Notes under the pieces: generated by a model
The model's input: only the letters and a program-made list of their open reading frames with translations
Told to the model about the DNA's origin: nothing
Database searches by the model: none
Made by a program: the position numbers and the translations under genes
Assembly: GCA_913055805.1 (NCBI GenBank)
Contig: CAJXLF010000002.1
Coordinates: 1-64,000, forward strand
DNA: 64,000 bases
Source: an uncultured Salinisphaerales bacterium
GTDB taxonomy: Bacteria; Pseudomonadota; Gammaproteobacteria; Nevskiales; CAJXLF01
Direction: 5' to 3'
Shown: positions 1 to 64,000 of the stretch, in pieces
Layout: every line of letters begins with the position of its first letter
Numbering within the stretch: position 1 is the first letter of the stretch

Positions 1-19
1 GGTTTGGACATTGTGTCTC

Positions 20-52
20 CGGTTCAATGCGACAGTGTCGCTAAAAGAACCG
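20..52. repeat. Two-tier hairpin at window edge
   Basis: An inner palindrome GCGACA-G-TGTCGC (29-41) is enclosed by an outer inverted repeat CGGTTC (20-25) / GAACCG (47-52). It lies about 30 bases beyond the 3' end of the minus-strand protease gene at 81-1031. There is no clear T-run, so it could be a weak terminator or a mobile-element end. Its role is unknown. Confidence 0.35.
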
Positions 53-80
53 ATTACACAAAATCTAGGACAGGCCCTTA

Positions 81-1031
81 TTACCTCGCCGAACTATAAT
101 TATTAATTCTTCTTACTGAAGCATGTTGCTTTATGCTATTACAAAGTTGATATTGTGGATACTTACTTACTCTTTGTGGATTATCATTCATTATATTATC
201 AACCGAATCATTATTGTGACTACAGTTCCCCACTAAATGAGCAATTTCATGCCCTACGACATACTTCCAATTATCTCCTTTAAACTGATTAATACGTACA
301 GGACTAAAAATGTCCTTTGTGACCCAAGCAGTATCACATCTAGGAGAGGTACCACACACTTCTTTATTATATGAGTATGCCCAATTCCCCTCCCTATTAG
401 ACCTAACAAAGAAGACAGTTGGTCTTTTTACAGCGGAGGGAAGACTTCTAACCAAACCTTTTTCTGACTCCATATATGAATCAATCCAAGTGCTTTGCGG
501 AGCAGTTGCTGTCACAATCTTTACATTGGCTAATTGAATTCCGCACTCCATGTACACTTCGGTTGCCTTACTCATTAACTCTCGCACTTCAGCTTCGCTC
601 CAACCAGAATTTCTTAGTAGTACTACATCAACATCAAATTCATGCGTATATGTACGCCCGTCATTTTTTCTCATATTTAGGTTAGTAATTACAGGGTCAC
701 CGTATCCATTATCTATCCACTCCTTTTCTTCACTCCCATTACCAGATACTGGACTGTACTCTCGTGTTGCTGGTGCTTCCGTTATTCCCGTTTCGCATTT
801 TGTAGCCATGCGATTGCACCCATCTTTACAGGTTGTGCTATCTTCACGGCTCTTAAAGCAATCCCGATAACAGAACATTTTCTCTTCATTGCAATCATCT
901 GAAGCATTTACGCTTCGGGAATAAAAAACAGTAAGAAACATGCCAGAAGCGCCTAGAATCGCCACTACCCCTGTCAAAAGGCTTAGTAGCTTGCGTGATG
1001 AATGCTTATTAGGAAATGTTATTTGGACCAT
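81..1031 (-). CDS. Membrane-anchored Cys-rich metzincin-like zinc metalloprotease
   Basis: This 316-aa protein has three visible parts. Residues about 15-37 form an N-terminal membrane segment, preceded by basic residues, so the bulk is probably periplasmic or extracytoplasmic. Residues 47-79 hold six cysteines (C47, C54, C58, C68, C72, C79) with symmetric spacing CX6CX3CX9CX3CX6C, resembling a twin-CX3C helical hairpin. The C-terminal half carries H261-E-x-x-H265-x-x-G268-x3-H272, followed by N-I-M (M281). This is the zinc-binding HExxHxxG motif with a third His and a Met-turn-like element, as in metzincin peptidases, but the third ligand is one residue later than the usual HExxHxxGxxH. The start is the ATG at 1031. 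The gene stands alone in AT-rich DNA and looks acquired. Substrate unknown. Peptidase call fairly secure, clan assignment inferred. Confidence 0.6.
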   Translation of the reverse strand: MVQITFPNKHSSRKLLSLLTGVVAILGASGMFLTVFYSRSVNASDDCNEEKMFCYRDCFKSREDSTTCKDGCNRMATKCETGITEAPATREYSPVSGNGSEEKEWIDNGYGDPVITNLNMRKNDGRTYTHEFDVDVVLLRNSGWSEAEVRELMSKATEVYMECGIQLANVKIVTATAPQSTWIDSYMESEKGLVRSLPSAVKRPTVFFVRSNREGNWAYSYNKEVCGTSPRCDTAWVTKDIFSPVRINQFKGDNWKYVVGHEIAHLVGNCSHNNDSVDNIMNDNPQRVSKYPQYQLCNSIKQHASVRRINNYSSAR

Positions 1032-1758
1032 TCTGACTTAGCTACTAGTAGCCGTGGTAATCAAAGATTTAAAAGGATTTAGGTTCAGGGAAAGACCGAA
1101 CATAGGTCCGCTATCCGATTCTGTATACCCATTTGGCGGACTTCATTAGACATGCTTCTACCTCCCAACACGACACAGCTTTCTCGCTTAGCTGTAACGC
1201 CCTGAGCGGCATATTTCCGCTACCGGTTAAATTAACTTTTACTCCTGATTATCTTGATGTGTCAATTTAATTTTTAGGAAGTGTCCGCGCGTTTCAATCA
1301 CTGACCTCGATGACTCAGAAAGACCGAAAAAGCAACCTGTAATTACTATGTTGATTAAATGCAGCGAAAAGGTATTAGCAACCTCAAATTACGGATACCC
1401 GTTAAAGCATATGGGGCCGTTGGGTCTTTATCATAAGATTTCTAATTGTATGAATTACTTGTATTAGTGATTACTAGTTAGATGCTTTACTTGTTGAAAA
1501 AATCTATGTTGCCAACCGATTGTATTTGCCCACGTTTTTAGAATATTACTTGTAGTAATTAATTACATTAACTATATGATTTATCGAGATAATCCTTTAC
1601 CTAACGTTTTCAAATATTAGTTGGTTGCTCATAGAACCCACACTTCCCCGATTGTGCACCCATGCCTGACCTTGGGCTGGTACAGGATTTGCTAATTCAG
1701 TAACTGCCTGCAGATTCGAAATCCCTTGCATTAAGGGCCGTGGCTTCATTGAACAAAT
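1032..1758. other. 727-bp AT-rich stretch without a convincing gene
   Basis: No reading frame here looks like a real protein. A short imperfect hairpin at 1195-1229 has outer TAAC/GTTA and inner AGCGG/CCGCT arms. Base composition is clearly more AT-rich than the housekeeping DNA that follows tRNA-Lys. It presumably holds the promoters of the divergent protease (minus) and cupredoxin (plus) genes, but I could not pick a convincing -35/-10 pair. It may be the remnant of a mobile segment. Confidence 0.4.
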
Positions 1759-2160
1759 ATGGTGGCTCTGATGATCAATTTTTTGCGTACATTCCCTGCG
1801 TTTGCCCATATTAGTGCCGGGATCTTGTTACTGGTGTTGCCTGGCCTGTTATTCACAGGTCATGCCGCGGCGTCAGAAGTCGAGGTAAAAATCAGGGGTG
1901 AAATCAGTGGCAGCAGTCTGCGCATGTTTTTTGAACCGGAAACTCTGACAGTAGCGTCTGGTACTACTGTAGTCTGGGTGAATGAGGACCACGGTGTTCA
2001 CCGGATTAAATTTGCTGATTCCGTAAGCCCTAGCCTGCCTGCGCATAAAGCAGGCCGGGAGGCAGCCAGATACAGTCTGAATTTCTCTCAACCAGGACGC
2101 TACCCCTACAACTGCGCGATTCACGGTGAACAGATGCAAGGCGTGATCATTGTGGAATAA
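1759..2160 (+). CDS. Small periplasmic cupredoxin-domain protein
   Basis: A 133-aa plastocyanin/amicyanin-like protein. A signal peptide spans residues about 1-39, ending near the GHAAAS stretch. The rest is one cupredoxin fold. Type-1 copper ligands are visible: a His in the DHGVHRIKF stretch, then Cys, His and Met in NCAIHGEQM near the C-terminus. It is probably a periplasmic electron carrier or copper-binding protein; the redox partner cannot be inferred from neighbours. The start is ATG 1759; a second ATG at 1771 is equally possible. The gene converges on tRNA-Lys, with only six bases between its stop and the tRNA 3' end. Confidence 0.75.
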   Translation: MVALMINFLRTFPAFAHISAGILLLVLPGLLFTGHAAASEVEVKIRGEISGSSLRMFFEPETLTVASGTTVVWVNEDHGVHRIKFADSVSPSLPAHKAGREAARYSLNFSQPGRYPYNCAIHGEQMQGVIIVE

Positions 2161-2166
2161 GAAGGA

Positions 2167-2242
2167 TGGTGGGGTGTGAAGGATTCGAACCTTCGACCAG
2201 CGGATTAAAAGTCCGATGCTCTACCAACTGAGCTAACACCCC
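2167..2242 (-). tRNA. tRNA-Lys (anticodon UUU)
   Basis: A 76-nt cloverleaf with a 7-bp acceptor stem GGGGTGT/ACACCCC, anticodon loop CTTTTAA giving anticodon TTT, a normal T-arm with TTCGAAT, and an encoded CCA at the 3' end (2167-2169). It follows queC, as it does in several gammaproteobacteria. Confidence 0.97.
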
Positions 2243-2308
2243 ATTGGTGTGACGGGTATAGAACCACGATCATGATTGATCAGCCGGCGCGGTAAGGCCT
2301 TGGCTGGG

Positions 2309-2339
2309 GCTCCCGGCTGTTGCGGGAGCGCGTATTCTA
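2309..2339 (-). promoter_or_regulatory. tRNA-Lys promoter -10 and leader hairpin
   Basis: On the minus strand a TAGAAT hexamer (2334-2339) is followed by a GC-rich discriminator, typical of stable-RNA promoters. The -35 would fall inside the queC end and is poor. A perfect 7-bp hairpin GCTCCCG-loop-CGGGAGC (2309-2329) sits between it and the tRNA. It may be a processing signal or a weak terminator for queC. Confidence 0.35.
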
Positions 2340-3029
2340 CTGATATCGGGTGGGATCGGAAACCCCGGCGTCGGAAAAACCCTTGCGCCGCAGGCGGCAT
2401 GAATCACATTTTCCGCATGCCCTGCCCTGTGAATCCGCCTGATAACAGGAAATAGTGGCTGAATAGTCCAGATCCAGCGCCAGTCCCTGACGAATAATTT
2501 CTGCCTTGCTCATATTGATCAGCGGGGTATGAATGCGGAAATTTCCGCTTTTTTCAGCGCCGGCCCTGGTTGCCAGCATGGCAAGACGTTCAAATGCCTG
2601 GATGAACTCCGGCCGGCAATCAGGGTAGCCTGAGTAATCAACAGCATTAACACCAATGAAGAGATCGTAGGCAGACACGGTTTCGGCATAGCCCAGCGCC
2701 AGGGACAGAAACAGGGTATTGCGGGCGGGCACATAGGTGTTGGGAATACCGGGTGAAACATCGTCCCCCTCCCCCTCTGGCACCGGAATATTCCGGTCAG
2801 TCAGAGAGGAGCCGCCAATCTCATCAAGGTTGATATGAATTTCACGATGCTGCGCAACACCGTATTGTTCTGCCAGTTGCCGGGCCGCTTCCAGCTCTGT
2901 GTTATGACGTTGTCCGTAGGACACACTCAGGGCAAAGCAGTTGAAACCGGCGTCGGTAGCAATGGCCAGGCAGGTGGCGGAATCAAGGCCGCCTGAAAGT
3001 AGCACTACCGCATTTCTTGAGTCGTTCAT
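2337..3029 (-). CDS. queC: 7-cyano-7-deazaguanine synthase QueC
   Basis: QueC converts 7-carboxy-7-deazaguanine to preQ0 with ATP and ammonia in queuosine biosynthesis. The 230-aa protein has the PP-loop ATP motif SGGLDS at residues 12-17 and a C-terminal four-Cys zinc site (SCYQ, then a closely spaced CGKCDSC). The frame extends to 3056, but the ATG at 3029 gives the usual N-terminus, directly before [10 protein letters not shown], and sits just past the queE stop, indicating translational coupling. It is the last protein gene before tRNA-Lys. Confidence 0.95.
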
Positions 3030-3031
3030 GC

Positions 3032-3712
3032 TCAGTGTCCCGGCGCTTCGCCCCAAAGCTGCTTATGTAGCTGCAGCTGAAAACGCACGGGTATCCTGGA
3101 TTGCACTATCCAGTCTGCAAGCATCGCAGGTGTGAGTTGCCCATGGCTGGGAGAGAAAAGTACATCGCAGCGCCGGTCAAGCCCATGCTCAACCACGCAT
3201 GCGCAGGCCCAGTCGAAGTCCTCGCGGTTACATATAACGAACTTCACCTGATCATGTGCAGTGAGCAACGCGAGATTGTTCCAGTCGTTGCGGCCGGATT
3301 CTCCGGAACCGGGTGTCTTGATGTCCAGCACACGACTTACACGCGCATCGATTCCATCAATGGGCAAGGCGCCACTGGTTTCCAGTGAAACCTGGTAGCC
3401 CTGCTCACACAACGCCTGTAATAACCCACGGCAGCCTTTCTGCGCGAGTGGTTCGCCACCGGTGACACAGACATGCCGCACACCCTGACGTTCTACCTCT
3501 GCCAGTATTTCCTGCCTGCCGAGCCACTGCCCACCGTAAAAGGCATAGGCAGTATCACAATACTGACAACGCAGGGGGCAGCCCGTGAGTCTGATAAAAA
3601 CCGTTGGCCAGCCGGCATCCCGGGCTTCTCCCTGAAGTGAGAGAAAGATCTCCGTGATTTTCAGGCGTTCGCTGTTCGCGGCGGTCTCAGCGTCGTTGAT
3701 TTGGGGCTTCAC
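3032..3712 (-). CDS. queE: 7-carboxy-7-deazaguanine synthase QueE
   Basis: A radical SAM enzyme that contracts 6-carboxytetrahydropterin to 7-carboxy-7-deazaguanine, the step before QueC. The 226-aa protein has the FeS motif CxxxCxxC (C45, C49, C52) in GCPLRCQYC, the LSLQGE N-terminal signature and a GGEP motif. The start is GTG at 3712, six bases after the cpoB stop. The N-terminal extension before ERLKITEIF is slightly long, but no better start exists. It forms the pair queE-queC at the end of the tol-pal operon. Confidence 0.93.
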
Positions 3713-3718
3713 AGGGCT

Positions 3719-4489
3719 TTAACGGCCCTCGGTATCCATGCGTTGCAGACGCTGGCGAGCCAGCGAAGCGGCACTGGATTCGGGGAATTCACGTGTCACC
3801 CTCGACAAAGCCATGCGGGCTTCCTCGTACTCACCACGCTCATAATTGATATAGCCGATTTTCAGCAATGCGCCGGGCAGTTTCCCGCTTTGCGGATGCC
3901 CTTCCACCAGCTGCTGGAAGCTTGCCAGCGCCTGGGGGAAATCACGGCTCACGTAATACGCCTCACCCAACCAGTACTGGGCATTGTCGGCATATTCACT
4001 CTGCGGATAAGACTGCAGGAAGCTGCTGAAAGATTTTATCGCTTCCGGGTAACGACCCTGCTTGAGTTGCTCAAAGGCGGCGAGATATTGCTGCTCTTCG
4101 CTTTGCCCGCCCCCGGCAGAGGTTACCGGCGCCGTTAGGCCACTGTCCGTACCCCCCTGCCCTGAGGTAGCCGGCGTAGCGGCTGCAGCGGGTGCCTGAC
4201 GAGTTTGCTCAAGCGCCTGGATTCGACGCTCCAGGTCCAGATACATTTCCCGCTGACGCACCTTGGCCTGGTCGTTCTCGTATTGCAGACGTTCGACTTC
4301 GCCGCGCAGGGCGCGCAACTCGGCCTGCAGGTTACGCACATCTTCAGCAACGCCCAATATGCCGGCATTGTTCAGCCGCTGCTCCACGGCATCCATGCGG
4401 TCCTGCAGCTCGTAGATGCGGTTATCAGCCGCAGCGGAAAAAGCGAAAGCCGCCAGCAAGATGCCGGCGGCTCGTTGTATAACGCTCAT
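3719..4489 (-). CDS. cpoB: Tol-Pal accessory protein CpoB (YbgF)
   Basis: CpoB is a periplasmic protein that links the Tol-Pal system to peptidoglycan synthesis at division. The 256-aa protein has a signal peptide (about 1-21, ending SAAA), an N-terminal coiled coil used for trimerisation (about 25-95), a low-complexity Ala/Thr/Gly linker and a C-terminal TPR domain (about 130-250). The start ATG overlaps the pal stop by one base (TGATG). Gene order pal-cpoB supports the call. Confidence 0.93.
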   Translation of the reverse strand: MSVIQRAAGILLAAFAFSAAADNRIYELQDRMDAVEQRLNNAGILGVAEDVRNLQAELRALRGEVERLQYENDQAKVRQREMYLDLERRIQALEQTRQAPAAAATPATSGQGGTDSGLTAPVTSAGGGQSEEQQYLAAFEQLKQGRYPEAIKSFSSFLQSYPQSEYADNAQYWLGEAYYVSRDFPQALASFQQLVEGHPQSGKLPGALLKIGYINYERGEYEEARMALSRVTREFPESSAASLARQRLQRMDTEGR

Positions 4490-5049
4490 CAGTCCTCGTA
4501 GATGATTTCTACGCGGCGGTTCTGACCCCAGGCGCTTTCGCTATGGCCAATGACCGCAGGACGCTCTTCACCGAAGCTCAGCGTGCGCAGGTTGCTCTGC
4601 GATACGCCTTCCAGCGACAGAACACGGCGTACGGACATGGCGCGGCGTTCGCCCAGACCCACGTTGTACTCACGCGTGCCACGTTCGTCGGTATGGCCTT
4701 CCAGGCGTACGGTTGAACCGTTGCTCTTGGCGTAAGCGGCATGCGCGCGCAGCGCTTCCATGAATTCCGGGCGAATAGCATCGCTGTCGAAATCAAAGTA
4801 GATGATGCGCGTGCTCAGCGGGTTGTTGGGGTCCAGAAACGCGGAACGGTCACCACTGTCAACGCCGCGCAGACCACGCTCGTTCAGGCGATCGGTATCG
4901 ATTCCGCTGGTGCTGGAATCGCGACCTTCGTCATAGTCTTCATATGACGCATCGTCACGGACATTCTTGTCACCGCCGCAACCAGCCAGGGTTAACACAG
5001 CAAAGGCGCTGATCAGTACAAAAGCAAAATTACGCAAACTTTTATCCAT
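4489..5049 (-). CDS. pal: Peptidoglycan-associated lipoprotein Pal
   Basis: An outer-membrane lipoprotein that binds peptidoglycan and TolB, keeping the outer membrane tied to the wall. The 186-aa product has a lipoprotein signal with lipobox LAGC, the lipidated Cys being residue 24, an acidic low-complexity linker, and an OmpA-like domain with the TVRLEGHTDERGT signature for meso-diaminopimelate binding. The frame continues to 5145, but ATG 5049 is preceded by a good GGAG ribosome site and gives the proper signal peptide. Confidence 0.96.
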   Translation of the reverse strand: MDKSLRNFAFVLISAFAVLTLAGCGGDKNVRDDASYEDYDEGRDSSTSGIDTDRLNERGLRGVDSGDRSAFLDPNNPLSTRIIYFDFDSDAIRPEFMEALRAHAAYAKSNGSTVRLEGHTDERGTREYNVGLGERRAMSVRRVLSLEGVSQSNLRTLSFGEERPAVIGHSESAWGQNRRVEIIYED

Positions 5050-5071
5050 TTTAGTCTCCAAAAAGAGGCCA

Positions 5072-6358
5072 TTAATCCAAAGGCGACCAGGAGGGCTCAC
5101 GTACCTCACCCTGCTGGTGCAGGCGTGTCTTCGCTCGCCCGTCAATCGAAACCGTAGCTAATTCCGTGCCACCACGCCCAGACCGCGTATAGATTAACGC
5201 CTGTCCGTTCGGCGCAAAACTGGGGCTCTCATCCAGAGGGCCATCAGTCAATATGCGCAGATTGCGCGTGCGCAGATCCAGCACTGCCACCCTGTAACCG
5301 CCGCTACTCGTCACCATGGCAATTGACTTGCCATCGGGCGAAAACACCGCGCGTGAGTTGCTCTTGCCTTCGAAGGTCAGGCGTTCCGCATTACCACCGC
5401 TCACCGGCACCCGGTAAATCTGTGCGCTGCCGCCGCGGTCCGAAGTAAAAATCAGACTGCGGCTGTCAGGCGCCCAACTGGGTTCGGTGTCGATTGCGGG
5501 GCTGCGAGTCAACTGCCGCATATCGCGCGTGCTTCTGTCATAGATAAATACATCCGGGTTACCGTGATATGACAGTGTCAACGCCAAAAAGCGTCCGTCA
5601 GGTGACCAGGAAGGCGCGCCGTTGATTCCCTCGCGCGACGACACTTCCGTGATCCCCCCTGTTTGCAGGTCCTGAATCTGCAAAATTGCCAGGCCCTCTT
5701 CGATATCAAAGGCCACATAGGCCAGGTGACGCCCGTCGGGTGACCAGCTGGGCGACATGATAGGTTCAGAGGAACTGGCAACCGTCTGCGCATTATACCC
5801 GTCTTGATCAGCAATAATCAGGTCATAACGGGGTCCGCGTGTAGTATTTTTTGCGGTAACGTAGGCAATACGCGTCGTGAAGTAACCGGGATGGCCCGTC
5901 AACTGCTCGTAAATGCGATTAGCCACCATATGCGCAGCCCTGCGCAAGGCCTTGGCCGGAGCATCTATCTCGTAACCACTGGCGCCACCGGTATCGTTGA
6001 AGACATCCATCAGGTGAAAGCGCACCCTGAAGTCACCCTCACCCACCGGCACCAGTTCACCCACCACAAGATGATCCGCTCCCACCGTGCGCCAGTTCTT
6101 GAGGTTGACCTCACCGGCGCTGCTGGGGCGACCCAGTTGCTTGTTGCGGGGCACGATATTGAACAGACCTGTGCTGGCCAGATCGCGCTCCACAACGGAA
6201 GCCACGTCGACGCTCGGGCCATAACCCTCGGGTACTGCAAAGGGAACGATGGCGATTGGAATCGCCCCCGTTACGCCCTCTGTCACCTCGATTTTCAATG
6301 CCGCCTGAGCTGGCAGCGTTATCGCAAAGAGAGTGATGGCTATCAGCAGTCTGCGCAT
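5072..6358 (-). CDS. tolB: Tol-Pal translocation protein TolB
   Basis: A periplasmic six-bladed beta-propeller that shuttles between Pal and TolA. The 428-aa protein has a signal peptide (residues 1-19, ending PAQA), an N-terminal alpha/beta domain and then WD40-like PD40 repeats seen as recurring SWSPDGR/FSPDGK motifs. The open frame extends to 6529 through tolA, but ATG 6358 yields the canonical signal peptide and lies just after the tolA stop. Confidence 0.96.
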   Translation of the reverse strand: MRRLLIAITLFAITLPAQAALKIEVTEGVTGAIPIAIVPFAVPEGYGPSVDVASVVERDLASTGLFNIVPRNKQLGRPSSAGEVNLKNWRTVGADHLVVGELVPVGEGDFRVRFHLMDVFNDTGGASGYEIDAPAKALRRAAHMVANRIYEQLTGHPGYFTTRIAYVTAKNTTRGPRYDLIIADQDGYNAQTVASSSEPIMSPSWSPDGRHLAYVAFDIEEGLAILQIQDLQTGGITEVSSREGINGAPSWSPDGRFLALTLSYHGNPDVFIYDRSTRDMRQLTRSPAIDTEPSWAPDSRSLIFTSDRGGSAQIYRVPVSGGNAERLTFEGKSNSRAVFSPDGKSIAMVTSSGGYRVAVLDLRTRNLRILTDGPLDESPSFAPNGQALIYTRSGRGGTELATVSIDGRAKTRLHQQGEVREPSWSPLD

Positions 6359-6371
6359 GCTTGTACCTACA

Positions 6372-7355
6372 TTAATCGGGTTTGAAAACAAAAATGAGTT
6401 CCTTCTTGAAGACACGCATATCTTCCGGGGCTGGCAGTGGGCTCGCCTTGAGAACTGCCTTTCTGACAGATTCATCCAGCACCGCGCTTCCACAACTTTC
6501 TTCAATCCTGACTTCCAGGACCTCGCCATTCTGCAATTGTTTCACAAAAACGTTGCACTCAAAGTAATCGGGTCCACCCGGTGGGCGCAACCAGTTTCTT
6601 TGTACCTTGTTCGCCAGCGCGGCCACCCAACGGGCGAGTATGGGCTTGAGCATGTCACGCAGCGCTGCTTCTTCGGCAGCTCGCTGACGGGCGGCTTCCT
6701 CGGCGGCCAGTTCCTCGGCCATCTGCGCTTCCAGTGCTTCCTGGGCACGGCGGCGGGCGTCCTCTTCGGCCTTGCGCCTGGCTTCAGCCTCGGCCTTCTT
6801 CCTCGCCTCTTCCTCGGCAGCCTTGCGTTTGGCTTCCTCCTCTTTACGCTTGCGCTCTTCCTCCGCCTTGCGCTTTTCGTCTTCCAGGCGCTTCTTTTCT
6901 GCCTCGGCTTTCTTTTTGGCCTCTTGTTCAGCCTTGAGTTTGGCTTCAGCTGCCTGTTTTTTCTTCAACTCTTCCTGTTTCTTGGCTTCCTCTGCCTTGC
7001 GCGCGGCCTCGGCTTTGCGCTGCTTCTCAGCCTCGGCCTTACGTTGCTTTTCTGCCTCCAGCTTGCGCTGTGCCTCTTCCTTGCGCTTCTTTTCTTCTAC
7101 GATCTTGCGCTGGCGTTCAGCCTCGGCCTTGCGTTGACGCTCCAGCTCCTGCAGGCGGCGTTGCTGCTCGCGGTTAAGCTGATTCCGTTCGGTCACTGTA
7201 AGCACCGGGGCGTCGCTGATGACCGTTTCAATGGTTTCGATTTTTTTCTTGCCACCCAGCTGCAGCTTGGGCAGGTCCAGAACCACTACGAGCAACAGCA
7301 CTATGGCGACATGCGCCGCCAGAGCCATCAGCAAATAGCGTGGTTCCAGTCTCAA
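6372..7355 (-). CDS. tolA: Cell envelope integrity protein TolA
   Basis: An inner-membrane protein that spans the periplasm and couples TolQR energy to TolB-Pal. The 327-aa protein has one N-terminal membrane helix (about residues 9-27), a very long Lys/Glu/Ala-rich helical domain II (about 55-220) with near-exact tandem KAEAEKQR-type repeats, and a C-terminal domain III (about 230-327) with two Cys. The start is read as TTG 7355, with an AGGCGG ribosome site upstream; the ATG at 7328 (residue 10) would cut the start of the membrane helix and has no ribosome site. Confidence 0.93.
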   Translation of the reverse strand: MRLEPRYLLMALAAHVAIVLLLVVVLDLPKLQLGGKKKIETIETVISDAPVLTVTERNQLNREQQRRLQELERQRKAEAERQRKIVEEKKRKEEAQRKLEAEKQRKAEAEKQRKAEAARKAEEAKKQEELKKKQAAEAKLKAEQEAKKKAEAEKKRLEDEKRKAEEERKRKEEEAKRKAAEEEARKKAEAEARRKAEEDARRRAQEALEAQMAEELAAEEAARQRAAEEAALRDMLKPILARWVAALANKVQRNWLRPPGGPDYFECNVFVKQLQNGEVLEVRIEESCGSAVLDESVRKAVLKASPLPAPEDMRVFKKELIFVFKPD

Positions 7356-7367
7356 GGATTAATCCGC

Positions 7368-7805
7368 CTAGGGCTGCGCAACGTCTTCGGGCATGCTGGC
7401 AAAGGATGCCTTGTTCGCACCTGCCTGCTTCAGAAGGTCCATGGCCCGTAACACTGGTCCAAATGGCACATTCCGGTCTGCCCGCACATAGAAGGACTTG
7501 TCTGGATTGTTCTCAACAACCTTGCTTGCCGTGGCAATGATTTCGTCTTCAGCAAGCGGTTCGTCGTAATGTTTGGCGCCCACATCCAGATACATCAGGC
7601 CATTCTTGTCCACGGTCAGCACAACCGGCTCCTCATCCGTCTGCATTGAGGCTTCGGTGTTATCGGTTTCCGGCAGGTCAACATCGATGCCAGAGGTCAT
7701 CAAAGGCGCCGTCACCATGAAAATGATCAACAGCACCAGCATTACATCGATGTAGGGCACCACATTGATTTCAGAGGCAAGGCGGCGCTTGCTGCGGACT
7801 TCCAT
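7368..7805 (-). CDS. tolR: Tol-Pal proton channel subunit TolR
   Basis: An ExbD/TolR family protein, 145 aa, with one membrane helix (about 15-37) carrying the channel Asp (D20 in PYIDVML) and a periplasmic domain. With TolQ it forms the proton-driven motor that energises TolA. The ATG overlaps the tolQ stop by one base, so translation is probably coupled. Confidence 0.95.
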   Translation of the reverse strand: MEVRSKRRLASEINVVPYIDVMLVLLIIFMVTAPLMTSGIDVDLPETDNTEASMQTDEEPVVLTVDKNGLMYLDVGAKHYDEPLAEDEIIATASKVVENNPDKSFYVRADRNVPFGPVLRAMDLLKQAGANKASFASMPEDVAQP

Positions 7806-8521
7806 CAGTCATCCCCGTTCTTGTCTTTCAGCGTGTCCTTCTGCATATCCTTCTGTACGCCGCGTTCAACAATACCGGTGAATTCCTCCATGAAAGCGCC
7901 GTAGCGCGTTTCCAGGCCATCGACCTTATTGGTAAACACGTTATAGGCGATTACCGCGGGAATAGCCGCAAACAGGCCCATGGCCGTGGCGATCAGCGCC
8001 TCGGCGATACCCGGGGCAACCATGGCCAACGTGGCCGACTTGACATTACCCAGGGCAATAAAGGCATTCATGATGCCCCACACGGTGCCGAACAAGCCGA
8101 CATAGGGACTGGTAGAACCGATGGTGGCCAGCATGGAAAGGCCCTGCTCCAGGCGGTCGACCTCACGCACCAGGCTGACCCGCATGGCGCGCTGTACCGA
8201 AGCAATGATTTCGTCCGCCCTGGCGCGGCTGTGCTGACGCTGCCGGCGCAATTCTTCAAAGCCGGCGCGAAACAGGCCTTCCAGGCCGGTGGGCTGTTCG
8301 TCACGCCGCATCACGGATTTATAGATATCCGCCAGGTTTCCGCCGGCCCAGAACTGATCCTCGAACCAGTCGGCCGAGTCGCCCGTACCCTTGAGCAGCT
8401 TGCGCTTCTGAAAAATTACCGTCCAGGAAGCGACGGAAGCCAGCAGCAATGCCAGCATCACCAGCTGCACCAGGAAACTGGCCTGGGTAATGAGGTGAAC
8501 CAGATTCAAATCAGCAGACAC
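7805..8521 (-). CDS. tolQ: Tol-Pal motor protein TolQ
   Basis: A MotA/TolQ/ExbB family inner-membrane protein of 238 aa. Three membrane segments are visible, at about 13-35, 135-157 and 167-190. The conserved GTVWGIMNAF and GIAEALIATAMGLFAAIPAV stretches line the proton path. The start is a GTG at 8521 that overlaps the ybgC end by 11 bases. It acts with TolR and TolA in outer-membrane invagination during division. Confidence 0.95.
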   Translation of the reverse strand: MSADLNLVHLITQASFLVQLVMLALLLASVASWTVIFQKRKLLKGTGDSADWFEDQFWAGGNLADIYKSVMRRDEQPTGLEGLFRAGFEELRRQRQHSRARADEIIASVQRAMRVSLVREVDRLEQGLSMLATIGSTSPYVGLFGTVWGIMNAFIALGNVKSATLAMVAPGIAEALIATAMGLFAAIPAVIAYNVFTNKVDGLETRYGAFMEEFTGIVERGVQKDMQKDTLKDKNGDD

Positions 8522-8933
8522 TTTTTATCTCCTCTAACACATCGCCGGGTATGGCTACCGGACGAAAATCACTGGCGCGTATGCAGGCAGCACGAAATTC
8601 GCCGTCTGCGAGTACCGTATTCGGGTCGCCTGCAGGCACCAGCCGTTCTGCAAATACAAGACTGGCTCGTCCCGCCCGTACGACCTCAAGCTGAACCAGG
8701 AGTTCATCGTCCAGTTTTGCGGGGAGCCGGTAGTTCACATGAACCGAGGCTATGGTGAAGGCTATGTCGAGATCGTTCATCAGACGTTCCTGGGAATATC
8801 CCAGGGCGCGTAGCCACTCGGTACGGGCACGTTCGAAATAGCGCAGGTAGTTGGCGTGGTAGACAACACCGCTGACGTCGGTGTCTTCGTAATAAATGCG
8901 TATGGGCCAGTTAAATGGCTGTTTTTGTTCCAC
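8511..8933 (-). CDS. ybgC: Acyl-CoA thioesterase YbgC of the Tol-Pal operon
   Basis: A hot-dog fold thioesterase of the 4-hydroxybenzoyl-CoA thioesterase family, 140 aa. The catalytic motif YYEDTDVSGVVYHANYLRYF with its Asp lies near residues 14-33. In other gammaproteobacteria YbgC is the first gene of the tol-pal operon and is thought to act on phospholipid-related acyl thioesters. The start is GTG 8933 with a GGA ribosome site about seven bases upstream. Confidence 0.93.
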   Translation of the reverse strand: MEQKQPFNWPIRIYYEDTDVSGVVYHANYLRYFERARTEWLRALGYSQERLMNDLDIAFTIASVHVNYRLPAKLDDELLVQLEVVRAGRASLVFAERLVPAGDPNTVLADGEFRAACIRASDFRPVAIPGDVLEEIKSVC

Positions 8934-8992
8934 AGAAAGTCCGTTTATGGTCAGTTCTATCAGGCAAAATGCCGGCTACCGGATAGGCGGGC

Positions 8993-9022
8993 ATTATAGA
9001 CAGGCCCGCAGGCAGTTGTTAG
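8993..9022 (-). promoter_or_regulatory. Candidate promoter of the ybgC-tol-pal operon
   Basis: On the minus strand a perfect TATAAT (8993-8998) lies 18 bases from CTAACA (9017-9022, four of six -35 matches). It is followed by a GC-rich discriminator GCCCGCC. Transcription would start near 8985, about 50 bases before the ybgC GTG. It lies in the 102-base gap after ruvB. Confidence 0.55.
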
Positions 9023-9035
9023 GGGGCCGCGGGAA

Positions 9036-10094
9036 TTATTCGGTAAACAGATCCTTTGCCGCTCTACTGTCCATGCGCTCAGGCGCCTTGAGACCGAAAT
9101 GCCGATAGGCCAGCTGGGTGGCCACCCTGCCCCTGGGCGTACGCATCATGAATCCCTGCTGGATCAGATAGGGTTCCAGCACATCCTCGATGGTATCGCG
9201 GCTTTCGCCAATGGCGGCAGCCAGGCTCTCGATGCCGGTCGGACCGCCCTCGAACTTCTCCACCAGGGCCAGCAGCAGTTTTCTGTCCATGATGTCGAAG
9301 CCATGCACATCCACATCCAGCACGTCCATCGCCTTGTCTGCCGCCTCAGCCGTCACCCGACCATCACCCTTGACCTCGGCGAAGTCCCGGACGCGCCGTA
9401 ACAGGCGATTGGCTATACGCGGGGTGCCACGTGAGCGCTTGGCTATTTCCATGGCGCCGCCAGCTTCAATCTGCACATTCAGAATGCCGGCGGAACGGGT
9501 CACAATCGAGGCGATTTCCTCCTGGTTATAGAACTCCAGACGCTGCACGATGCCAAAACGGTCGCGCAGGGGTGAGGTCAATGCGCCTGCCCGTGTAGTG
9601 GCGCCCACCAGGGTGAAGGGCGGCAAGTCGAGCTTGATGGAACGCGCCGCCGGCCCTTCGCCGATCATGATATCGAGCTGATAGTCTTCCAGCGCAGGGT
9701 AGAGAATTTCCTCCACCACCGGACTGAGGCGATGAATCTCATCCACAAACAGCACGTCATGCGGTTCAAGATTGGTTAACAACGCAGCCAGGTCACCCGG
9801 GCGTTCCAGCACCGGCCCCGAGGTCTGGCGCAGATTGCTGTCCAGTTCATTGGCGATGATATGCGCCAGCGTGGTCTTGCCCAGCCCCGGAGGGCCGTAA
9901 ATCAGTACATGATCCAGGGCTTCGCCCCTTTTGACGGCCGCCTGGATAAAGATTTCCATTTGCTCGCGGACAGGCTGCTGCCCCACGTAGTCGTCCAGCT
10001 TGCGCGGACGGATGGCAATATCCTGCGCCACTTCCTCAGTGGTTTCCTGCGCCGATATCAGGCGCGACGTCTGAATGCCGGATTCTTCAATCAT
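9036..10094 (-). CDS. ruvB: Holliday junction branch migration ATPase RuvB
   Basis: An AAA+ hexameric motor that drives branch migration with RuvA during recombinational repair. The 352-aa protein has Walker A GPPGLGKT (67-74), Walker B LFVDEIHR (DE at 118-119), a sensor-1 GATTRAG motif and a C-terminal winged-helix DNA-binding domain. The order yebC-ruvC-ruvA-ruvB upstream of tol-pal is standard for the group. Confidence 0.97.
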
Positions 10095-10127
10095 GCGGCG
10101 ATTCTAGCCCAAACTGCCGGAACACCG

Positions 10128-10724
10128 TCAGCGCTGCACTGCATTCTGCAGGGCCTTGCGAATCAGTTCCTCACTGGACAGGCCTTCACCATCGATACTC
10201 TTGAGCAGCCGCGTGGCCTCGGCAGGCTTGTACCCGAGGGCAATCAATGCGCTGAAGGCTTCCTGTCCCGTATCCTGAGGCACACCAGGCGCACCCTCCG
10301 GTCCGCGGGGCAGCAGAGCCGTATCTGCGTAACGATCCCGCATCTCCATGATCAGGCGTTCTGCCGTTTTCTTGCCGATGCCCGGCAGGCGGGTCAGTGT
10401 CGTTGCGTCCCCTGCCTGTACGGTGGCCACGAAATCGTCGGCACTGATGCCTGACAACACTGACAATGCCAGTTTGGCGCCTACCCCGCTGATACGGATC
10501 AGATCGCGGAAAAGGCTGCGCTCGGACTGGGTGGCGAAGCCGAATAACTGATGGGCGTCCTCGCGCACATGCAAATGCGTATGCAGCGTCACCGGCGAGC
10601 CGGTGGCCGGCAGCTGGTAGAAAGTGGACATGGGTGCCTCGACTTCATAGCCGATGCCGTTGACATCAATGATCAGTCTGGGCGGCTGCTTTTCAACCAG
10701 GGTCCCTTTCAGATAGCCGATCAA
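10128..10724 (-). CDS. ruvA: Holliday junction DNA-binding protein RuvA
   Basis: A 198-aa protein with an N-terminal OB fold (MIGYLKGTL start), two helix-hairpin-helix motifs (LIRISGVGAKLAL and LTRLPGIGKKTAERL) and a C-terminal domain that contacts RuvB. It holds the four-way junction in a square-planar form. The start is a TTG at 10724, which matches the family's usual MIGxLxG N-terminus. Only three bases separate it from the ruvC stop. Confidence 0.96.
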   Translation of the reverse strand: MIGYLKGTLVEKQPPRLIIDVNGIGYEVEAPMSTFYQLPATGSPVTLHTHLHVREDAHQLFGFATQSERSLFRDLIRISGVGAKLALSVLSGISADDFVATVQAGDATTLTRLPGIGKKTAERLIMEMRDRYADTALLPRGPEGAPGVPQDTGQEAFSALIALGYKPAEATRLLKSIDGEGLSSEELIRKALQNAVQR

Positions 10725-10727
10725 CTG

Positions 10728-11319
10728 TTATCTCCTCTTGTATGCGGCCGCAGACCGGGCGCGTGTCCTGCCCTTTCTGGATGAGCCCCAGTTTGCCAGA
10801 ACATTCGGCTGTGAGACGCTGCGCGCGTGACACAGAGCGATGGCCAGGGCGTCTGCGGCATCTTCGGCAAGTTCCCGGCCGACAGCGTCTTCCAGGTCCA
10901 GCAGCGCGCGCACCATGTGCTGCACCTGCGGCTTTGCAGCCCGCCCGTTGCCCACAATGCTCAGCTTGATCTCGGCGGGAGTGTATTCAGCGATTTGCAT
11001 GGGCTGGTCCAGCCCGGCCGCCGCACAAATCGCCGCGCCCCTGGCCTGCCCCAGCTTCAGTGCGCTGGACACATTACGATTGACGAAGACCTGCTCCACA
11101 GCCATTACCGCCGGCTGATGACGTTCTATGAGTGTGCGCAGATCATTATGAATAAGGTGCAGACGCTCGGGAAGCGAGCCCTCCGGGACACGGATACAGC
11201 CACTGGCCACATAGGTGACCTGGTCGCCGAGGCAGTCCAGCACACCATAGCCGGTGACTCGTGAACCGGGGTCAACCCCCAGAATTCTGACGGGCGTCCC
11301 GCTACGGTTGCTCGGTGTG

Positions 11320-11330
<11 letters not shown>
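10728..11330 (-). CDS. ruvC: Holliday junction resolvase RuvC
   Basis: An RNase H-fold endonuclease that cuts Holliday junctions symmetrically. The 200-aa product has catalytic acidic residues in [14 protein letters not shown] (D20), MAVEQVF (Glu) and the C-terminal [13 protein letters not shown] region. The only in-frame start before the core is a TTG at 11330, overlapping the yebC 3' end by 11 bases. This gives a longer, Pro/Ser-rich N-terminus than typical RuvC, so the true start is uncertain. Confidence 0.94.
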
Positions 11331-12060
<730 letters not shown>

Positions 12061-12101
12061 ACGTCAGAAATGCTCAGTGGATTGGGAACGCCAGCCGGAA
12101 T

Positions 12102-13535
12102 TCATTTGCGCCGGTTGGCGAAGTGTATGGCTCTATTATCCACTGCCAGAGCAGCTTCGTGCACTACTTCGGATAAGGTCGGATGCGCATGCATGGTGCG
12201 TGCAATATCTTCAGCACTGGCCTTGAATTCCATGCCAAGAACTATTTCTGCAATTAATTCAGATACATAAGGGCCAATCATATGCGCGCCGATAACTTCG
12301 TCGGTATCCGCATCCACAACCAGTTTGACCATGCCCTGGGCGGCCTGAAGTGCCTTGGCGCGGCCACTGGCAGCGAAAGGAAAGCTGCCCGTCTTGACGC
12401 TAAAGCCCTGACGGCTGGCCTGATCCTCGGTCTTGCCCACCCAGGCGATTTCCGGTGCGGTGTAAATCACGGAAGGCACCGTATCGTAATTCACATGTCC
12501 TGATTGTCCGGCAATGATCTCGGCGACGGCTACACCTTCTTCCGAGCCCTTGTGTGCCAGCATGGCACCGCCGATGACATCACCTACGGCATAAACATCA
12601 GGCAGGTTGGTCCGGTAGCGTTCGTTAACGGCGATGAAGCCCTTGTCGTCCAGTTCCAGTCCGGAGTCCTTGCTGAACAGTCCATCCGTGGCAGGACGGC
12701 GCCCCACAGCAACGATAAGTTTGTCGAAAGTCAGGCTCTTCTTGTCCTCATTTTCAACATACTCAACCTTGACGCCCTTGGCCTGGGTGGTGGCCTTGAG
12801 CACGCGCGCTCCCAGCAGAATATTCAGGCCCTGCTGCCTGAACTGCTTGCCGGCCTCGCGCGCGATTTGCTTGTCCACCATCGGTAACAAGGCATCCTGG
12901 GTTTCCAGCAGGGTCACTTCCGAACCCAGGCGGGCCCAGACACTGCCCAGTTCCAGACCAATGATACCGGCGCCGATAATGCCGAGTTTCCCAGGCACCG
13001 TGTCGAAATCCAGCGCACCGGTGGAGTCTACGATCCTGTCGCCATCGAAGGGCGCAATTGACATTTCCGCGGGCACAGAACCGGCCGCGATAATGATCTT
13101 GTCCGCCTGCAGGGTGCTCGCCTTACCCTTGGGCGGCGTCACCTTGACCTTGCCCGGACCTTCCAGACAGCCCTTACCGTGGATAGCCTCGATACCGTTG
13201 GACTTGAACAGGGTGGCGACACCGGATGTCAGCGAAGCCACGATACCGGCCTTGCGCTTCTGCATCTGACCGATATTCATCTTCACGTTCCTGATCTCCA
13301 GGCCATGCTCGGCAAATTCATGCTGGGCGCGGTGGAAAAGTTCGGAAGATTCAAGCAAAGCCTTGGAAGGCATGCAGCCTGCGTTCAGGCAGGTGCCTCC
13401 CAGGGACGGCTTGCCGGCTTCATCCAGCCAGTTATCGATACAGGCGGTTTTCAGACCCAGCTGGGCGCAGCGGATGGCCGCGACATAGCCGGCCGGCCCG
13501 GCGCCAATGACGATGACGTCGTATTTCTTGCTCAT
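12102..13535 (-). CDS. lpdA: Dihydrolipoyl dehydrogenase (E3) of 2-oxoglutarate dehydrogenase
   Basis: An FAD flavoprotein that re-oxidises the dihydrolipoyl arm of E2 and reduces NAD+. The 477-aa protein has an FAD Rossmann motif GAGPAG (11-16), the redox disulphide in GGTCLNAGC (C49, C54), an NAD motif GAGIIGLELG, and the C-terminal catalytic pair in HAHPTLSEVVHEA. The frame extends to 13625 but ATG 13535 is the family start, eight bases after sucB. It completes the sucA-sucB-lpdA operon. Confidence 0.95.
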   Translation of the reverse strand: MSKKYDVIVIGAGPAGYVAAIRCAQLGLKTACIDNWLDEAGKPSLGGTCLNAGCMPSKALLESSELFHRAQHEFAEHGLEIRNVKMNIGQMQKRKAGIVASLTSGVATLFKSNGIEAIHGKGCLEGPGKVKVTPPKGKASTLQADKIIIAAGSVPAEMSIAPFDGDRIVDSTGALDFDTVPGKLGIIGAGIIGLELGSVWARLGSEVTLLETQDALLPMVDKQIAREAGKQFRQQGLNILLGARVLKATTQAKGVKVEYVENEDKKSLTFDKLIVAVGRRPATDGLFSKDSGLELDDKGFIAVNERYRTNLPDVYAVGDVIGGAMLAHKGSEEGVAVAEIIAGQSGHVNYDTVPSVIYTAPEIAWVGKTEDQASRQGFSVKTGSFPFAASGRAKALQAAQGMVKLVVDADTDEVIGAHMIGPYVSELIAEIVLGMEFKASAEDIARTMHAHPTLSEVVHEAALAVDNRAIHFANRRK

Positions 13536-13542
13536 TGCTGAC

Positions 13543-14784
13543 TCAGATCTGCAGCAGCAGTCGCGCGGGATCTTCCAGTGCTTCCTTGATGCCACGCAGA
13601 AACAGCACTGCTTCCTTGCCATCAATGATCCGGTGATCGTAGCTCAGGGCCAGATACATCATCGGACGGATCTTGATTTCACCGTCTACAACGACCGGAC
13701 GCTGGGTAATGCCATGCATGCCCAGAATGGCGCTCTGCGGTGGATTCAGGATCGGCGTTGACAACATGGAGCCGAACACACCGCCATTGGTAATGCTGAA
13801 CGTCCCGCCCGTCAGCTCATCCAGTGTCAGCTTGCCGTCCTGGGCTTTCTTGCCGTATTCCTTGATGCCTTTTTCGATATCCGCCAGGCTCAGGCCGTCA
13901 GCATCCCGCAGGATCGGCACGACCAGGCCGCGCGGCGATGACACCGCAATGCCGATATCGTAATAGCCGTGATAGATGATGTCGGAACCATCTACCGAGG
14001 CGTTGACCACGGGGTACTTCTTGAGGCTTTCCACGGCTGCACGCACAAAAAACGACATGTAACCCAGCCGCACATCGTGTTCCTTTTCAAAGGCATCGCG
14101 ATATTGCTTGCGCAGCCTGTCGACTTCATGCAGATCGACTTCGTTGAACGTGGTCAGCATGGCGGCCGTTTGCTGGGCCTCCACCAGGCGCTCGGCAATG
14201 CGGGCGCGAATACGGGTCATGGGAACACGTTGTTCCACACGTTCACCGGCGGGCGCAGAAGGCCTGGGCGCTGCCGCTTCGGCGGCTGCTTCCTGCGGCG
14301 GGCTTTGTTCTGCTGCTGGCGCCGATTCCCCGCTACCGGCTTCAAGGTAGGCATTGACGTCCGACTTGGTGAGGCGACCGCCCTTGCCTGTGCCCTTAAT
14401 CTTGGCGGGATCCAGGTCATGTTCATTCACCAGCTTGCGCACTGCCGGACTCATGGCGGCTGCTTGTTCGCCATCAGCCTGCGCTGATTCTGCTTTTTCT
14501 TCGGAAGCATCAGCCTTGTTTTCCTTGTCAGGCCTGGCGGCGGCTTCGCCCTCTTCCAGCTCGGCTATGACTTCACCGCTGCTGACCACATCGCCTTCTT
14601 TCTTCAGTATCTTGCTCAGCACACCGTTCACGGTTGCCGGCACCTCCAGCATGACCTTGTCAGTTTCAAGGTCTACCAGATTTTCATCGCGCTGGACGGC
14701 TTCGCCTTCCTGCTTGAGCCATGCGCCCACCGTCGCCTCGGATACTGATTCAGGCAGTTGTGGCACTTTGATCTCTATGGTCAT
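13543..14784 (-). CDS. sucB: Dihydrolipoyllysine succinyltransferase (E2), SucB
   Basis: The E2 core of the 2-oxoglutarate dehydrogenase complex (TCA cycle), 413 aa. Domains in order are one lipoyl domain with the lipoylated Lys in LETDKVML (K43), a Glu/Ala-rich linker, a peripheral subunit-binding domain (about 108-143), a Pro/Ala linker, and the catalytic acyltransferase domain with HRIIDGKEA (H384, D388). A single lipoyl domain and position after sucA favour SucB over pyruvate dehydrogenase E2. Confidence 0.95.
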
Positions 14785-14820
14785 CCCTACTTCCCCGGTA
14801 GTGGTTCGTTGTCTAGGTTG

Positions 14821-17670
14821 TTACTGTTTCAGTTCGCTGCCGCCGCTCAGGCCTTCACTGACCAGATGCTCCTGCTGCTCCACATGCAGTTTGTTATAAC
14901 CGACCGCAGTGGAGGCTGCGCCCGGTCGCGTGGAGGAAAGCAGACGCTGCTTGCCGGTCAATGGCCCTTGCAGGCGGTGCTTGATCTGGTACCAGGCGCC
15001 CTGATTTTCAGGCTCTTCCTGGCACCAGACAATATCTTTGGCATTCGGATAGCTGGCAATGGTCTCTTCATAGGCCTCTTGAGGGAACGGGTAAAGCTGC
15101 TCAATGCGCACTATGGCGACGTCGTCCCGTTCCTCTTCTTCCCGCTTCTGATAAAGATCGAAGTAGACCTTGCCGGCACAGAAAACAATGCGCTTGACCT
15201 TCTTGGCGTCGAGCTTCTTCTGCTCGGGTATCAGTAGCTGGAAACCGCCGCTGCTGAGGTCATCCAGACTGGATACCGACAATTTGTGACGCAACAGACT
15301 CTTCGGCGTCATGACAATCAACGGCAACTTGTAACTGCGTACCATCTGGCGGCGGATCATGTGAAACATCTGGGCCGGGGTAGAAGGCACGCAGACCTGG
15401 ATGTTGTTCTCCGCACACATCTGCAGATAACGCTCCAGACGCGCAGATGAGTGCTCCGGACCCTGGCCTTCATAGCCATGCGGCAAAAACATGGCCAGTC
15501 CGCAGTAGCGGCCCCACTTGGCCTGTCCCGAAGTAATGAACTGGTCGATCACCACCTGGGCACCATTGGCGAAATCGCCAAACTGCGCCTCCCAGATCAC
15601 CAGAGTCTGCGGGTCGGCTGTGCTGTAGCCGTACTCGAAACCCAGTACGGCTTCCTCGGACAACAGGGTGTCATAGACATTGAAGTCATCCGGGTCCGCG
15701 GCAATGCTCTTCAGCGGCGTGCAGGTCAGTGTCTCTTTCTGGTTATGTAACACGGCATGACGATGGAAGAATGTGCCACGGCCACTGTCCTGACCGGTGA
15801 GACGCACGCGTGAGCCCTCATCCAGCAGGCTGGCATAGGCCATGGTTTCGGCAAAACCCCAGTCCAGAGGCAGGGCGCCAGCCGCCATCTTGCGGCGGTC
15901 CTCGATAATGCGCGAGACACGGCCATGCAACTCGAAGCCCTGTGGCAGCGTGGTCAACTGGTCGGAAAGACTGCGGATCTTGTCCACCGACACGGTAGTA
16001 TCGATGCTCTGATTCCAGTCACCGTCCTGATGCTTGCTCCAGTCGACCGTATGCTTGTTGCCGACCATACCCAGGGTACGATTGCTGATGTTCTCGCCCT
16101 GATCCAGGCCATCGCGATAGCTGTCAACCATCTTCTGGGCTTCACCCTCGACGATGAGTTCCTGCTCTTCCAGCTTGCGCGCGTAGAGTTCGCGCGGCGT
16201 AGGATGCTTCTTGATTGCCTGGTACATCTGCGGCTGGGTTACCGAAGGCTCATCCGCCTCGTTGTGACCATGGCGCCGGTAACAGACCAGATCGATGATC
16301 ACATCCTTGTTGAATTCGTCACGAAAATCCATGGCCAGCTTGCTGACAAAAACCACCGCTTCGGGGTCATCACCATTCACATGGAAGACCGGCGCGTCGA
16401 GCATCTTGGCAATATCCGTGCAGTACATCGAGGTACGCGTGTTGCGTTTCTGCTCAGCTTCGATCGGGTTGGGCGTGGTGAAACCGATCTGGTTATTCAC
16501 AATCACATGCAGGGTGCCGCCGGTTGCGTACCCCTGGGACTGCGAAAGCTGCAGGGTCTCCATGACCACACCCTGCCCGGCAAACGCGGCGTCGCCGTGA
16601 ATCAGGATAGGCAGCACCTTCTGGCCCTGGGTGTCCTTGCGGCGGTCCTGACGCGCCTTGACGGAGCCTTCAACCACCGGGTTCACGATTTCCAGATGCG
16701 AAGGGTTGAATGCCAGCACCAGGTGAATCTGGTGCTCATCAATCTTGATGTCTGAAGAGAAGCCCATGTGGTACTTCACATCACCGGAACTCAGCTGGCC
16801 TGAACTCAGGTAGCGGCCTTCGAATTCGTCAAACAATTCCTTGGGCGACTTGCCCAGAATATTCACCAGCACGTTGAGGCGACCGCGGTGCGCCATGCCG
16901 ATCACGATTTCTTCCATTTCGTGATTGGCCGCGTTGGAAACCACGGTATTGAGCAGAGGAATCAGGCTGTCCCCGCCTTCTAGCGAGAAACGTTTTTGCC
17001 CGACATAGCGGGTATGCAGATAGCGTTCGATACCTTCAGCCGCCGTCAGTTTCACCAGGGCATCACGCTTTTCCGCTTCAGACAGGCGTTCCTGAAAGGC
17101 GGAGCCTTCCAGGCGGCGCTGAATCCAGCGCTTCTGAACGGTATCGGTGATGTACATGTATTCCGCGCCAATACTGCCCGTATAGACACGCTTCATCAGA
17201 CGAATGATGTCGCGCAGGGTCATATTGGATTCGGCGGCCAGCGAACCGGTGTTGAATGCCGTATCCATGTCCTTCTCGCCCAGGCCGTGGAAACCCGGAT
17301 CAAGATCAGGCACCTCGGGCTTCACCGCCATGCCCAACGGATCCAGCTCGGCCGCCTGGTGACCACGCACGCGGTAATAGTTGATCAGGCGTAACACACC
17401 CGCCTGTTTTGAAGCGGCATCCGGATCCAGGCCTCCGGACATAACCTGCACGCGGGCGCCCACGCTCTTGTCAACGAAGGAGCGGCGAATGGGGCCATGG
17501 GCGACGTCGTGCGGGCCACTGCCGTTGAGACCCTTGAAGTATTCACGCCAGCTTTCCTCAACCTGCTCGGGATTTTTCAGAAACTGCTCATAGGCTTCTT
17601 CGATAAAACTGCCATTGGCGCCGAACAGCGCCGAGGATTTTTGGAACCGTTCGATGAGCTTTTCAGTCAT
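14821..17670 (-). CDS. sucA: 2-oxoglutarate dehydrogenase E1 component SucA
   Basis: A thiamine diphosphate-dependent E1 that decarboxylates 2-oxoglutarate and passes succinyl to E2. At 949 aa it has the normal full length for the family. Visible marks are the N-terminal E2-binding stretch (GSFIEEAYEQFLKNPEQV), the active-site IGMAHRGRLNVLVN region, the ThDP/Mg motif with GDDPEAV, and the transketolase-like C-terminal half with PHGYEGQGPEHSSARLERYL. The gene lies 12 bases after galU and 36 before sucB. Confidence 0.97.
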   Translation of the reverse strand: MTEKLIERFQKSSALFGANGSFIEEAYEQFLKNPEQVEESWREYFKGLNGSGPHDVAHGPIRRSFVDKSVGARVQVMSGGLDPDAASKQAGVLRLINYYRVRGHQAAELDPLGMAVKPEVPDLDPGFHGLGEKDMDTAFNTGSLAAESNMTLRDIIRLMKRVYTGSIGAEYMYITDTVQKRWIQRRLEGSAFQERLSEAEKRDALVKLTAAEGIERYLHTRYVGQKRFSLEGGDSLIPLLNTVVSNAANHEMEEIVIGMAHRGRLNVLVNILGKSPKELFDEFEGRYLSSGQLSSGDVKYHMGFSSDIKIDEHQIHLVLAFNPSHLEIVNPVVEGSVKARQDRRKDTQGQKVLPILIHGDAAFAGQGVVMETLQLSQSQGYATGGTLHVIVNNQIGFTTPNPIEAEQKRNTRTSMYCTDIAKMLDAPVFHVNGDDPEAVVFVSKLAMDFRDEFNKDVIIDLVCYRRHGHNEADEPSVTQPQMYQAIKKHPTPRELYARKLEEQELIVEGEAQKMVDSYRDGLDQGENISNRTLGMVGNKHTVDWSKHQDGDWNQSIDTTVSVDKIRSLSDQLTTLPQGFELHGRVSRIIEDRRKMAAGALPLDWGFAETMAYASLLDEGSRVRLTGQDSGRGTFFHRHAVLHNQKETLTCTPLKSIAADPDDFNVYDTLLSEEAVLGFEYGYSTADPQTLVIWEAQFGDFANGAQVVIDQFITSGQAKWGRYCGLAMFLPHGYEGQGPEHSSARLERYLQMCAENNIQVCVPSTPAQMFHMIRRQMVRSYKLPLIVMTPKSLLRHKLSVSSLDDLSSGGFQLLIPEQKKLDAKKVKRIVFCAGKVYFDLYQKREEEERDDVAIVRIEQLYPFPQEAYEETIASYPNAKDIVWCQEEPENQGAWYQIKHRLQGPLTGKQRLLSSTRPGAASTAVGYNKLHVEQQEHLVSEGLSGGSELKQ

Positions 17671-17682
17671 GGTCTGCTGCTG

Positions 17683-18588
17683 TTACGCACTCTCTGCTGA
17701 GGATTCGGGTTCAGGTTCGGGTAAGGGCAAATCGCGCAGGTAATTAGCAAATTGCGCGCCAAATTCGGGATGTGACAGCGCCAGTTCAACATTCGCCTGC
17801 AGATAACCGAGCTTGCTGCCGCAATCGTAACGTTTGCCGTCAAAACGCATGGCCAGCACGGTCTGCTGCTTGAGCGCCTCGGCAATAGCATCCGTCAGCT
17901 GAATTTCCCCGCCGGCGCCAGGATCCGTGGCCTCAAGAATATCCAGCACATGAGGCGTCAGAATGTAACGACCGACCACAGCCCAGTTTGATGGCGCCTC
18001 TTCAGCCGAAGGCTTCTCAACGATGCCCGTGACTTCCCCCAGACCCTCGGAGATGGGTTTGATTTCGACCACGCCGTAGCGATGGATCTCTTCTGGTGCA
18101 ACTTCCTGCACCGCAATGACGCTTGCACCAAATTCTTCGTATACGCGGCGCATCTGTTCCATGCAGGTGGCGCTCTCACCCTTGATCAGGTCATCGGCCA
18201 GAATCACGGCGAAATCCTCATTGCCTATGGCCGCACGCCCGCAGGCAACGGCATGTCCCAGGCCCAGGGCCTCGGCCTGGCGAATGAAGATGCAGGTGGC
18301 ATGTGGAGGCAGAATCTCCTGCACCACTTTCAGCATGTCAGATTTGCCGCGGGCTTCCAGCTCGGCTTCCAGCTCATAGGCCTTGTCGAAATGATCCATG
18401 ATGGCGTTCTTGCTGCGCCCCGTGATGAAGATCAACTCTTCCGCACCGGCGCTGAGCGCTTCCTGGACAGCGTACTGGATCAACGGCTTGTCCACGACCG
18501 GCAGCATTTCCTTGGGACTCGCCTTGGTTGCGGGCAGAAAGCGCGTGCCAAGACCTGCAACGGGGAAAAGGGCCTTGCGTATTCGCAT
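17683..18588 (-). CDS. galU: UTP-glucose-1-phosphate uridylyltransferase GalU
   Basis: GalU makes UDP-glucose from UTP and glucose-1-phosphate for LPS, capsule and other glycans. The 301-aa nucleotidyltransferase begins RKALFPVAGLGTRFLPATKASPKE, containing the nucleotide-binding GxGTRxxPxTK motif, and has the FAVILADDLI metal-binding Asp pair. The C-terminal tail ends in a Pro/Glu-rich run. It sits directly before sucA on the same strand, possibly co-transcribed. Confidence 0.95.
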   Translation of the reverse strand: MRIRKALFPVAGLGTRFLPATKASPKEMLPVVDKPLIQYAVQEALSAGAEELIFITGRSKNAIMDHFDKAYELEAELEARGKSDMLKVVQEILPPHATCIFIRQAEALGLGHAVACGRAAIGNEDFAVILADDLIKGESATCMEQMRRVYEEFGASVIAVQEVAPEEIHRYGVVEIKPISEGLGEVTGIVEKPSAEEAPSNWAVVGRYILTPHVLDILEATDPGAGGEIQLTDAIAEALKQQTVLAMRFDGKRYDCGSKLGYLQANVELALSHPEFGAQFANYLRDLPLPEPEPESSAESA

Positions 18589-18590
18589 GC

Positions 18591-19466
18591 TCAGGCCTGG
18601 AAGCTCACTTCGCCGGACAGATGCATCTTGCTGCCGTCCGGATTCGTCAGCTCATAGTCGATGCCCGTCGCGCTCACCGCATAATTGAGATTGACCGTAC
18701 CCGGAAGGAACACTGGCAGCTTGAAGGCAATGGCCAGTTTCACATGCTCGCGCGGCATATCGCCTTCCATCTCGGCTGCACAACGCGCCAGTGACCACAT
18801 GCCATGAGCGATGGCACGCGGAAAACCGAAAAGCCTTGCACTCACCGCGGTCAAATGTATGGGATTGATATCGCCGGCATTAAGTCCATAACGTCGGCCG
18901 ATATCCGCCGGCGCTTTCCAGCTGCGATGCTGACTGAAGTCGGGTTTGGGCGCATCGGCGGCCTTCTTTTTCTTGCCGCCCTTGCTCTTGCCTCGCGAAA
19001 GAATCGTACTGACTTCTTCCCAGGCGCATTCGCCCCGTGCATCGGTGACCCGGGTCATCAGATCAAACTCGATACCGTTATGCACCTCGCGATGCCCGTC
19101 CACGTGTACTTCTACATTCAGCACCTCATCCTCACGGATGCCGCGATGCTGGGTAATCACGTTGCGCACATGCACCAGGCCCAGCAGGCGTAGCGGGAAT
19201 TTCTTCTGGGTCATGACCCCCAGATGCAGACTGCTGGCAAGAATATGCGGATAGGTAATCGGCAAGAATTCCGACTCCGCGAAGCCGCAGATCTTTCTGT
19301 ATTTCTTCAGCTTGGAACGGGAGATCCTGATCCCGCGCAATTCGGCTTCAATGCGTGGAATGGTTCCACCCTTCAGACCCCCTGCCTTGGGCAGGGCGGC
19401 TTTGGCGAAAGCCAGTGGCACCAGCGGTGCACGACTGTATTCAATATGCAAGGTTTCTGTACTCAT
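18591..19466 (-). CDS. MaoC-like hot-dog dehydratase/hydratase
   Basis: A 291-aa protein with the MaoC dehydratase fold in its C-terminal half. The hydratase-like stretch GLNAGDINPIHLTAVSARLFGFPRAIAHGMW contains the Asp/His pair typical of (R)-specific enoyl-CoA hydratases. The N-terminal half looks like a degenerate second hot-dog domain. Expected substrates are acyl-CoA or acyl-ACP thioesters, but the exact one is unknown. The frame is open to 19559; ATG 19466 is favoured because the upstream part is low in resemblance to any protein. It lies two bases before galU. Confidence 0.75.
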   Translation of the reverse strand: MSTETLHIEYSRAPLVPLAFAKAALPKAGGLKGGTIPRIEAELRGIRISRSKLKKYRKICGFAESEFLPITYPHILASSLHLGVMTQKKFPLRLLGLVHVRNVITQHRGIREDEVLNVEVHVDGHREVHNGIEFDLMTRVTDARGECAWEEVSTILSRGKSKGGKKKKAADAPKPDFSQHRSWKAPADIGRRYGLNAGDINPIHLTAVSARLFGFPRAIAHGMWSLARCAAEMEGDMPREHVKLAIAFKLPVFLPGTVNLNYAVSATGIDYELTNPDGSKMHLSGEVSFQA

Positions 19467-19590
19467 TAATATTTCCCAAGAGCTTGTTCCGTAAACGCTT
19501 TTAACAGCGTAGCAACGGCGGCTGATGATTGCTGCATAGCATACCCCCCAGGCCGGCATGTGGCTATGACGTAAACGGATGATGAGGCCA

Positions 19591-20814
19591 CTATTTCTGC
19601 CAAAGGCGATCGATTTCCAGCATCTTGCCCGTCAGGGCGCCGGCCTTGTCGAGTTGCAGACTGCCATAGGGATCGCCGGCATTGGCCTGAGCCGCGCCAC
19701 TCAAGGACACGCGGGCAACAATTTCCCAGCGATCCAGGGACGACAGCGCAGGCCCGCCCGCCATTTGCATGGCGTCGTCCAGCACCACCTCGGTCGGCAA
19801 ATCCGCCAGCGTCAGTCTGCGGGCAGCCAGCGGCCGCGCAGGACCATCCTCGGCCCGGGCATAGACAAACACGGGCGTCTCGGCCGGCAGCTTGTCGACC
19901 AGATCCACAGCCGCACTGACCTTGACCCTGATCACAGGCGGCAATTCGGGTTTAGCCTGCGCCGACACTGCGCCTGCGGGGAGTTCAACGCCCAGCTTGC
20001 GTAACTGGCGCTCCAGAACCTGACGGAATGACTCCGGCAACTCCTGTCTGGCAAGCGCCTGCCAATAGGTAACAGCTTCGGTCTCGTCCTGCCGCTGCAA
20101 GGCTGCAAGACCCGCATACCATAACGCCCGCCCGTGGTCGGCATCGATGGACAGCGCCTGTTCGAACAGCTCCGTAGGCCGTCCACGCATATCGCCCTGT
20201 TTGACCATGGCCAGCATCTCGGCCTCTTCCACGAGCAACTCCGGCTTTGCCGGTGAAACAAGAGCGTTCAGCCGTGCATAAACCTGCGCCGATTCAACAT
20301 GTTTCTCGAGCGCACGATAGCTGCGCGCCAGAAACAGCAGCGTTTCCTCATCCTGCGGATTGTTGGCCAGACGCGTCTCGGCCCGCTGGATAATGAAATC
20401 CCAGGGGGGTGACTTTGCATCCCCTTCCAGCAATCGCCAGCCATCACCCTGCAAATAGATCAGGAGTGCGAAGACCGGCAGGAAAAGCATGGACACCAGA
20501 ATCAGCCACTGCCCGCCCGCTTTCGGCTCGGGATTGATAACCGGCTCCGCCTGCGCATCTTCCAGCAGATGCCGCCCCGCCTCTTCTTCCTGCAGGCGGG
20601 CGTCTTCCGCGCTCATCTCGCCAAGGGCAACTGCTTTTTGCAACTCTGCGACCCGTTCACGATAAAGCGTGATATTCGTCTCTTTCCGTGACAGGACTGA
20701 GTCAGACGCCCCGCGCCTGGCTAGCATCGGCCAGAGCACAAAAAGCAGACCCAACACGCTGAGCAACAACGCCAGAGCGCCGAACAGCCAAGTGGTCACA
20801 GGCAGACCCATCAT
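19591..20814 (-). CDS. ccmI: Cytochrome c maturation protein CcmI
   Basis: CcmI holds apocytochrome c for haem attachment by the CcmFH complex. The 407-aa protein has two N-terminal membrane helices (about 7-30 and 100-118) separated by a cytoplasmic leucine-zipper-like loop, then a periplasmic TPR domain (about 130-280), and a C-terminal beta-rich domain. The first of two adjacent ATGs (20814) gives a four-base ATGA overlap with ccmH; the second is at 20811. Confidence 0.9.
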   Translation of the reverse strand: MMGLPVTTWLFGALALLLSVLGLLFVLWPMLARRGASDSVLSRKETNITLYRERVAELQKAVALGEMSAEDARLQEEEAGRHLLEDAQAEPVINPEPKAGGQWLILVSMLFLPVFALLIYLQGDGWRLLEGDAKSPPWDFIIQRAETRLANNPQDEETLLFLARSYRALEKHVESAQVYARLNALVSPAKPELLVEEAEMLAMVKQGDMRGRPTELFEQALSIDADHGRALWYAGLAALQRQDETEAVTYWQALARQELPESFRQVLERQLRKLGVELPAGAVSAQAKPELPPVIRVKVSAAVDLVDKLPAETPVFVYARAEDGPARPLAARRLTLADLPTEVVLDDAMQMAGGPALSSLDRWEIVARVSLSGAAQANAGDPYGSLQLDKAGALTGKMLEIDRLWQK

Positions 20815-21266
20815 GATTTGTTCCTCTGATCCGACTGCCCTTGCAACAGCTTGTGCAGCGCAGCCTGATCCACTGACTCATCGGGGGTTTCGCTGCGCCG
20901 TCCGCTGAATATGCGGAATGCGGTCACCAGGCCCAGCACCAGCAGCAGGAACGGACCACCCCACAACAACCAGGTATTGGGCTTGAAGGGAGGACGGTAG
21001 AGCACAAAGTCGCCATAACGCGCGACCAGATAGTCCTTGATTTCCGCATCACTGCGCCCGGCGTTGATCATTTCCGCGACCTGCAAGCGCAGATCCTCGG
21101 CCAATGGCGCATTGGACTCGGCGATATTCTGGTTCTGGCAAACCAGGCAACGCAATTCCTCGATCAATGCCTGGTAACGTGCTTCCTGGCCACTATGCAA
21201 TGCCGGGGGCTCGGCCAGTGTCAGGCCGCCAAAACCCAGGCACAGGGCTGCGATCCAATAACGCAT
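20811..21266 (-). CDS. ccmH: Cytochrome c maturation thioredoxin-like subunit CcmH
   Basis: A membrane-anchored periplasmic thiol reductant for the CXXCH haem site of apocytochrome c. The 151-aa protein has a signal peptide (1-19), the active-site RCLVCQNQ motif (C40, C43), and a C-terminal membrane helix (about 103-122). This is the short CcmH/CycL form, with CcmI encoded separately. The ATG overlaps the ccmG stop by one base. Confidence 0.95.
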   Translation of the reverse strand: MRYWIAALCLGFGGLTLAEPPALHSGQEARYQALIEELRCLVCQNQNIAESNAPLAEDLRLQVAEMINAGRSDAEIKDYLVARYGDFVLYRPPFKPNTWLLWGGPFLLLVLGLVTAFRIFSGRRSETPDESVDQAALHKLLQGQSDQRNKS

Positions 21267-21802
21267 CAGCCTTGCCCTCCTTCCAGTTCGCGTACCAGCG
21301 GCAGAATCCTGTTTTCAATATCGGCAGCCTTGACGGGGCCAATATGCTTGTAACGGATCACGCCGGCGCTATCGATCACGAATGTTTCGGGCACACCATA
21401 AACCCCCCAGTCGATACCCACCCGGCCATCGGCATCCACCGCCACCGCACTGTAGGGATTACCGAAATGCGACAGCCAGCCGAGAGCATCCTGGGTCTCG
21501 TCCTTGTAATTGAGGCCGATAATATACATGCCGAATTCTTTGGCCAGGCGCTCAATCTGCGCATGTTCTTCACGACAGGCCACGCACCAGCTGGCCCAGA
21601 CATTAAACAAGGTCACCCGTCCTTTCAGGGAAGCATCGGTCACCAGCTGATCCGGCTGATACAACCTGGGCAATGCAAAAGGCGGCGCCGCCTTGCCAAT
21701 CAGGGGCGACGGTACTTCACGAGGGTTCAATGTCAGGCCCACTGCCAACACCACAAGCAAGGCGGCCACAATCCCTACGGGTATCAAAAAACGCGCCTTC
21801 AT
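21266..21802 (-). CDS. ccmG: Thiol:disulfide interchange protein CcmG (DsbE)
   Basis: A periplasmic membrane-tethered thioredoxin-like protein that keeps apocytochrome or CcmH thiols reduced. The 178-aa protein has one N-terminal membrane helix (about 5-25), active site WCVAC (C73, C76), and the GVYGVPETFVID stretch with the cis-Pro typical of CcmG. It overlaps ccmF by four bases (ATGA). Confidence 0.95.
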   Translation of the reverse strand: MKARFLIPVGIVAALLVVLAVGLTLNPREVPSPLIGKAAPPFALPRLYQPDQLVTDASLKGRVTLFNVWASWCVACREEHAQIERLAKEFGMYIIGLNYKDETQDALGWLSHFGNPYSAVAVDADGRVGIDWGVYGVPETFVIDSAGVIRYKHIGPVKAADIENRILPLVRELEGGQG

Positions 21803-23811
21803 ACGTCAGACTCCGCCACGGCATGACGCTCAATGCCACTGTCCAGTTTGCCCGGCTTGCGATAACGGCGATCAAACATGGCCAGGAAGCCGCCCAGCGC
21901 CATCAGCAAGGCGCCCAGCCATACGAAACGCATGAAGGGACGGTAATACAGGCGCAGACTCCAGGCCTGGCCGGACAGCGGCTCGCCCAGTGAAACATAA
22001 AGATCCCGATGCAGACGCGGCAGCACCCCCGCCTCGGTCATGGCATTGCCCATGGCGCGATAGATACGCTTCTCCGGCTCCAGCACAGCCAACGCCTTGT
22101 TGCCACGGCTGACCGTCACCTTACCCACAGTACTATCGTAATTGGGACCGGCATATTGGGTAATGCCTTCAAAACGGAATTCAAAGCCCGACAGTTCCGC
22201 GGATTCCCCCGGCGCCAGGCGCACATCGTTTTCAGCGCTGTAGGCGCTGACCAGGGTGACGCCGATCACGAAAATACCGAGCCCGAAATGCGCCAGCGAC
22301 ATCCCCCAGATTGCCGCCGGTATCTTCAGCCAGCCACGCCGGCTTCCGCGGCGAATGATTTCTTCACTGGCGGAAAACATGGCCCAGAAGGCCATGCTCA
22401 CAGCCGCGATCACAAGAAATGTTGTTTTGCCCAGCATCAACCAGGGCATTGCCAGACCTGCGGCCAAAGCCAGCAACGCCACCCAGCGCAGCCGCTGCCA
22501 CAGCGTGTCTACCCTGCCCCGTTTCCAGTTCAGGGCAGCTGCGCAGCCCACCAGCAGGACCAGAGGCAGTGTCAGCGGAACGAAAACGGTATTGAAGTAT
22601 GGCGGGCCGACCGAAAGCTTGCCCAGGGACATTGCGTCCGCCAGCAATGGGTAAAGCGTCCCGACAAATACGGCGGCCGCGGCCACCACCAGAAAAATAT
22701 TATTCAGCAGCAGGAAACCTTCGCGTGAAAAGAATCCGGCCTTGCCGCTGGCCCTGAAGCGTGGCGCGCGCCAGGCATAGAGCCCGAGTGAACCCCCGAC
22801 AACAATGGCGAAGAAGCCGAGGATGAATACGCCGCGTTCGGGGTCGGTAGCAAAGGCATGCACCGAGACCAGCACACCGGAACGCACGAGAAAGGTGCCC
22901 AGCAGACTCATCGAGAACGCCGTAATCGCCAGTAACACTGTCCAGCTCTTGAAGATGCCACGCTTTTCGGTGACAGCCAGTGAATGCACCAGCGCCGTGC
23001 CCACGAGCCATGGCATGAAGGAGGCATTTTCCACCGGGTCCCAGAACCACCAGCCGCCCCAGCCGAGTTCATGGTAGGCCCACCAGCTGCCCAGCATGAT
23101 GCCCAGTGTCAGAAACATCCAGGCGGATGTGGTCCAGGGACGGGTCCAGCGCGCCCAGGCCGTGTCCAGCCGGCCGCCGATCAATGCGGCAATGGCGAAA
23201 GCAAAAGCCACCGAGAAGCCCACATACCCCATGTAAAGCATGGGCGGGTGAATTATCAGCCCCGGATCCTGCAATAACGGGTTGAGGTCACGCCCTTCCG
23301 CGGGCACCGGGAATTGCCGGTCGAACGGGTTGGACGTAAGCAACATGAAAAGCAGAAAGCCGATGCTGACCATGCCCATGACTGACAGCACGGTGGCCGT
23401 CAGGTCCCGCGGCAGGCTTTTGCTGAAGAACGCGACGGCCATAGTCCAACTCGCCAGCATCAACACCCATAGAAGCAATGAGCCCTCATGCGCGCCCCAG
23501 ACGGCGGATATGCGGTAGGCCAGCGGCAATTGCGTGTTGGAGTTATGCGCCACGTAGGACACACTGAAGTCGCTGACGATAAAACACCAGGTCAGGATCA
23601 GGTAGGCAATCAACAGGAAGCTGAACTGTCCGATCGCCGCCGGCCGAGCCAGTTCACTCCACAATACCCGGCCTGTGACCACGCCCAGCATGGGCACCAC
23701 GGCCTGTAACACCGTCAGGCTCAATGCCAGGCATAGTGCAAAATGTCCGAGCTCAGGCAGAAACAGACTGGTAACGGATTGAGTCACTTCAATTCTCTCG
23801 ATTGCCGGCAT
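21799..23811 (-). CDS. ccmF: Haem lyase subunit CcmF
   Basis: A large integral membrane protein (670 aa, normal length) that forms the haem lyase with CcmH/I. It has about 15 membrane helices, the haem-handling WWD motif seen in WGGWWFWDPVENASFMPWL, and conserved His residues. The start ATG 23811 lies 23 bases inside ccmE; the PELGHFAL stretch typical of the N-terminus follows at residue 19. Confidence 0.96.
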   Translation of the reverse strand: MPAIERIEVTQSVTSLFLPELGHFALCLALSLTVLQAVVPMLGVVTGRVLWSELARPAAIGQFSFLLIAYLILTWCFIVSDFSVSYVAHNSNTQLPLAYRISAVWGAHEGSLLLWVLMLASWTMAVAFFSKSLPRDLTATVLSVMGMVSIGFLLFMLLTSNPFDRQFPVPAEGRDLNPLLQDPGLIIHPPMLYMGYVGFSVAFAFAIAALIGGRLDTAWARWTRPWTTSAWMFLTLGIMLGSWWAYHELGWGGWWFWDPVENASFMPWLVGTALVHSLAVTEKRGIFKSWTVLLAITAFSMSLLGTFLVRSGVLVSVHAFATDPERGVFILGFFAIVVGGSLGLYAWRAPRFRASGKAGFFSREGFLLLNNIFLVVAAAAVFVGTLYPLLADAMSLGKLSVGPPYFNTVFVPLTLPLVLLVGCAAALNWKRGRVDTLWQRLRWVALLALAAGLAMPWLMLGKTTFLVIAAVSMAFWAMFSASEEIIRRGSRRGWLKIPAAIWGMSLAHFGLGIFVIGVTLVSAYSAENDVRLAPGESAELSGFEFRFEGITQYAGPNYDSTVGKVTVSRGNKALAVLEPEKRIYRAMGNAMTEAGVLPRLHRDLYVSLGEPLSGQAWSLRLYYRPFMRFVWLGALLMALGGFLAMFDRRYRKPGKLDSGIERHAVAESDV

Positions 23812-24271
23812 TCAGCATGCCGGGTGGCATACAACTGGCGCCGTCAGGCTTTTTGAGTGATTCGGCCACTTCGGGAGACATGTAGTTCTCATCATGCTTG
23901 GCCAGCACCTCGTCCGCCACGAACAAGCGGCCGTTCTGCCCGGTGCTCAGCTGCCCATAGGCAACAATACCCTGACCCTCACGGAACAGGTCCGGAAGAA
24001 TGCCACGGTAGGTTACCGGCAAGCTGTCCTCACAATCCGCCAGTACGAACTGCACATCCAGGCTGTCTTCAGCGCGCTTCACACTGCCATATTTAACCAG
24101 TCCGCCCAGCCGGAAACGCTGCCCTTCAGGCGCTTCGCCGGCCATTACCTGGCTCGGCGAATAGAAATACAGAAGATTCTGCTCGAAGGCCTTGAGCATC
24201 AGAGCTGTGGCGGCGGCCAAACCCAGAAGCAAACAGCCAATAAACAACATGCGTCGTCGACGTGGTGTCAT
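23789..24271 (-). CDS. ccmE: Haem chaperone CcmE
   Basis: A periplasmic haem chaperone that binds haem covalently through a His before handing it to CcmF. The 160-aa protein has an N-terminal membrane anchor (about 8-27), an OB-fold beta-barrel, and the haem-binding motif HDENY (H126, Y130) near the C-terminus. The ATG overlaps the ccmD stop in ATGA form. Confidence 0.96.
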   Translation of the reverse strand: MTPRRRRMLFIGCLLLGLAAATALMLKAFEQNLLYFYSPSQVMAGEAPEGQRFRLGGLVKYGSVKRAEDSLDVQFVLADCEDSLPVTYRGILPDLFREGQGIVAYGQLSTGQNGRLFVADEVLAKHDENYMSPEVAESLKKPDGASCMPPGMLNAGNREN

Positions 24272-24441
24272 CTGGATTGTCCTCCCTGTCTTCTGGATTG
24301 CCGCCTCAGTTGATCCAGTAACTTACGGTGCTGCAACACAGGCAGCAGCCAGTTGGCCAACATGACCGCGGCCACCGCCCCAAAACTCGTCCAGACGTAA
24401 AATGCATGGCCGCCCATGGCCCAGAATTCCTGCCAGTTCAT
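24268..24441 (-). CDS. ccmD: Haem exporter protein CcmD
   Basis: A 57-aa protein fitted exactly between ccmC and ccmE with ATGA overlaps at both ends. It starts MNWQEFWAMGGHAFYVWTSF, the CcmD hallmark, has one membrane helix (about 13-36) and a basic cytoplasmic tail. CcmD helps release holo-CcmE from the CcmABC complex. Identified by translating the gap. Confidence 0.93.
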   Translation of the reverse strand: MNWQEFWAMGGHAFYVWTSFGAVAAVMLANWLLPVLQHRKLLDQLRRQSRRQGGQSR

Positions 24442-25187
24442 GATTTGACCTGCGATTGATTCAGCATATCTGACACCCAGCGACTGTAACGTTCACGTTG
24501 CAGCAGCCCGAGGCGCATCCTGACCAGCGCCAGCGCCGCAAAATAAAACGTGAAACCCAGCGCCATGGAAAGCAAGGGCAACAGCATCGCCGTGTCGATG
24601 GAAGGTTTGTCGAACTTCGTCACTGTCGGCCCCTGATGAAGGGTATGCCACCACTCCACCGAATAATGAATGATAGGGATATTAACCACACCAACCAGCG
24701 CCAGCACGGAAGCTGCACGCGCAGCGCTGCGCTTGTCCTCGATGGCGCTGTAAAGCGCAATCACCCCGAGGTAGAGGAACAGCAGAATCAACTCGGAGGT
24801 CAGGCGGGCATCCCAGACCCAGTAAGTGCCCCACATGGGCTTACCCCACAAACTCCCCGTCAACAGCGCCAGAAAGGTAAAACTGGCGCCCAGAGGCGCG
24901 GCTGCGGCAATGTACACCTCGGCCAGTTTCATCCGCCAGATCAGGGCAATGCCGCCTGCAATGGCCAGCGTTGTATAAATGAACATGGACATCCAGGCGC
25001 TGGGCACATGCACAAAGATAATGCGATAGCCCTGCCCCTGCTGATAATCCATGGGCGCCAGGACCAGCCCTCCGATCAGGCCGTAAGCCAGCGTAACAAG
25101 CGCCAGCACACTGAACCAGGGCGTCCAGCGCGCCGCACGTTCATAGAAATGTGGCGGCGAGCCCCATTGGTGAAACCAGGTTTTCAT
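24438..25187 (-). CDS. ccmC: Haem transporter CcmC
   Basis: An inner-membrane protein of 249 aa with six membrane helices and the tryptophan-rich WWD-type segment (MWGTYWVWDARLTSELILL). It presents haem to CcmE in the CcmABCD complex. Conserved His residues flank the segment. The stop overlaps the ccmD start by four bases. Confidence 0.95.
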   Translation of the reverse strand: MKTWFHQWGSPPHFYERAARWTPWFSVLALVTLAYGLIGGLVLAPMDYQQGQGYRIIFVHVPSAWMSMFIYTTLAIAGGIALIWRMKLAEVYIAAAAPLGASFTFLALLTGSLWGKPMWGTYWVWDARLTSELILLFLYLGVIALYSAIEDKRSAARAASVLALVGVVNIPIIHYSVEWWHTLHQGPTVTKFDKPSIDTAMLLPLLSMALGFTFYFAALALVRMRLGLLQRERYSRWVSDMLNQSQVKS

Positions 25188-25206
25188 GACAAATCACTCA
25201 TAACAA

Positions 25207-25875
25207 TCATTCGACAGCAATGCGCAGAGCCGCCGCAATCGCCAACGGCGCCAACGTCAGCGCCAGCGCCAGAATCGCAGCCATCAGGTACAACGGCCCC
25301 TCGGCCGACATACCCAGCGCAGCTGCCTGGACCGCGTGCGCTCCGAAAATCAGTATCGGCGTATACAGCGGCAACAATAATAAGGGCAGCAGCAACCCGG
25401 CGCCGCGCAAGCCGACAGTCAACGCCACGGCAATCGAGCCCACAAGGCTCAAGACCGGCGTGCCCAGCAGCAGGCTCAGCATCAACACAGGCATGGCGCG
25501 TGCGGGCAATCCCAGCATCATGGCCAGTAAAGGGGATGCAAGAATCAGCAACAAGCCGCTGGACAACCAATGGGCAAGCACCTTGGCGCCCACCAGGACC
25601 GTCGTGGGATATGGGTTAAGTAACAGCTGTTCCAGGCTGCCATCCTGAAAGTCCGTCTTGAAAATACGGTCCAGGGAAAGCAGCGTACTGAGCAAGGCGG
25701 CGATCCAGACAATGGCCGGCGCCAACGCTGTCAGAAGCCCGGCCTCGGGGCGTGTTCCCAGCGGGAACAACACTACAATCAGCAGAAAAAAGAGCCAGGC
25801 ATCGACCACCTCACCGGGATGGCGAATGGCCAGCAGCAAATCACGACGCAACAGGGTCAGGAAGGCGTTAAGCAT
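25207..25875 (-). CDS. ccmB: Haem exporter permease CcmB
   Basis: The membrane subunit of the CcmAB ABC transporter, 222 aa with six hydrophobic helices. CcmAB uses ATP to release holo-CcmE from CcmCD. The start overlaps the ccmA 3' end by eight bases. Confidence 0.94.
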   Translation of the reverse strand: MLNAFLTLLRRDLLLAIRHPGEVVDAWLFFLLIVVLFPLGTRPEAGLLTALAPAIVWIAALLSTLLSLDRIFKTDFQDGSLEQLLLNPYPTTVLVGAKVLAHWLSSGLLLILASPLLAMMLGLPARAMPVLMLSLLLGTPVLSLVGSIAVALTVGLRGAGLLLPLLLLPLYTPILIFGAHAVQAAALGMSAEGPLYLMAAILALALTLAPLAIAAALRIAVE

Positions 25876-26509
25876 CGGCGCCAGCCTCTGCCAGCCACAG
25901 CTGGGTCACGTTACCCTGTTCGAATACCAGCGGCTGATGGGTAGTAAATATCACCGTGCCACCGTTATTGGCATGGCTCTCAAGCAGTCTTTGCACCTGC
26001 TGCTGGGCCTGGCGATCCAGACTCGCGCAAGGTTCGTCCAGTATCCAGAGAGGCGTACCGCGAATCAGGAGCCGGGCTAGCGCAGTGCGCTGTTTCTGTC
26101 CCGCAGACAGTCTCTGGCACGGCAAATCGATTTCACGTAACAGGCCCAGGGTCTCAAGGGCCGCCTCAACCCTGGCCGGGTTGGCGCCGAACAGTCTTGC
26201 GTCTGCCAACAGGTTTTCCAGCGGGCTCAGGTCTGCTTTCAGACCATTAAGGTGACCGATGTAGCACAGCGCACGCCGGAATACCTCGGTATCCGCATGA
26301 ATGTCCTGCCCTTGCCAGGTTATCTGCCCCTCGTCAGGTTGACGCAGGCCGCATAGCAATCTGAGAAGCGTGGTCTTGCCGCTGCCATTGCGTCCGCAAA
26401 TTTCCAGCAATTGGCCGGGTGCAGCATGAAAGCCCAGGTTCTCAAACAACAGGCGGTCTGCCCGCCGACAGGCGAGTGCATTCGCGACCAGGCCTGTGCT
26501 GCTGTTCAT
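25868..26509 (-). CDS. ccmA: Haem exporter ATPase CcmA
   Basis: An ABC ATPase of 213 aa with Walker A CGRNGSGKTT, signature LSAGQKQR and Walker B LWILDEPCASLD. First gene of the ccm operon. The frame is open to 26566, but ATG 26509 is preferred, because the longer form would run into the tRNA-Leu-like repeat at 26527. Confidence 0.94.
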   Translation of the reverse strand: MNSSTGLVANALACRRADRLLFENLGFHAAPGQLLEICGRNGSGKTTLLRLLCGLRQPDEGQITWQGQDIHADTEVFRRALCYIGHLNGLKADLSPLENLLADARLFGANPARVEAALETLGLLREIDLPCQRLSAGQKQRTALARLLIRGTPLWILDEPCASLDRQAQQQVQRLLESHANNGGTVIFTTHQPLVFEQGNVTQLWLAEAGADA

Positions 26510-26526
26510 GATATCGATTGGAGGGA

Positions 26527-26695
26527 TGGTGCCCAGGGCTGGGTGAGGCCGGATATGGCAAAGCACTGCTTTGCCCGGCCGAACGGGTTACAGGGATGTA
26601 ACACCGGGCGCAGCTTCAGGGGTAGTGAGGGCAGGACGCCCGAACGTTGATGCAGAAAAAATGTTCGGGAAGGTGGTGCGCAGGGCCGGACTCGA
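26527..26695. repeat. Partial copies of the tRNA-Leu 3' end
   Basis: The last bases of tRNA-Leu, including CCA, recur twice beyond the intact gene. A 13-base identical copy lies at 26527-26539. A 22-base copy with one mismatch lies at 26674-26695; the intact tRNA has the same at 26809-26830. A further 13-base piece of the tRNA T-arm side (AACCGGCACGACC) lies at 26767-26779. Spacing between successive copies is 147 and 135 bases. Repeated tRNA 3' ends are the usual trace of site-specific integration or of tRNA gene duplication and decay. Confidence 0.65.
26587..26602. repeat. Hairpin with AGGGAT loop (copy 1)
   Basis: Perfect 5-bp stem GTTAC/GTAAC around the hexaloop AGGGAT. It lies between the first two tRNA-Leu 3' fragments. 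The same loop with a different stem occurs at 26746-26761. A further 7-bp inverted repeat CCCGAAC/GTTCGGG spans 26639-26669. Confidence 0.55.
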
Positions 26696-26766
26696 TAAAT
26701 CTGGCAGGAGCCAGATTGACGCCGGCTACGGCGCCCGAAGGGAGAGCGCCAGGGATGGCGCGAGTC
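26689..26766. repeat. 78-nt cloverleaf-like hairpin element inside a tRNA-Leu fragment
   Basis: A closing stem GACTC (26689-26693) / GAGTC (26762-26766) encloses three hairpins: an 8-bp stem around AGGA (26698-26717), a 5-bp stem CGCCG/CGGCG around GCTA (about 26720-26733), and GCGCC/GGCGC around AGGGAT (26746-26761). The element interrupts a tRNA-Leu-derived sequence at its T-loop: tRNA sequence stops at 26695 and resumes at 26767. It may be a REP-like small mobile repeat or a structured RNA. Confidence 0.5.
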
Positions 26767-26808
26767 AACCGGCACGACCCGCGTGTTACGTGATGACGAT
26801 GGATACAA

Positions 26809-26895
26809 TGGTGCCCAGGGCCGGACTCGAACCGGCACGACCTTGCGGTCAGCGGATTTTAAGTCCGCTGCGTCTACCAATTCCGCCACCCGGGC
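26809..26895 (-). tRNA. tRNA-Leu (anticodon UAA)
   Basis: An 87-nt class II tRNA with a long variable arm. The acceptor stem is GCCCGGG/CCTGGGC, the anticodon loop CTTAAAA gives TAA, and CCA is encoded (26809-26811). It follows tRNA-Cys and tRNA-Gly in the order known from enteric glyW-cysT-leuZ. Confidence 0.97.
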
Positions 26896-27016
26896 AATAG
26901 ATTCGGTCACAGTTTTGTTCCAGCTGCCTTTGGCCATTTCGTTTCGCATCAACAAGATACGTATGGTACGCATCTCTGCAAAAAGAATCGCCTGCCGGAA
27001 ACATGTCGTGAAAAAA

Positions 27017-27090
27017 TGGAGGCTAGGCCCGGAATCGAACCGAGGTCCGCGGCTTTGCAGGCCGCTGCATAACCACTCTGCCACCTAGCC
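27017..27090 (-). tRNA. tRNA-Cys (anticodon GCA)
   Basis: A 74-nt cloverleaf with acceptor GGCTAGG/CCTAGCC, anticodon loop CTGCAAA giving GCA, discriminator T and encoded CCA. Middle member of the Gly-Cys-Leu array. Confidence 0.97.
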
Positions 27091-27108
27091 ATTAATTCTT
27101 GATCTTAT

Positions 27109-27150
27109 AAAAAAACCCCGACGCTTCAGCACTGATCTGACGTGTCGAGG
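27109..27150 (-). terminator. Candidate intrinsic terminator between tRNA-Gly and tRNA-Cys
   Basis: On the minus strand CCTCGAC pairs with GTCGGGG (7 bp, one G-U) with an inner TCAG/CTGA stem, followed by seven T. It is oriented to end transcripts from tRNA-Gly. If it works well, tRNA-Cys and tRNA-Leu need their own promoter; otherwise it may be leaky or a processing site. Confidence 0.5.
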
Positions 27151-27188
27151 TCTTTGAGTGCCCGACGACTGGGCTCCTAAGCTTGAAT

Positions 27189-27264
27189 TGGAGCGGGAAA
27201 CGAGGTTCGAACTCGCGACCTCAACCTTGGCAAGGTTGCGCTCTACCAGCTGAGCTATTCCCGC
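27189..27264 (-). tRNA. tRNA-Gly (anticodon GCC)
   Basis: A 76-nt cloverleaf with acceptor GCGGGAA/TTCCCGC, anticodon loop TTGCCAA giving GCC, discriminator T and encoded CCA. First of the Gly-Cys-Leu array, just downstream of pgsA. Confidence 0.97.
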
Positions 27265-27278
27265 TCAGGAAGCGCGAT

Positions 27279-27306
27279 ATTCTAGGCTGCTAAACGCATC
27301 TGTCAA
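27279..27306 (-). promoter_or_regulatory. Promoter of the tRNA-Gly array
   Basis: On the minus strand a consensus -35 TTGACA (27301-27306) is followed after 16 bases by TAGAAT (27279-27284) and a GC-rich discriminator ATCGCGC. The start would be near 27272, a few bases before the mature tRNA-Gly. This is a strong, stringent-control-type arrangement. Confidence 0.75.
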
Positions 27307-27317
27307 GGGTAAAGCTG

Positions 27318-27893
27318 TTATTTCGCCTCAGGGCTGTCTTTTGCGGTCAAATGCGGCCAGCCAGCCGCCGTATATTGCGCCATTGACCAGAGGCTCAGCG
27401 CAGTGGCGAGCCACAGACACCACAGTCCGGCATCAAACAGTTCCAGTCCGTAAAGCTCGTAATTCAGCAGCATGAAGAAAATGGCAAAGCCCTGGGCCGC
27501 AGTCTTTATCTTGCCGCCAATCCCCACAGCCACGGCATCACGCAGGCCCAGATCCGCCATCCACTCACGCAAACCGGACACAAAGATTTCACGGGCGATG
27601 ATAATGGCAGTCGGAATGGCAATTTCAATACTCGGATACATCATCACCAGCACGACCAGCACACTGCTGATGCAGAGTTTGTCTGCAACCGGATCAAGAA
27701 ACGCTCCGAAACGGGAAGACTGGTCCCAGGCACGGGCCAGATAACCGTCCAGCCAGTCGCTCACGCCGATAATGTAGAACACAAAGGCCGCCCAGTAATT
27801 GTTGGCTGTAAACGGCGTCACCATCACCCAGATCAACACCGGGATAAGCAATACGCGCAGTAGCGTAAGTATGGTGGGTAGATTCATGACCAT
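27318..27893 (-). CDS. pgsA: CDP-diacylglycerol-glycerol-3-phosphate phosphatidyltransferase PgsA
   Basis: Makes phosphatidylglycerol phosphate from CDP-diacylglycerol in the inner membrane. The CDP-alcohol phosphotransferase signature DGxxAR-x8-GxxxDxxxD is visible in WLDGYLAR...FGAFLDPVADK. About five membrane helices. The frame is open to 27974. ATG 27893 has a GGGG ribosome site seven bases upstream; ATG 27887, giving MNLPTILTLLRV, is the alternative. Neighbour of uvrC and tRNA-Gly as in many gammaproteobacteria. Confidence 0.93.
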   Translation of the reverse strand: MVMNLPTILTLLRVLLIPVLIWVMVTPFTANNYWAAFVFYIIGVSDWLDGYLARAWDQSSRFGAFLDPVADKLCISSVLVVLVMMYPSIEIAIPTAIIIAREIFVSGLREWMADLGLRDAVAVGIGGKIKTAAQGFAIFFMLLNYELYGLELFDAGLWCLWLATALSLWSMAQYTAAGWPHLTAKDSPEAK

Positions 27894-27915
27894 CGGACGA
27901 CGTCCCCTCACTAAA

Positions 27916-29733
27916 TCACGTCTTACCGTGAAAATGATCGTAAATGCGGCGGGCGAGATTTTCGCTAATGCCATCTACTCTCTGCAATTCCGCAAGAGTG
28001 GCCCGCTCTATTCTGCGCAGACCGCCAAATGCGGTCAGCAGATTGCGCCGGCGTAACGGTCCCAGCCCTTCTATCTCCTCGAGTTCGGAGCGGGTACGCG
28101 CCTTGCCGCGCTTGCCTCTGTGGCCGGTAATCGCAAAGCGATGAGCTTCATCACGTATTTGCTGTATCAAATGCAATGCCGGCGAGTCGGCTGGGAGTAT
28201 AAGTGGGCGCTCCTGGCCCGGCAATAAAAGCTGCTCCCTGCCGGCCTTGCGTTCGGGGCCTTTGGCAATCGCCACCACGCGTGGCAATTGCACTTCAAGA
28301 CTGCGCAAAGCCTGCATTGCCTCGGACAGCTGCCCCTTGCCACCGTCAATGAACAACACATCCGGCAAAGCCGCCTGGCCGCTGGACGCCTTGGCAAAAC
28401 GCCGGTGAACCGCCTGGTGGATCGCGGCGTAATCATCGCCGGGCGTGATGTCGTTGATGTTGTAACGGCGGTAGGCATTTTTGTCGGCCACGCCTTCGGC
28501 GAACACGACACAGGAGGCTACGGTCGATTCACCCCGGGTATGGCTGATATCGAAACACTCCATGCGCTGTGGCGGAGCATCCAGTTGTAGTGATTCCTGC
28601 AGGGCAGCGAGACGCTGGGTCACCCCGCCCTTTTCCGCCAGCCTGGATGCCAATACCTGGTCCAGCGTTGCCTGGGCGCTTTGCATCAGGCGCTTGCGCT
28701 CGGCCCTGAAATTGCTCTTTATCGATGTTCTGCCACCATGCCTGCGCGCGATGGCCAGCTCATGCAGAGCAGCATCTTCTATCGGTGCCGATATCAGGAT
28801 TTCACCGGGGGGCGGCCGGTCCAGGTAATACTGACCCAGAAACGAAGACAGCAACTCCTCGACCGAGGTATCTGCCGGCGCGGAAGGGAAATAGCTGCGA
28901 TGCCCCTGGTTCTGTCCGTCCCTGACAGCCAGCACGACCACGGCAGCTGTCCCGGCCCGCATCTGTGCGCACAGCACGTCTGCACTGGACACGCCCCGGC
29001 CCTGTACCGCCCTGCCCTGTAATCGTCTGACGGCTGCAATCTGCTCACGAATCAGGGCGGCGCGCTCGAATTCCAGGTTCTCCGCGGCCTGATTCATGCG
29101 ATCTCCCAGGGCCTGCAGCAATTTCTCGCTGCGGCCTTCCAGCAAGGCCACCGCATCAGAGACATCGCGCGCGTAGTCCCCGGCGCTGATATAACCCACG
29201 CAAGGCGCGGAACAACGTTTGATCTGATACTGCAGGCAAGGCCGGCTGCGATTGGCGAAAAAGGGATCATCGCATTGCCGCAAGCGAAAAATACGATGCA
29301 CGGATGACAACGTATCCCTCACCGCCGCCGCAGAGGGATAAGGTCCGAAATACCGCCCCTTCAGACGCTGGCCGCGCCGGAAACTGATTTGCGGAAACGC
29401 ATGATCAGACAGGTGCACGTAGGGGTAACTCTTGTCATCCCGCAGGCTGACGTTGTAACGCGGCCGGTGGCGCTTGATGAGCGTGCTTTCCAGCACCAGC
29501 GCTTCGTCTTCACTTTCGGTAACCGTGACTTCGATGCTGCGAATCAGGCGTACCAGGGCCTGTGTCTTGGGTGAATCGCCTGTGCGGGAAAAGTAACTGC
29601 CTACCCGCTTGCGCAGGTTATGCGCCTTGCCGACATAAATGACATTACCGCGACCGTCCAGCATGCGGTAAACGCCCGGACGGCTGGTCAGGCGGCGGGC
29701 ATAGGCACGGCCATCGAACTCAGGCTCACTCAT
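27916..29733 (-). CDS. uvrC: Excinuclease ABC subunit UvrC
   Basis: Makes both incisions in nucleotide excision repair. The 605-aa protein has an N-terminal GIY-YIG nuclease domain (RPGVYRMLDGRGNVIYVGKA), a Cys-rich region, a UVR helix (about 200-235), a C-terminal RNase H-like nuclease domain (FDISHTRGE, LFIDGGKGQL) and a terminal helix-hairpin-helix pair. Length and order are normal. Confidence 0.97.
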   Translation of the reverse strand: MSEPEFDGRAYARRLTSRPGVYRMLDGRGNVIYVGKAHNLRKRVGSYFSRTGDSPKTQALVRLIRSIEVTVTESEDEALVLESTLIKRHRPRYNVSLRDDKSYPYVHLSDHAFPQISFRRGQRLKGRYFGPYPSAAAVRDTLSSVHRIFRLRQCDDPFFANRSRPCLQYQIKRCSAPCVGYISAGDYARDVSDAVALLEGRSEKLLQALGDRMNQAAENLEFERAALIREQIAAVRRLQGRAVQGRGVSSADVLCAQMRAGTAAVVVLAVRDGQNQGHRSYFPSAPADTSVEELLSSFLGQYYLDRPPPGEILISAPIEDAALHELAIARRHGGRTSIKSNFRAERKRLMQSAQATLDQVLASRLAEKGGVTQRLAALQESLQLDAPPQRMECFDISHTRGESTVASCVVFAEGVADKNAYRRYNINDITPGDDYAAIHQAVHRRFAKASSGQAALPDVLFIDGGKGQLSEAMQALRSLEVQLPRVVAIAKGPERKAGREQLLLPGQERPLILPADSPALHLIQQIRDEAHRFAITGHRGKRGKARTRSELEEIEGLGPLRRRNLLTAFGGLRRIERATLAELQRVDGISENLARRIYDHFHGKT

Positions 29734-29807
29734 GGACGCAGACTGTCATCGTATGCACCGGGCATCTAGTCCTGTTCTATTCAGCAGATGGCGAATGACA
29801 TCGAACT

Positions 29808-30461
29808 TTAGCCGTCGAGCAGTCTGCGCGCCACGCTGAATACCTCTTCAAACATCTCGGTGGTCAAACGCCGGGTCTGGGTGTTGTAGCGGCTGCAATG
29901 ATAAGAAGACAGCAAGTGCAGGTCACCGGGCAAGCCATGCAAGGAGCCATGGGCAAAGGCATAGTCGGCATTGCGCAGCCCGCGGGCTCGCAGCACAGCG
30001 TCATGGGCGATACGTCCGAGTGCCAGAATAACGCTACCCGCCTGCTGTCCGTCCAGTTCGGAGCGCAGAAAGTCATTGCACTGGCGAATCTCCGCGCCAA
30101 CAGGTTTGTTCTGCGGAGGCAGGCATTTCACGGCGTTGGTAATGCGGCAATCCTGTAGCACCAGGCCGTCATCGATGTGCTCCGCCACTGGTTGGTTGGC
30201 GAAGCCGAATTTATGCAATGTCTGGTACAGCAGCACACCTGCATAATCACCGGTAAAAGGGCGGCCGGTAGCATTTGCCCCATGCATGCCGGGCGCCAGG
30301 CCCACAATGAGCAAGCGCGCGGGATCGCTACCAAAGGGCGCGACCGGTGCGGCATGGTAATTCGGGTGTTCGGATTTTACGTCGGCAAGAAAACTGGCCA
30401 GTCGCGGACAACGCTGGCAATCGGGATCAAAATTCGGCACTTTTCTATAACTGGAACGCAA
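29808..30461 (-). CDS. Uracil-DNA glycosylase, family 5 (UdgB type)
   Basis: A 217-aa glycosylase that removes uracil or related deaminated bases from DNA. The motif GLAPGMHGANATGRPFTGD is the family-5 form of motif A, lacking the polar catalytic residue of families 1 and 4. Motif B-like SYHCSRYNTQTRRLT follows near the C-terminus. Cysteines in CQRCPRL and CxxP-type positions suggest a 4Fe-4S cluster. The frame starts with TTG (30461); GTG 30440 is an alternative. The gene is inserted between gacA and uvrC, which are adjacent in many relatives. Confidence 0.8.
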   Translation of the reverse strand: MRSSYRKVPNFDPDCQRCPRLASFLADVKSEHPNYHAAPVAPFGSDPARLLIVGLAPGMHGANATGRPFTGDYAGVLLYQTLHKFGFANQPVAEHIDDGLVLQDCRITNAVKCLPPQNKPVGAEIRQCNDFLRSELDGQQAGSVILALGRIAHDAVLRARGLRNADYAFAHGSLHGLPGDLHLLSSYHCSRYNTQTRRLTTEMFEEVFSVARRLLDG

Positions 30462-30473
30462 GGAATTTCAGAA

Positions 30474-30500
30474 GCCCATAGCGAACCGGCAGCTATGGGC
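30474..30500. other. 9-bp hairpin upstream of the UDG gene
   Basis: A perfect inverted repeat GCCCATAGC (30474-30482) / GCTATGGGC (30492-30500) with a nine-base loop lies between the gacA stop and the UDG start. There is no T-run in either direction. It ends 12 bases from the TTG start, so it could limit readthrough or translation. Confidence 0.45.
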
Positions 30501-30533
30501 AGCCACCGGCACGCAGTAGCTGTCCGGAATGAC

Positions 30534-31184
30534 TCAGCCGGGACTGGGCTCGTCTTCCAGCACGCCGAAACGCATGGCAAGACGCGTGAGTTCAACGTCG
30601 TTATGCACGTCCAGTTTCTCGAACAGGCGATAACGATAGGTACTCACCGTCTTGGGACTCAGGCAGAGTGTGTCGGAGATTTCCTGGATACTGCTGCCGT
30701 TGGTCACCATCAGCATGACCTGCATTTCACGCTGCGAAAGTTTGGCAAAGGGGGAACTGGTCTGGCCGGTGGCCAGTTTGATCGCCAGCGTACCGGCAAT
30801 ACTCGGCGTGATGTAGTTGCCACCACCCTTGACCTTGCGAATGGCTGTCACGATCTCGTCCGCAGCACAATCCTTGGTCAGATAACCTACGGCGCCTGCA
30901 GACAGCATGCGGCCTGGGAAAGGGTCATCGGCATACATGGAAACCGCGATGATCTTGATCTTGTCGTCATACTGCATCAGCCGCCGGGTGGCCTCCAGGC
31001 CGCCAATACCGGGCATGTTGATGTCCATCAGAACGACTTCCGGCTTATGCTCACGCGCGAGCTGAATGGCGCCCTCACCTGTATCGGCCTCGGCGAGCAC
31101 TTCCATATCGGCCGTTTCTTCAAGTATGCGTCGTATCCCTGCCCTAACGAGAGCGTGGTCATCGACCAACATGACTTTTATCAT
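30534..31184 (-). CDS. gacA: GacA/UvrY family response regulator
   Basis: A 216-aa NarL/FixJ-type two-component regulator. The receiver domain has the acidic pair DD (8-9), phosphoacceptor D54 and Lys in YLTKD. The C-terminal LuxR-type helix-turn-helix contains LSQREMQVMLMVTNG and LSPKTVSTYRYRLFEKL. Its position near uvrC and pgsA is that of GacA/UvrY, which answers to GacS/BarA and activates small RNAs that titrate CsrA. The histidine kinase is not in the window. Start ATG 31184. Confidence 0.9.
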   Translation of the reverse strand: MIKVMLVDDHALVRAGIRRILEETADMEVLAEADTGEGAIQLAREHKPEVVLMDINMPGIGGLEATRRLMQYDDKIKIIAVSMYADDPFPGRMLSAGAVGYLTKDCAADEIVTAIRKVKGGGNYITPSIAGTLAIKLATGQTSSPFAKLSQREMQVMLMVTNGSSIQEISDTLCLSPKTVSTYRYRLFEKLDVHNDVELTRLAMRFGVLEDEPSPG

Positions 31185-31343
31185 GCATCATCCTCCAGTC
31201 CTGCCACGATTCTAACCTATTGTGCGCATAACGCTAACTTTTTGTTTATTTGTATAAAGTAGCCATTAAAAAGGCATCGGGCACAAGCCGCGCTTGACAG
31301 TTGCAGCGTTGTTGCACGGTGCCTCAAACCTTCGGGCTGAGTA

Positions 31344-31742
31344 TCACACCCAATTAACGGTTCTCAGGCCGGGAACCCTGTTGAACTCTCGCTGATTATT
31401 AGTGACGATGATCAACCCACGCGAACGCGCGTGTCCGGCAATCATCTGATCGTATGGACCTATAGGCTTTCCGGCTCCTGCCAATTCAGCACGCACCTGG
31501 CCGGTATGTGTGGCTGCGTATACGTCGTAATCCAATACATCGAGTCGAGCGAGGAAACCTTCTACCTCAACGAGGTTACGCTCAGGATCAGATGATTTCT
31601 CCGCCCCATAGATCAGTTCCATCATGGTGACTGTTGAAACGCACATCTGTCCGTCATGAGCTATGAAGACCCGGCGTACAGCCTGGGGTTTATTTTTAAT
31701 CGTATAGATACATATATCTGTATCCAGCATAAATTTCAGCAT
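31344..31742 (-). CDS. vapC: VapC-type PIN-domain ribonuclease toxin
   Basis: A 132-aa PIN-domain endoribonuclease. Acidic active-site residues are visible at the N-terminus (MLDTDICIY, D7 and D9), in MELIYGAEK (Glu) and in GPYDQMIAGHA (Asp), with NWV at the end as in many VapC proteins of the tRNA(fMet)-specific group. It overlaps vapB by one base (TAATG), typical of toxin-antitoxin pairs. Confidence 0.92.
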   Translation of the reverse strand: MLKFMLDTDICIYTIKNKPQAVRRVFIAHDGQMCVSTVTMMELIYGAEKSSDPERNLVEVEGFLARLDVLDYDVYAATHTGQVRAELAGAGKPIGPYDQMIAGHARSRGLIIVTNNQREFNRVPGLRTVNWV

Positions 31743-31972
31743 TACAGAGCGTCTCTATCCTGCTGCTCAGGCTGTTCCCGATCAGACATAAAGTCATCAG
31801 TCACACCTTCACCCTCAAACCAGCTATCCCACGACTCTCCTGCCGGAGTAATTAATCTGGAGCGCCCAATACGAATTACATCAACCTGCTTCACCGAGTC
31901 TGGCAGGGCTACCGCCTTGGGTAGCCGCACTGCCTGGCTACGATTACTTTTGAACACGCCACCTCGTTCCAT
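31742..31972 (-). CDS. vapB: VapB-type antitoxin
   Basis: A 76-aa SpoVT/AbrB-fold antitoxin. After MERGGVFKSNRSQAVRLPK, a classic VapB N-terminus for DNA binding, an acidic C-terminal tail would wrap VapC. ATG 31972 is chosen for its near-perfect GGAGG ribosome site; the frame is open to 32011. The dimer is expected to repress its own promoter. Confidence 0.9.
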   Translation of the reverse strand: MERGGVFKSNRSQAVRLPKAVALPDSVKQVDVIRIGRSRLITPAGESWDSWFEGEGVTDDFMSDREQPEQQDRDAL

Positions 31973-32000
31973 AGTCACCTCCAAAATGGGATATACATAC

Positions 32001-32039
32001 GACATATCCACATATTAAATAAGAAAAGGGATATGTCAA
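32001..32039 (-). promoter_or_regulatory. vapBC promoter with flanking operator palindrome
   Basis: On the minus strand -35 TTGACA (32034-32039), a 16-base spacer, then -10 TAATAT (32012-32017). A perfect 9-bp inverted repeat GACATATCC (32001-32009) / GGATATGTC (32029-32037) has one arm over the -35 and the other near the start point. This is a layout expected for autoregulation by VapB/VapBC. Confidence 0.75.
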
Positions 32040-32076
32040 TTGTATATACATTGCTAAAACGGAATGCGAATACCAT

Positions 32077-32113
32077 AAAAAAAGCCCGCACCGGAAACCG
32101 GCGCGGGCTTTTT
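32077..32113 (-). terminator. Intrinsic terminator of aceA
   Basis: AGCCCGC-A-CCGG-AAA-CCGG-C-GCGGGCT forms an 11-bp near-perfect stem with a one-base bulge pair. A run of seven A on the plus strand gives a T-run on the minus strand, so it ends aceA. T-run on the other side makes it potentially bidirectional. It separates aceA from vapBC. Confidence 0.9.
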
Positions 32114-32133
32114 GTTCAGCTGCAGTCCGCTGT

Positions 32134-33462
32134 TTAGTGGAACTGCTCTTCTTCGGTCGAGCCTTCCAGGGCCTTCACCGACGACTGGCCACCCTGAATC
32201 ACGGTGGTAACGTCGTCGAAGTAGCCGGCACCCACTTCCTGCTGGTGAGACACGAAGGTGTAGCCACGTTCGCGAGCAGCGAATTCGGGCTCCTGCACCA
32301 TGTTGGTGTAGTGCTTCATGCCTTCGCCACGTGCATAGTTGTAGGCAAAGTCGAAGGTGCGGTACCAGTTGACGTGGATACCGGCCAGCGTAATGAACTG
32401 GAACTTGTAGCCCAGCGCGGACAGGTCTTCCTGGAAACTGGCGATCTGATTGTCGTCCAGGTTCTTCTTCCAGTTGAAGCTCGGCGAGCAGTTGTAGGCC
32501 AGCAACTGACCCGGGCAAGCGGCCTGCACAGCCTGGGCGAATTCACGGGCAAAGCCGATGTCCGGCGTACCGGTTTCACACCACACCAGATCCGCATACG
32601 GAGCGTAGGCAACGCCGCGGCTGATAGCCTGTTCCAGACCATTCTTCACGCGGTAGAAACCTTCGCTGGTGCGTTCGCCGGTGACGAAAGGCTTGTCGTT
32701 TTCGTCGAAATCGCTGGTCAGCAGGTTAGCAGCTTCAGCGTCGGTACGGGCCAGCACGATGCTGGGCACGTTCATGACGTCGGCAGCCAGACGGGCAGCA
32801 ACCAGTTTCTGCACGGCTTCCTGGGTCGGCACAAGTACCTTGCCGCCCATGTGACCGCACTTCTTCACAGCCGCCAGCTGATCTTCGAAGTGAGCAGCGG
32901 CAGCGCCGTTGGCGATCATGTTCTTCATCAGCTCGTAGGCATTCAGAACGCCACCGAAACCGGCTTCGGCGTCAGCCACGATCGGCAGGAAGTAATCAAT
33001 CGCATCTTCTTCGTTCATCTTGCCGTCGTGGATATTCTTCCACTGGATCTCGTCGGCACGCTTGAAGGTGTTGTTGATGCGGCGAACCATGGTCGGTACG
33101 GAGTCGTAGGCATACAGCGACTGGTCCGGATACATGGTTTCGGAGGTGTTACCGTCAGCAGCCACCTGCCAGCCGGAGAGGTAAACGGCTTCCAGACCGG
33201 CCTTGGCCTGCTGCATGGCCTGACCCGCAGTGATGGCGCCAAAGGCGTTGACGTAGCCTTTCTTGGCAGTGCCGTTGACTTTTTCCCAGAGCTTTTCCGC
33301 GCCACGGCGGGCAATGGTGTGCTCGGGCTGGATGCTGCCACGCAGGCGAACCACGTCTTCGGCTGAGTAGCCGCGCTTGACGTTGGCCCAACGCGGATTT
33401 TCGGCCCAGTCTTTCTTCAGTGCTTCGACCTGCTGTGCGCGGGTCAGGTTACTATCGCTCAT
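32134..33462 (-). CDS. aceA: Isocitrate lyase AceA
   Basis: Splits isocitrate to glyoxylate and succinate, the first step of the glyoxylate bypass, needed for growth on acetate or fatty acids. The 442-aa protein has the catalytic KKCGH motif (C202) and the metal-binding EDQLAAVKK region. Length is close to the enterobacterial enzyme. ATG 33462, with AGGA upstream, is the start; the in-frame TTG just before it is not needed. Malate synthase is not in the window. Confidence 0.97.
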
Positions 33463-33594
33463 CAACGTTTCCTCATTGAGGTCAAAAACAAAAACTTAAA
33501 TCTTCAATCAAGCCAGGCGATTGTGGCTGGCAAAATCAGTAACTCGCATTATTCGGCAGTGAAAACCTGCTGAGTGTCGTCAGCAATCACCCTT

Positions 33595-33626
33595 TCAAAC
33601 AAGAAAAGGCCTGCTGGAGCGGCCTT
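33595..33626 (-). promoter_or_regulatory. Terminator-like hairpin in the aceA leader
   Basis: On the minus strand AAGGCC-GCTCCAGCA-GGCCTT (33606-33626) is followed by TTCTTGTTT, resembling a weak intrinsic terminator about 145 bases before the aceA start and about 45 after the predicted transcription start. A second hairpin GCTGA/TCAGC (33570-33585) follows. It could serve attenuation. No known riboswitch was recognised. Confidence 0.4.
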
Positions 33627-33678
33627 CAAGTACCCGAAATTCTTCACAACGGCACTGAGCAGCCGCGAAGGGGCGCAC

Positions 33679-33684
33679 ATTATA
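33679..33684 (-). promoter_or_regulatory. aceA promoter -10 element
   Basis: A perfect TATAAT on the minus strand followed by GTGCGC. The -35 region is weak (CTGTAA at 17 bases), suggesting that an activator may be needed. The 18 bases AAACAGTATAATG(T)GCGC recur with one change at 41213-41230. Confidence 0.5.
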
Positions 33685-33934
33685 CTGTTTTTGGAGTAGT
33701 TTTACAGACTCGGAATGACATAAGCTCCTAACGGGCAGTATTGCGTACCGCGAATTGCCGGAATTGATTGAACCAGAAAGCCCGGGGGCTATCTAACGAT
33801 CGATTAATTTGTATACAATTGGCCCACTAGGACACACGACATAAACAACTTGTAATTCGAACAGCAGTATGCCGCTTCAACCCCTGTCCGGTGATTGCGG
33901 AGTACATAAATCGAATACAAAGGCAGGAAAAAAC

Positions 33935-34588
33935 ATGCCATCACACTTGCGCCGCACGAAGCAGCAGAATGCCTCGTCGGCTATCGCATTTAACAAACCG
34001 TTTAACGTGGTTTGTCAATTCACGCCCGCTGACGAAGGCGAATGCCTGGCTGACTACATTGATTTCCCGAATATCTATCCCGCCGGCCGCCTCGACGCTG
34101 ACAGCGAAGGGTTATTGCTGCTGACCGACGATGGTCGCTTGCAGCATCGCATCACCGACCCGGACAGCAAACAGTGGAAAACCTATCTCGCCCAGGTTGA
34201 GGGTGATATCACCGAAGACGCCATTGCCATGCTGCGTTTCGGCGTGGAAATCCAGGGTGAAATGACGCGTCCGGCCCGGGCACGCATGGTGACAGAACCC
34301 GAATGGCTCTGGGACCGCGAACCACCAATCCGCGAACGCGAGTCCATTCCGACCAGCTGGGTGGAAATCCAGATACACGAAGGACGCAATAGGCAAGTAC
34401 GTCATATGACCGCCGCCGTGGGCTTCCCGACACTGCGCCTGATTCGCAGTGGTATAGGCCCGGTCAGAATCGACGGACTTGAACCCGGCGAGTGGCGCGA
34501 ACTCACCGACTACGAACTGAAGTCCCTCTGGAAACAGGCGCCGGTACGCAGTAATCGCCTGTTTCGCGGTTCCAGGGGTCGACGCTGA
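33935..34588 (+). CDS. rluE: 23S rRNA pseudouridine synthase RluE
   Basis: An RsuA-family pseudouridine synthase, 217 aa, expected to modify U2457 in 23S rRNA by homology to RluE. The catalytic Asp is in GRLDADSEGLLLLT (D54). The C-terminal HEGRNRQVRHMTAAVGFPTLRLIR stretch is the RluE-type signature; the S4 domain is absent, as in RluE. The frame is open to 33869; ATG 33935 with an AGGA ribosome site matches family length. Confidence 0.9.
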   Translation: MPSHLRRTKQQNASSAIAFNKPFNVVCQFTPADEGECLADYIDFPNIYPAGRLDADSEGLLLLTDDGRLQHRITDPDSKQWKTYLAQVEGDITEDAIAMLRFGVEIQGEMTRPARARMVTEPEWLWDREPPIRERESIPTSWVEIQIHEGRNRQVRHMTAAVGFPTLRLIRSGIGPVRIDGLEPGEWRELTDYELKSLWKQAPVRSNRLFRGSRGRR

Positions 34589-34590
34589 TT

Positions 34591-34612
34591 CAGGCATGCA
34601 GGCTTATGCCTG
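34591..34612. terminator. Hairpin after rluE
   Basis: CAGGCAT/ATGCCTG, a 7-bp stem with an eight-base loop, directly after the rluE stop. The T-run is missing on the plus strand, so termination is uncertain. Confidence 0.35.
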
Positions 34613-34685
34613 GAGCCAAAAAATCGTGCTAAGGTAGCCGATATCTGAATAAATACCCTTTAAAAAATTATAAAGAGCGCCGCCT

Positions 34686-36131
34686 ATGCTGATTATTCCG
34701 GCCGACTCGCGCTATTCAAAAAACAGCAGCGCGTTTGTGACCTGGCTACTGGTCATGCTGAACGTGCTTATCTACATCGGCTTTCAGATTAACGACCAGG
34801 TCGTTCAGGCCGAAGCTCTCGAATATTACCTGCAAAGCGATCTGCCAAAGCTGGAAATCAAGCCTTATCTCAAGCACCTGAACACGCCAGAGCGCGCTGA
34901 GGATTACAACCACTTCCAGGAAATTCTTGAAAACGGTCGCGGTGCGAATATCGCCCCGATCCTGTTCACCATGCAGGCCGATAGCGCTTTCTTGCGTAAA
35001 TTGCATGGTGACCAGGTCATCACGCCCGAACATCAGGATTATGATCACTGGAAATTACAGCGCAGAAAGTTTGACAGCCTGTATTCGAAATCCTTCACCT
35101 TCAGCTATGTGCTCAAACCGGATCAGCCTTCCGTCATAACGCTGGTCAGCCATATGTTTATGCATGGCAGCATCGACCATCTGATCGGCAACATGGTATT
35201 CCTCGCCCTGATCGGGCCACTGGTGGAACTGGCACTGGGCCCTGCCCTGTTCGCCTTTGCCTATCTGGTAACCGGCCTTTGTGCCGCCGCCATGTTTATT
35301 TCCCTCAATATGGGCCAGGCCACCAGTGTATTGGGCGCATCCGGTGCTATTGCCGGCGTTATGGGCATGTTTGCGTTCCTGTTCGGTCTGAGAAAAGTAC
35401 GCTTTTTCTATACGATCTTTGTCTATTTTGGTTTTGTGTTGCTACCGGCCATTTTTGTATTTCCATATTGGTTTTTATGGGAGTGGCTGCAATACATACT
35501 CAACGACGGCAGCAATGTGGCTTATGAAGCCCATGCGGGCGGTTTACTGGGAGGCGCCGCAATCGGCGGCATGGCCAATTTGGCCAAGGGACGTCAACAC
35601 CACGAACGTATCGACAAACCTCTGGAAGATGATGGCTGGGAAACGGACTTCCGGCAGGCGGTCACTGATATGCGCGCTCTGAATCTGCAAAAGGCTGATC
35701 GCAGTTTCCTGGCCTTGCATAAACGCAAGCCCGAGGATTTGCGCCCACTCTTGCAGCTTTACCGCATTACTTGCCTGTTGCCGCCTTCGCCTTTGCTGCA
35801 TCAACGTGCCGAAATGCTGCTCAGGCGTTTGCCGGATGACCGCTATAGCGAGGATCAACGCCAGTTAATGGCTGTATTCGATGAATACTTCAAACGAAGT
35901 CCGGAGGTAAAGCTCAGCATGGAACTGCTGCTTGGCCTGGCCGCTTATTTTGCCCGGCAGAACGGCATCCTGCGTTTCGACGAGGTACTCAAGGCACTGT
36001 TACAAGCCGGGTGCAATGACCGCAGGCTGGGAGAGGCTTTGAAGCACCTGACCTCGCGAAGCGGCCTGCCTCCCAGAAAACGTCAGCATTATCGCGTGCT
36101 GGAGAAGCGGTTCTTCCCGTCTCAGGCCTGA
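34686..36131 (+). CDS. Rhomboid family intramembrane serine protease with C-terminal extension
   Basis: A 481-aa polytopic protein. The rhomboid core spans about residues 15-300 with catalytic Ser in LGASGAIAG (S219), His in YEAHAGGLLGG (H283), and the HMFMHGSIDHLIGNM motif. A long insert (about 40-145) separates the first helix from the rest. After the last helix a soluble helical domain of about 180 residues may be TPR-like. Substrate unknown. Its stop overlaps by ten bases the stop of the opposing gene. Confidence 0.85.
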   Translation: MLIIPADSRYSKNSSAFVTWLLVMLNVLIYIGFQINDQVVQAEALEYYLQSDLPKLEIKPYLKHLNTPERAEDYNHFQEILENGRGANIAPILFTMQADSAFLRKLHGDQVITPEHQDYDHWKLQRRKFDSLYSKSFTFSYVLKPDQPSVITLVSHMFMHGSIDHLIGNMVFLALIGPLVELALGPALFAFAYLVTGLCAAAMFISLNMGQATSVLGASGAIAGVMGMFAFLFGLRKVRFFYTIFVYFGFVLLPAIFVFPYWFLWEWLQYILNDGSNVAYEAHAGGLLGGAAIGGMANLAKGRQHHERIDKPLEDDGWETDFRQAVTDMRALNLQKADRSFLALHKRKPEDLRPLLQLYRITCLLPPSPLLHQRAEMLLRRLPDDRYSEDQRQLMAVFDEYFKRSPEVKLSMELLLGLAAYFARQNGILRFDEVLKALLQAGCNDRRLGEALKHLTSRSGLPPRKRQHYRVLEKRFFPSQA

Positions 36132-37411
36132 ACTGGCGGTGAATTAAGTTTGTCCAGCATATCCAAGTGTTGCCGAACCCTCGGCTGGATGTGGTGATCG
36201 GGATATGTTTGCTGGAGGTTCAGTAACAACTTGCGCGCAGCCTCGTCCTTGTTCATGACATCGATCAATAACTGCGCTGACAGCAAATAGGCCTCCGGTA
36301 CCTGTGGATGGCCTGAAAATCGCTCATCGAACCGGGCCAGAAGCGCCAGAGCTGTTCTGCCATCGCCTAGCGACTGGGCCTGCCTGGCTAATTCCAGAGC
36401 CTGGTTGGCATCGGCAATCGGTATCTGGCCCAGCACTTTCACGGAGCGGCGGTAAACCTCTAACGCATGCCTTTTTTGGCCATCATTCATCAGGCGTCGA
36501 ATATAGGCTGTGGCCTGCTGTAACGCCAGCGTATTATCCAGTCGGCTGAGCAAAAACAACAGATTAAGGCGTTCCTGTAAACCGAAATCCTCCGGGTTAG
36601 CCCTGACCTCAGTCTTGAGTAATTCAATTGCTTCATATGCCTGACCGGCCTCAATGAGGTCGTCGACCCCGGTATATATTTTGTTTTCCTCGTTGTCCTG
36701 GCCGAAATTGCTGTTTTCCAGTGCGGTCGGCATGAAGCCCAGTTGCTCGTGATATTGATACGCCACATATCCCATGAGGTGGTAGGCAGCGATCATGAAG
36801 TACAGACTGAAAAAAGTAGTGATCGGAGCGATCTGCCATATGGGTACAGAACCCATAAGCATGATCGGGATCTTGTACATAGCACCGAGCAACAAGCTTA
36901 CAAATGCCCAGAGTACGAGATAAGGGGCGCCAATGCGGATGGCAATATTGGTGAGTAGCACCGGGTTCACCGCCCGGCCCAGTTCCTGATCAATGGCTAG
37001 TGACATGGTCGCCGCAGGCATTAGCAACTGCACGAGTAGCGAAGCTACCACGGCTATGGCCAGATTTCCGGTCACTGCGAACAGTAGCCCTACGGCTCCG
37101 TAAAGAATGATGTAGATCAACACCAACTTGAGAAAAAAGTTGGTGCCAGAACCATGGTCAGCAAACAGCGGTACCTCTTTCTCCCCCATCGCTGCGTAAT
37201 ACAACGTCTGGCAGCAATAGCGCACAGCTACAATCATGAGGATCAGTGGAGCAACAATACCGAGCAAGGGCACCACAACAAGCATGCTGGCTAGCGAAAG
37301 CAGCAACATAAATGCCAGCACCTGTGGTCTTGAGGGATATAAGAAAACCGCAGGCAAACGCATCCAGAACGGAACAATGCCTGCTGCTACATGTTTTCCA
37401 GGAGTTCTCAT
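36122..37411 (-). CDS. Polytopic membrane protein with C-terminal TPR-like domain
   Basis: A 429-aa protein with about five or six hydrophobic segments in residues 25-225, in an arrangement reminiscent of DUF4013 proteins, then a helical repeat domain (about 240-425) with TPR-like periodicity, probably cytoplasmic. No catalytic motif is seen. The frame is open to 37441; ATG 37411 is a choice, neither start having a strong ribosome site. The tail-to-tail overlap with the rhomboid gene, and the shared plan of membrane domain plus helical repeats, hint at a link. Confidence 0.6.
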   Translation of the reverse strand: MRTPGKHVAAGIVPFWMRLPAVFLYPSRPQVLAFMLLLSLASMLVVVPLLGIVAPLILMIVAVRYCCQTLYYAAMGEKEVPLFADHGSGTNFFLKLVLIYIILYGAVGLLFAVTGNLAIAVVASLLVQLLMPAATMSLAIDQELGRAVNPVLLTNIAIRIGAPYLVLWAFVSLLLGAMYKIPIMLMGSVPIWQIAPITTFFSLYFMIAAYHLMGYVAYQYHEQLGFMPTALENSNFGQDNEENKIYTGVDDLIEAGQAYEAIELLKTEVRANPEDFGLQERLNLLFLLSRLDNTLALQQATAYIRRLMNDGQKRHALEVYRRSVKVLGQIPIADANQALELARQAQSLGDGRTALALLARFDERFSGHPQVPEAYLLSAQLLIDVMNKDEAARKLLLNLQQTYPDHHIQPRVRQHLDMLDKLNSPPVQA

Positions 37412-37697
37412 TTTAATCGCCCGGTTACGCTCACCTCGCAATAGTTGGCACTATACGCTGGGCAGTTTCAAATCACATCCTGACGCGGTTATGTGACACG
37501 AACAAATAATATGTGGCGGTATTCCGGCTGCCGCCTTGATCCCCGGGCCTGCGATGCCCGACAATACTGGCTCTTTCACTCCTGCTGGCCAGTTGCATAT
37601 TTAATGACCCATGCCATTAGATTCCGACTCAAGAATTCACGGTGGCATTGTGAGCAACAGGGACTAACCAGCATTCCGGCGCCCGGACAGTAGCCGG

Positions 37698-38564
37698 ATG
37701 CCCGCAAGTCCACTCCGACAGGGCGCCATTTACGCCATTGCTGCTGGCGCAAGCTTCGCCACCATGGGCGCCTTGATCAAAAGTGCGGCGCCCCTGCTAC
37801 CCACCGAAATGGTGGTGTTCCTGCGTAATCTGTTCGGCTTGCTCACCCTGTTGCCCTGGCTGTTGCGGGTACGCCTGCCTTCATTGAAAACCACCCGCAT
37901 CGGCGGGCACATGCTGCGGGCCGGCTTTGGCCTGAGCGCCATGTACTGTTTCTTCTTTGCCATTCACCACATGCCGCTGGCCAACGCCGTATTGCTGAAT
38001 TACAGCGCGCCTGTGTTTGCTCCGGTAATTGCCTATTACTGGCTAAAAGAGGACTTCAGCGCCTGGACCTACCCGGCAGTGGGCATCGGTTTTGTCGGCA
38101 TCATGTTCATTCTGCATCCCACGGTGGCCATGCTCACGGCCGCCACTCTGGTAGGCCTGGCCTCAGGCATGCTGGCAGCGGTAGCCATGGTCAGCATCCG
38201 CCGCATGGCCAACACCGAACCTGCTACGCGTATTGTTTTCTTCTTCACCCTGTTCAGCGTATTCCTCTCGGCCATTCCACTTATCTGGGGTTGGGAATTA
38301 CCCTCTCCGCGCGCCACGTTGATCATGCTTGGCGCCGGCGTATTCGCCACGCTGGGGCAACTTTCCCTGACCAAGGCCTATTCACTGGCGCCCGCAGCGC
38401 AGATTGGCTCGCTGATTTATAGCGCGGTGGTGTTTTCCGCCATCTGGGGCTGGCTGATCTGGGATGAAAACCTGGACATGTATTTCGCCATCGGTACGTT
38501 GCTAGTGGCAACCGGCAGCTTCCTGGCCACGCTGGAACGCAAAAGGCGCGTCACTGCCACATAG
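37698..38564 (+). CDS. EamA/DMT family drug or metabolite exporter
   Basis: A 288-aa inner-membrane protein with ten membrane helices in two EamA halves (about 5-135 and 145-280). Typical half-ends are visible (ANAVLLNYSAPVFAPVIAYYWLKE and IGSLIYSAVVFSAIWGWLIWDE). Substrate not predictable. It stands alone; the 286-base gap upstream holds no convincing gene. Confidence 0.88.
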   Translation: MPASPLRQGAIYAIAAGASFATMGALIKSAAPLLPTEMVVFLRNLFGLLTLLPWLLRVRLPSLKTTRIGGHMLRAGFGLSAMYCFFFAIHHMPLANAVLLNYSAPVFAPVIAYYWLKEDFSAWTYPAVGIGFVGIMFILHPTVAMLTAATLVGLASGMLAAVAMVSIRRMANTEPATRIVFFFTLFSVFLSAIPLIWGWELPSPRATLIMLGAGVFATLGQLSLTKAYSLAPAAQIGSLIYSAVVFSAIWGWLIWDENLDMYFAIGTLLVATGSFLATLERKRRVTAT

Positions 38565-38576
38565 CAACCGGGTCTG

Positions 38577-40907
38577 CTACATCGAGATTTCCACGCGCGG
38601 CTGGCCTGCATCATCTCTACCTACCGCGGCTTCGCAGAGGATTACCTGCTCTCGCTGCACCCCGCGCCCGACCAAAAAGTCAGCCACCAGTTCCGCCCGT
38701 TTTTCGGCCACACCTGCGAGCACATCATCGGGAACAGCCTCGGCATCGGCGTCGGGTTTGAACAGTCCGAAGAAGCGCGTGTTCTTTTCAGCCACCTGCT
38801 TAGCCAGCGCATCGCGATCGGCCGCCACTGCAAAACCGCAGACAGTGACCTGAACACCGGGCCGGTCTGCCAGCAGCTCGACCATGGTTTCGATATAAGC
38901 GGCCTGCTCCTGACCCAGCAGTACGGATCCCGGCGCAAACTCAACCGGCTTGAACCTCAGGGCACTGGCGAATTGCACCAGTTTGTCGGCTGCCATCACC
39001 ACGCCCAGCGGAGAGTAAAACGACAGCACACCAACCTGCACCGCCTTGAAGACGGCCTTTTGTATCACCTGATTGATATTGATATCGGGATTCGCCACAT
39101 CACCGGTGATAGGCAACTTGAGCCGCACGTTGTCGTCACGATCACGCATCAGACCCAGGGCGGTGGTCAAAGGCATGCCGGTTTCCGCCTCAAATTCCTG
39201 GGACCTTCCCTTCACTCCCGCCACTTTCAGCTTGTTCAGAACCAGATCAAACAATGCATCGATCTTGCCATTGGCCATCGTGAAATCGATGTCGCTGCTG
39301 ACCGTGCCCTGCGAAATCCTGTGGCCGACAATCCGCCGGGTAAAGCCGGATAGCGGCACCAGATTGGCATTACTGAGCTTGCCCGACACATCCGCTTCGG
39401 GACTGTTGGCAAAGGGTTTTATACTGCCCGTCAGATTGAGCTGACCGTAACGGCCAACTTTACTACTCAGTGATAACGGACTGGCCTGCCCGGCCTGAGA
39501 CGTATCCAGTGCCTCAATAACCAGATTCATGTCTTCGAATTCAGTTTCAAAGTCTGGCTTGACGCCGGAGTCCCGGATCGTCGCCCTGCTGGCGTCCGCC
39601 ACCTCGAGCCTGTCAATCTTCAAGGCAAAAGCGCTATCCGCATTCTCCTGCCCGTCCTCCTGTCCGCCCTCCAGTTCGCTACTCGCAGGCATCCAGCTTT
39701 CGAAGTTCCAGGCGCCCGCCTTGTCTCGGGCAATATGCGTATTCAGTCCGCCAAGCTTGAGCTCACCCACCTGCAGTTGCTGACCTGTGAAAGACATGGG
39801 CTGCAAGTCGACAGTTGCAACATTCAGCAAAGCCTCTGCATCCGCCTGCTTGAGACCACTGACCCCGGCCAATTGCAACTGCCCCAGTTGAATATCCTCC
39901 ATCGAGGTAATACCCACTTCCCTGACGTAAACTTCGCGGACGGCCAGCACCAGCGCCCTGCCCTCATCCTGCAGCAGGCGAAGTGCTTCTGCCTGCAGAC
40001 TGCCATTGCCGGTCAGCTCAACAGCCTGTTCCGGCTCCACCGGCAAACCGATCCGGGTCTCACCTTCCCAACGGGCTGCCTGCAATTCTACGGTGTAAGG
40101 CTGATCAGGAAGTTCGGCACGGGCATCGGTCAGCTGCAAATCGCCTTTCAGCGACAGGCCCACACCCTCCTTTGCCGAATACCGCAGTCCAATATTCAAC
40201 TTTGCGTCGAGCCTGCCTTGCAAAGACTGCTGGATATAAGAACCCATAATATCCAGCGGCAGCGCCCGGGCATCACTTTGGATATCCACAGTGATCACTT
40301 CGCCAAAGGGCTGGATCACCCCATCAAGGCTCAACTGACTTTCCTGTACGGCGCCAGTGGCCGAAAAAGTAATCTGCTGAGAGGGAGCCCAGGTCGCCAC
40401 GTCATTCACAGAGGTAGCATTGACCACCAGAGTCTCGTCCAGAAGATCGTCACGATAACGTAACTCGGTTTCGGCTATGGCCGCCTGATCCAGGCCAAAA
40501 CCCCAGCCCGACGACTCGCCTGAATCCCTGGTAGGTTCGAGCCTGATCCCGGCAATGAAAATCACATTTTCCGCTGAGCGCTGAATATCCAGTTGCGCAC
40601 CCGACAGCTCCAGCCGGCTCAAATGGATGCGTTTTTCCAGCAGCGGCGCATAACGCCACTCCAGCAAAGCGCGATTAACACGAAACCCCTCGCCGCTTTC
40701 AGACTGCCCCTGCGCCCCGTCAACAGCCAGGCGGCCAGTGAAAAGATTCAGATCAATATTCTGTATCTGCGCCTGCAAACCCTGCCTTTCCAGGGCGCTG
40801 ACGGCTGCAAGACGCAAGCCATACGGCAATGCCCAAAGTAGCGCCGGGATAAAAACCAGGAAAAAAAAGACGGTAAAGAAAAGTTTTTTGCTTTTCCTGT
40901 TAGACAT
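38577..40907 (-). CDS. DUF748/AsmA-like envelope protein
   Basis: A 776-aa protein with one N-terminal membrane helix (about 9-28) and a very long periplasmic body of AsmA/DUF748-type beta-rich repeats. This includes LTGSIKPFANSPEADVSGKL-like segments seen in proteins that bridge inner and outer membranes for lipid transport. The last about 130 residues look like a degenerate OmpA-type domain. ATG 40907 is chosen because it gives the usual short basic N-terminus; the frame is open to 40973. Confidence 0.8.
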   Translation of the reverse strand: MSNRKSKKLFFTVFFFLVFIPALLWALPYGLRLAAVSALERQGLQAQIQNIDLNLFTGRLAVDGAQGQSESGEGFRVNRALLEWRYAPLLEKRIHLSRLELSGAQLDIQRSAENVIFIAGIRLEPTRDSGESSGWGFGLDQAAIAETELRYRDDLLDETLVVNATSVNDVATWAPSQQITFSATGAVQESQLSLDGVIQPFGEVITVDIQSDARALPLDIMGSYIQQSLQGRLDAKLNIGLRYSAKEGVGLSLKGDLQLTDARAELPDQPYTVELQAARWEGETRIGLPVEPEQAVELTGNGSLQAEALRLLQDEGRALVLAVREVYVREVGITSMEDIQLGQLQLAGVSGLKQADAEALLNVATVDLQPMSFTGQQLQVGELKLGGLNTHIARDKAGAWNFESWMPASSELEGGQEDGQENADSAFALKIDRLEVADASRATIRDSGVKPDFETEFEDMNLVIEALDTSQAGQASPLSLSSKVGRYGQLNLTGSIKPFANSPEADVSGKLSNANLVPLSGFTRRIVGHRISQGTVSSDIDFTMANGKIDALFDLVLNKLKVAGVKGRSQEFEAETGMPLTTALGLMRDRDDNVRLKLPITGDVANPDININQVIQKAVFKAVQVGVLSFYSPLGVVMAADKLVQFASALRFKPVEFAPGSVLLGQEQAAYIETMVELLADRPGVQVTVCGFAVAADRDALAKQVAEKNTRFFGLFKPDADAEAVPDDVLAGVAEKRAELVADFLVGRGVQREQVILCEAAVGRDDAGQPRVEISM

Positions 40908-40930
40908 AAGAGCGGTTGAAAGAGGTGAAT

Positions 40931-41164
40931 TCAGGGAGAGTATAACCATCCGGCGCCGGCGCATTGCGGACAATCCACCTCATGCTCCAGACCACGTGAC
41001 CTGCAGGCGGGACAAAGCTCCCAGGCATCCTCGGCACGCGCATCCTGCATAACGCCGTTACAGGCTTTGCCCTGATGATGCGCGTGACAGCTAGCACCGA
41101 CATGGTCCGGGTTATAACTGTAGTTGCCGCAGACGCTACAAATACCTACTGGGTGTTCTTTCAT
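40931..41164 (-). CDS. Small zinc-ribbon protein
   Basis: A 77-aa protein with paired CxxC motifs (CSVCGN, CPACRS, CPQCAG) plus extra Cys and His between them (CHAHHQGKAC), probably binding two or more zinc ions as a rubredoxin/DnaJ-like knuckle protein. ATG 41164 has a GGTGGCG ribosome site. Only 23 bases separate its stop from the DUF748 start, so the two are likely co-transcribed. Function unknown. Confidence 0.65.
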   Translation of the reverse strand: MKEHPVGICSVCGNYSYNPDHVGASCHAHHQGKACNGVMQDARAEDAWELCPACRSRGLEHEVDCPQCAGAGWLYSP

Positions 41165-41212
41165 ATCGCCACCACCAAATGCGAGACAGTTTCACTCTAT
41201 ATAAACAGTATA

Positions 41213-41230
41213 ATGCGCGCCTATGAAAAT
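41213..41230 (+). promoter_or_regulatory. Candidate promoter of the manC-manB block
   Basis: A perfect TATAAT (41219-41224) with the context AAACAG-TATAAT-GCGCGC. The -35 is not clear. Start near 41231, about 150 bases before the methyltransferase ATG. The motif nearly duplicates the aceA -10 region. The remaining 41165-41382 gap holds nothing else recognised. Confidence 0.45.
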
Positions 41231-41382
41231 ACTTGTTGCAGGTGGTGCGCTCTACCGCCGTATTGATAGTGCCTCAGGCAAAGTAACTAGAATGTTGTGC
41301 AGGACGTGATCTTGCAGCGACATGGAACCCTTAGCAGGTACGGCATGTCGATGGCATGGCCAGACCCTACTCTTTCTGATAT

Positions 41383-42066
41383 ATGAAACGCATATTTAAA
41401 ACACTCAAAAAGAAATTGAAGGGAATTCCTTCTGAAGAAGCATCACCGAAGAAGTTTTTCTCGGCTGTCTACAAACACAATCTTTGGCACGGCAAAGAGT
41501 CCCTCAGTGGCACCGGCTCAGAGGGCAGCTTTGCCACCCAGAAGATTCTTTTGCTGGAAAGAATCATCAATGAAAAAAATATACAGAGCATCCTTGATCT
41601 GGGCTGCGGTGATCTTTACTGGATGGTAAAAGTCATCCCCGGCCTGCAGCAGTATCACGGCGTTGATGTTGTAGAAAGCGTCATCAAGCAGAATACAGCT
41701 GCGCATGGAGCAGAAAACGTACATTTCCAGTGCCTGGACCTGAGTGCGAAACGCGATCAAGATAAGCTTGCAATTCGGTCCTGCGATTTAATAATCTGCT
41801 TCGATGTACTCGGACATATGCTGAATGAAGAAATAGAACGCTTTCTTCATTTCATTTTCTACGATCTCGACGCCAGATATATCCTCCTGACAAATCGTAG
41901 AGACGAAGGCAGTGAGTTGTATCTACAGCGTCCCAAAAGCCGCCACGAAGGCATTAACATTCAGGAACACCCCATATTCAAGAAGCACGAACTAGCGCCC
42001 GTATGGAAAGAAAAGGCCGAGTACCCGGGTGACTTTTTCGAGCTCTACGAATTACCTGCACGATAA
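41383..42066 (+). CDS. Class I SAM-dependent methyltransferase
   Basis: A 227-aa protein with the glycine-rich SAM motif SILDLGCGDLYWM (about residues 69-81), an acidic strand-2 end (HGVDVVE) and a motif-IV-like CDLIICFDVLGHM. The N-terminus is basic. No target can be assigned, but it directly precedes manC with a ten-base gap, so a role in glycan or lipid modification is plausible. Confidence 0.75.
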   Translation: MKRIFKTLKKKLKGIPSEEASPKKFFSAVYKHNLWHGKESLSGTGSEGSFATQKILLLERIINEKNIQSILDLGCGDLYWMVKVIPGLQQYHGVDVVESVIKQNTAAHGAENVHFQCLDLSAKRDQDKLAIRSCDLIICFDVLGHMLNEEIERFLHFIFYDLDARYILLTNRRDEGSELYLQRPKSRHEGINIQEHPIFKKHELAPVWKEKAEYPGDFFELYELPAR

Positions 42067-42076
42067 GACACTTCCC

Positions 42077-43504
42077 ATGCCGGCACCTTCCATTGATCTG
42101 TATCCCGTCATCCTTTCCGGAGGTGCGGGCACACGCTTGTGGCCGGTTTCCCGGCAAATGCATCCCAAACCCTTTATCCGCATGCCGGATGGGCAGAGTC
42201 TTTTGCAAAAGGCTTTTCTGCGTGCTGCTTCGTTGCCCGGCGTGAAGGAGATGTTGACCGTCACGAATCGTGAACTGTTCTTCATAACCGAGGATGAATA
42301 CCGCGATATCAACACAAATGCTCTGCCGCTCTCTTTCCTGCTGGAACCCTTTGGCAGGAACACCGCACCGGCCATCGCATTGGCTGCCCTGCACTTCGAC
42401 CAAAGCCAATCAGATGCAGTTTTGCTTGTGCTGCCTTCGGACCACTTGATCACGAACCAGGAAGCCTTTGCCCAAGCTGTTGAAGAAGCTGCAGCATTGG
42501 CCAAGGCAGGCAACATCGTCACCTTCGGCATTCAGCCTACCAGGGTGGAAACCGGTTATGGATACATCGAAGCCGATGGCCACAAGGTCAAGCGCTTTAT
42601 AGAGAAACCCTCTTTCGAGAATGCCAGCCAATATTTTGAATCCGGCAACTATTTGTGGAATTCCGGCATGTTCTGCTTTACCGCAAAGACCATGCTCGAA
42701 GAACTCAGGCAGCATGCCCCGGAGCTTCTGGAAAGCGCTGAAGCGAGTTATCAAAAAGCCCGCAAAGCAGCCGGCGAAGGCCTGACAAGCCTCGAACTCG
42801 ACCCGGAAACCTTCGGCGCGGCGCCTGATATTTCCATTGACTACGCCGTGATCGAGAAATCCGAAAAAGTTGCCGTTGTGGCCTGTGATATCGGCTGGAA
42901 TGACATCGGATCCTGGAAAGCATTCAGTGAAATCCAGCCTTCTGACGATGCCGGCAACCAGATTATGGGCCGCGCCCAGATCCACGACGTGGCCAACTGC
43001 TTTATCCAGAGCGACGGCCGTATGATTGGCGCAGTCGGCGTGACGGATCTGGTCATTATCGATACTGCGGATGCGGTTCTCGTCGCCAGCAAGGAACGTG
43101 CTCAGGACGTGAAGCAGATCGTCGGCCAACTCAAGGCATCCGAAGACGAAGTCCATAAACTGCACCGTACTGTGCACCGCCCCTGGGGCACTTATACCGT
43201 TCTGGAAGAGGGCCCGCGTTTCAAGATCAAGCGCATTCTGGTCAAACCGGGGGCTTCATTATCCCTGCAGATGCACCACCAGCGCAGCGAACACTGGGTA
43301 GTTGTCAGTGGGCAAGCACTTGTGGTCAATGGCGATCACGAATTCACCCTGAACGCCAATGAATCCACTTATATCCCCGCGGAACATCAACACCGCCTGG
43401 CTAACCCTGGTGATAAGGATCTGGTGATCATTGAAGTGCAATGTGGTGACTACCTCGGCGAAGACGATATTGTCCGTTTCGATGACCACTATGGGCGCAG
43501 CTGA
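42077..43504 (+). CDS. manC: Mannose-1-phosphate guanylyltransferase/mannose-6-phosphate isomerase
   Basis: A bifunctional type II enzyme (ManC/AlgA/CpsB), 475 aa. The N-terminal GDP-mannose pyrophosphorylase domain has [15 protein letters not shown] and the [10 protein letters not shown] motif. The C-terminal cupin-like isomerase domain has [14 protein letters not shown], with the zinc ligands. It makes GDP-mannose from mannose-1-phosphate. ATG 42077 is chosen; the frame is open from 42029 inside the methyltransferase gene. It overlaps manB by one base. Confidence 0.95.
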
Positions 43505-44856
43505 TGCCGCTGCCCTGTTTCAAGGCTTACGATATCCGGGGCAAGCTCGGCAGTGAACTCAACGAAAATATTGCCTACCAGATAGGCCGCGCCTACGGAT
43601 ATCACTTTCAACCTCGCCAGGTTGTCGTCGGTGCCGATATTCGGCTTAGCAGCGAAACACTCAAGCAGGCTCTAACCAATGGCCTTGTTGATTCGGGCGC
43701 CAATGTCATTGATATAGGGTTGGCCGGTACAGAAGAAGTTTATTTTGCGACGTTCCATCTCGAAACAGATGGCGGGATCGAAGTGACCGCCAGCCATAAC
43801 CCGATGGACTACAACGGCATGAAGCTGGTCCGCGAACACGCCAAGCCAGTGAGCGGAGACAGCGGGTTAAAAGAGATTGAAAAACTGGTCGAGAAAAATG
43901 ACTTCCCTCCACCCGACGGAAAAGGCCAGTTAACACATGTCTCCGTCCTGCAGGATTACGCCGACCACTTACTCACCTATATAGATGCCGAGCAGCTCAG
44001 GCCTTTACGCGTCGTAGTCAATTCCGGTAACGGTGCTGCCGGACATGTCATTGACGCTTTGGACGAACGCCTGCCGAGTATTGAATTCATCAGGGTGCAT
44101 CACGAACCGGACGGCAATTTCCCCAACGGCATACCCAACCCGTTACTGCCTGAGAACAGGGCAGATACGCGTAACGCCGTACTCGAGCATGAAGCCGACA
44201 TGGGTATTGCCTGGGATGGCGACTTCGACCGTTGTTTCCTCTTCAATGAGCAAGGCGCATTTATTGAGGGCTATTACATCGTTGGACTATTGGCCAAGGC
44301 ATTTCTGGACAAGCATCCTGGGGAGAAAATTATCCACGACCCCAGACTGACCTGGAACACCATCGATATGGTCAGGGATGGCGGCGGCACCGCCATACAA
44401 AGCAAGACCGGTCATGCCTTCATCAAAGAACGTATGCGCCGTGAGAACGCTATCTACGGCGGTGAAATGAGCGCCCACCACTACTTCCGCGACTTCGCTT
44501 ACTGTGACAGTGGAATGATTCCCTGGCTGCTGGTGGCTGAACTGATGTCCACGACCGGCAAGCCGCTATCCGAGCTGGTACAGAAACGCATCGCCGCCTA
44601 TCCCTGCAGCGGAGAACTCAATTTCACGGTAAATGATAGCCAGGCAGCTATTGAGAGCTTGCGCAGACACTTTGAAGCCCAAAACCCGGTGGTCGATGAA
44701 ACGGATGGCTTGAGCCTGGAATTCAATGACTGGCGCTTCAACATACGCGCGTCCAATACAGAGCCATTGCTCAGGCTCAATGTGGAATCGTGCGCCAATG
44801 CTGCACTCATGAAAGACAAGACCAGGGAAATATCAAGGTTGTTGGCTAACTATTGA
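43504..44856 (+). CDS. manB: Phosphomannomutase/phosphoglucomutase
   Basis: A 450-aa alpha-D-phosphohexomutase of the ManB/AlgC type that interconverts mannose-6-phosphate and mannose-1-phosphate. The phosphoserine loop is [11 protein letters not shown] (S98), the metal loop DGDFDRCF, and the sugar-binding [12 protein letters not shown]. Coupled to manC by a TGATG overlap. Together they supply GDP-mannose for the capsule or LPS. Confidence 0.95.
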
Positions 44857-44886
44857 AACGACTTCAGATCGCAATCAGGTCGTTTT
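44856..44886. terminator. Bidirectional terminator between manB and the kinase genes
   Basis: AAACGAC (44856-44862) pairs with GTCGTTT (44879-44885), giving a 7-bp stem flanked by A- and T-rich ends. It spans the stop codons of the two convergent genes, which lie seven bases apart. Confidence 0.55.
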
Positions 44887-45778
44887 GCGGCTTCTCGGCC
44901 AGGTGCCTGAATTCTCTCAACAAGTTACCTGCCATAAGTCGGTAGATCAGTTTATGTAGGGGCAAATAGGCAGGGACTTCTCGCATCTTCCTCGTATAGA
45001 GTGCCGCCGCCCAGATGCAATTCAGCATGCGAAGATATCTGGCGTGCTCTATAACCTGGGGAATGCCGCCTGCCTGCAAATAGGCTTCGCTAAAGGCCTT
45101 CCGGCGTAAACGCCGGAATTTGAAACTGCCACACAGATACTGACCCGTTGGCCTATGGGCGCGCAGTGCACCCAAATCGATAAAACGGAGCTTGCGCTCT
45201 GCATCCCACAGAAAGTTGCCCGGCTTAACATCCGTGTAATCCATACTGCAGGATAAATTTCGGGGTTTGGCCTCCCTCAGAGCCTCGGCATGACGCTCCA
45301 ATTCAACACCCCGGATAACCCCGCTTTCAGATAAAAGAGCCAGGTCGCGCTTTACGCCGGCATCAATACGCGCCTCATCGCATGGTTCGCGCATTATCTG
45401 ATGCAGTGATGCCAGACAACGTCCCAGTGCTCTGGCGAATTCCTCACCGCCGAAGTCAGGCAGTTGACCTGGTATAAACTCCATTAACAAGGCTTGATCG
45501 TTACGCCAAAGCACATCAGGAAACAGGTTTGTTGTTTCTGCCTGACTGGCTCGCGTTGCCATATGCTGAAAGCGGCGCTTGTCGTCACCCAGGTGCAGCT
45601 TCAATATCCTGCCGCTGGGTGTAACCAGCTTATAAGCCTGAGGCAAGGCATATCTTTCTTGCACATACGTTCTTCCAAAACGTACATACCAGGGATGCAA
45701 ATGGCGGAGTTCAAAATTCTCGCCGAGGAAAGATTCGATTTGTCGTTGCGTTGTTTCTGTTAACAACACTCCAATCAT
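44864..45778 (-). CDS. WaaP/Kdo-kinase-like sugar kinase (tandem copy 2)
   Basis: A 304-aa protein-kinase-fold enzyme resembling LPS core heptose or Kdo kinases. The catalytic loop is DYTDVKPGNFLW (D183, N188) and the metal loop FIDLGA (D201). An N-lobe Lys in LVTPSGRILKLHLG precedes. It probably phosphorylates a lipid-linked sugar on the cytoplasmic face. It overlaps the paralogue at 45775-46659 by four bases (ATGA) and is last in the capsule block. Confidence 0.7.
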   Translation of the reverse strand: MIGVLLTETTQRQIESFLGENFELRHLHPWYVRFGRTYVQERYALPQAYKLVTPSGRILKLHLGDDKRRFQHMATRASQAETTNLFPDVLWRNDQALLMEFIPGQLPDFGGEEFARALGRCLASLHQIMREPCDEARIDAGVKRDLALLSESGVIRGVELERHAEALREAKPRNLSCSMDYTDVKPGNFLWDAERKLRFIDLGALRAHRPTGQYLCGSFKFRRLRRKAFSEAYLQAGGIPQVIEHARYLRMLNCIWAAALYTRKMREVPAYLPLHKLIYRLMAGNLLREFRHLAEKPQNDLIAI

Positions 45779-46659
45779 GAATTCGCATCCAGCAATGCGA
45801 GTAGTCGGTCTTTCATCTCGGTACAGCGCTGCCAGTGGCGTTGCGCCTCCAGGGTAGTTTTGTCAGCAGAGCTGGCAAAAGAACGGGCACGTTGACCCGC
45901 CTTCATCACATAATGAAACAGCCTGAGATAACCGAGATGTTGATAAATGTAATGATTCTGGGTGCTGGCCAGATAGGCTTCCCAGAAGGCATCAGTGTTG
46001 AGTTCATTGAAATGTGATGTGCCGACGAAAAACTGCCCCATCATTCGATTACGACGGAAGGCCCCCACGTCTATCAACCTGAGAGCACCCTGCTGATCAT
46101 AGACAAAGTTATTACGGGCAATGTCGAAATAATCCAGGCTGCGCTGCAAAACCGGCGGCTCCAGCACCGCATAGAGCTGCCGCGCCTTGCGTGCCTGCTG
46201 CACATCCAGCAGCTTATGTCGCACCAGCGACTTGAGATTGTGGCGGTATTCCAGTCGATAACGAATTTTGGAAATAGGTGAAAAGCGATACTGATGTAAA
46301 CGCGCCATCACCTCACCAAGATCCCGGCTGAATTTTTCAGAACTCACTTTGGGGAAATCCCCCTCAATGAACTCCAGTAACAGGCTATGGTCATCCGCCC
46401 ACAGCATCCTGGGAATAAAGGCCTCGCCCTGGATCGGCTTGATAATCCGCAGCATTTCCCTGATTCGGGCATTGCCACTAGGCACATATAGAAGTTTGTA
46501 CTGCCGGCCGTCTGGCGTCGTCAACTTGCGAACTGAAGGCCTTCTGAGCGAAGGCTGCACATGCTCGCTTTTCTTGCGCAGGTACTCGAGATCAAGAAAT
46601 TCACTCTCGAACTCGTCACCTACTATTTTTCTCCACCCGCCAAATGGTATATCAATCAT
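45775..46659 (-). CDS. WaaP/Kdo-kinase-like sugar kinase (tandem copy 1)
   Basis: A 294-aa paralogue of the next gene. Same plan: N-lobe LTTPDGRQYKLLYVP, LLLEFIEGDFP hinge, catalytic loop SLDYFDIARNNFVY (D179, N184) and metal loop LIDVGA (D197). Sequence divergence between the two is large, so they probably have different acceptors. It follows kpsC by 33 bases, linking it to the Kdo linker or the LPS core. Confidence 0.7.
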   Translation of the reverse strand: MIDIPFGGWRKIVGDEFESEFLDLEYLRKKSEHVQPSLRRPSVRKLTTPDGRQYKLLYVPSGNARIREMLRIIKPIQGEAFIPRMLWADDHSLLLEFIEGDFPKVSSEKFSRDLGEVMARLHQYRFSPISKIRYRLEYRHNLKSLVRHKLLDVQQARKARQLYAVLEPPVLQRSLDYFDIARNNFVYDQQGALRLIDVGAFRRNRMMGQFFVGTSHFNELNTDAFWEAYLASTQNHYIYQHLGYLRLFHYVMKAGQRARSFASSADKTTLEAQRHWQRCTEMKDRLLALLDANS

Positions 46660-46692
46660 GCAAATACAAATCCGTTTCTCTCATAAAGCTGG

Positions 46693-48801
46693 CTAAGAGT
46701 ACCTGACTATATTAGCCAGTTGCCGAAGCTTGATCGCGCCTCGCTTAAGTACGGTCATTCCCGGCCTGTTCGTGGCACTACCCTGCCGTTTTCGCGCGGC
46801 AAGTACATCAATGGCACTTTCGGTACTCATAAAGTTCCCTGAAGGCCAATGATAATATCTAGGATAGTCAATCAGCACGCCCGCAACCAGTTCATCAATA
46901 ACCAATTTTCTTGTCCGCCTGGGCTGACGAACGTGATCATTCGTCAAACCCCAGCCGGCATAGAAGGGACTGCCATAGGTTGTCACCGGCATTCCGCGCA
47001 ACAATGCTTCGAACCCGGTTAATGAAGTCAAAGTATGGACTTCATCCGCCCAGGCCAGGCATTGCAGAATATCGATATCAGCCACATAGGCGTCACAGAT
47101 GTTTTCAAGATCCGCCACACTGCTTTTACGTTTTCGGTTGCCTGACTCCACGTCCGGATGAGGTTTAAACAGGATAAATGCCTCAGGGTTTTCTTCCCTG
47201 ACCCGGCGAAGCAGGGTCAGGTTGTCCTGGATATCTCCGCCTCCCCTCAGCACCGAAGCATCATCCTCAACCTGTCCCGGCACGAGAATTTTTTTCCTCT
47301 GGCCGGTGGATTCCGGTCCGCGGAAGCGGGAATCAAGCTCCCTTAATAACGCGGCATCGCCCCCAAGGTTGTACTTGCTGATCCCTCGGGACACAATTCG
47401 CTCCCGTATAAGGGCCGCACGTTGCAGCTTCACTTCATCAAAGTCTGCATGCTGCAGCAAACTCTCCAGTTGGCTCGGCCGAGCGGGGTCGTAATAAATG
47501 CCCCCATCGTCAACCACCAGTGAAATGGGCGTCACGAAATCCGAACCAAGTCCGACCGAGCGCAAAAATCCGTCCTCGACCCTGAGCAGCTTTATTTGTT
47601 TCTCGGCACAGTATTCACCCAGATCGCTCGCCTCACGGCTCGACCAGACCACCAGCTTGTCTTCGTGACTTAACCCCTGCTCTTCGGCTTGAGCCAGGTC
47701 GTTACAGAAGCGGATGTCCACATCCGGGCCCTGCAGAAAGGCGCGAATGATGTAGCGCTTCCAATAGCGGAAGCCCAGGCAGAAGTATCGCCCCCGGTTT
47801 CCGTTCAACTGCAGCGAAAAAAAATCGAGAAACTCGTCCAGTTCGCAGGGCCGCCCGGTTACAGGATTGTAATAACGCGCATAACGCAGGTAGGCGGCGG
47901 CAAATACCTCATCCAGAGAACGGACGATACCGCGCCGCTCACAGCTGACACGGTCATCGGTCAAACCCCAGCCTGCGTAGTAAGGCATGCCATGACAGGT
48001 CACGGGTTTGCCCAGCATGAGCGCCTCGAAACCCAGCTGGGAAGTCACAACATGTACATGTTCCATCTGTTCGATCAGGCCCAGGGGATTCATGTCATCA
48101 GCGAGAACTCGCACGCGTTCAGGCAAACTGTTCAGGTCAAAATGCCCGCGCCGTCGCCCCGCCACTACCTGAGGATGTACCTTCAGGTATATGGTTGACT
48201 CCGGATGCTCCAACAGGGCGCACTCCAGCATATGATGGAAGCTGTGTTCATCCGCCAGACCATGCTTGATGGACAAGTCGCCGAATGTCTGGTCAACCAC
48301 CAGCACCTTGGGACCCGCGGGTAACTCCGGTGCCGCCGGTGCATGGTTGTATTTGCTGATTCTGAGCCGGGTTATCCGCTCTCTCAGCGCTCTTGCCAAC
48401 TCCAGCGTCTGCTCATCAAAGCCACCCTCGACAATCAGTTTTTCCAAACGGGAAGGCCGGGTAGCATCGTAATAGATACCCAGATCGTCACAGACTATTG
48501 AAAGGGTTTTGCCCCAGCGGCCCTGCAGCCCGAGAGAACGTATCCAGCCATCTTCCAGGCGAATAAACGGTAATCCACGCCGCCTGGCAAAAGACTCGGC
48601 GAATCTGGATTTCCCCCGATACCCCCAGCCCAGAACGGCATCCAGCTTCCTCAAAGATGGGTGTAACGGCAAATAGTGGGGCGTAACCCCGCCTAACAAG
48701 CCCGACAGGTTGGATTTAAAACGAATGCCCAGTGAAAAGCTGCCGATAGCTGTTGAGCTATCGGCTGGATTATTCTTGGATTGGATTTGTTCCAGCAGCA
48801 T
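46693..48801 (-). CDS. kpsC: Capsule beta-Kdo transferase KpsC
   Basis: A dual-module glycosyltransferase of 702 aa that extends the poly-Kdo linker on phosphatidylglycerol for group 2 capsules. Two homologous halves are visible. Each has an IRLEDGWIRSLGL / LRVEDGFLRSVGL motif, then DDLGIYYDATRPSRLE / DDGGIYYDPARPSQLE, and later a YAGWGLT(D/N)D motif with TSLTGFEALLRG. Length matches KpsC/LpsZ. It lies in the same block as kpsDETM. Confidence 0.93.
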   Translation of the reverse strand: MLLEQIQSKNNPADSSTAIGSFSLGIRFKSNLSGLLGGVTPHYLPLHPSLRKLDAVLGWGYRGKSRFAESFARRRGLPFIRLEDGWIRSLGLQGRWGKTLSIVCDDLGIYYDATRPSRLEKLIVEGGFDEQTLELARALRERITRLRISKYNHAPAAPELPAGPKVLVVDQTFGDLSIKHGLADEHSFHHMLECALLEHPESTIYLKVHPQVVAGRRRGHFDLNSLPERVRVLADDMNPLGLIEQMEHVHVVTSQLGFEALMLGKPVTCHGMPYYAGWGLTDDRVSCERRGIVRSLDEVFAAAYLRYARYYNPVTGRPCELDEFLDFFSLQLNGNRGRYFCLGFRYWKRYIIRAFLQGPDVDIRFCNDLAQAEEQGLSHEDKLVVWSSREASDLGEYCAEKQIKLLRVEDGFLRSVGLGSDFVTPISLVVDDGGIYYDPARPSQLESLLQHADFDEVKLQRAALIRERIVSRGISKYNLGGDAALLRELDSRFRGPESTGQRKKILVPGQVEDDASVLRGGGDIQDNLTLLRRVREENPEAFILFKPHPDVESGNRKRKSSVADLENICDAYVADIDILQCLAWADEVHTLTSLTGFEALLRGMPVTTYGSPFYAGWGLTNDHVRQPRRTRKLVIDELVAGVLIDYPRYYHWPSGNFMSTESAIDVLAARKRQGSATNRPGMTVLKRGAIKLRQLANIVRYS

Positions 48802-48804
48802 CAG

Positions 48805-49695
48805 TTACTTCAAAGGCTTCAGGAGCTTTCGAATACGTTTTTTAATGCTTGTCTTTCGCGGATGATCCGGTTTTATGCGCTGCAGGACTTGCTGCCGGGA
48901 GCGCTGAAAGTATTCCTCATCAGCCAAGCTGAAATTCAGCTGCATGGCATCATTGACTACGCGATCTTTATCAACGAATCCTATAAATTTCTGGCGCCTG
49001 TCTCTCGCAGGCTTTTTTTCGTAGTAGATTTTTTCAAAGCCCGCATCTTTCATCCAATGGACAACACAGGCTTCGCTGGGGCCTGTCCAATTGGTGCAGG
49101 CGCCATCCAGTTCGTCTTCAAGATAGAAAAAAGAGTACGGCAACGCAGGATCGATTTTGGCAACATGGGTTTCAACACAGATCATGTCCCTGCAGACTGG
49201 GCGAATCCGGTCGAACGCCAGTAATGGGTGGCGTAAGTGATATAAGACACCATAGAAAAAGACGATATCAAACTGCCCAACTTCTTCGGGCTTCAGCTCG
49301 TATACCGTAAGGCGTTGTCGCTCTACATTAGAGGCAAAGAAAGTCTTTAGCTCCTGAAAGACCCGATTCTTGATTTCGCCCTTGCCTTTAAGCCGACCTG
49401 GTGGGCCCGCATATCCCCAGTCATAGTCTTCAACATCTTCAACATCAACGGCCAGGACCCGCTTAGCCCCCAGTCTCTCTGCATTAAAGGAGTGGACTCC
49501 ATCCAGAGCGCCAATATCCAGCACATTCTTGCCAGGGAAATCTGTGTCACTCAGGCCCAGATATTCAAATTCGTCGGTCCAGTCGGTCTGCCCCGGTGTA
49601 TGTATATCCGTGTTCAGCCAGATTTTGTGATAATGCGGCAGGTTTTTGCCCAGAAATTGCTGGCACTGCCGATCATCAGGGTTGTAATTCGGCAT
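48805..49695 (-). CDS. SAM-dependent methyltransferase, capsule-linked
   Basis: A 296-aa class I methyltransferase with motif I in VLDIGALDGVHSFNAERLGA (about 59-78), an acidic motif II (LAVDVEDVEDYDW) and FFYGVLYHLRHPLLAFDRI, reminiscent of the CmoB/DUF1698 group. The target is unknown; lodged between kpsC and kpsD with gaps of only 3 and 13 bases, it probably methylates the glycan or caps its end. Confidence 0.75.
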   Translation of the reverse strand: MPNYNPDDRQCQQFLGKNLPHYHKIWLNTDIHTPGQTDWTDEFEYLGLSDTDFPGKNVLDIGALDGVHSFNAERLGAKRVLAVDVEDVEDYDWGYAGPPGRLKGKGEIKNRVFQELKTFFASNVERQRLTVYELKPEEVGQFDIVFFYGVLYHLRHPLLAFDRIRPVCRDMICVETHVAKIDPALPYSFFYLEDELDGACTNWTGPSEACVVHWMKDAGFEKIYYEKKPARDRRQKFIGFVDKDRVVNDAMQLNFSLADEEYFQRSRQQVLQRIKPDHPRKTSIKKRIRKLLKPLK

Positions 49696-49708
49696 CAGGT
49701 ACGAGCCT

Positions 49709-51418
49709 TTAGATTCTTAGTATTACGCCTGCCGACACGGCAATCTGGTAGATAACCTCAACAAGATCCTTGGTGAACTGGAAGGTCTTGAAGTCCACTT
49801 CGGGCATGATCAGGATCTCATCACCGGCTACCAACGGTCCGCTGTTATTAAACAGGGCATTGGCCTGGTACTGCTCGACCGAACCGTTCTGGTGCATGAT
49901 CAGCACACGCGACTTGTTGGCCTTCTGACTGAAACCGCCCGCCTTGTCGATGTAGTCTTCCGGACTCAGGTTGTTTTCATAGATGAAGGCACTGGGGAAA
50001 TATACTTCGCCGTGCACACTGACCAAGTTGCTCTTCTTGGGCACACGAATGCGGTCGCCATCCTCCAGCGAAACATCCATCTTGTCCGCCGTCTGTGCCA
50101 GAACGACTTGTCCGCGCGGCTGTACCTTCTTGGCCCGTTCAACAAACTGCAAGACCAACTGGGCTTCCTGCGTCCGCAACCCTGCTTCACCCAGAGTTTC
50201 CGAGCGTGCGGATAACACATTGTTTTCCAATGCCCGGAGCGATTGTTCCAGCATGAACTTCTGGCGTTCAGCCAGACTCTTGCGGTAGAGCTGGATGTTA
50301 TCGACATCGGATTGTGGGCTTTTCTGAATCTTTCTGACCAGGTCGCCCAGCTTGGCGCCATAAGGAAGAACATACTCGGCCAGCCCCAGATGCTCGCCTT
50401 CGACCTGGACGATGATCGTACCGACCGTCTTGTCCGCCAGCACAGTGACCTCGTCGCCGGATTGCAGATCGATGGCGTCCGCCTGATCGATGGAGAAATA
50501 TTCGACGTTGCGTTCTGCACCCTGATTACGGGTGACCCGCACATGCGTGGCATTGGGCAATACCCCCACAATGTCCAGCGCTTCATGCAGAGGTAAATCC
50601 CGGGAGACGAACTCCAATCGATATGGGTTCTTGACCAGGCCTGTAAAATTAGCCGTGTTCTTGAGTGGCGCCACAAACAGGGTATCGCCATCGCGAAACT
50701 GGATATTGGGCATACGGCCATTAAGCAGGAAGTCGTACAGATTTACCTGCTGATGAACCCGGCCGCCTCTTAACAGGCGTACATCCAGGTAACTGCCCCG
50801 CTCTGCCGCTATACCCCCGGCCTTATCAAGAAAATGCAGGGCAGAATCGCCGGAAAAGCCTTCATAAAGCCCCGGGCTTTTCACGTTGCCACTGACGAAT
50901 ACCTTGACCTGCTGAGCGGCCGCCAGGCTGGCGTAGATACCCACGTTTTCACGGTAAATGGACTTGATGCGGTCCTCGACGACCCGGTTCAGATCCTCGT
51001 TTCGCACGTTTTGCACATTGATGGGGCCCACACGCGGCACAAAAATATTGCCCTGGACATCAACAGTAAGCGGCGCTTCGAATTCGAAGGCGCCCCATAA
51101 CTTCAAGACAATCGTATCGCCAACATTGATCAGATAGTTGGGATTGAAACCGGTAAAACTCTTGCCAGCGAACTTGCCATCGAACAGCCACTCGCCGAAT
51201 ACCCCTGCCCGATCCGGCTTGGTTTGGACGACCTGGGGTTGTTCTGCCTGGTTGGGAGGCAAATTCCGTTCCTGCGCGCTGATATCCAGATCATTCGGGC
51301 GCTGAATTTCAGTTTGCAGTGGTGGCAGTCTGGACTCGAATTCAGTTTGGGCCATCAAAGGGCAGGTAACCACCAGCAAAACAGACAGGAAAACCCATTG
51401 AAACAGTCGCTTAATCAC
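49709..51418 (-). CDS. kpsD: Capsule export outer-membrane/periplasmic protein KpsD
   Basis: A Wza-like polysaccharide export (OPX) protein, 569 aa, with a signal peptide (1-23, ending PLMA). The poly-export domain is marked by NPNYLINVGDTIVLKLWG and the following FVPRVGPINVQNV, then several SLBB domains with repeated DGDRIRVPK and GDEVTV motifs. It forms the periplasm and outer-membrane conduit with KpsE. The start is GTG 51418 with a GAGG ribosome site, overlapping kpsE by eight bases. Confidence 0.92.
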   Translation of the reverse strand: MIKRLFQWVFLSVLLVVTCPLMAQTEFESRLPPLQTEIQRPNDLDISAQERNLPPNQAEQPQVVQTKPDRAGVFGEWLFDGKFAGKSFTGFNPNYLINVGDTIVLKLWGAFEFEAPLTVDVQGNIFVPRVGPINVQNVRNEDLNRVVEDRIKSIYRENVGIYASLAAAQQVKVFVSGNVKSPGLYEGFSGDSALHFLDKAGGIAAERGSYLDVRLLRGGRVHQQVNLYDFLLNGRMPNIQFRDGDTLFVAPLKNTANFTGLVKNPYRLEFVSRDLPLHEALDIVGVLPNATHVRVTRNQGAERNVEYFSIDQADAIDLQSGDEVTVLADKTVGTIIVQVEGEHLGLAEYVLPYGAKLGDLVRKIQKSPQSDVDNIQLYRKSLAERQKFMLEQSLRALENNVLSARSETLGEAGLRTQEAQLVLQFVERAKKVQPRGQVVLAQTADKMDVSLEDGDRIRVPKKSNLVSVHGEVYFPSAFIYENNLSPEDYIDKAGGFSQKANKSRVLIMHQNGSVEQYQANALFNNSGPLVAGDEILIMPEVDFKTFQFTKDLVEVIYQIAVSAGVILRI

Positions 51419-52511
51419 GATGATCCTCTATCGTGGCAATGGCAAGGCGAGCGATACCATACAGCAAGAGCAGTAGGGCAGCTAAACTACTAAGTATATA
51501 GAAGCGACGTGGATAAAGTGCTTCCTGGGGAAGGTTGGGAGGAGAAATGACTACAAGATATTTAACTTTTTTAGACGCATCTAGCCTGGCGTTCTCTAAC
51601 GATTTAAGCGCTGATTGATAAATACTTAACGCGAACTGCACGTCCTGTTGTGCATCTTGGTAAGCAATCGAGGCCTCGTTTAATGCTTGCACCTCCCTTC
51701 TTCCCTTGCCCGTTTGCCTTTGTCTTTCTGTTGCCAACTGGTTCTCTAATGCACTGATACGGGCTTTTAAGGACACTATTTCCGGAGCCTTAGGGTTGAG
51801 AAAGCTTTGTAATTGCTTTAGTTGAGTTTTTTGTATGGCTAATTCCGATTCCAGAACACCAATAACTTCAGTTAAGGTCGCCGCCTCTGTTTCAGGAGTG
51901 AGTAAATCGTATCTATTCTGGATCTTAATTAGTTCCTGATTTGCCTCGTTGACTCTAGTCTCAGCCTCGCCGACTTGCCACTCCATAAATTTAGTCTGTT
52001 CGCGCCCGAGATTTTGGCCAATTTCGTTAACAAAATCCTCGCTCTTGTGAAGAATATCTTGCGCTATCTGTTGTGCTTCTTCGGGGCTAAACGCTTTGAC
52101 TTTAAGAGTAACTACTGAAGATAGATCTTCGACTTCCACTTCTACAAAATCTTGATAGTAGTCAAAAAAAGATTCCATTGATGCGTTGGGGTCAAGCCGA
52201 GCATAGAAATCAATTGATTTATTTGAGTAATGCGATTTGATATCTAGCTTAGATTGTAGGTGGGTCAACATTCCCATGGACTCAATAAGGTTGCGAATCA
52301 GCATGGAATCGTAGTTCGAAACAGCTGTGCCCGTGACCGCTGCTATAACGCCCAAATCCAGTCCACCGAGATCAGTTTCCTTATCTTTCTGTATGACAAA
52401 TTGCGCCTCACTAACATAGATGTCGGAAGCAAAGAAATATAAGTAAACTCCAACCACTAAAAGAGGTACGGCGAAAAAATAAAGAATGCGATTTTTACGC
52501 AGAGAACTCAT
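51411..52511 (-). CDS. kpsE: Capsule export inner-membrane protein KpsE
   Basis: A polysaccharide co-polymerase/adaptor family protein, 366 aa, with membrane helices near both ends (about 10-28 and 335-355) and a long periplasmic coiled coil (about 160-290). The N-terminal FYFFASDIYVSEAQFVIQ segment is typical. Start ATG 52511 overlaps the kpsT stop by one base; a TTG lies just before it. From here the DNA becomes AT-rich. Confidence 0.92.
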   Translation of the reverse strand: MSSLRKNRILYFFAVPLLVVGVYLYFFASDIYVSEAQFVIQKDKETDLGGLDLGVIAAVTGTAVSNYDSMLIRNLIESMGMLTHLQSKLDIKSHYSNKSIDFYARLDPNASMESFFDYYQDFVEVEVEDLSSVVTLKVKAFSPEEAQQIAQDILHKSEDFVNEIGQNLGREQTKFMEWQVGEAETRVNEANQELIKIQNRYDLLTPETEAATLTEVIGVLESELAIQKTQLKQLQSFLNPKAPEIVSLKARISALENQLATERQRQTGKGRREVQALNEASIAYQDAQQDVQFALSIYQSALKSLENARLDASKKVKYLVVISPPNLPQEALYPRRFYILSSLAALLLLLYGIARLAIATIEDHRD

Positions 52512-53173
52512 CAACCTTCCGCCTTTAAGTAAGTAGATATAGCATCTTTGATGTCATCAAAATAATAAGCCTGCCCATTACGTAGATAAACGCCTACATC
52601 ACATTCATGCTCTTGTAGTTTCATATTGTGGGAAACTAGAATCACAGTCGCTTTACCACGTTTTTCAGAAAAGGCCTTCTGTGCTTTTTGGCGAAATTTT
52701 TGATCGCCAACTGAAATCAATTCATCAATTAAATAATAGTCATATTCAAATGCCATACTTATTGCAAATTTGAGGCGGGCACCCATACCTGATGAATAAC
52801 TGGATATAGGCATATCGAAAAACTCTCCTAGTTCGGAAAATTCTGCGATGTATTCCAACCTATCAGCCATGGTTTTTTTATCGTCCCCATGAACACGGCA
52901 CACAAATTTTGCGTTGTCGCGCCCTGATAATTGCTTAGCGAAGCCTCCAGCCATGCCAAAGGGTGGAGAGATATTCTCATTGTGAAGAATTACTCCGCTA
53001 TTAGGTGTCTCTATGCCACCTATCATTCTGAGTAATGTCGTTTTGCCGGACCCATTCCGCCCTAGGAGACCGATGTTCTTACCCTCTGGAAACTCCATGG
53101 TGACATTGTTGAGGATATATTTCTTACCTTTTAACGTCCTGTAATATTTTGTGACATTCTCCAGCTTAATCAT
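52511..53173 (-). CDS. kpsT: Capsule ABC transporter ATPase KpsT
   Basis: A 220-aa ABC ATPase with Walker A GRNGSGKTTLLR, signature-like SSYSSGMGARLKFAIS and Walker B-like YDYYLIDELISVGD, the degenerate forms characteristic of KpsT. It energises export of the lipid-linked capsule through KpsM. It overlaps kpsM by eight bases. Confidence 0.95.
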   Translation of the reverse strand: MIKLENVTKYYRTLKGKKYILNNVTMEFPEGKNIGLLGRNGSGKTTLLRMIGGIETPNSGVILHNENISPPFGMAGGFAKQLSGRDNAKFVCRVHGDDKKTMADRLEYIAEFSELGEFFDMPISSYSSGMGARLKFAISMAFEYDYYLIDELISVGDQKFRQKAQKAFSEKRGKATVILVSHNMKLQEHECDVGVYLRNGQAYYFDDIKDAISTYLKAEG

Positions 53174-53954
53174 GTGGCCTCATCAATCTGGATAAACTTG
53201 CACGATATGCGGTTAACGCCAATATGGTTGTGCTGATCGTAAAGCCGATCAAATATTCCCAACTGGCAGGAGAATCATAGGTTGGTATGAATGCGTCTTT
53301 AAGAAAATCCAACGCATGTAGTAAAGGGTTCCACAGCAAGTAGATTCGCGCTTCTTCCGGCAGCATCTCAATGGTAAAAAAAACGCCCGATATAAAGTAC
53401 ATGGGCCGTTGAGTTACACGAATAAACTTTCGTGTTTCCTTATAAATTGTTCCACAAACTGCGGCGAGCAGGCCTGCATTAAACGATAAAATACTGAGTA
53501 AAATAAAGATGCCAATGACTTCTAATATATTAGGCATAGGAACTATATAACCAAGCCAAGAACACCCCATTAGAAAAAGCGTAAAAGTCACAACATGGAT
53601 GACTATTTCAATAATGGTCCGAGCGAGAATAGTGTCCAAGGGCTTCACTTGTCTATGATCAAACAAACCCTGGTTTGATTTGATCGCATCCATACATTTA
53701 GTCAACACGTTTCGATAAAGAAAAAAAGGAATAATTCCTAATATTACGAAGACAGGGGCTTCAATATGCCCATAAAACTGTCTCTGACGAATGGTGCTAA
53801 ACATGAAGGACAAAATAGCCACATGTGCTAGTGGCTCCAAAATGGCCCATGCATATCCTAAGTGATATTCTCCGAAACGAGTCTTGAGTTCGCGCATCAT
53901 AAGCGCAAAGACAACACGACGATTTAGCACGAATGAAGCTTTAAAAGTCGTCAT
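53166..53954 (-). CDS. kpsM: Capsule ABC transporter permease KpsM
   Basis: An ABC-2 type permease of 262 aa with six membrane helices and the family stretch LKTRFGEYHLGYAWAILEPLAH near the N-terminus. With KpsT it moves the finished polysaccharide across the inner membrane. Start ATG 53954; the preceding TTG at 53957 is less likely. Confidence 0.95.
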   Translation of the reverse strand: MTTFKASFVLNRRVVFALMMRELKTRFGEYHLGYAWAILEPLAHVAILSFMFSTIRQRQFYGHIEAPVFVILGIIPFFLYRNVLTKCMDAIKSNQGLFDHRQVKPLDTILARTIIEIVIHVVTFTLFLMGCSWLGYIVPMPNILEVIGIFILLSILSFNAGLLAAVCGTIYKETRKFIRVTQRPMYFISGVFFTIEMLPEEARIYLLWNPLLHALDFLKDAFIPTYDSPASWEYLIGFTISTTILALTAYRASLSRLMRPHD

Positions 53955-53996
53955 CAATTTTTCAGCTTTGAATAAAAAGCAACCAATAAAAAAACA

Positions 53997-54596
53997 TTAT
54001 GGACGGAATAACTCTATCCACCCATGCTTCGCCCATGTTTCTAGCAATTCAACCTCTTTTAGTGGCGAATGAGGGCCAGGGCGCACGCACCCTTCATACC
54101 AAGTTTCAGAATTCCAGCCATCAAAGCCAAACGTTTTAATTGAATTAGAACCCCCAAGTTTGAGCAAGAGATGTAATACCATTAAACCTGTAGAGGGTTC
54201 TACTTTCCTCTGTTCATCAGTTGTCGTCTCGTTTAATGTATCAGCTAATTGCTTCCACCACTGAATGGGATAAAAGAAAAGACGACTTTTTGCATCTTCT
54301 CCAAGGCCTTTTCTAAGTTTATGCGTCATCCAAACTACGTAATTTGTCACCTCGAAAAGGTCACTTGTATAGAAGCCTGAAATGGCTATTATCGTGGTCT
54401 TCTTTCCTGAGTTTTCCGGCCTCTCAGGCCCTTGAAGATAGCCAAGGTTCATCCGCACCACAACATCAAAATCGTCTATAGAATTTGAATAATACTTGCT
54501 ATCTGACGCATTGCCGACTACAGCCACGTTCTTTTGCCAAATTAAATCCTGCAACTTTCGTAAATGATCGGCAGAGGAAGTCAAAGCAAAGACCAT
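53997..54596 (-). CDS. GT29 sialyltransferase-like protein
   Basis: A 199-aa protein whose layout matches eukaryote-type sialyltransferases (GT29) in compact form. An L-sialylmotif-like segment (24-50) contains VAVVGNASDS and FDVVVRMN. An S-motif-like segment (about 132-149) contains EPSTGLMVLHLLL followed by FGFDG. A final H176-x4-E181 matches the VS motif. No membrane anchor, so it is cytoplasmic. The donor could be CMP-sialic acid or CMP-Kdo; no sialic acid synthesis genes are in the window. It overlaps the upstream gene by 16 bases. Confidence 0.6.
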   Translation of the reverse strand: MVFALTSSADHLRKLQDLIWQKNVAVVGNASDSKYYSNSIDDFDVVVRMNLGYLQGPERPENSGKKTTIIAISGFYTSDLFEVTNYVVWMTHKLRKGLGEDAKSRLFFYPIQWWKQLADTLNETTTDEQRKVEPSTGLMVLHLLLKLGGSNSIKTFGFDGWNSETWYEGCVRPGPHSPLKEVELLETWAKHGWIELFRP

Positions 54597-55387
54597 CGCG
54601 GCAAATCATCAACCCATGAAAATAATTCAGAAAAAACACCAGAATTACGTTCTGCCCAGCGCATTGCATTCTGAATCTGATGTGGGTGTTCACATACGGG
54701 TATTGGAAAACCGGAAGTTTTTAAAAAACCTTCTATCTTATGGCTATTTCCTTTCAGAGCAACAAATGGCACGTGAGCCTTGCATGCAGCCATTACAGCG
54801 TGGTGCCTACCCGTAACAACCAAAGATGACGTTTTCATAGTGTTAACTAATTGAGACCAATTAACTTTAGACATGTCAATGTAGTTTGATTTTGCCAAAG
54901 GGCCACCTGTAATTTTCACAAAAGATTTAAATTCACTTGAGAAAAAGTCAGTCACCAGTCGCCTGCCCTTTAGATCCTTATAGCTTTCGTTTATATCTAT
55001 TTTCGCTTGCAAAGATAAATCAGGACAGACAACGCTATCGACATTATGATTCAGCAGCAGATCATCGCGACTCATGACCTCACGAACCTGTATCTTATCT
55101 AGCGCTTTCAGTGTTGAGTCATGAGTATGGTTATTCTTTTCCCAAAGTGAATTAATCAGAATACCCGATTTTCCAAGGTTTAAAGCATTGGTAAGGGATG
55201 TCATTTTATCCCGCCAAGGGCGTGATGAGTGATGCATGGAACCCTCACCATTGACTAGTATCAGATCGAAATTCTCATCATCTACTAGCTGCCAATTCAA
55301 TGCTTCCAGGTGGTCCCGAATAACGGAAACTACTGCGGCACAACCACAATGGTAGGCTGAGTGATCCCCTATAAGCTTAACTTTCAT
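54581..55387 (-). CDS. Polysaccharide pyruvyl transferase family protein
   Basis: A 268-aa protein of the pyruvyltransferase fold (CsaB/WcaK type): an early DFDLILVNGEGSMHHSS motif, a central VCPDLSLQ stretch and a late TGRHHAVMAACKAHVPFVALKGNSHKIEGFL region, all typical of PF04230 proteins. It would add ketal-linked pyruvate from phosphoenolpyruvate to a sugar. ATG 55387 gives MKVKLIGDHSAYHCGC, where the early Cys/His and Gly are expected. The frame is open to 55405. Confidence 0.7.
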   Translation of the reverse strand: MKVKLIGDHSAYHCGCAAVVSVIRDHLEALNWQLVDDENFDLILVNGEGSMHHSSRPWRDKMTSLTNALNLGKSGILINSLWEKNNHTHDSTLKALDKIQVREVMSRDDLLLNHNVDSVVCPDLSLQAKIDINESYKDLKGRRLVTDFFSSEFKSFVKITGGPLAKSNYIDMSKVNWSQLVNTMKTSSLVVTGRHHAVMAACKAHVPFVALKGNSHKIEGFLKTSGFPIPVCEHPHQIQNAMRWAERNSGVFSELFSWVDDLPRWSLL

Positions 55388-55429
55388 ACTGCACCTGGTA
55401 GCCACTCACTTAACAACACACTTGCAAGG

Positions 55430-57280
55430 TTACAAATACTCTTTGTACGCATCTTCTAACGCTGCAATTGACAGTAGTTTCGGCGTTAGGGGATTTTCAA
55501 AGTTGAGTGTGTCGTTATTAATAGCGTCACAGAATTTTCTCACATTAATAAACTCGTTTATCAATTTAGAAGACATGATCATTTCTAATACTTCTGCTTT
55601 GTTCTCAGTGAGGAATGTTTGAACTTGCCAACGGAAACCTTGCTTTTGTCTTCGCCACTGAGTCGGCAAAGGTTTAAATTTTGAAAACACCCTTCTTAAC
55701 TCGTACTTATTCCATTGGCCAAAAAACTTCTCTCGATAGTTCGTGCTCATGAATTTCGTTAACCTAAAGTCCAGAAAAGGGCTTCTATTTTCCACACCGT
55801 ACATCATGGCGTTACTATCGTTCTGCGCCAGCCACACTCCTAGCCGACCTTCAAACGCATCTTTGACAAGGGCAGTTTGCAAATTCATTTCCGTCGCATC
55901 TAGTGGATCAATAATTCTTTTAATTAAACAATTTTCACTTTTATATTGATCTGCAACTGGGCAGATACTCTTTTTTGCACCACCTTCGATGCCACTTCTA
56001 ATTAATCTTGATAAAAGTTTAATGTCGGCATTCTCTGATCGGAGAGATGCCAGCCACTCCTCATCATCCCTGGTAACAGCATCATGAATTGCCATCTTGA
56101 GATATCGATCCCAATAGCCACCGAAAACCTCATCCGCTCCAGTACCGTCTAAAACGACCGGCACATCTTCTTTGGAAATTTCTTCATACATGCTTGTCAT
56201 CGCATTTGCATTACCAGATAGTGGCATAGGCCTACCGAAGTGAATGTGCTGTTTAAGGTACCTTTCAAAAGCCTCATTCTGATATTGCAGCTTTACAGTA
56301 GTAGCTTCGACATTCAGGGCTTTAACGACCTCTTGTGCATACCACGCATCTTCAGATTTTCCCGTGTCACCGATATAAATTCTTATCTGATCCTGCAAAT
56401 CCAGTTGCACAAGAGCATTTAATATTAACGAGCTGTCAATTCCCCCAGATAGTAAAAGGCCTATAGGCCGGTCAGCTCTAGCTCTGAGCGAGACTGCGTC
56501 TAAAATCAGATATTGCAATTCTTCTTGTTCAAATGAGTCGGCCCCATTTGCTTTTAACTCATCTTCTGGAGTGTAGTAACGCTTTTCATTTATAGACCAG
56601 GTATTCGGGTCGAACACCAAGTAGTGAGAAGGGCTAACTTGCTTGATTTCATTCAGGAAGCTGTTGCCCGCGCCTAAATTAATGTAGTTATCATAAAAAA
56701 TGAACGACGATGTTAGTTCTCTGTTAAAGCTAACCTTCTCATCAATATAATGCAGAATTGGTGCAATTTCTGATGAAATGCACAGCACCGACTCGCCAAT
56801 GTAATAATAAAGTGGCTTTTTACCATATCTATCTCTCGATGAAATTAAAGTTTTACTTTTATTGTCCCAGAACGAGAAGGCCCACATGCCATTAACATAA
56901 TTAAGGAAATCTGTGCCATATTTCATCAATCCTGCCAATAAGACTTCTGTGTCACCGGTTGATTGAAAGCACACATCACTCAACAAATTATTTTTTAATT
57001 CGACAAAATTATATATTTCACCATTAAAGGAAATGACTGATCCTTCTGGTGCCATAAGAGGTTGATTAGATTTGGCGCCTAAGTCTCTGATTTTTAACCT
57101 TGTGTGCGCCAAACTGATGTGTATTTTTTTTGACTTCAACCATCCATTCTTGAAATTTTCAGATTTGATTAAATAGTCGTCAAAGTCTGGGCCTCTATGC
57201 TTGAGCATTCTCATGCTTTTTTTAAGTTTATCGGTAAAGATTGGCTTATCCCGTTGCACTACAACAAATACACCACACAT
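55430..57280 (-). CDS. asnB: Asparagine synthase-like glutamine amidotransferase
   Basis: A 616-aa class II glutamine amidotransferase fused to a synthetase domain. The catalytic Cys is C2 (MCGVF), and SFNGEIYNFVELK supports the glutaminase half. The PP-loop is LLLSGGIDSSL in the second half, and MYGVENRSPFLDFRL follows. Within a capsule locus such proteins usually amidate a uronic acid or amino acid on the glycan rather than make free asparagine (inference). Confidence 0.8.
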   Translation of the reverse strand: MCGVFVVVQRDKPIFTDKLKKSMRMLKHRGPDFDDYLIKSENFKNGWLKSKKIHISLAHTRLKIRDLGAKSNQPLMAPEGSVISFNGEIYNFVELKNNLLSDVCFQSTGDTEVLLAGLMKYGTDFLNYVNGMWAFSFWDNKSKTLISSRDRYGKKPLYYYIGESVLCISSEIAPILHYIDEKVSFNRELTSSFIFYDNYINLGAGNSFLNEIKQVSPSHYLVFDPNTWSINEKRYYTPEDELKANGADSFEQEELQYLILDAVSLRARADRPIGLLLSGGIDSSLILNALVQLDLQDQIRIYIGDTGKSEDAWYAQEVVKALNVEATTVKLQYQNEAFERYLKQHIHFGRPMPLSGNANAMTSMYEEISKEDVPVVLDGTGADEVFGGYWDRYLKMAIHDAVTRDDEEWLASLRSENADIKLLSRLIRSGIEGGAKKSICPVADQYKSENCLIKRIIDPLDATEMNLQTALVKDAFEGRLGVWLAQNDSNAMMYGVENRSPFLDFRLTKFMSTNYREKFFGQWNKYELRRVFSKFKPLPTQWRRQKQGFRWQVQTFLTENKAEVLEMIMSSKLINEFINVRKFCDAINNDTLNFENPLTPKLLSIAALEDAYKEYL

Positions 57281-57439
57281 ATCTGATTAACCTAAGGCTG
57301 AGGCAACTGACGAAGAAGAACCGGATCAAATTAGCTTGTGAATTGTAGGCAATGTCAACTTTCTATTCATCATAAGGTTCAAATAATTGTGGGAGAATGT
57401 GATGGTACTTTGTTGATTTTGGCCAACTCAAATCATAAA

Positions 57440-57462
57440 AATAAAATAAGCTCGTGGGAGCT
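57440..57462 (-). terminator. Intrinsic terminator after the sulfotransferase gene
   Basis: On the minus strand AGCTC-CCAC-GAGCT (57449-57462) is followed by TATTTTATTTTTATG. The first arm includes the stop codon region. The 180-base gap downstream to asnB (57281-57460) may hold a separate promoter, but none is clear. Confidence 0.5.
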
Positions 57463-58219
57463 ATGTGCTTTTCATAAATTCTATTTGCTTATAAAATTGC
57501 TTTAGTCCTACTTTATATAAATTAATGTCAAGTATATTATTCTTCTTAATCAAAACTAAGTCATCGGGATCAATATCTTTCTTTGATTTTTTTCGCTTCG
57601 TAACGTTCTTGGTTTCAGATACGTCAAGCTCATAACCTAAAGCCCATTCAAAATATTTAATTGATTCATCGTAACCCTCAACAATGCCTATATTAGATTT
57701 TTCAATAATAGATTTTGATCTATTGTAAGCAGATTGCATTGGGGAATAATTTCCAAAAAACATATTGGATAGCCATCTAGTTTGAAAGTTCTGCATATAC
57801 CAAACAACCGGAAAACCCGCCCTGGTTACATTTGGTTTTGTATACACTTCCCTTATTGAAAAATACTTGTCCAGAGAAAAATAATAGTAATGTGAAAGCG
57901 CCCTTTCTATCGGGTCTCTCAAAAAGAGTATATTAAATACTCTTCGATTAGATATTTCGTGAATACCAAAGGGCTGATGTCCTTCAATGAATCTTATCTT
58001 GGATTTTTCTTCTTCAGTCAGAGCAAAAATTTTTTCCATGCTATGCCAATATCCCGTCCAAGGGATCGGCAGAATTTCTTGGCGCGTAAAATACTTTCTA
58101 AGGGCGGGCTTAAAAGTGGTTCCCGCTGTTTTAGGTATATGGTTGAATACTAATAAATCCTCTTTCTGATGGTAAGAGGTTTCAATAAACGTACACAACT
58201 TTGCTATTGATTCTTGCAT
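57461..58219 (-). CDS. Sulfotransferase family protein
   Basis: A 252-aa PAPS-dependent sulfotransferase of the Sulfotransfer_2 type. The 5'-phosphosulfate loop is HIPKTAGTTF (27-36) and the 3'-phosphate binding motif is LRDPIERALSHYYY. A basic C-terminal patch (KRKKSKK) may bind the polysaccharide. It suggests that the capsule or LPS is sulfated. Typical enzymes of this group modify glycosaminoglycans. Confidence 0.8.
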   Translation of the reverse strand: MQESIAKLCTFIETSYHQKEDLLVFNHIPKTAGTTFKPALRKYFTRQEILPIPWTGYWHSMEKIFALTEEEKSKIRFIEGHQPFGIHEISNRRVFNILFLRDPIERALSHYYYFSLDKYFSIREVYTKPNVTRAGFPVVWYMQNFQTRWLSNMFFGNYSPMQSAYNRSKSIIEKSNIGIVEGYDESIKYFEWALGYELDVSETKNVTKRKKSKKDIDPDDLVLIKKNNILDINLYKVGLKQFYKQIEFMKST

Positions 58220-58273
58220 TTTGTGAAAATTCTAAACCTGCATTTCTGTGATTTTACGGATTATTAGGAAAAT

Positions 58274-61200
58274 TTAGTATTTGATTCTAAAATACACTTT
58301 TCCGACACTGATAGTGATAAGTTCTAAAATTCTGCCCAGTATGTGATTACCGTACAAATGCCTAAATAATCTTTTCCAAGCTGATTTTCCATCAGCAAAG
58401 AAAGCATAGGGTTTAGTCAAGAATTTCTCAAGCAACCTTATTCCTTTTGATCGAATAATAACATTTGAACTCGCACTAGAACCAAGCAATGTTTCTGCGC
58501 CTGCCCTCCACCAACTCATACTAATGTAGAGATGTTTTTTGACTTTCGGAGCTAAAAATATCTCAGGATGAATCAGATATCTTTCCTTAGATCCACCATA
58601 GGCATCAACAAAGCTTACATCCTTGACGATGTTTATATCCTCAGTACACGGTGTCTCGATAAAATCTCTGTAAAGCGCCATAGTGGCCTCAGGCTCTATC
58701 ACCTCCCGCCACGCATCTTCTCTCAGAATGCCCCAAATATCGTTTATAAAGTCATTGATACCCGATTCGATTTGTGAGGCCACATTTCTCCTAACTGATT
58801 CATCCCCTTCTACAAATTCTTCCAGCGCTTCAGATCCCTCCTCTTCGCTTCTCTTGGCAAGCCTTATCCTCTGAAAGCTAGGCTTATCTGGAATGAATAA
58901 AAATTCAAACATGCCAATATTTTTACAATAAAAATGTTCGGAATTAATGTGATCTTCGAAGCTCAGCAGGTAAGACTTAACTGGCAGATTGTTATTTACT
59001 AGTTTCAAGGCACCTTCAAATGTTGAAAAGTAATACCCCCCTATCTCCACACCGGTTAGCTTTGATAATGCAAGTTGCAATGTGCCATTGTGCCCAATAT
59101 CAACTATGGCGATTCGACCTTCCTTGAAAACGCCCTCGTCAGTTAAATATTTAACATAGGCATCCCGTTCATGTTCCGCGTTCTTCAAAACCGCCGCTTC
59201 TTTCTTTTTCAAAAGTTTCGTCAGTCTGGCTATGTCATCTGCGTTTTTGCTTGTAACAAGATCATGCCCAGAGGAGAATCCAGCGTCTTCCCAATCCTCT
59301 TGGGCCAGCAGCGCCGAATCCAATCCAAAACGATCCTGAAGGATCACTGAAGCTTCGACAGGAGAAAATCCCATTTCGAGGGTACTTTCAATGTCATCCC
59401 AATTCTTTAGCGAAGGGATAATACACCCACGTCTGGATGCGAGAAGGTAGTGTGCCTCAGGGGCATTAACCAGATTCTGGGTAAATACGTCGTAGGCAGT
59501 TTTGGGGTACCACCCGTCCCTAGCTAGAAAATACACGCGGTCGACTTTATCTCGAACCAGTTCTCTAATGAGCCAGGCAACAAAGCCGGCAATGATTGGA
59601 CCGCCTGCAGCGTAGCCCAGATTTATAGCACTGCCTGAGAAAAGCGATTTACTTGAACGAGATATATTTGATGTGCCGAAAAGACGATTCGATACCAGTC
59701 CTTGCCAAGTCGAAATCCAATGCATAGATCCAGGGTTATTGCCAATACGCTTCCATGCACGATGGTAGTACGGATTGGCGTACATCGACTCGATGGACTT
59801 TGGAATTAATATTGACCGTATACCTAATTTTTTGGGTATTGAATAATCAGAAACTGCGTTATCACCGATATGCAGCAAATTGGAAGAACGAATGCCCCTG
59901 TCTGAAAGTATATGCTTGAATAAATTTCCGGTTTTCTTCAGAAGCTTTAATTCTGAAGAAAGGTATAACTTTTCATAGCCCTGTATATTATTTTTACGCA
60001 ACATCAAGTCAACAATATCTGAATCTAGATACATGTCTGATGTAAGTATTATCTCCTTGTTCCGGGCCCTTGCGTATTCATATAGCTGGGATATGGAGCC
60101 ACGAAGTTTCGTATGCCTAATTTCCAGATCAGACTCTATTTTTCTTAACTTAACGGCCACTTCTTTACTCACTCCAAGAGTTTTTCGCATGCCGTTATAG
60201 ATATCTCTGAGGGTAATATCTTCTTGATCATTATTTTTCGCCTGTTCAAGAAGATTTCTTGCTGTCCTCTTCCTAAGCTCGTAGTATTCCTCACTATTGA
60301 TATCGTGATGGACATTTCTCCAGAGATAGTCCGTCGCACGTGTCGAACTCTCGCGCAACAAATCATCCGGACTGGAGTAATCTCTAACAAGTAAAGTGTC
60401 AAAAATGTCGAACGATATACACTTTGCCCTATCTATTTCCTTCCTTATTTTCTTTTTAGTGACAGATTTAACAGACGAAGGTCTGTAGTGAGTAACTTCT
60501 CGCCCGGCCTTGTTCAGTCCGTTTGTCCCGCTGCTACCCGGTACTAACAACCTCTCAAGCAAGCGTTCCTGCTTATTATCAATTTCAAGCAAAGCTTCTG
60601 TATTTGGGCGGCTTGCTTGATATTGAATTGTATTTTCCAGACATCGTTCAAGATACCCCCCCTCATATAAATACGATTTCGTCAGTGGATAATAGTGATT
60701 TAGTAAATAGTAAATCTTGTCATCATTAACGAGGTTGATATCAAGGAAACTTGAAGTAAATTCTTGTATTTCAGTGGTAGTGGCCAGCGGATTTAAGTGG
60801 GACTTTCCAATTACGCATAATGGCTTGTTAAGGAAAAATGCTTGAAGGCCTAATGATGAAGAAACAGTAATAACCCCATCCACAACACTCATAAGATACT
60901 GAGATACCCAAGCGGTATCTCGAAATTTGTAATCATAAATGAGGTTGGGGAAGTTCTTCTTCAGCCATGCGTAATTTCCTTTGTTAATGACAGGTTGTGC
61001 CGGATGCTCTGTAACCAATACGCCAATATCCGAAGGCACCTGAGATAACACCCAGCAAAGAAAATCAAATTGACTGGAGAAACTGATCCCTTCTGGAAGG
61101 CAGGCGTCAAAGGCAAAATAATTAGATACCTGCAGAGGTAGCAATACCGTTTTTTCAAATCCTTTACAAAGTTTATCTTTTTGAAATGGATTTGAGCTTT

Positions 61201-61798
61201 CGATTATTCCATTGAAATATTTTTGTCGCAGGTTGTCACAGAAAACTCTTTCCTTTTCACCTACATGGAGACTCGAAAATTTTTCTTTACCAAACTTTGC
61301 CAACCAAGAGTTAGAAAATATACCGACCGGATCCAGGCAGAACGTTTCTGGGTATGGAGGCCTGGAAAATATTCCCAGAGTTGAACTCAATATTGGTATA
61401 TCTTTGTACAAAAGCCTGAGTGTCGTATCAGAGGCTGATTCGTAACAAACCATTACCGAAGGCTTGAAATCACCAATTACAGGACTAAGAATCTCATCAA
61501 ATTGCCTCAATTGCTGCTGAGTTGATTCTCCGCGAAACAAGGACAGAGACGCAGGAAAATAAGATGGGAAAACTTTCAGTAAATCTGCCTGCTTAATGGT
61601 GTAAAGAGAAACCCCCTCAGGTATCAGACTTTCACGTTCGGCTTCATTCGCTACTGCCTCTCCCAAGACAATACCCACAGCATGCCCGGCTTTCAGAAGA
61701 CAGTTCATCTCATGACGCAGGTGATTGCGTATTGTTCCCAGTCTGAATAGCGGACGGTCCAGCTCAACCCATGGCTCTAAGTAATATAAAACGTTCAT
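58274..61798 (-). CDS. 1174-aa fusion: capsule-transferase-like, HAD and C-terminal domains
   Basis: Three blocks are visible. Residues about 1-400 resemble KpsS/KpsC-like or CDP-glycerol-type capsule transferases (TEHPAQP, then VDGVITVSSSLGLQAFFLNKPLCVIGKS). Residues about 455-690 form a HAD-type domain with DIFDTLL (D464, D467), ILTSDMYLDSD and LHIGDNAVSDY, the last giving the terminal Asp motif. Residues about 720-1120 hold a conserved-looking module starting VYFLARDGWYPKTAYDVF and with IVDIGHNGTLQLAL, of unknown role, also seen fused to HAD domains in glycan loci. No membrane segment. The gene is AT-rich. Confidence 0.6.
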   Translation of the reverse strand: MNVLYYLEPWVELDRPLFRLGTIRNHLRHEMNCLLKAGHAVGIVLGEAVANEAERESLIPEGVSLYTIKQADLLKVFPSYFPASLSLFRGESTQQQLRQFDEILSPVIGDFKPSVMVCYESASDTTLRLLYKDIPILSSTLGIFSRPPYPETFCLDPVGIFSNSWLAKFGKEKFSSLHVGEKERVFCDNLRQKYFNGIIESSNPFQKDKLCKGFEKTVLLPLQVSNYFAFDACLPEGISFSSQFDFLCWVLSQVPSDIGVLVTEHPAQPVINKGNYAWLKKNFPNLIYDYKFRDTAWVSQYLMSVVDGVITVSSSLGLQAFFLNKPLCVIGKSHLNPLATTTEIQEFTSSFLDINLVNDDKIYYLLNHYYPLTKSYLYEGGYLERCLENTIQYQASRPNTEALLEIDNKQERLLERLLVPGSSGTNGLNKAGREVTHYRPSSVKSVTKKKIRKEIDRAKCISFDIFDTLLVRDYSSPDDLLRESSTRATDYLWRNVHHDINSEEYYELRKRTARNLLEQAKNNDQEDITLRDIYNGMRKTLGVSKEVAVKLRKIESDLEIRHTKLRGSISQLYEYARARNKEIILTSDMYLDSDIVDLMLRKNNIQGYEKLYLSSELKLLKKTGNLFKHILSDRGIRSSNLLHIGDNAVSDYSIPKKLGIRSILIPKSIESMYANPYYHRAWKRIGNNPGSMHWISTWQGLVSNRLFGTSNISRSSKSLFSGSAINLGYAAGGPIIAGFVAWLIRELVRDKVDRVYFLARDGWYPKTAYDVFTQNLVNAPEAHYLLASRRGCIIPSLKNWDDIESTLEMGFSPVEASVILQDRFGLDSALLAQEDWEDAGFSSGHDLVTSKNADDIARLTKLLKKKEAAVLKNAEHERDAYVKYLTDEGVFKEGRIAIVDIGHNGTLQLALSKLTGVEIGGYYFSTFEGALKLVNNNLPVKSYLLSFEDHINSEHFYCKNIGMFEFLFIPDKPSFQRIRLAKRSEEEGSEALEEFVEGDESVRRNVASQIESGINDFINDIWGILREDAWREVIEPEATMALYRDFIETPCTEDINIVKDVSFVDAYGGSKERYLIHPEIFLAPKVKKHLYISMSWWRAGAETLLGSSASSNVIIRSKGIRLLEKFLTKPYAFFADGKSAWKRLFRHLYGNHILGRILELITISVGKVYFRIKY

Positions 61799-61801
61799 TT
61801 T

Positions 61802-62743
61802 TTACTTGATGGCATCTACATATAGAGACATATCAGGATCCGTCTTATCGAATAACCTAAGGTCACGAAGTGGTACCGCAAGACTTTGGCCATACGATGA
61901 TCGTACAGATTCACTAAAACCTGCTTCTTCCAAAAACGAAATAACCTTGTTCGTGTTGAACCAATTGACATGCCGTCCTAGCTCAACATTAAGGTCACGG
62001 TCAGAAAGCTCCGAAGCATGGTCTAAGGCGTCATACGGAGTTTGAAATCTTTCGAAGAAACTATCGGCCTGGCCTGGTGTGATGTTTACTCGATTTTTAG
62101 GGTGAGTAATAAGTGAAAACTGATCCAACAGAAAAAAGGAGGTGCGAGATTGCGCCAACTGTATGTAATGCTTGAATTCTCTCTTCTTCTCTATTTTCCA
62201 ATAGTAAGAAGCAAGGTAGCACCAATCCTTCCTGACCCATGAGTTGACAGCCAAATCAGCGTCTGGCGTTACAAGCCTCAGAATTCCTCCTGACTTAAGG
62301 ACTCTGCAAACCTCCCTTAATAAATGACGCACATCGTTATTCCAAATATGCTCAATAACGTGGCTGCAATAGACCAATTCGATACTGTTATCAGCCAAAG
62401 GGAGTTCACCTCCCTGCAGAATGTCCCAATCAATATCAATTGAGCTACTGTATTGGTGACTTCTGGACTCTGCCCAAGTTTTGTTATCAAGAAATTTCTT
62501 GTCGGAGTTCGTCCAATACTTGTGCCTGAAACTTCCCGGGCCAATATTCAAAAATCGTTTGTTCTCAAGAGAATCAGAAGGATACAGCTCTCTGTATACA
62601 TGCTCATAAAATCGAGACTGTTTGGTCGAATACACCGAGTTAGCTGCTTCCTTCCTCGCTATTTTTTCTAATAAATCTTTATCGTTCATTATCTTCTTAT
62701 ATTTTTCCTCCTCCATAACCTCATATGTTTTTTTGTCAGACAT
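61802..62743 (-). CDS. SAM-dependent methyltransferase in the capsule locus
   Basis: A 313-aa protein with a class I methyltransferase domain at about 65-200: FLNIGPGSFRH (motif I-like), then LPLADNSIELVYCSHVIEHI and the post-motif LKSGGILRLVTPDADL. It has a helical N-terminal extension. ATG 62743 is preferred over the longer frame to 62776. It ends three bases before the large fusion gene begins. Probably methylates a sugar of the capsule. Confidence 0.75.
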   Translation of the reverse strand: MSDKKTYEVMEEEKYKKIMNDKDLLEKIARKEAANSVYSTKQSRFYEHVYRELYPSDSLENKRFLNIGPGSFRHKYWTNSDKKFLDNKTWAESRSHQYSSSIDIDWDILQGGELPLADNSIELVYCSHVIEHIWNNDVRHLLREVCRVLKSGGILRLVTPDADLAVNSWVRKDWCYLASYYWKIEKKREFKHYIQLAQSRTSFFLLDQFSLITHPKNRVNITPGQADSFFERFQTPYDALDHASELSDRDLNVELGRHVNWFNTNKVISFLEEAGFSESVRSSYGQSLAVPLRDLRLFDKTDPDMSLYVDAIK

Positions 62744-62785
62744 AAATATCACCTGAAATATAGAATTGTCAGCCAAGCTCTACTC

Positions 62786-64000
62786 TTAGCCCTTGGCCAG
62801 AAATTTCCCTAATTTTTGTATCGGCTTGAATCGGGTATCAACCATGGATTGCACTGGTGTCCTCTTGAACTTTAAAAATTTTCTCACCGTCTTCTCGGGG
62901 ACTACGCGTAGCAAAAACGCGATCAATGAGATTTTAAGTTGTTGTATAAAACCCGTATCAAATCTAATAGGCCGTAAAGCATATTCAGCTGCCTTTTCAG
63001 ACTCCAGTTGGTTGATTTCCAGATCGAGAATTCTAAAGTGAGCTTCCCAAGACGGTAACTCAGGCACTTCTTTGGTTGAAATAGATTCGTGAGCTGCTTG
63101 AAGAATTGTTTTCTTCCAGCTATTGGCGTCCAGAGGATCAATGAATGTGGGCAGATCTTTGCCGCTTTCCCTGAACACATCAAGATCACTGCATATAACT
63201 GGTACTTTTAGCGAGAGGGCTTCAATCAGCGGCATCCCCCACCCTTCGACAAAACTTGGAAAAAGTAGTCCCTTACTGCCTTTCAGCAACTGAACAAGCT
63301 GATGGTCACTGATATCCGATAACTCAACAACGTGTGGCTTTGTTTTTTCACAGCGATCCAGCATGTCGATGATGTTCTCGTTGCACCAGCCACGCTTGCC
63401 GATAACAACCAACTTGGGAATATTCTCAATGCCCTCCTCCACAAAGCTTCGCCAGATATTCAACAACAACAGGTGGTTCTTGCGAGGCTCAATGGTACCC
63501 AGCACCACGAAATAATCCTGTCCCGCTAAGTTGATGTCGTAAGGCTCATTTTCGGCACCGGATAAGTCTAATGGCTCTACGCCGATGTACAAAGGAATCA
63601 CCTTGGGCTGGGGTAACCCTTTCTCCCTTGCGTATTGCAATACTTCTTTTTGCGTATGATTCGAATTAACAATCACCAGCTTGGAAAAATTCAGAGCCCC
63701 ATTGATACGGTCAACGTGCCTTGCGGTCTCTCCCTCACGCGTATATTCCGGGTGAGTAATCGGGATCAGGTCATGAATGAAAGAAATAACCTCGCATCCC
63801 AGATTGTGTTTCAGTGCCCATAGAAATGCCTCATCGTTGATGCCCTGGTGAGCCACATTGATATAGATGTATCTCTCTTGCCTGTTTTTCGCCAGCTCAA
63901 GAAAATGGCCGGTAAACAAAGTTCTGCCTACCGGACTTTTCGACACGTAGAGCTTTTCGTTTTTCTGCAGGCTGACGTAATTGCTAATTGACTGTTTTTC
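62786..64000 (-). CDS. Glycosyltransferase family 4, N-terminus cut by window end
   Basis: A GT-B fold glycosyltransferase. The frame is open through 64000 without a stop, so the true start lies outside the window; the first internal GTG at 63946 is probably not the start. C-terminal hallmark motifs are YFVVLGTIEPRKNHLLLLN and FPSFVEGWGMPLIEALSLKVPVICSDL, containing the E-x7-E nucleotide-sugar site. An unusual long tail follows (about the last 100 residues). Likely adds a sugar to the capsule repeat. Confidence 0.85.
   Translation of the reverse strand, partial: EKQSISNYVSLQKNEKLYVSKSPVGRTLFTGHFLELAKNRQERYIYINVAHQGINDEAFLWALKHNLGCEVISFIHDLIPITHPEYTREGETARHVDRINGALNFSKLVIVNSNHTQKEVLQYAREKGLPQPKVIPLYIGVEPLDLSGAENEPYDINLAGQDYFVVLGTIEPRKNHLLLLNIWRSFVEEGIENIPKLVVIGKRGWCNENIIDMLDRCEKTKPHVVELSDISDHQLVQLLKGSKGLLFPSFVEGWGMPLIEALSLKVPVICSDLDVFRESGKDLPTFIDPLDANSWKKTILQAAHESISTKEVPELPSWEAHFRILDLEINQLESEKAAEYALRPIRFDTGFIQQLKISLIAFLLRVVPEKTVRKFLKFKRTPVQSMVDTRFKPIQKLGKFLAKG

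Follow-up and report, generated by a model that had tools for sequence, protein, structure and literature searches.

A kps-type capsule operon and its GT29 gene

The window, meaning the whole 64,000-nucleotide stretch of DNA that was analysed, carries a kps-type ABC-exporter capsule operon that runs past its end. All genes of the operon lie on the minus strand, and the last gene of its variable part encodes a 199-residue protein of glycosyltransferase family GT29. The genes are given below in order of transcription; one further methyltransferase gene stands between the last two entries.

65473-66729 (window-equivalent, beyond the window), minus strand: KpsS
64250-65428 (window-equivalent; L021:251-1429), minus strand: KrkA-like GT140 relative, 250 bp past the window (phmmer 4.3e-26)
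62786-63946, minus strand: GT4-type glycosyltransferase (PF00534, 59.5 bits)
61802-62776, minus strand: SAM methyltransferase (PF08241, 42.6 bits)
58274-61798, minus strand: 1174-aa HAD/ribofuranosyltransferase-like protein (phmmer, Bcs3 3.3e-25, 7shg 1e-20)
57461-58219, minus strand: sulfotransferase-like protein (PF03567, 38.7 bits, cut-off 22)
55430-57280, minus strand: asparagine synthase-like amidotransferase (TIGR01536, 295 bits, cut-off 267)
54581-55405, minus strand: polysaccharide pyruvyl transferase-like protein, 274 aa (PF04230, 36 bits, cut-off 25.3)
53997-54596, minus strand: GT29 family glycosyltransferase, 199 aa, soluble (ATG at 54596, stop at 53997)
53166-53957, minus strand: KpsM-like ABC capsule exporter permease (NF050053, E 1.9e-46; PF01061)
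52511-53173, minus strand: KpsT-like ABC exporter ATPase (polysaccharide-export ABC ATPase families)
51411-52514, minus strand: KpsE-like inner-membrane export protein (TIGR01010, E 5.3e-90)
49709-51418, minus strand: KpsD/Wza-like polysaccharide export protein (polysaccharide export families, about 1e-13)
46693-48801, minus strand: KpsC-like dual Kdo-linker transferase (phmmer, 6mgb 2.5e-77, 6mgd 2.1e-69; PF05159, 302 bits)

The GT29 reading frame starts 16 bp inside the upstream pyruvyl transferase-like gene, and kpsM begins 39 bp after its end, all three on the same strand. In the variable part, GC content is down to 0.34-0.46 from about 0.50-0.55, a drop that is usual for exchanged capsule genes. 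KpsC matches the solved Kdo transferases over both of its halves (6mgb, 6mgd). Two adjacent APH-type kinases (44864-46659) adjoin the operon.

Family assignment and predicted fold

GT29 comprises, to our knowledge, every sialyltransferase known from animals, and its eukaryotic members have been proposed to descend from the bacterial ones. An earlier note on this DNA, made from the sequence alone, had reported sialylmotifs L, S and VS in the GT29 order at 53997-54596, and this observation is confirmed; the note named no strand, and the reading frame lies on the minus strand. Motif L is represented by VVGN (residues 26-29), SIDD (39-42) and FDVVVRMN (RMN being 48-50), motif S by PSTG (134-137) and FGFD (156-159), and motif VS by H176-SPLK-E181 (H-x4-E), whose histidine, the predicted catalytic base, is encoded at 54069-54071. 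Between S and VS, at the place expected for motif III (type H/Y-Y-x-E/D/Q), stands the motif-III-like T165-W166-Y167-E168, which the earlier note did not mention; T165 and Y167 are kept in near relatives, and the histidines of the animal-type motif are absent. An alignment of 16 relatives holds twelve invariant positions (G28, I40, D41, R48, N50, G64, G137, G157, F158, D159, H176 and E181), which are the signature residues of motifs L, S and VS. The reported lack of a membrane anchor also held up, as inspection found no hydrophobic stretch at the N-terminus. There is no cysteine pair, C170 being the sole cysteine. Since both the type II membrane anchor of the animal enzymes and the disulfide cysteine pair of their L and S motifs are absent, the protein is not an animal-type sialyltransferase, and in this it is like other bacterial GT29s (PMC5811610).

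Profile comparisons lead to the same family. The protein scores 32.3 bits (E = 9e-8) with PF00777, whose curated cut-off is 23; no NCBIfam model matched it. A profile built from the alignment of 16 relatives was searched against all PDB sequences and placed porcine ST3Gal-I first (1.6e-14), with a match over almost the whole length, followed by ST6Gal1, ST6GalNAc2 and ST8SiaIII, and then by the GT42 enzyme CstII (9e-4 to about 1e-3). In that search nothing outside GT29 and GT42 rose above noise, the one other row standing at 0.75. The profile alignment sets PSTG on the PSTG of ST3Gal-I, the FGFD region on its YGFG, and H176 on its H319 (chain numbering taken as offset by 45).

Structure prediction against sialyltransferases, the check proposed in the earlier note, points the same way. 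An AF2 model, computed from the window sequence and the locus sequences of relatives with the plasmid-derived row left out, reached a pLDDT of 82.8 and a pTM of 0.84. Its first 26 Foldseek matches are all GT29 proteins, and it aligns with ST3Gal-I (2wnb) at Z 14.2 over 177 residues (VIA). GT42 (Cst-I/CstII), MptE/HPPK (8sd5) and SteA folds rank next, at Z about 9.5-11, and unrelated folds stay below 5. The predicted fold is thus the GT-A variant sialyltransferase fold. Membership in GT29 is firm, because the PF00777 match, the profile search, the predicted fold and the residue mapping agree. Fold, motif order and the position of the catalytic histidine are shared with porcine ST3Gal-I, which differs in its larger domain, membrane anchor, disulfides and CMP-Neu5Ac donor, the identity being about 23%.

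Sugar chemistry of the operon and the candidate donor

Two neighbours of the GT29 gene indicate what the operon may build. In E. coli K13, KrkA joins a retaining GT-B Kdo transferase (GT140) to a ribosyltransferase and makes a Ribf-Kdo chain; its QxxxD Gln and Asp (the Asp being the nucleophile), YE general base and HP motif are catalytic or CMP-binding (PMC12887879). Aligned to KrkA, the KrkA-like neighbour reads GQTSTD, GYE and KKHP against GQTLND, GYE and SRHP, so that it retains the GT140 features, namely the QxxxD Gln and Asp, YE and the HP motif. Its match to the polysialyltransferase model PF07388 is weak (19.9 bits, cut-off 23.3). The 1174-aa protein consists of an N-terminal part that is weakly Capsule_synth-like (PF05159, 19.8 bits, just below the cut-off of 20), a HAD phosphatase and a phosphoribosyltransferase-like region. 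It resembles Bcs3 and the ribofuranosyltransferase of structure 7shg, and so a ribofuranosyltransferase-phosphatase of the kind known for E. coli K13-type Ribf-Kdo capsules (PMC12887879). By analogy with KrkA it may combine a ribosyltransferase with a second Kdo transferase; its N-terminal 430 residues have no sequence match to any solved Kdo transferase. The product of the operon is probably a ribofuranose/Kdo-type chain, assembled on the KpsC/KpsS Kdo linker and exported via KpsMT-E-D.

CMP-ulosonate synthetases of the KdsB, NeuA and PseF types fall in PF02348. The only clear CMP-sugar synthetases in the genome are KdsB (C2:99799) and PseF (C7:171609), with one more match below the cut-off. 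CMP-Kdo and CMP-pseudaminate are therefore the available donors, unless a synthetase gene lies in the missing part of the genome (completeness 95.7%), where it would escape the search. The earlier claim that CMP-sialate genes are absent is true of the window but fails for the genome: PseB, PseC, PseF, PseG and PseI all exceed their NCBIfam cut-offs on another contig (C7), giving a complete CMP-pseudaminic acid pathway, none of whose genes lies in the capsule operon. In this cluster (L020, G000:C7:160000-176567), positions 9440-16450 hold two formyltransferase-like genes at the place expected for PseH, together with PseI and a PIG-L type deacetylase, and its product may be formylated pseudaminic acid.

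For the 199-residue protein, the sequence evidence tips the balance slightly towards CMP-Kdo as donor, because the operon carries KpsC, a GT140 relative of KrkA and a ribofuranosyltransferase-like protein, and because GT29 precedents for Kdo exist. Arabidopsis RCKT1/MGP2, a GT29 member, is required for Kdo in pectin according to genetic and chemical evidence (PMC11288761). The E. coli K6 capsule cluster encodes a GT29-GT107 protein proposed to use CMP-Kdo, and the mass spectra of this capsule fit poly-Kdo (PMC13171606). The earlier note's interpretation is, as a whole, partly supported, and its proposal of CMP-Kdo is stronger than the note alone had made it, given the GT140 relative, the ribofuranosyltransferase-phosphatase module and these precedents; the donor is deduced, and CMP-pseudaminate is a real rival.

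In ST3Gal-I and ST6Gal1, CMP is held by motifs L and S, the VS histidine acts as general base and the configuration at C2 is inverted. As we infer its activity, donor, linkage and acceptor, the GT29 protein would be a compact, cytoplasmic, metal-independent, inverting glycosyltransferase whose motifs L and S form the cleft for its donor, a CMP-activated ulosonic acid. H176 would deprotonate the acceptor hydroxyl, and CMP-beta-Kdo supplied by the KdsB of the genome would, with inversion at C2, yield a capsular polysaccharide that carries alpha-linked Kdo. The acceptor, the least supported step, would probably be the Ribf/Kdo chain as it grows, or a branch of it. Taken as a whole, the reading of the protein as an inverting CMP-Kdo transferase that works on a ribose/Kdo-type capsule is given marginally better than even chances.

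The GT140 enzyme and the ribosyltransferase could together complete a disaccharide repeat, so the GT29 protein may supply a third residue or add a branch or cap. The chain could also be complete without it, leaving it a side-branch role or none. That an inverting alpha-Kdo GT29 and a retaining beta-Kdo GT140 in one operon produce a capsule with both Kdo anomers is a tentative suggestion, to which we give rather less than an even chance. We know of no enzyme that has been pinned down for inverting Kdo transfer in capsules. Alpha-Kdo capsules such as K16 and K74 need an inverting Kdo transferase (PMC13171606), for which the GT29 protein, if the reading with both anomers is true, would be a concrete candidate. 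It also bears on the enzymes behind alpha-linked Kdo in capsules.

The strongest competing reading is that the GT29 protein uses CMP-pseudaminic acid, possibly formylated, from the C7 cluster and decorates or terminates the capsule with it. The full PseB/C/F/G/I set and the two formyltransferase-like genes speak for this, as do GT29-like proteins inside the Pse clusters of two genomes (G402 and G310) and beside the NeuB gene of a third (G009). However, the pseudaminate genes stand on a separate contig and may serve another glycan, for instance that of flagella, whereas the capsule operon holds Kdo enzymes and no Pse gene. The Pse-cluster GT29s are also long (514-537 aa) and without clear S and VS motifs, and genome G113, with a GT29 gene and KdsB but no NeuB, argues against pseudaminate as a general rule. 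We regard this reading as unlikely, though worth keeping in view. In the Pse-cluster proteins themselves (L018:8516-10129 and L019:8843-10387), the GT29-like domain is C-terminal, with degenerate S and VS motifs, and they are possibly pseudaminyl transferases. NeuB occurs in 7 of 9 genomes that carry a GT29 relative, compared with 148 of the 369 class genomes; within the class sample it occurs in 3 of the 5 genomes with GT29 by Pfam search. This co-occurrence was dropped as a test of the donor since the numbers are too small and not independent.

It is improbable, more so than pseudaminate transfer, that the protein has the GT29 fold and does not transfer a CMP-ulosonate, either using another donor or serving as a non-catalytic capsule accessory. 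Its 199 residues face a Pfam model of 272 positions, its motif III is unlike that of the animal enzymes, and GALT29A, a GT29 protein of Arabidopsis, has reportedly been tied to the transfer of galactose (PMC4234293). Yet all invariant or near-invariant residues of the 16 relatives are kept, including H176, E181, N29, N50, S135 and G137, and the full-length model covers the sialyltransferase core. The proposal that the protein is not a GT29 member at all, being instead MptE-like/DUF115 (6-hydroxymethylpterin diphosphokinase fold) or GT42, draws on HPPK (8sd5) and Cst-I/CstII as the next structural neighbours (Z about 11) and is very improbable, since PF01973 (MptE-like) gave no match at E up to 1, PF00777 is matched above its cut-off, and the profile prefers GT29 over GT42 by ten orders of magnitude (1.6e-14 for ST3Gal-I, 9e-4 for CstII).

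Relatives and known systems

Relatives of the 199-residue protein are scattered. A scan of 84,980 species genomes yielded none with the single sequence as query and one, in Ramlibacter terrae (39% identity), with an alignment of three. Others are encoded on a Desulfolutivibrio plasmid (37%) and in the proteobacterium G416 (about 30%), with further relatives in genomes of the same order and on 17 phage contigs; most relatives also match PF00777. Profile searches of the class sample found a GT29-like gene in 8 of 369 genomes, the source genome included. A six-frame Pfam search of the source genome itself missed the GT29 gene, although the protein scan matches PF00777, so that low Pfam counts in genomes are to be taken as minimum values. 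In G416 (L013:237-2019), a pyruvyl transferase-like gene lies directly upstream of the compact GT29 gene, as in the window. With two cases only, and the two PF04230 proteins barely alike, no claim of a conserved pair is made.

A 2018 study reported bacterial GT29 sequences that have neither an anchor nor a conserved cysteine pair and placed them at the base of the family (PMC5811610). These sequences, among them marine proteobacterial examples, carry motifs L, S, III and VS; the window protein has L, S and VS and a motif-III-like stretch. Their function could not be predicted there, whereas the window gene lies in a ribose/Kdo-type capsule operon. The K6 system, likened here by its description, also has a GT29 domain in a kps-type capsule cluster. 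There, however, the domain is fused to GT107 in a cluster without ribofuranosyltransferase domains (PMC13171606), while the window GT29 is a stand-alone protein whose neighbours in the operon include a GT140-like enzyme and a ribosyltransferase-phosphatase. Like the system of KrkA in K13 (PMC12887879), the operon has a ribosyltransferase-phosphatase, and it encodes a homologue of KrkA's Kdo-transferase module. KrkA, however, unites a retaining GT-B enzyme with its ribosyltransferase, whereas the window GT29 is encoded on its own and belongs to a family of inverting enzymes. RCKT1/MGP2 differs as a Golgi membrane protein acting on rhamnogalacturonan-II, with no in vitro activity shown (PMC11288761).

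Given the 2018 sequences, the K6 protein and compact phage GT29s, the rarity suggested in the earlier note was overstated. The 199-residue protein is not unique, since GT29s are already known from bacteria and phages; it is a well-supported addition to the known bacterial group and, as a sequence find, ordinary. The literature searched gave no bacterial GT29 whose activity has been tested. Being compact, soluble and set in an operon whose sugar chemistry is clearly predicted, the protein offers a tractable way into the function of bacterial GT29s, and it bears on whether Kdo transfer is an old GT29 activity shared with plants.

The compact GT29s of phage contigs are 177-216 aa long, and most of those tested exceed the Pfam cut-off. 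No PHROGs family matched any of six proteins (the 199-residue protein and five phage GT29s), and the phage records gave no match for the 199-residue protein. On the phage contigs (L029-L045), several compact GT29 genes adjoin methyltransferase and other sugar genes. One phage protein of 1021 aa (L033/L034:3493-6558), surrounded by phage genes, joins an MptE-like part, a nucleotide-sugar transferase and a methyltransferase to a C-terminal GT29 with 31% identity to the window protein.
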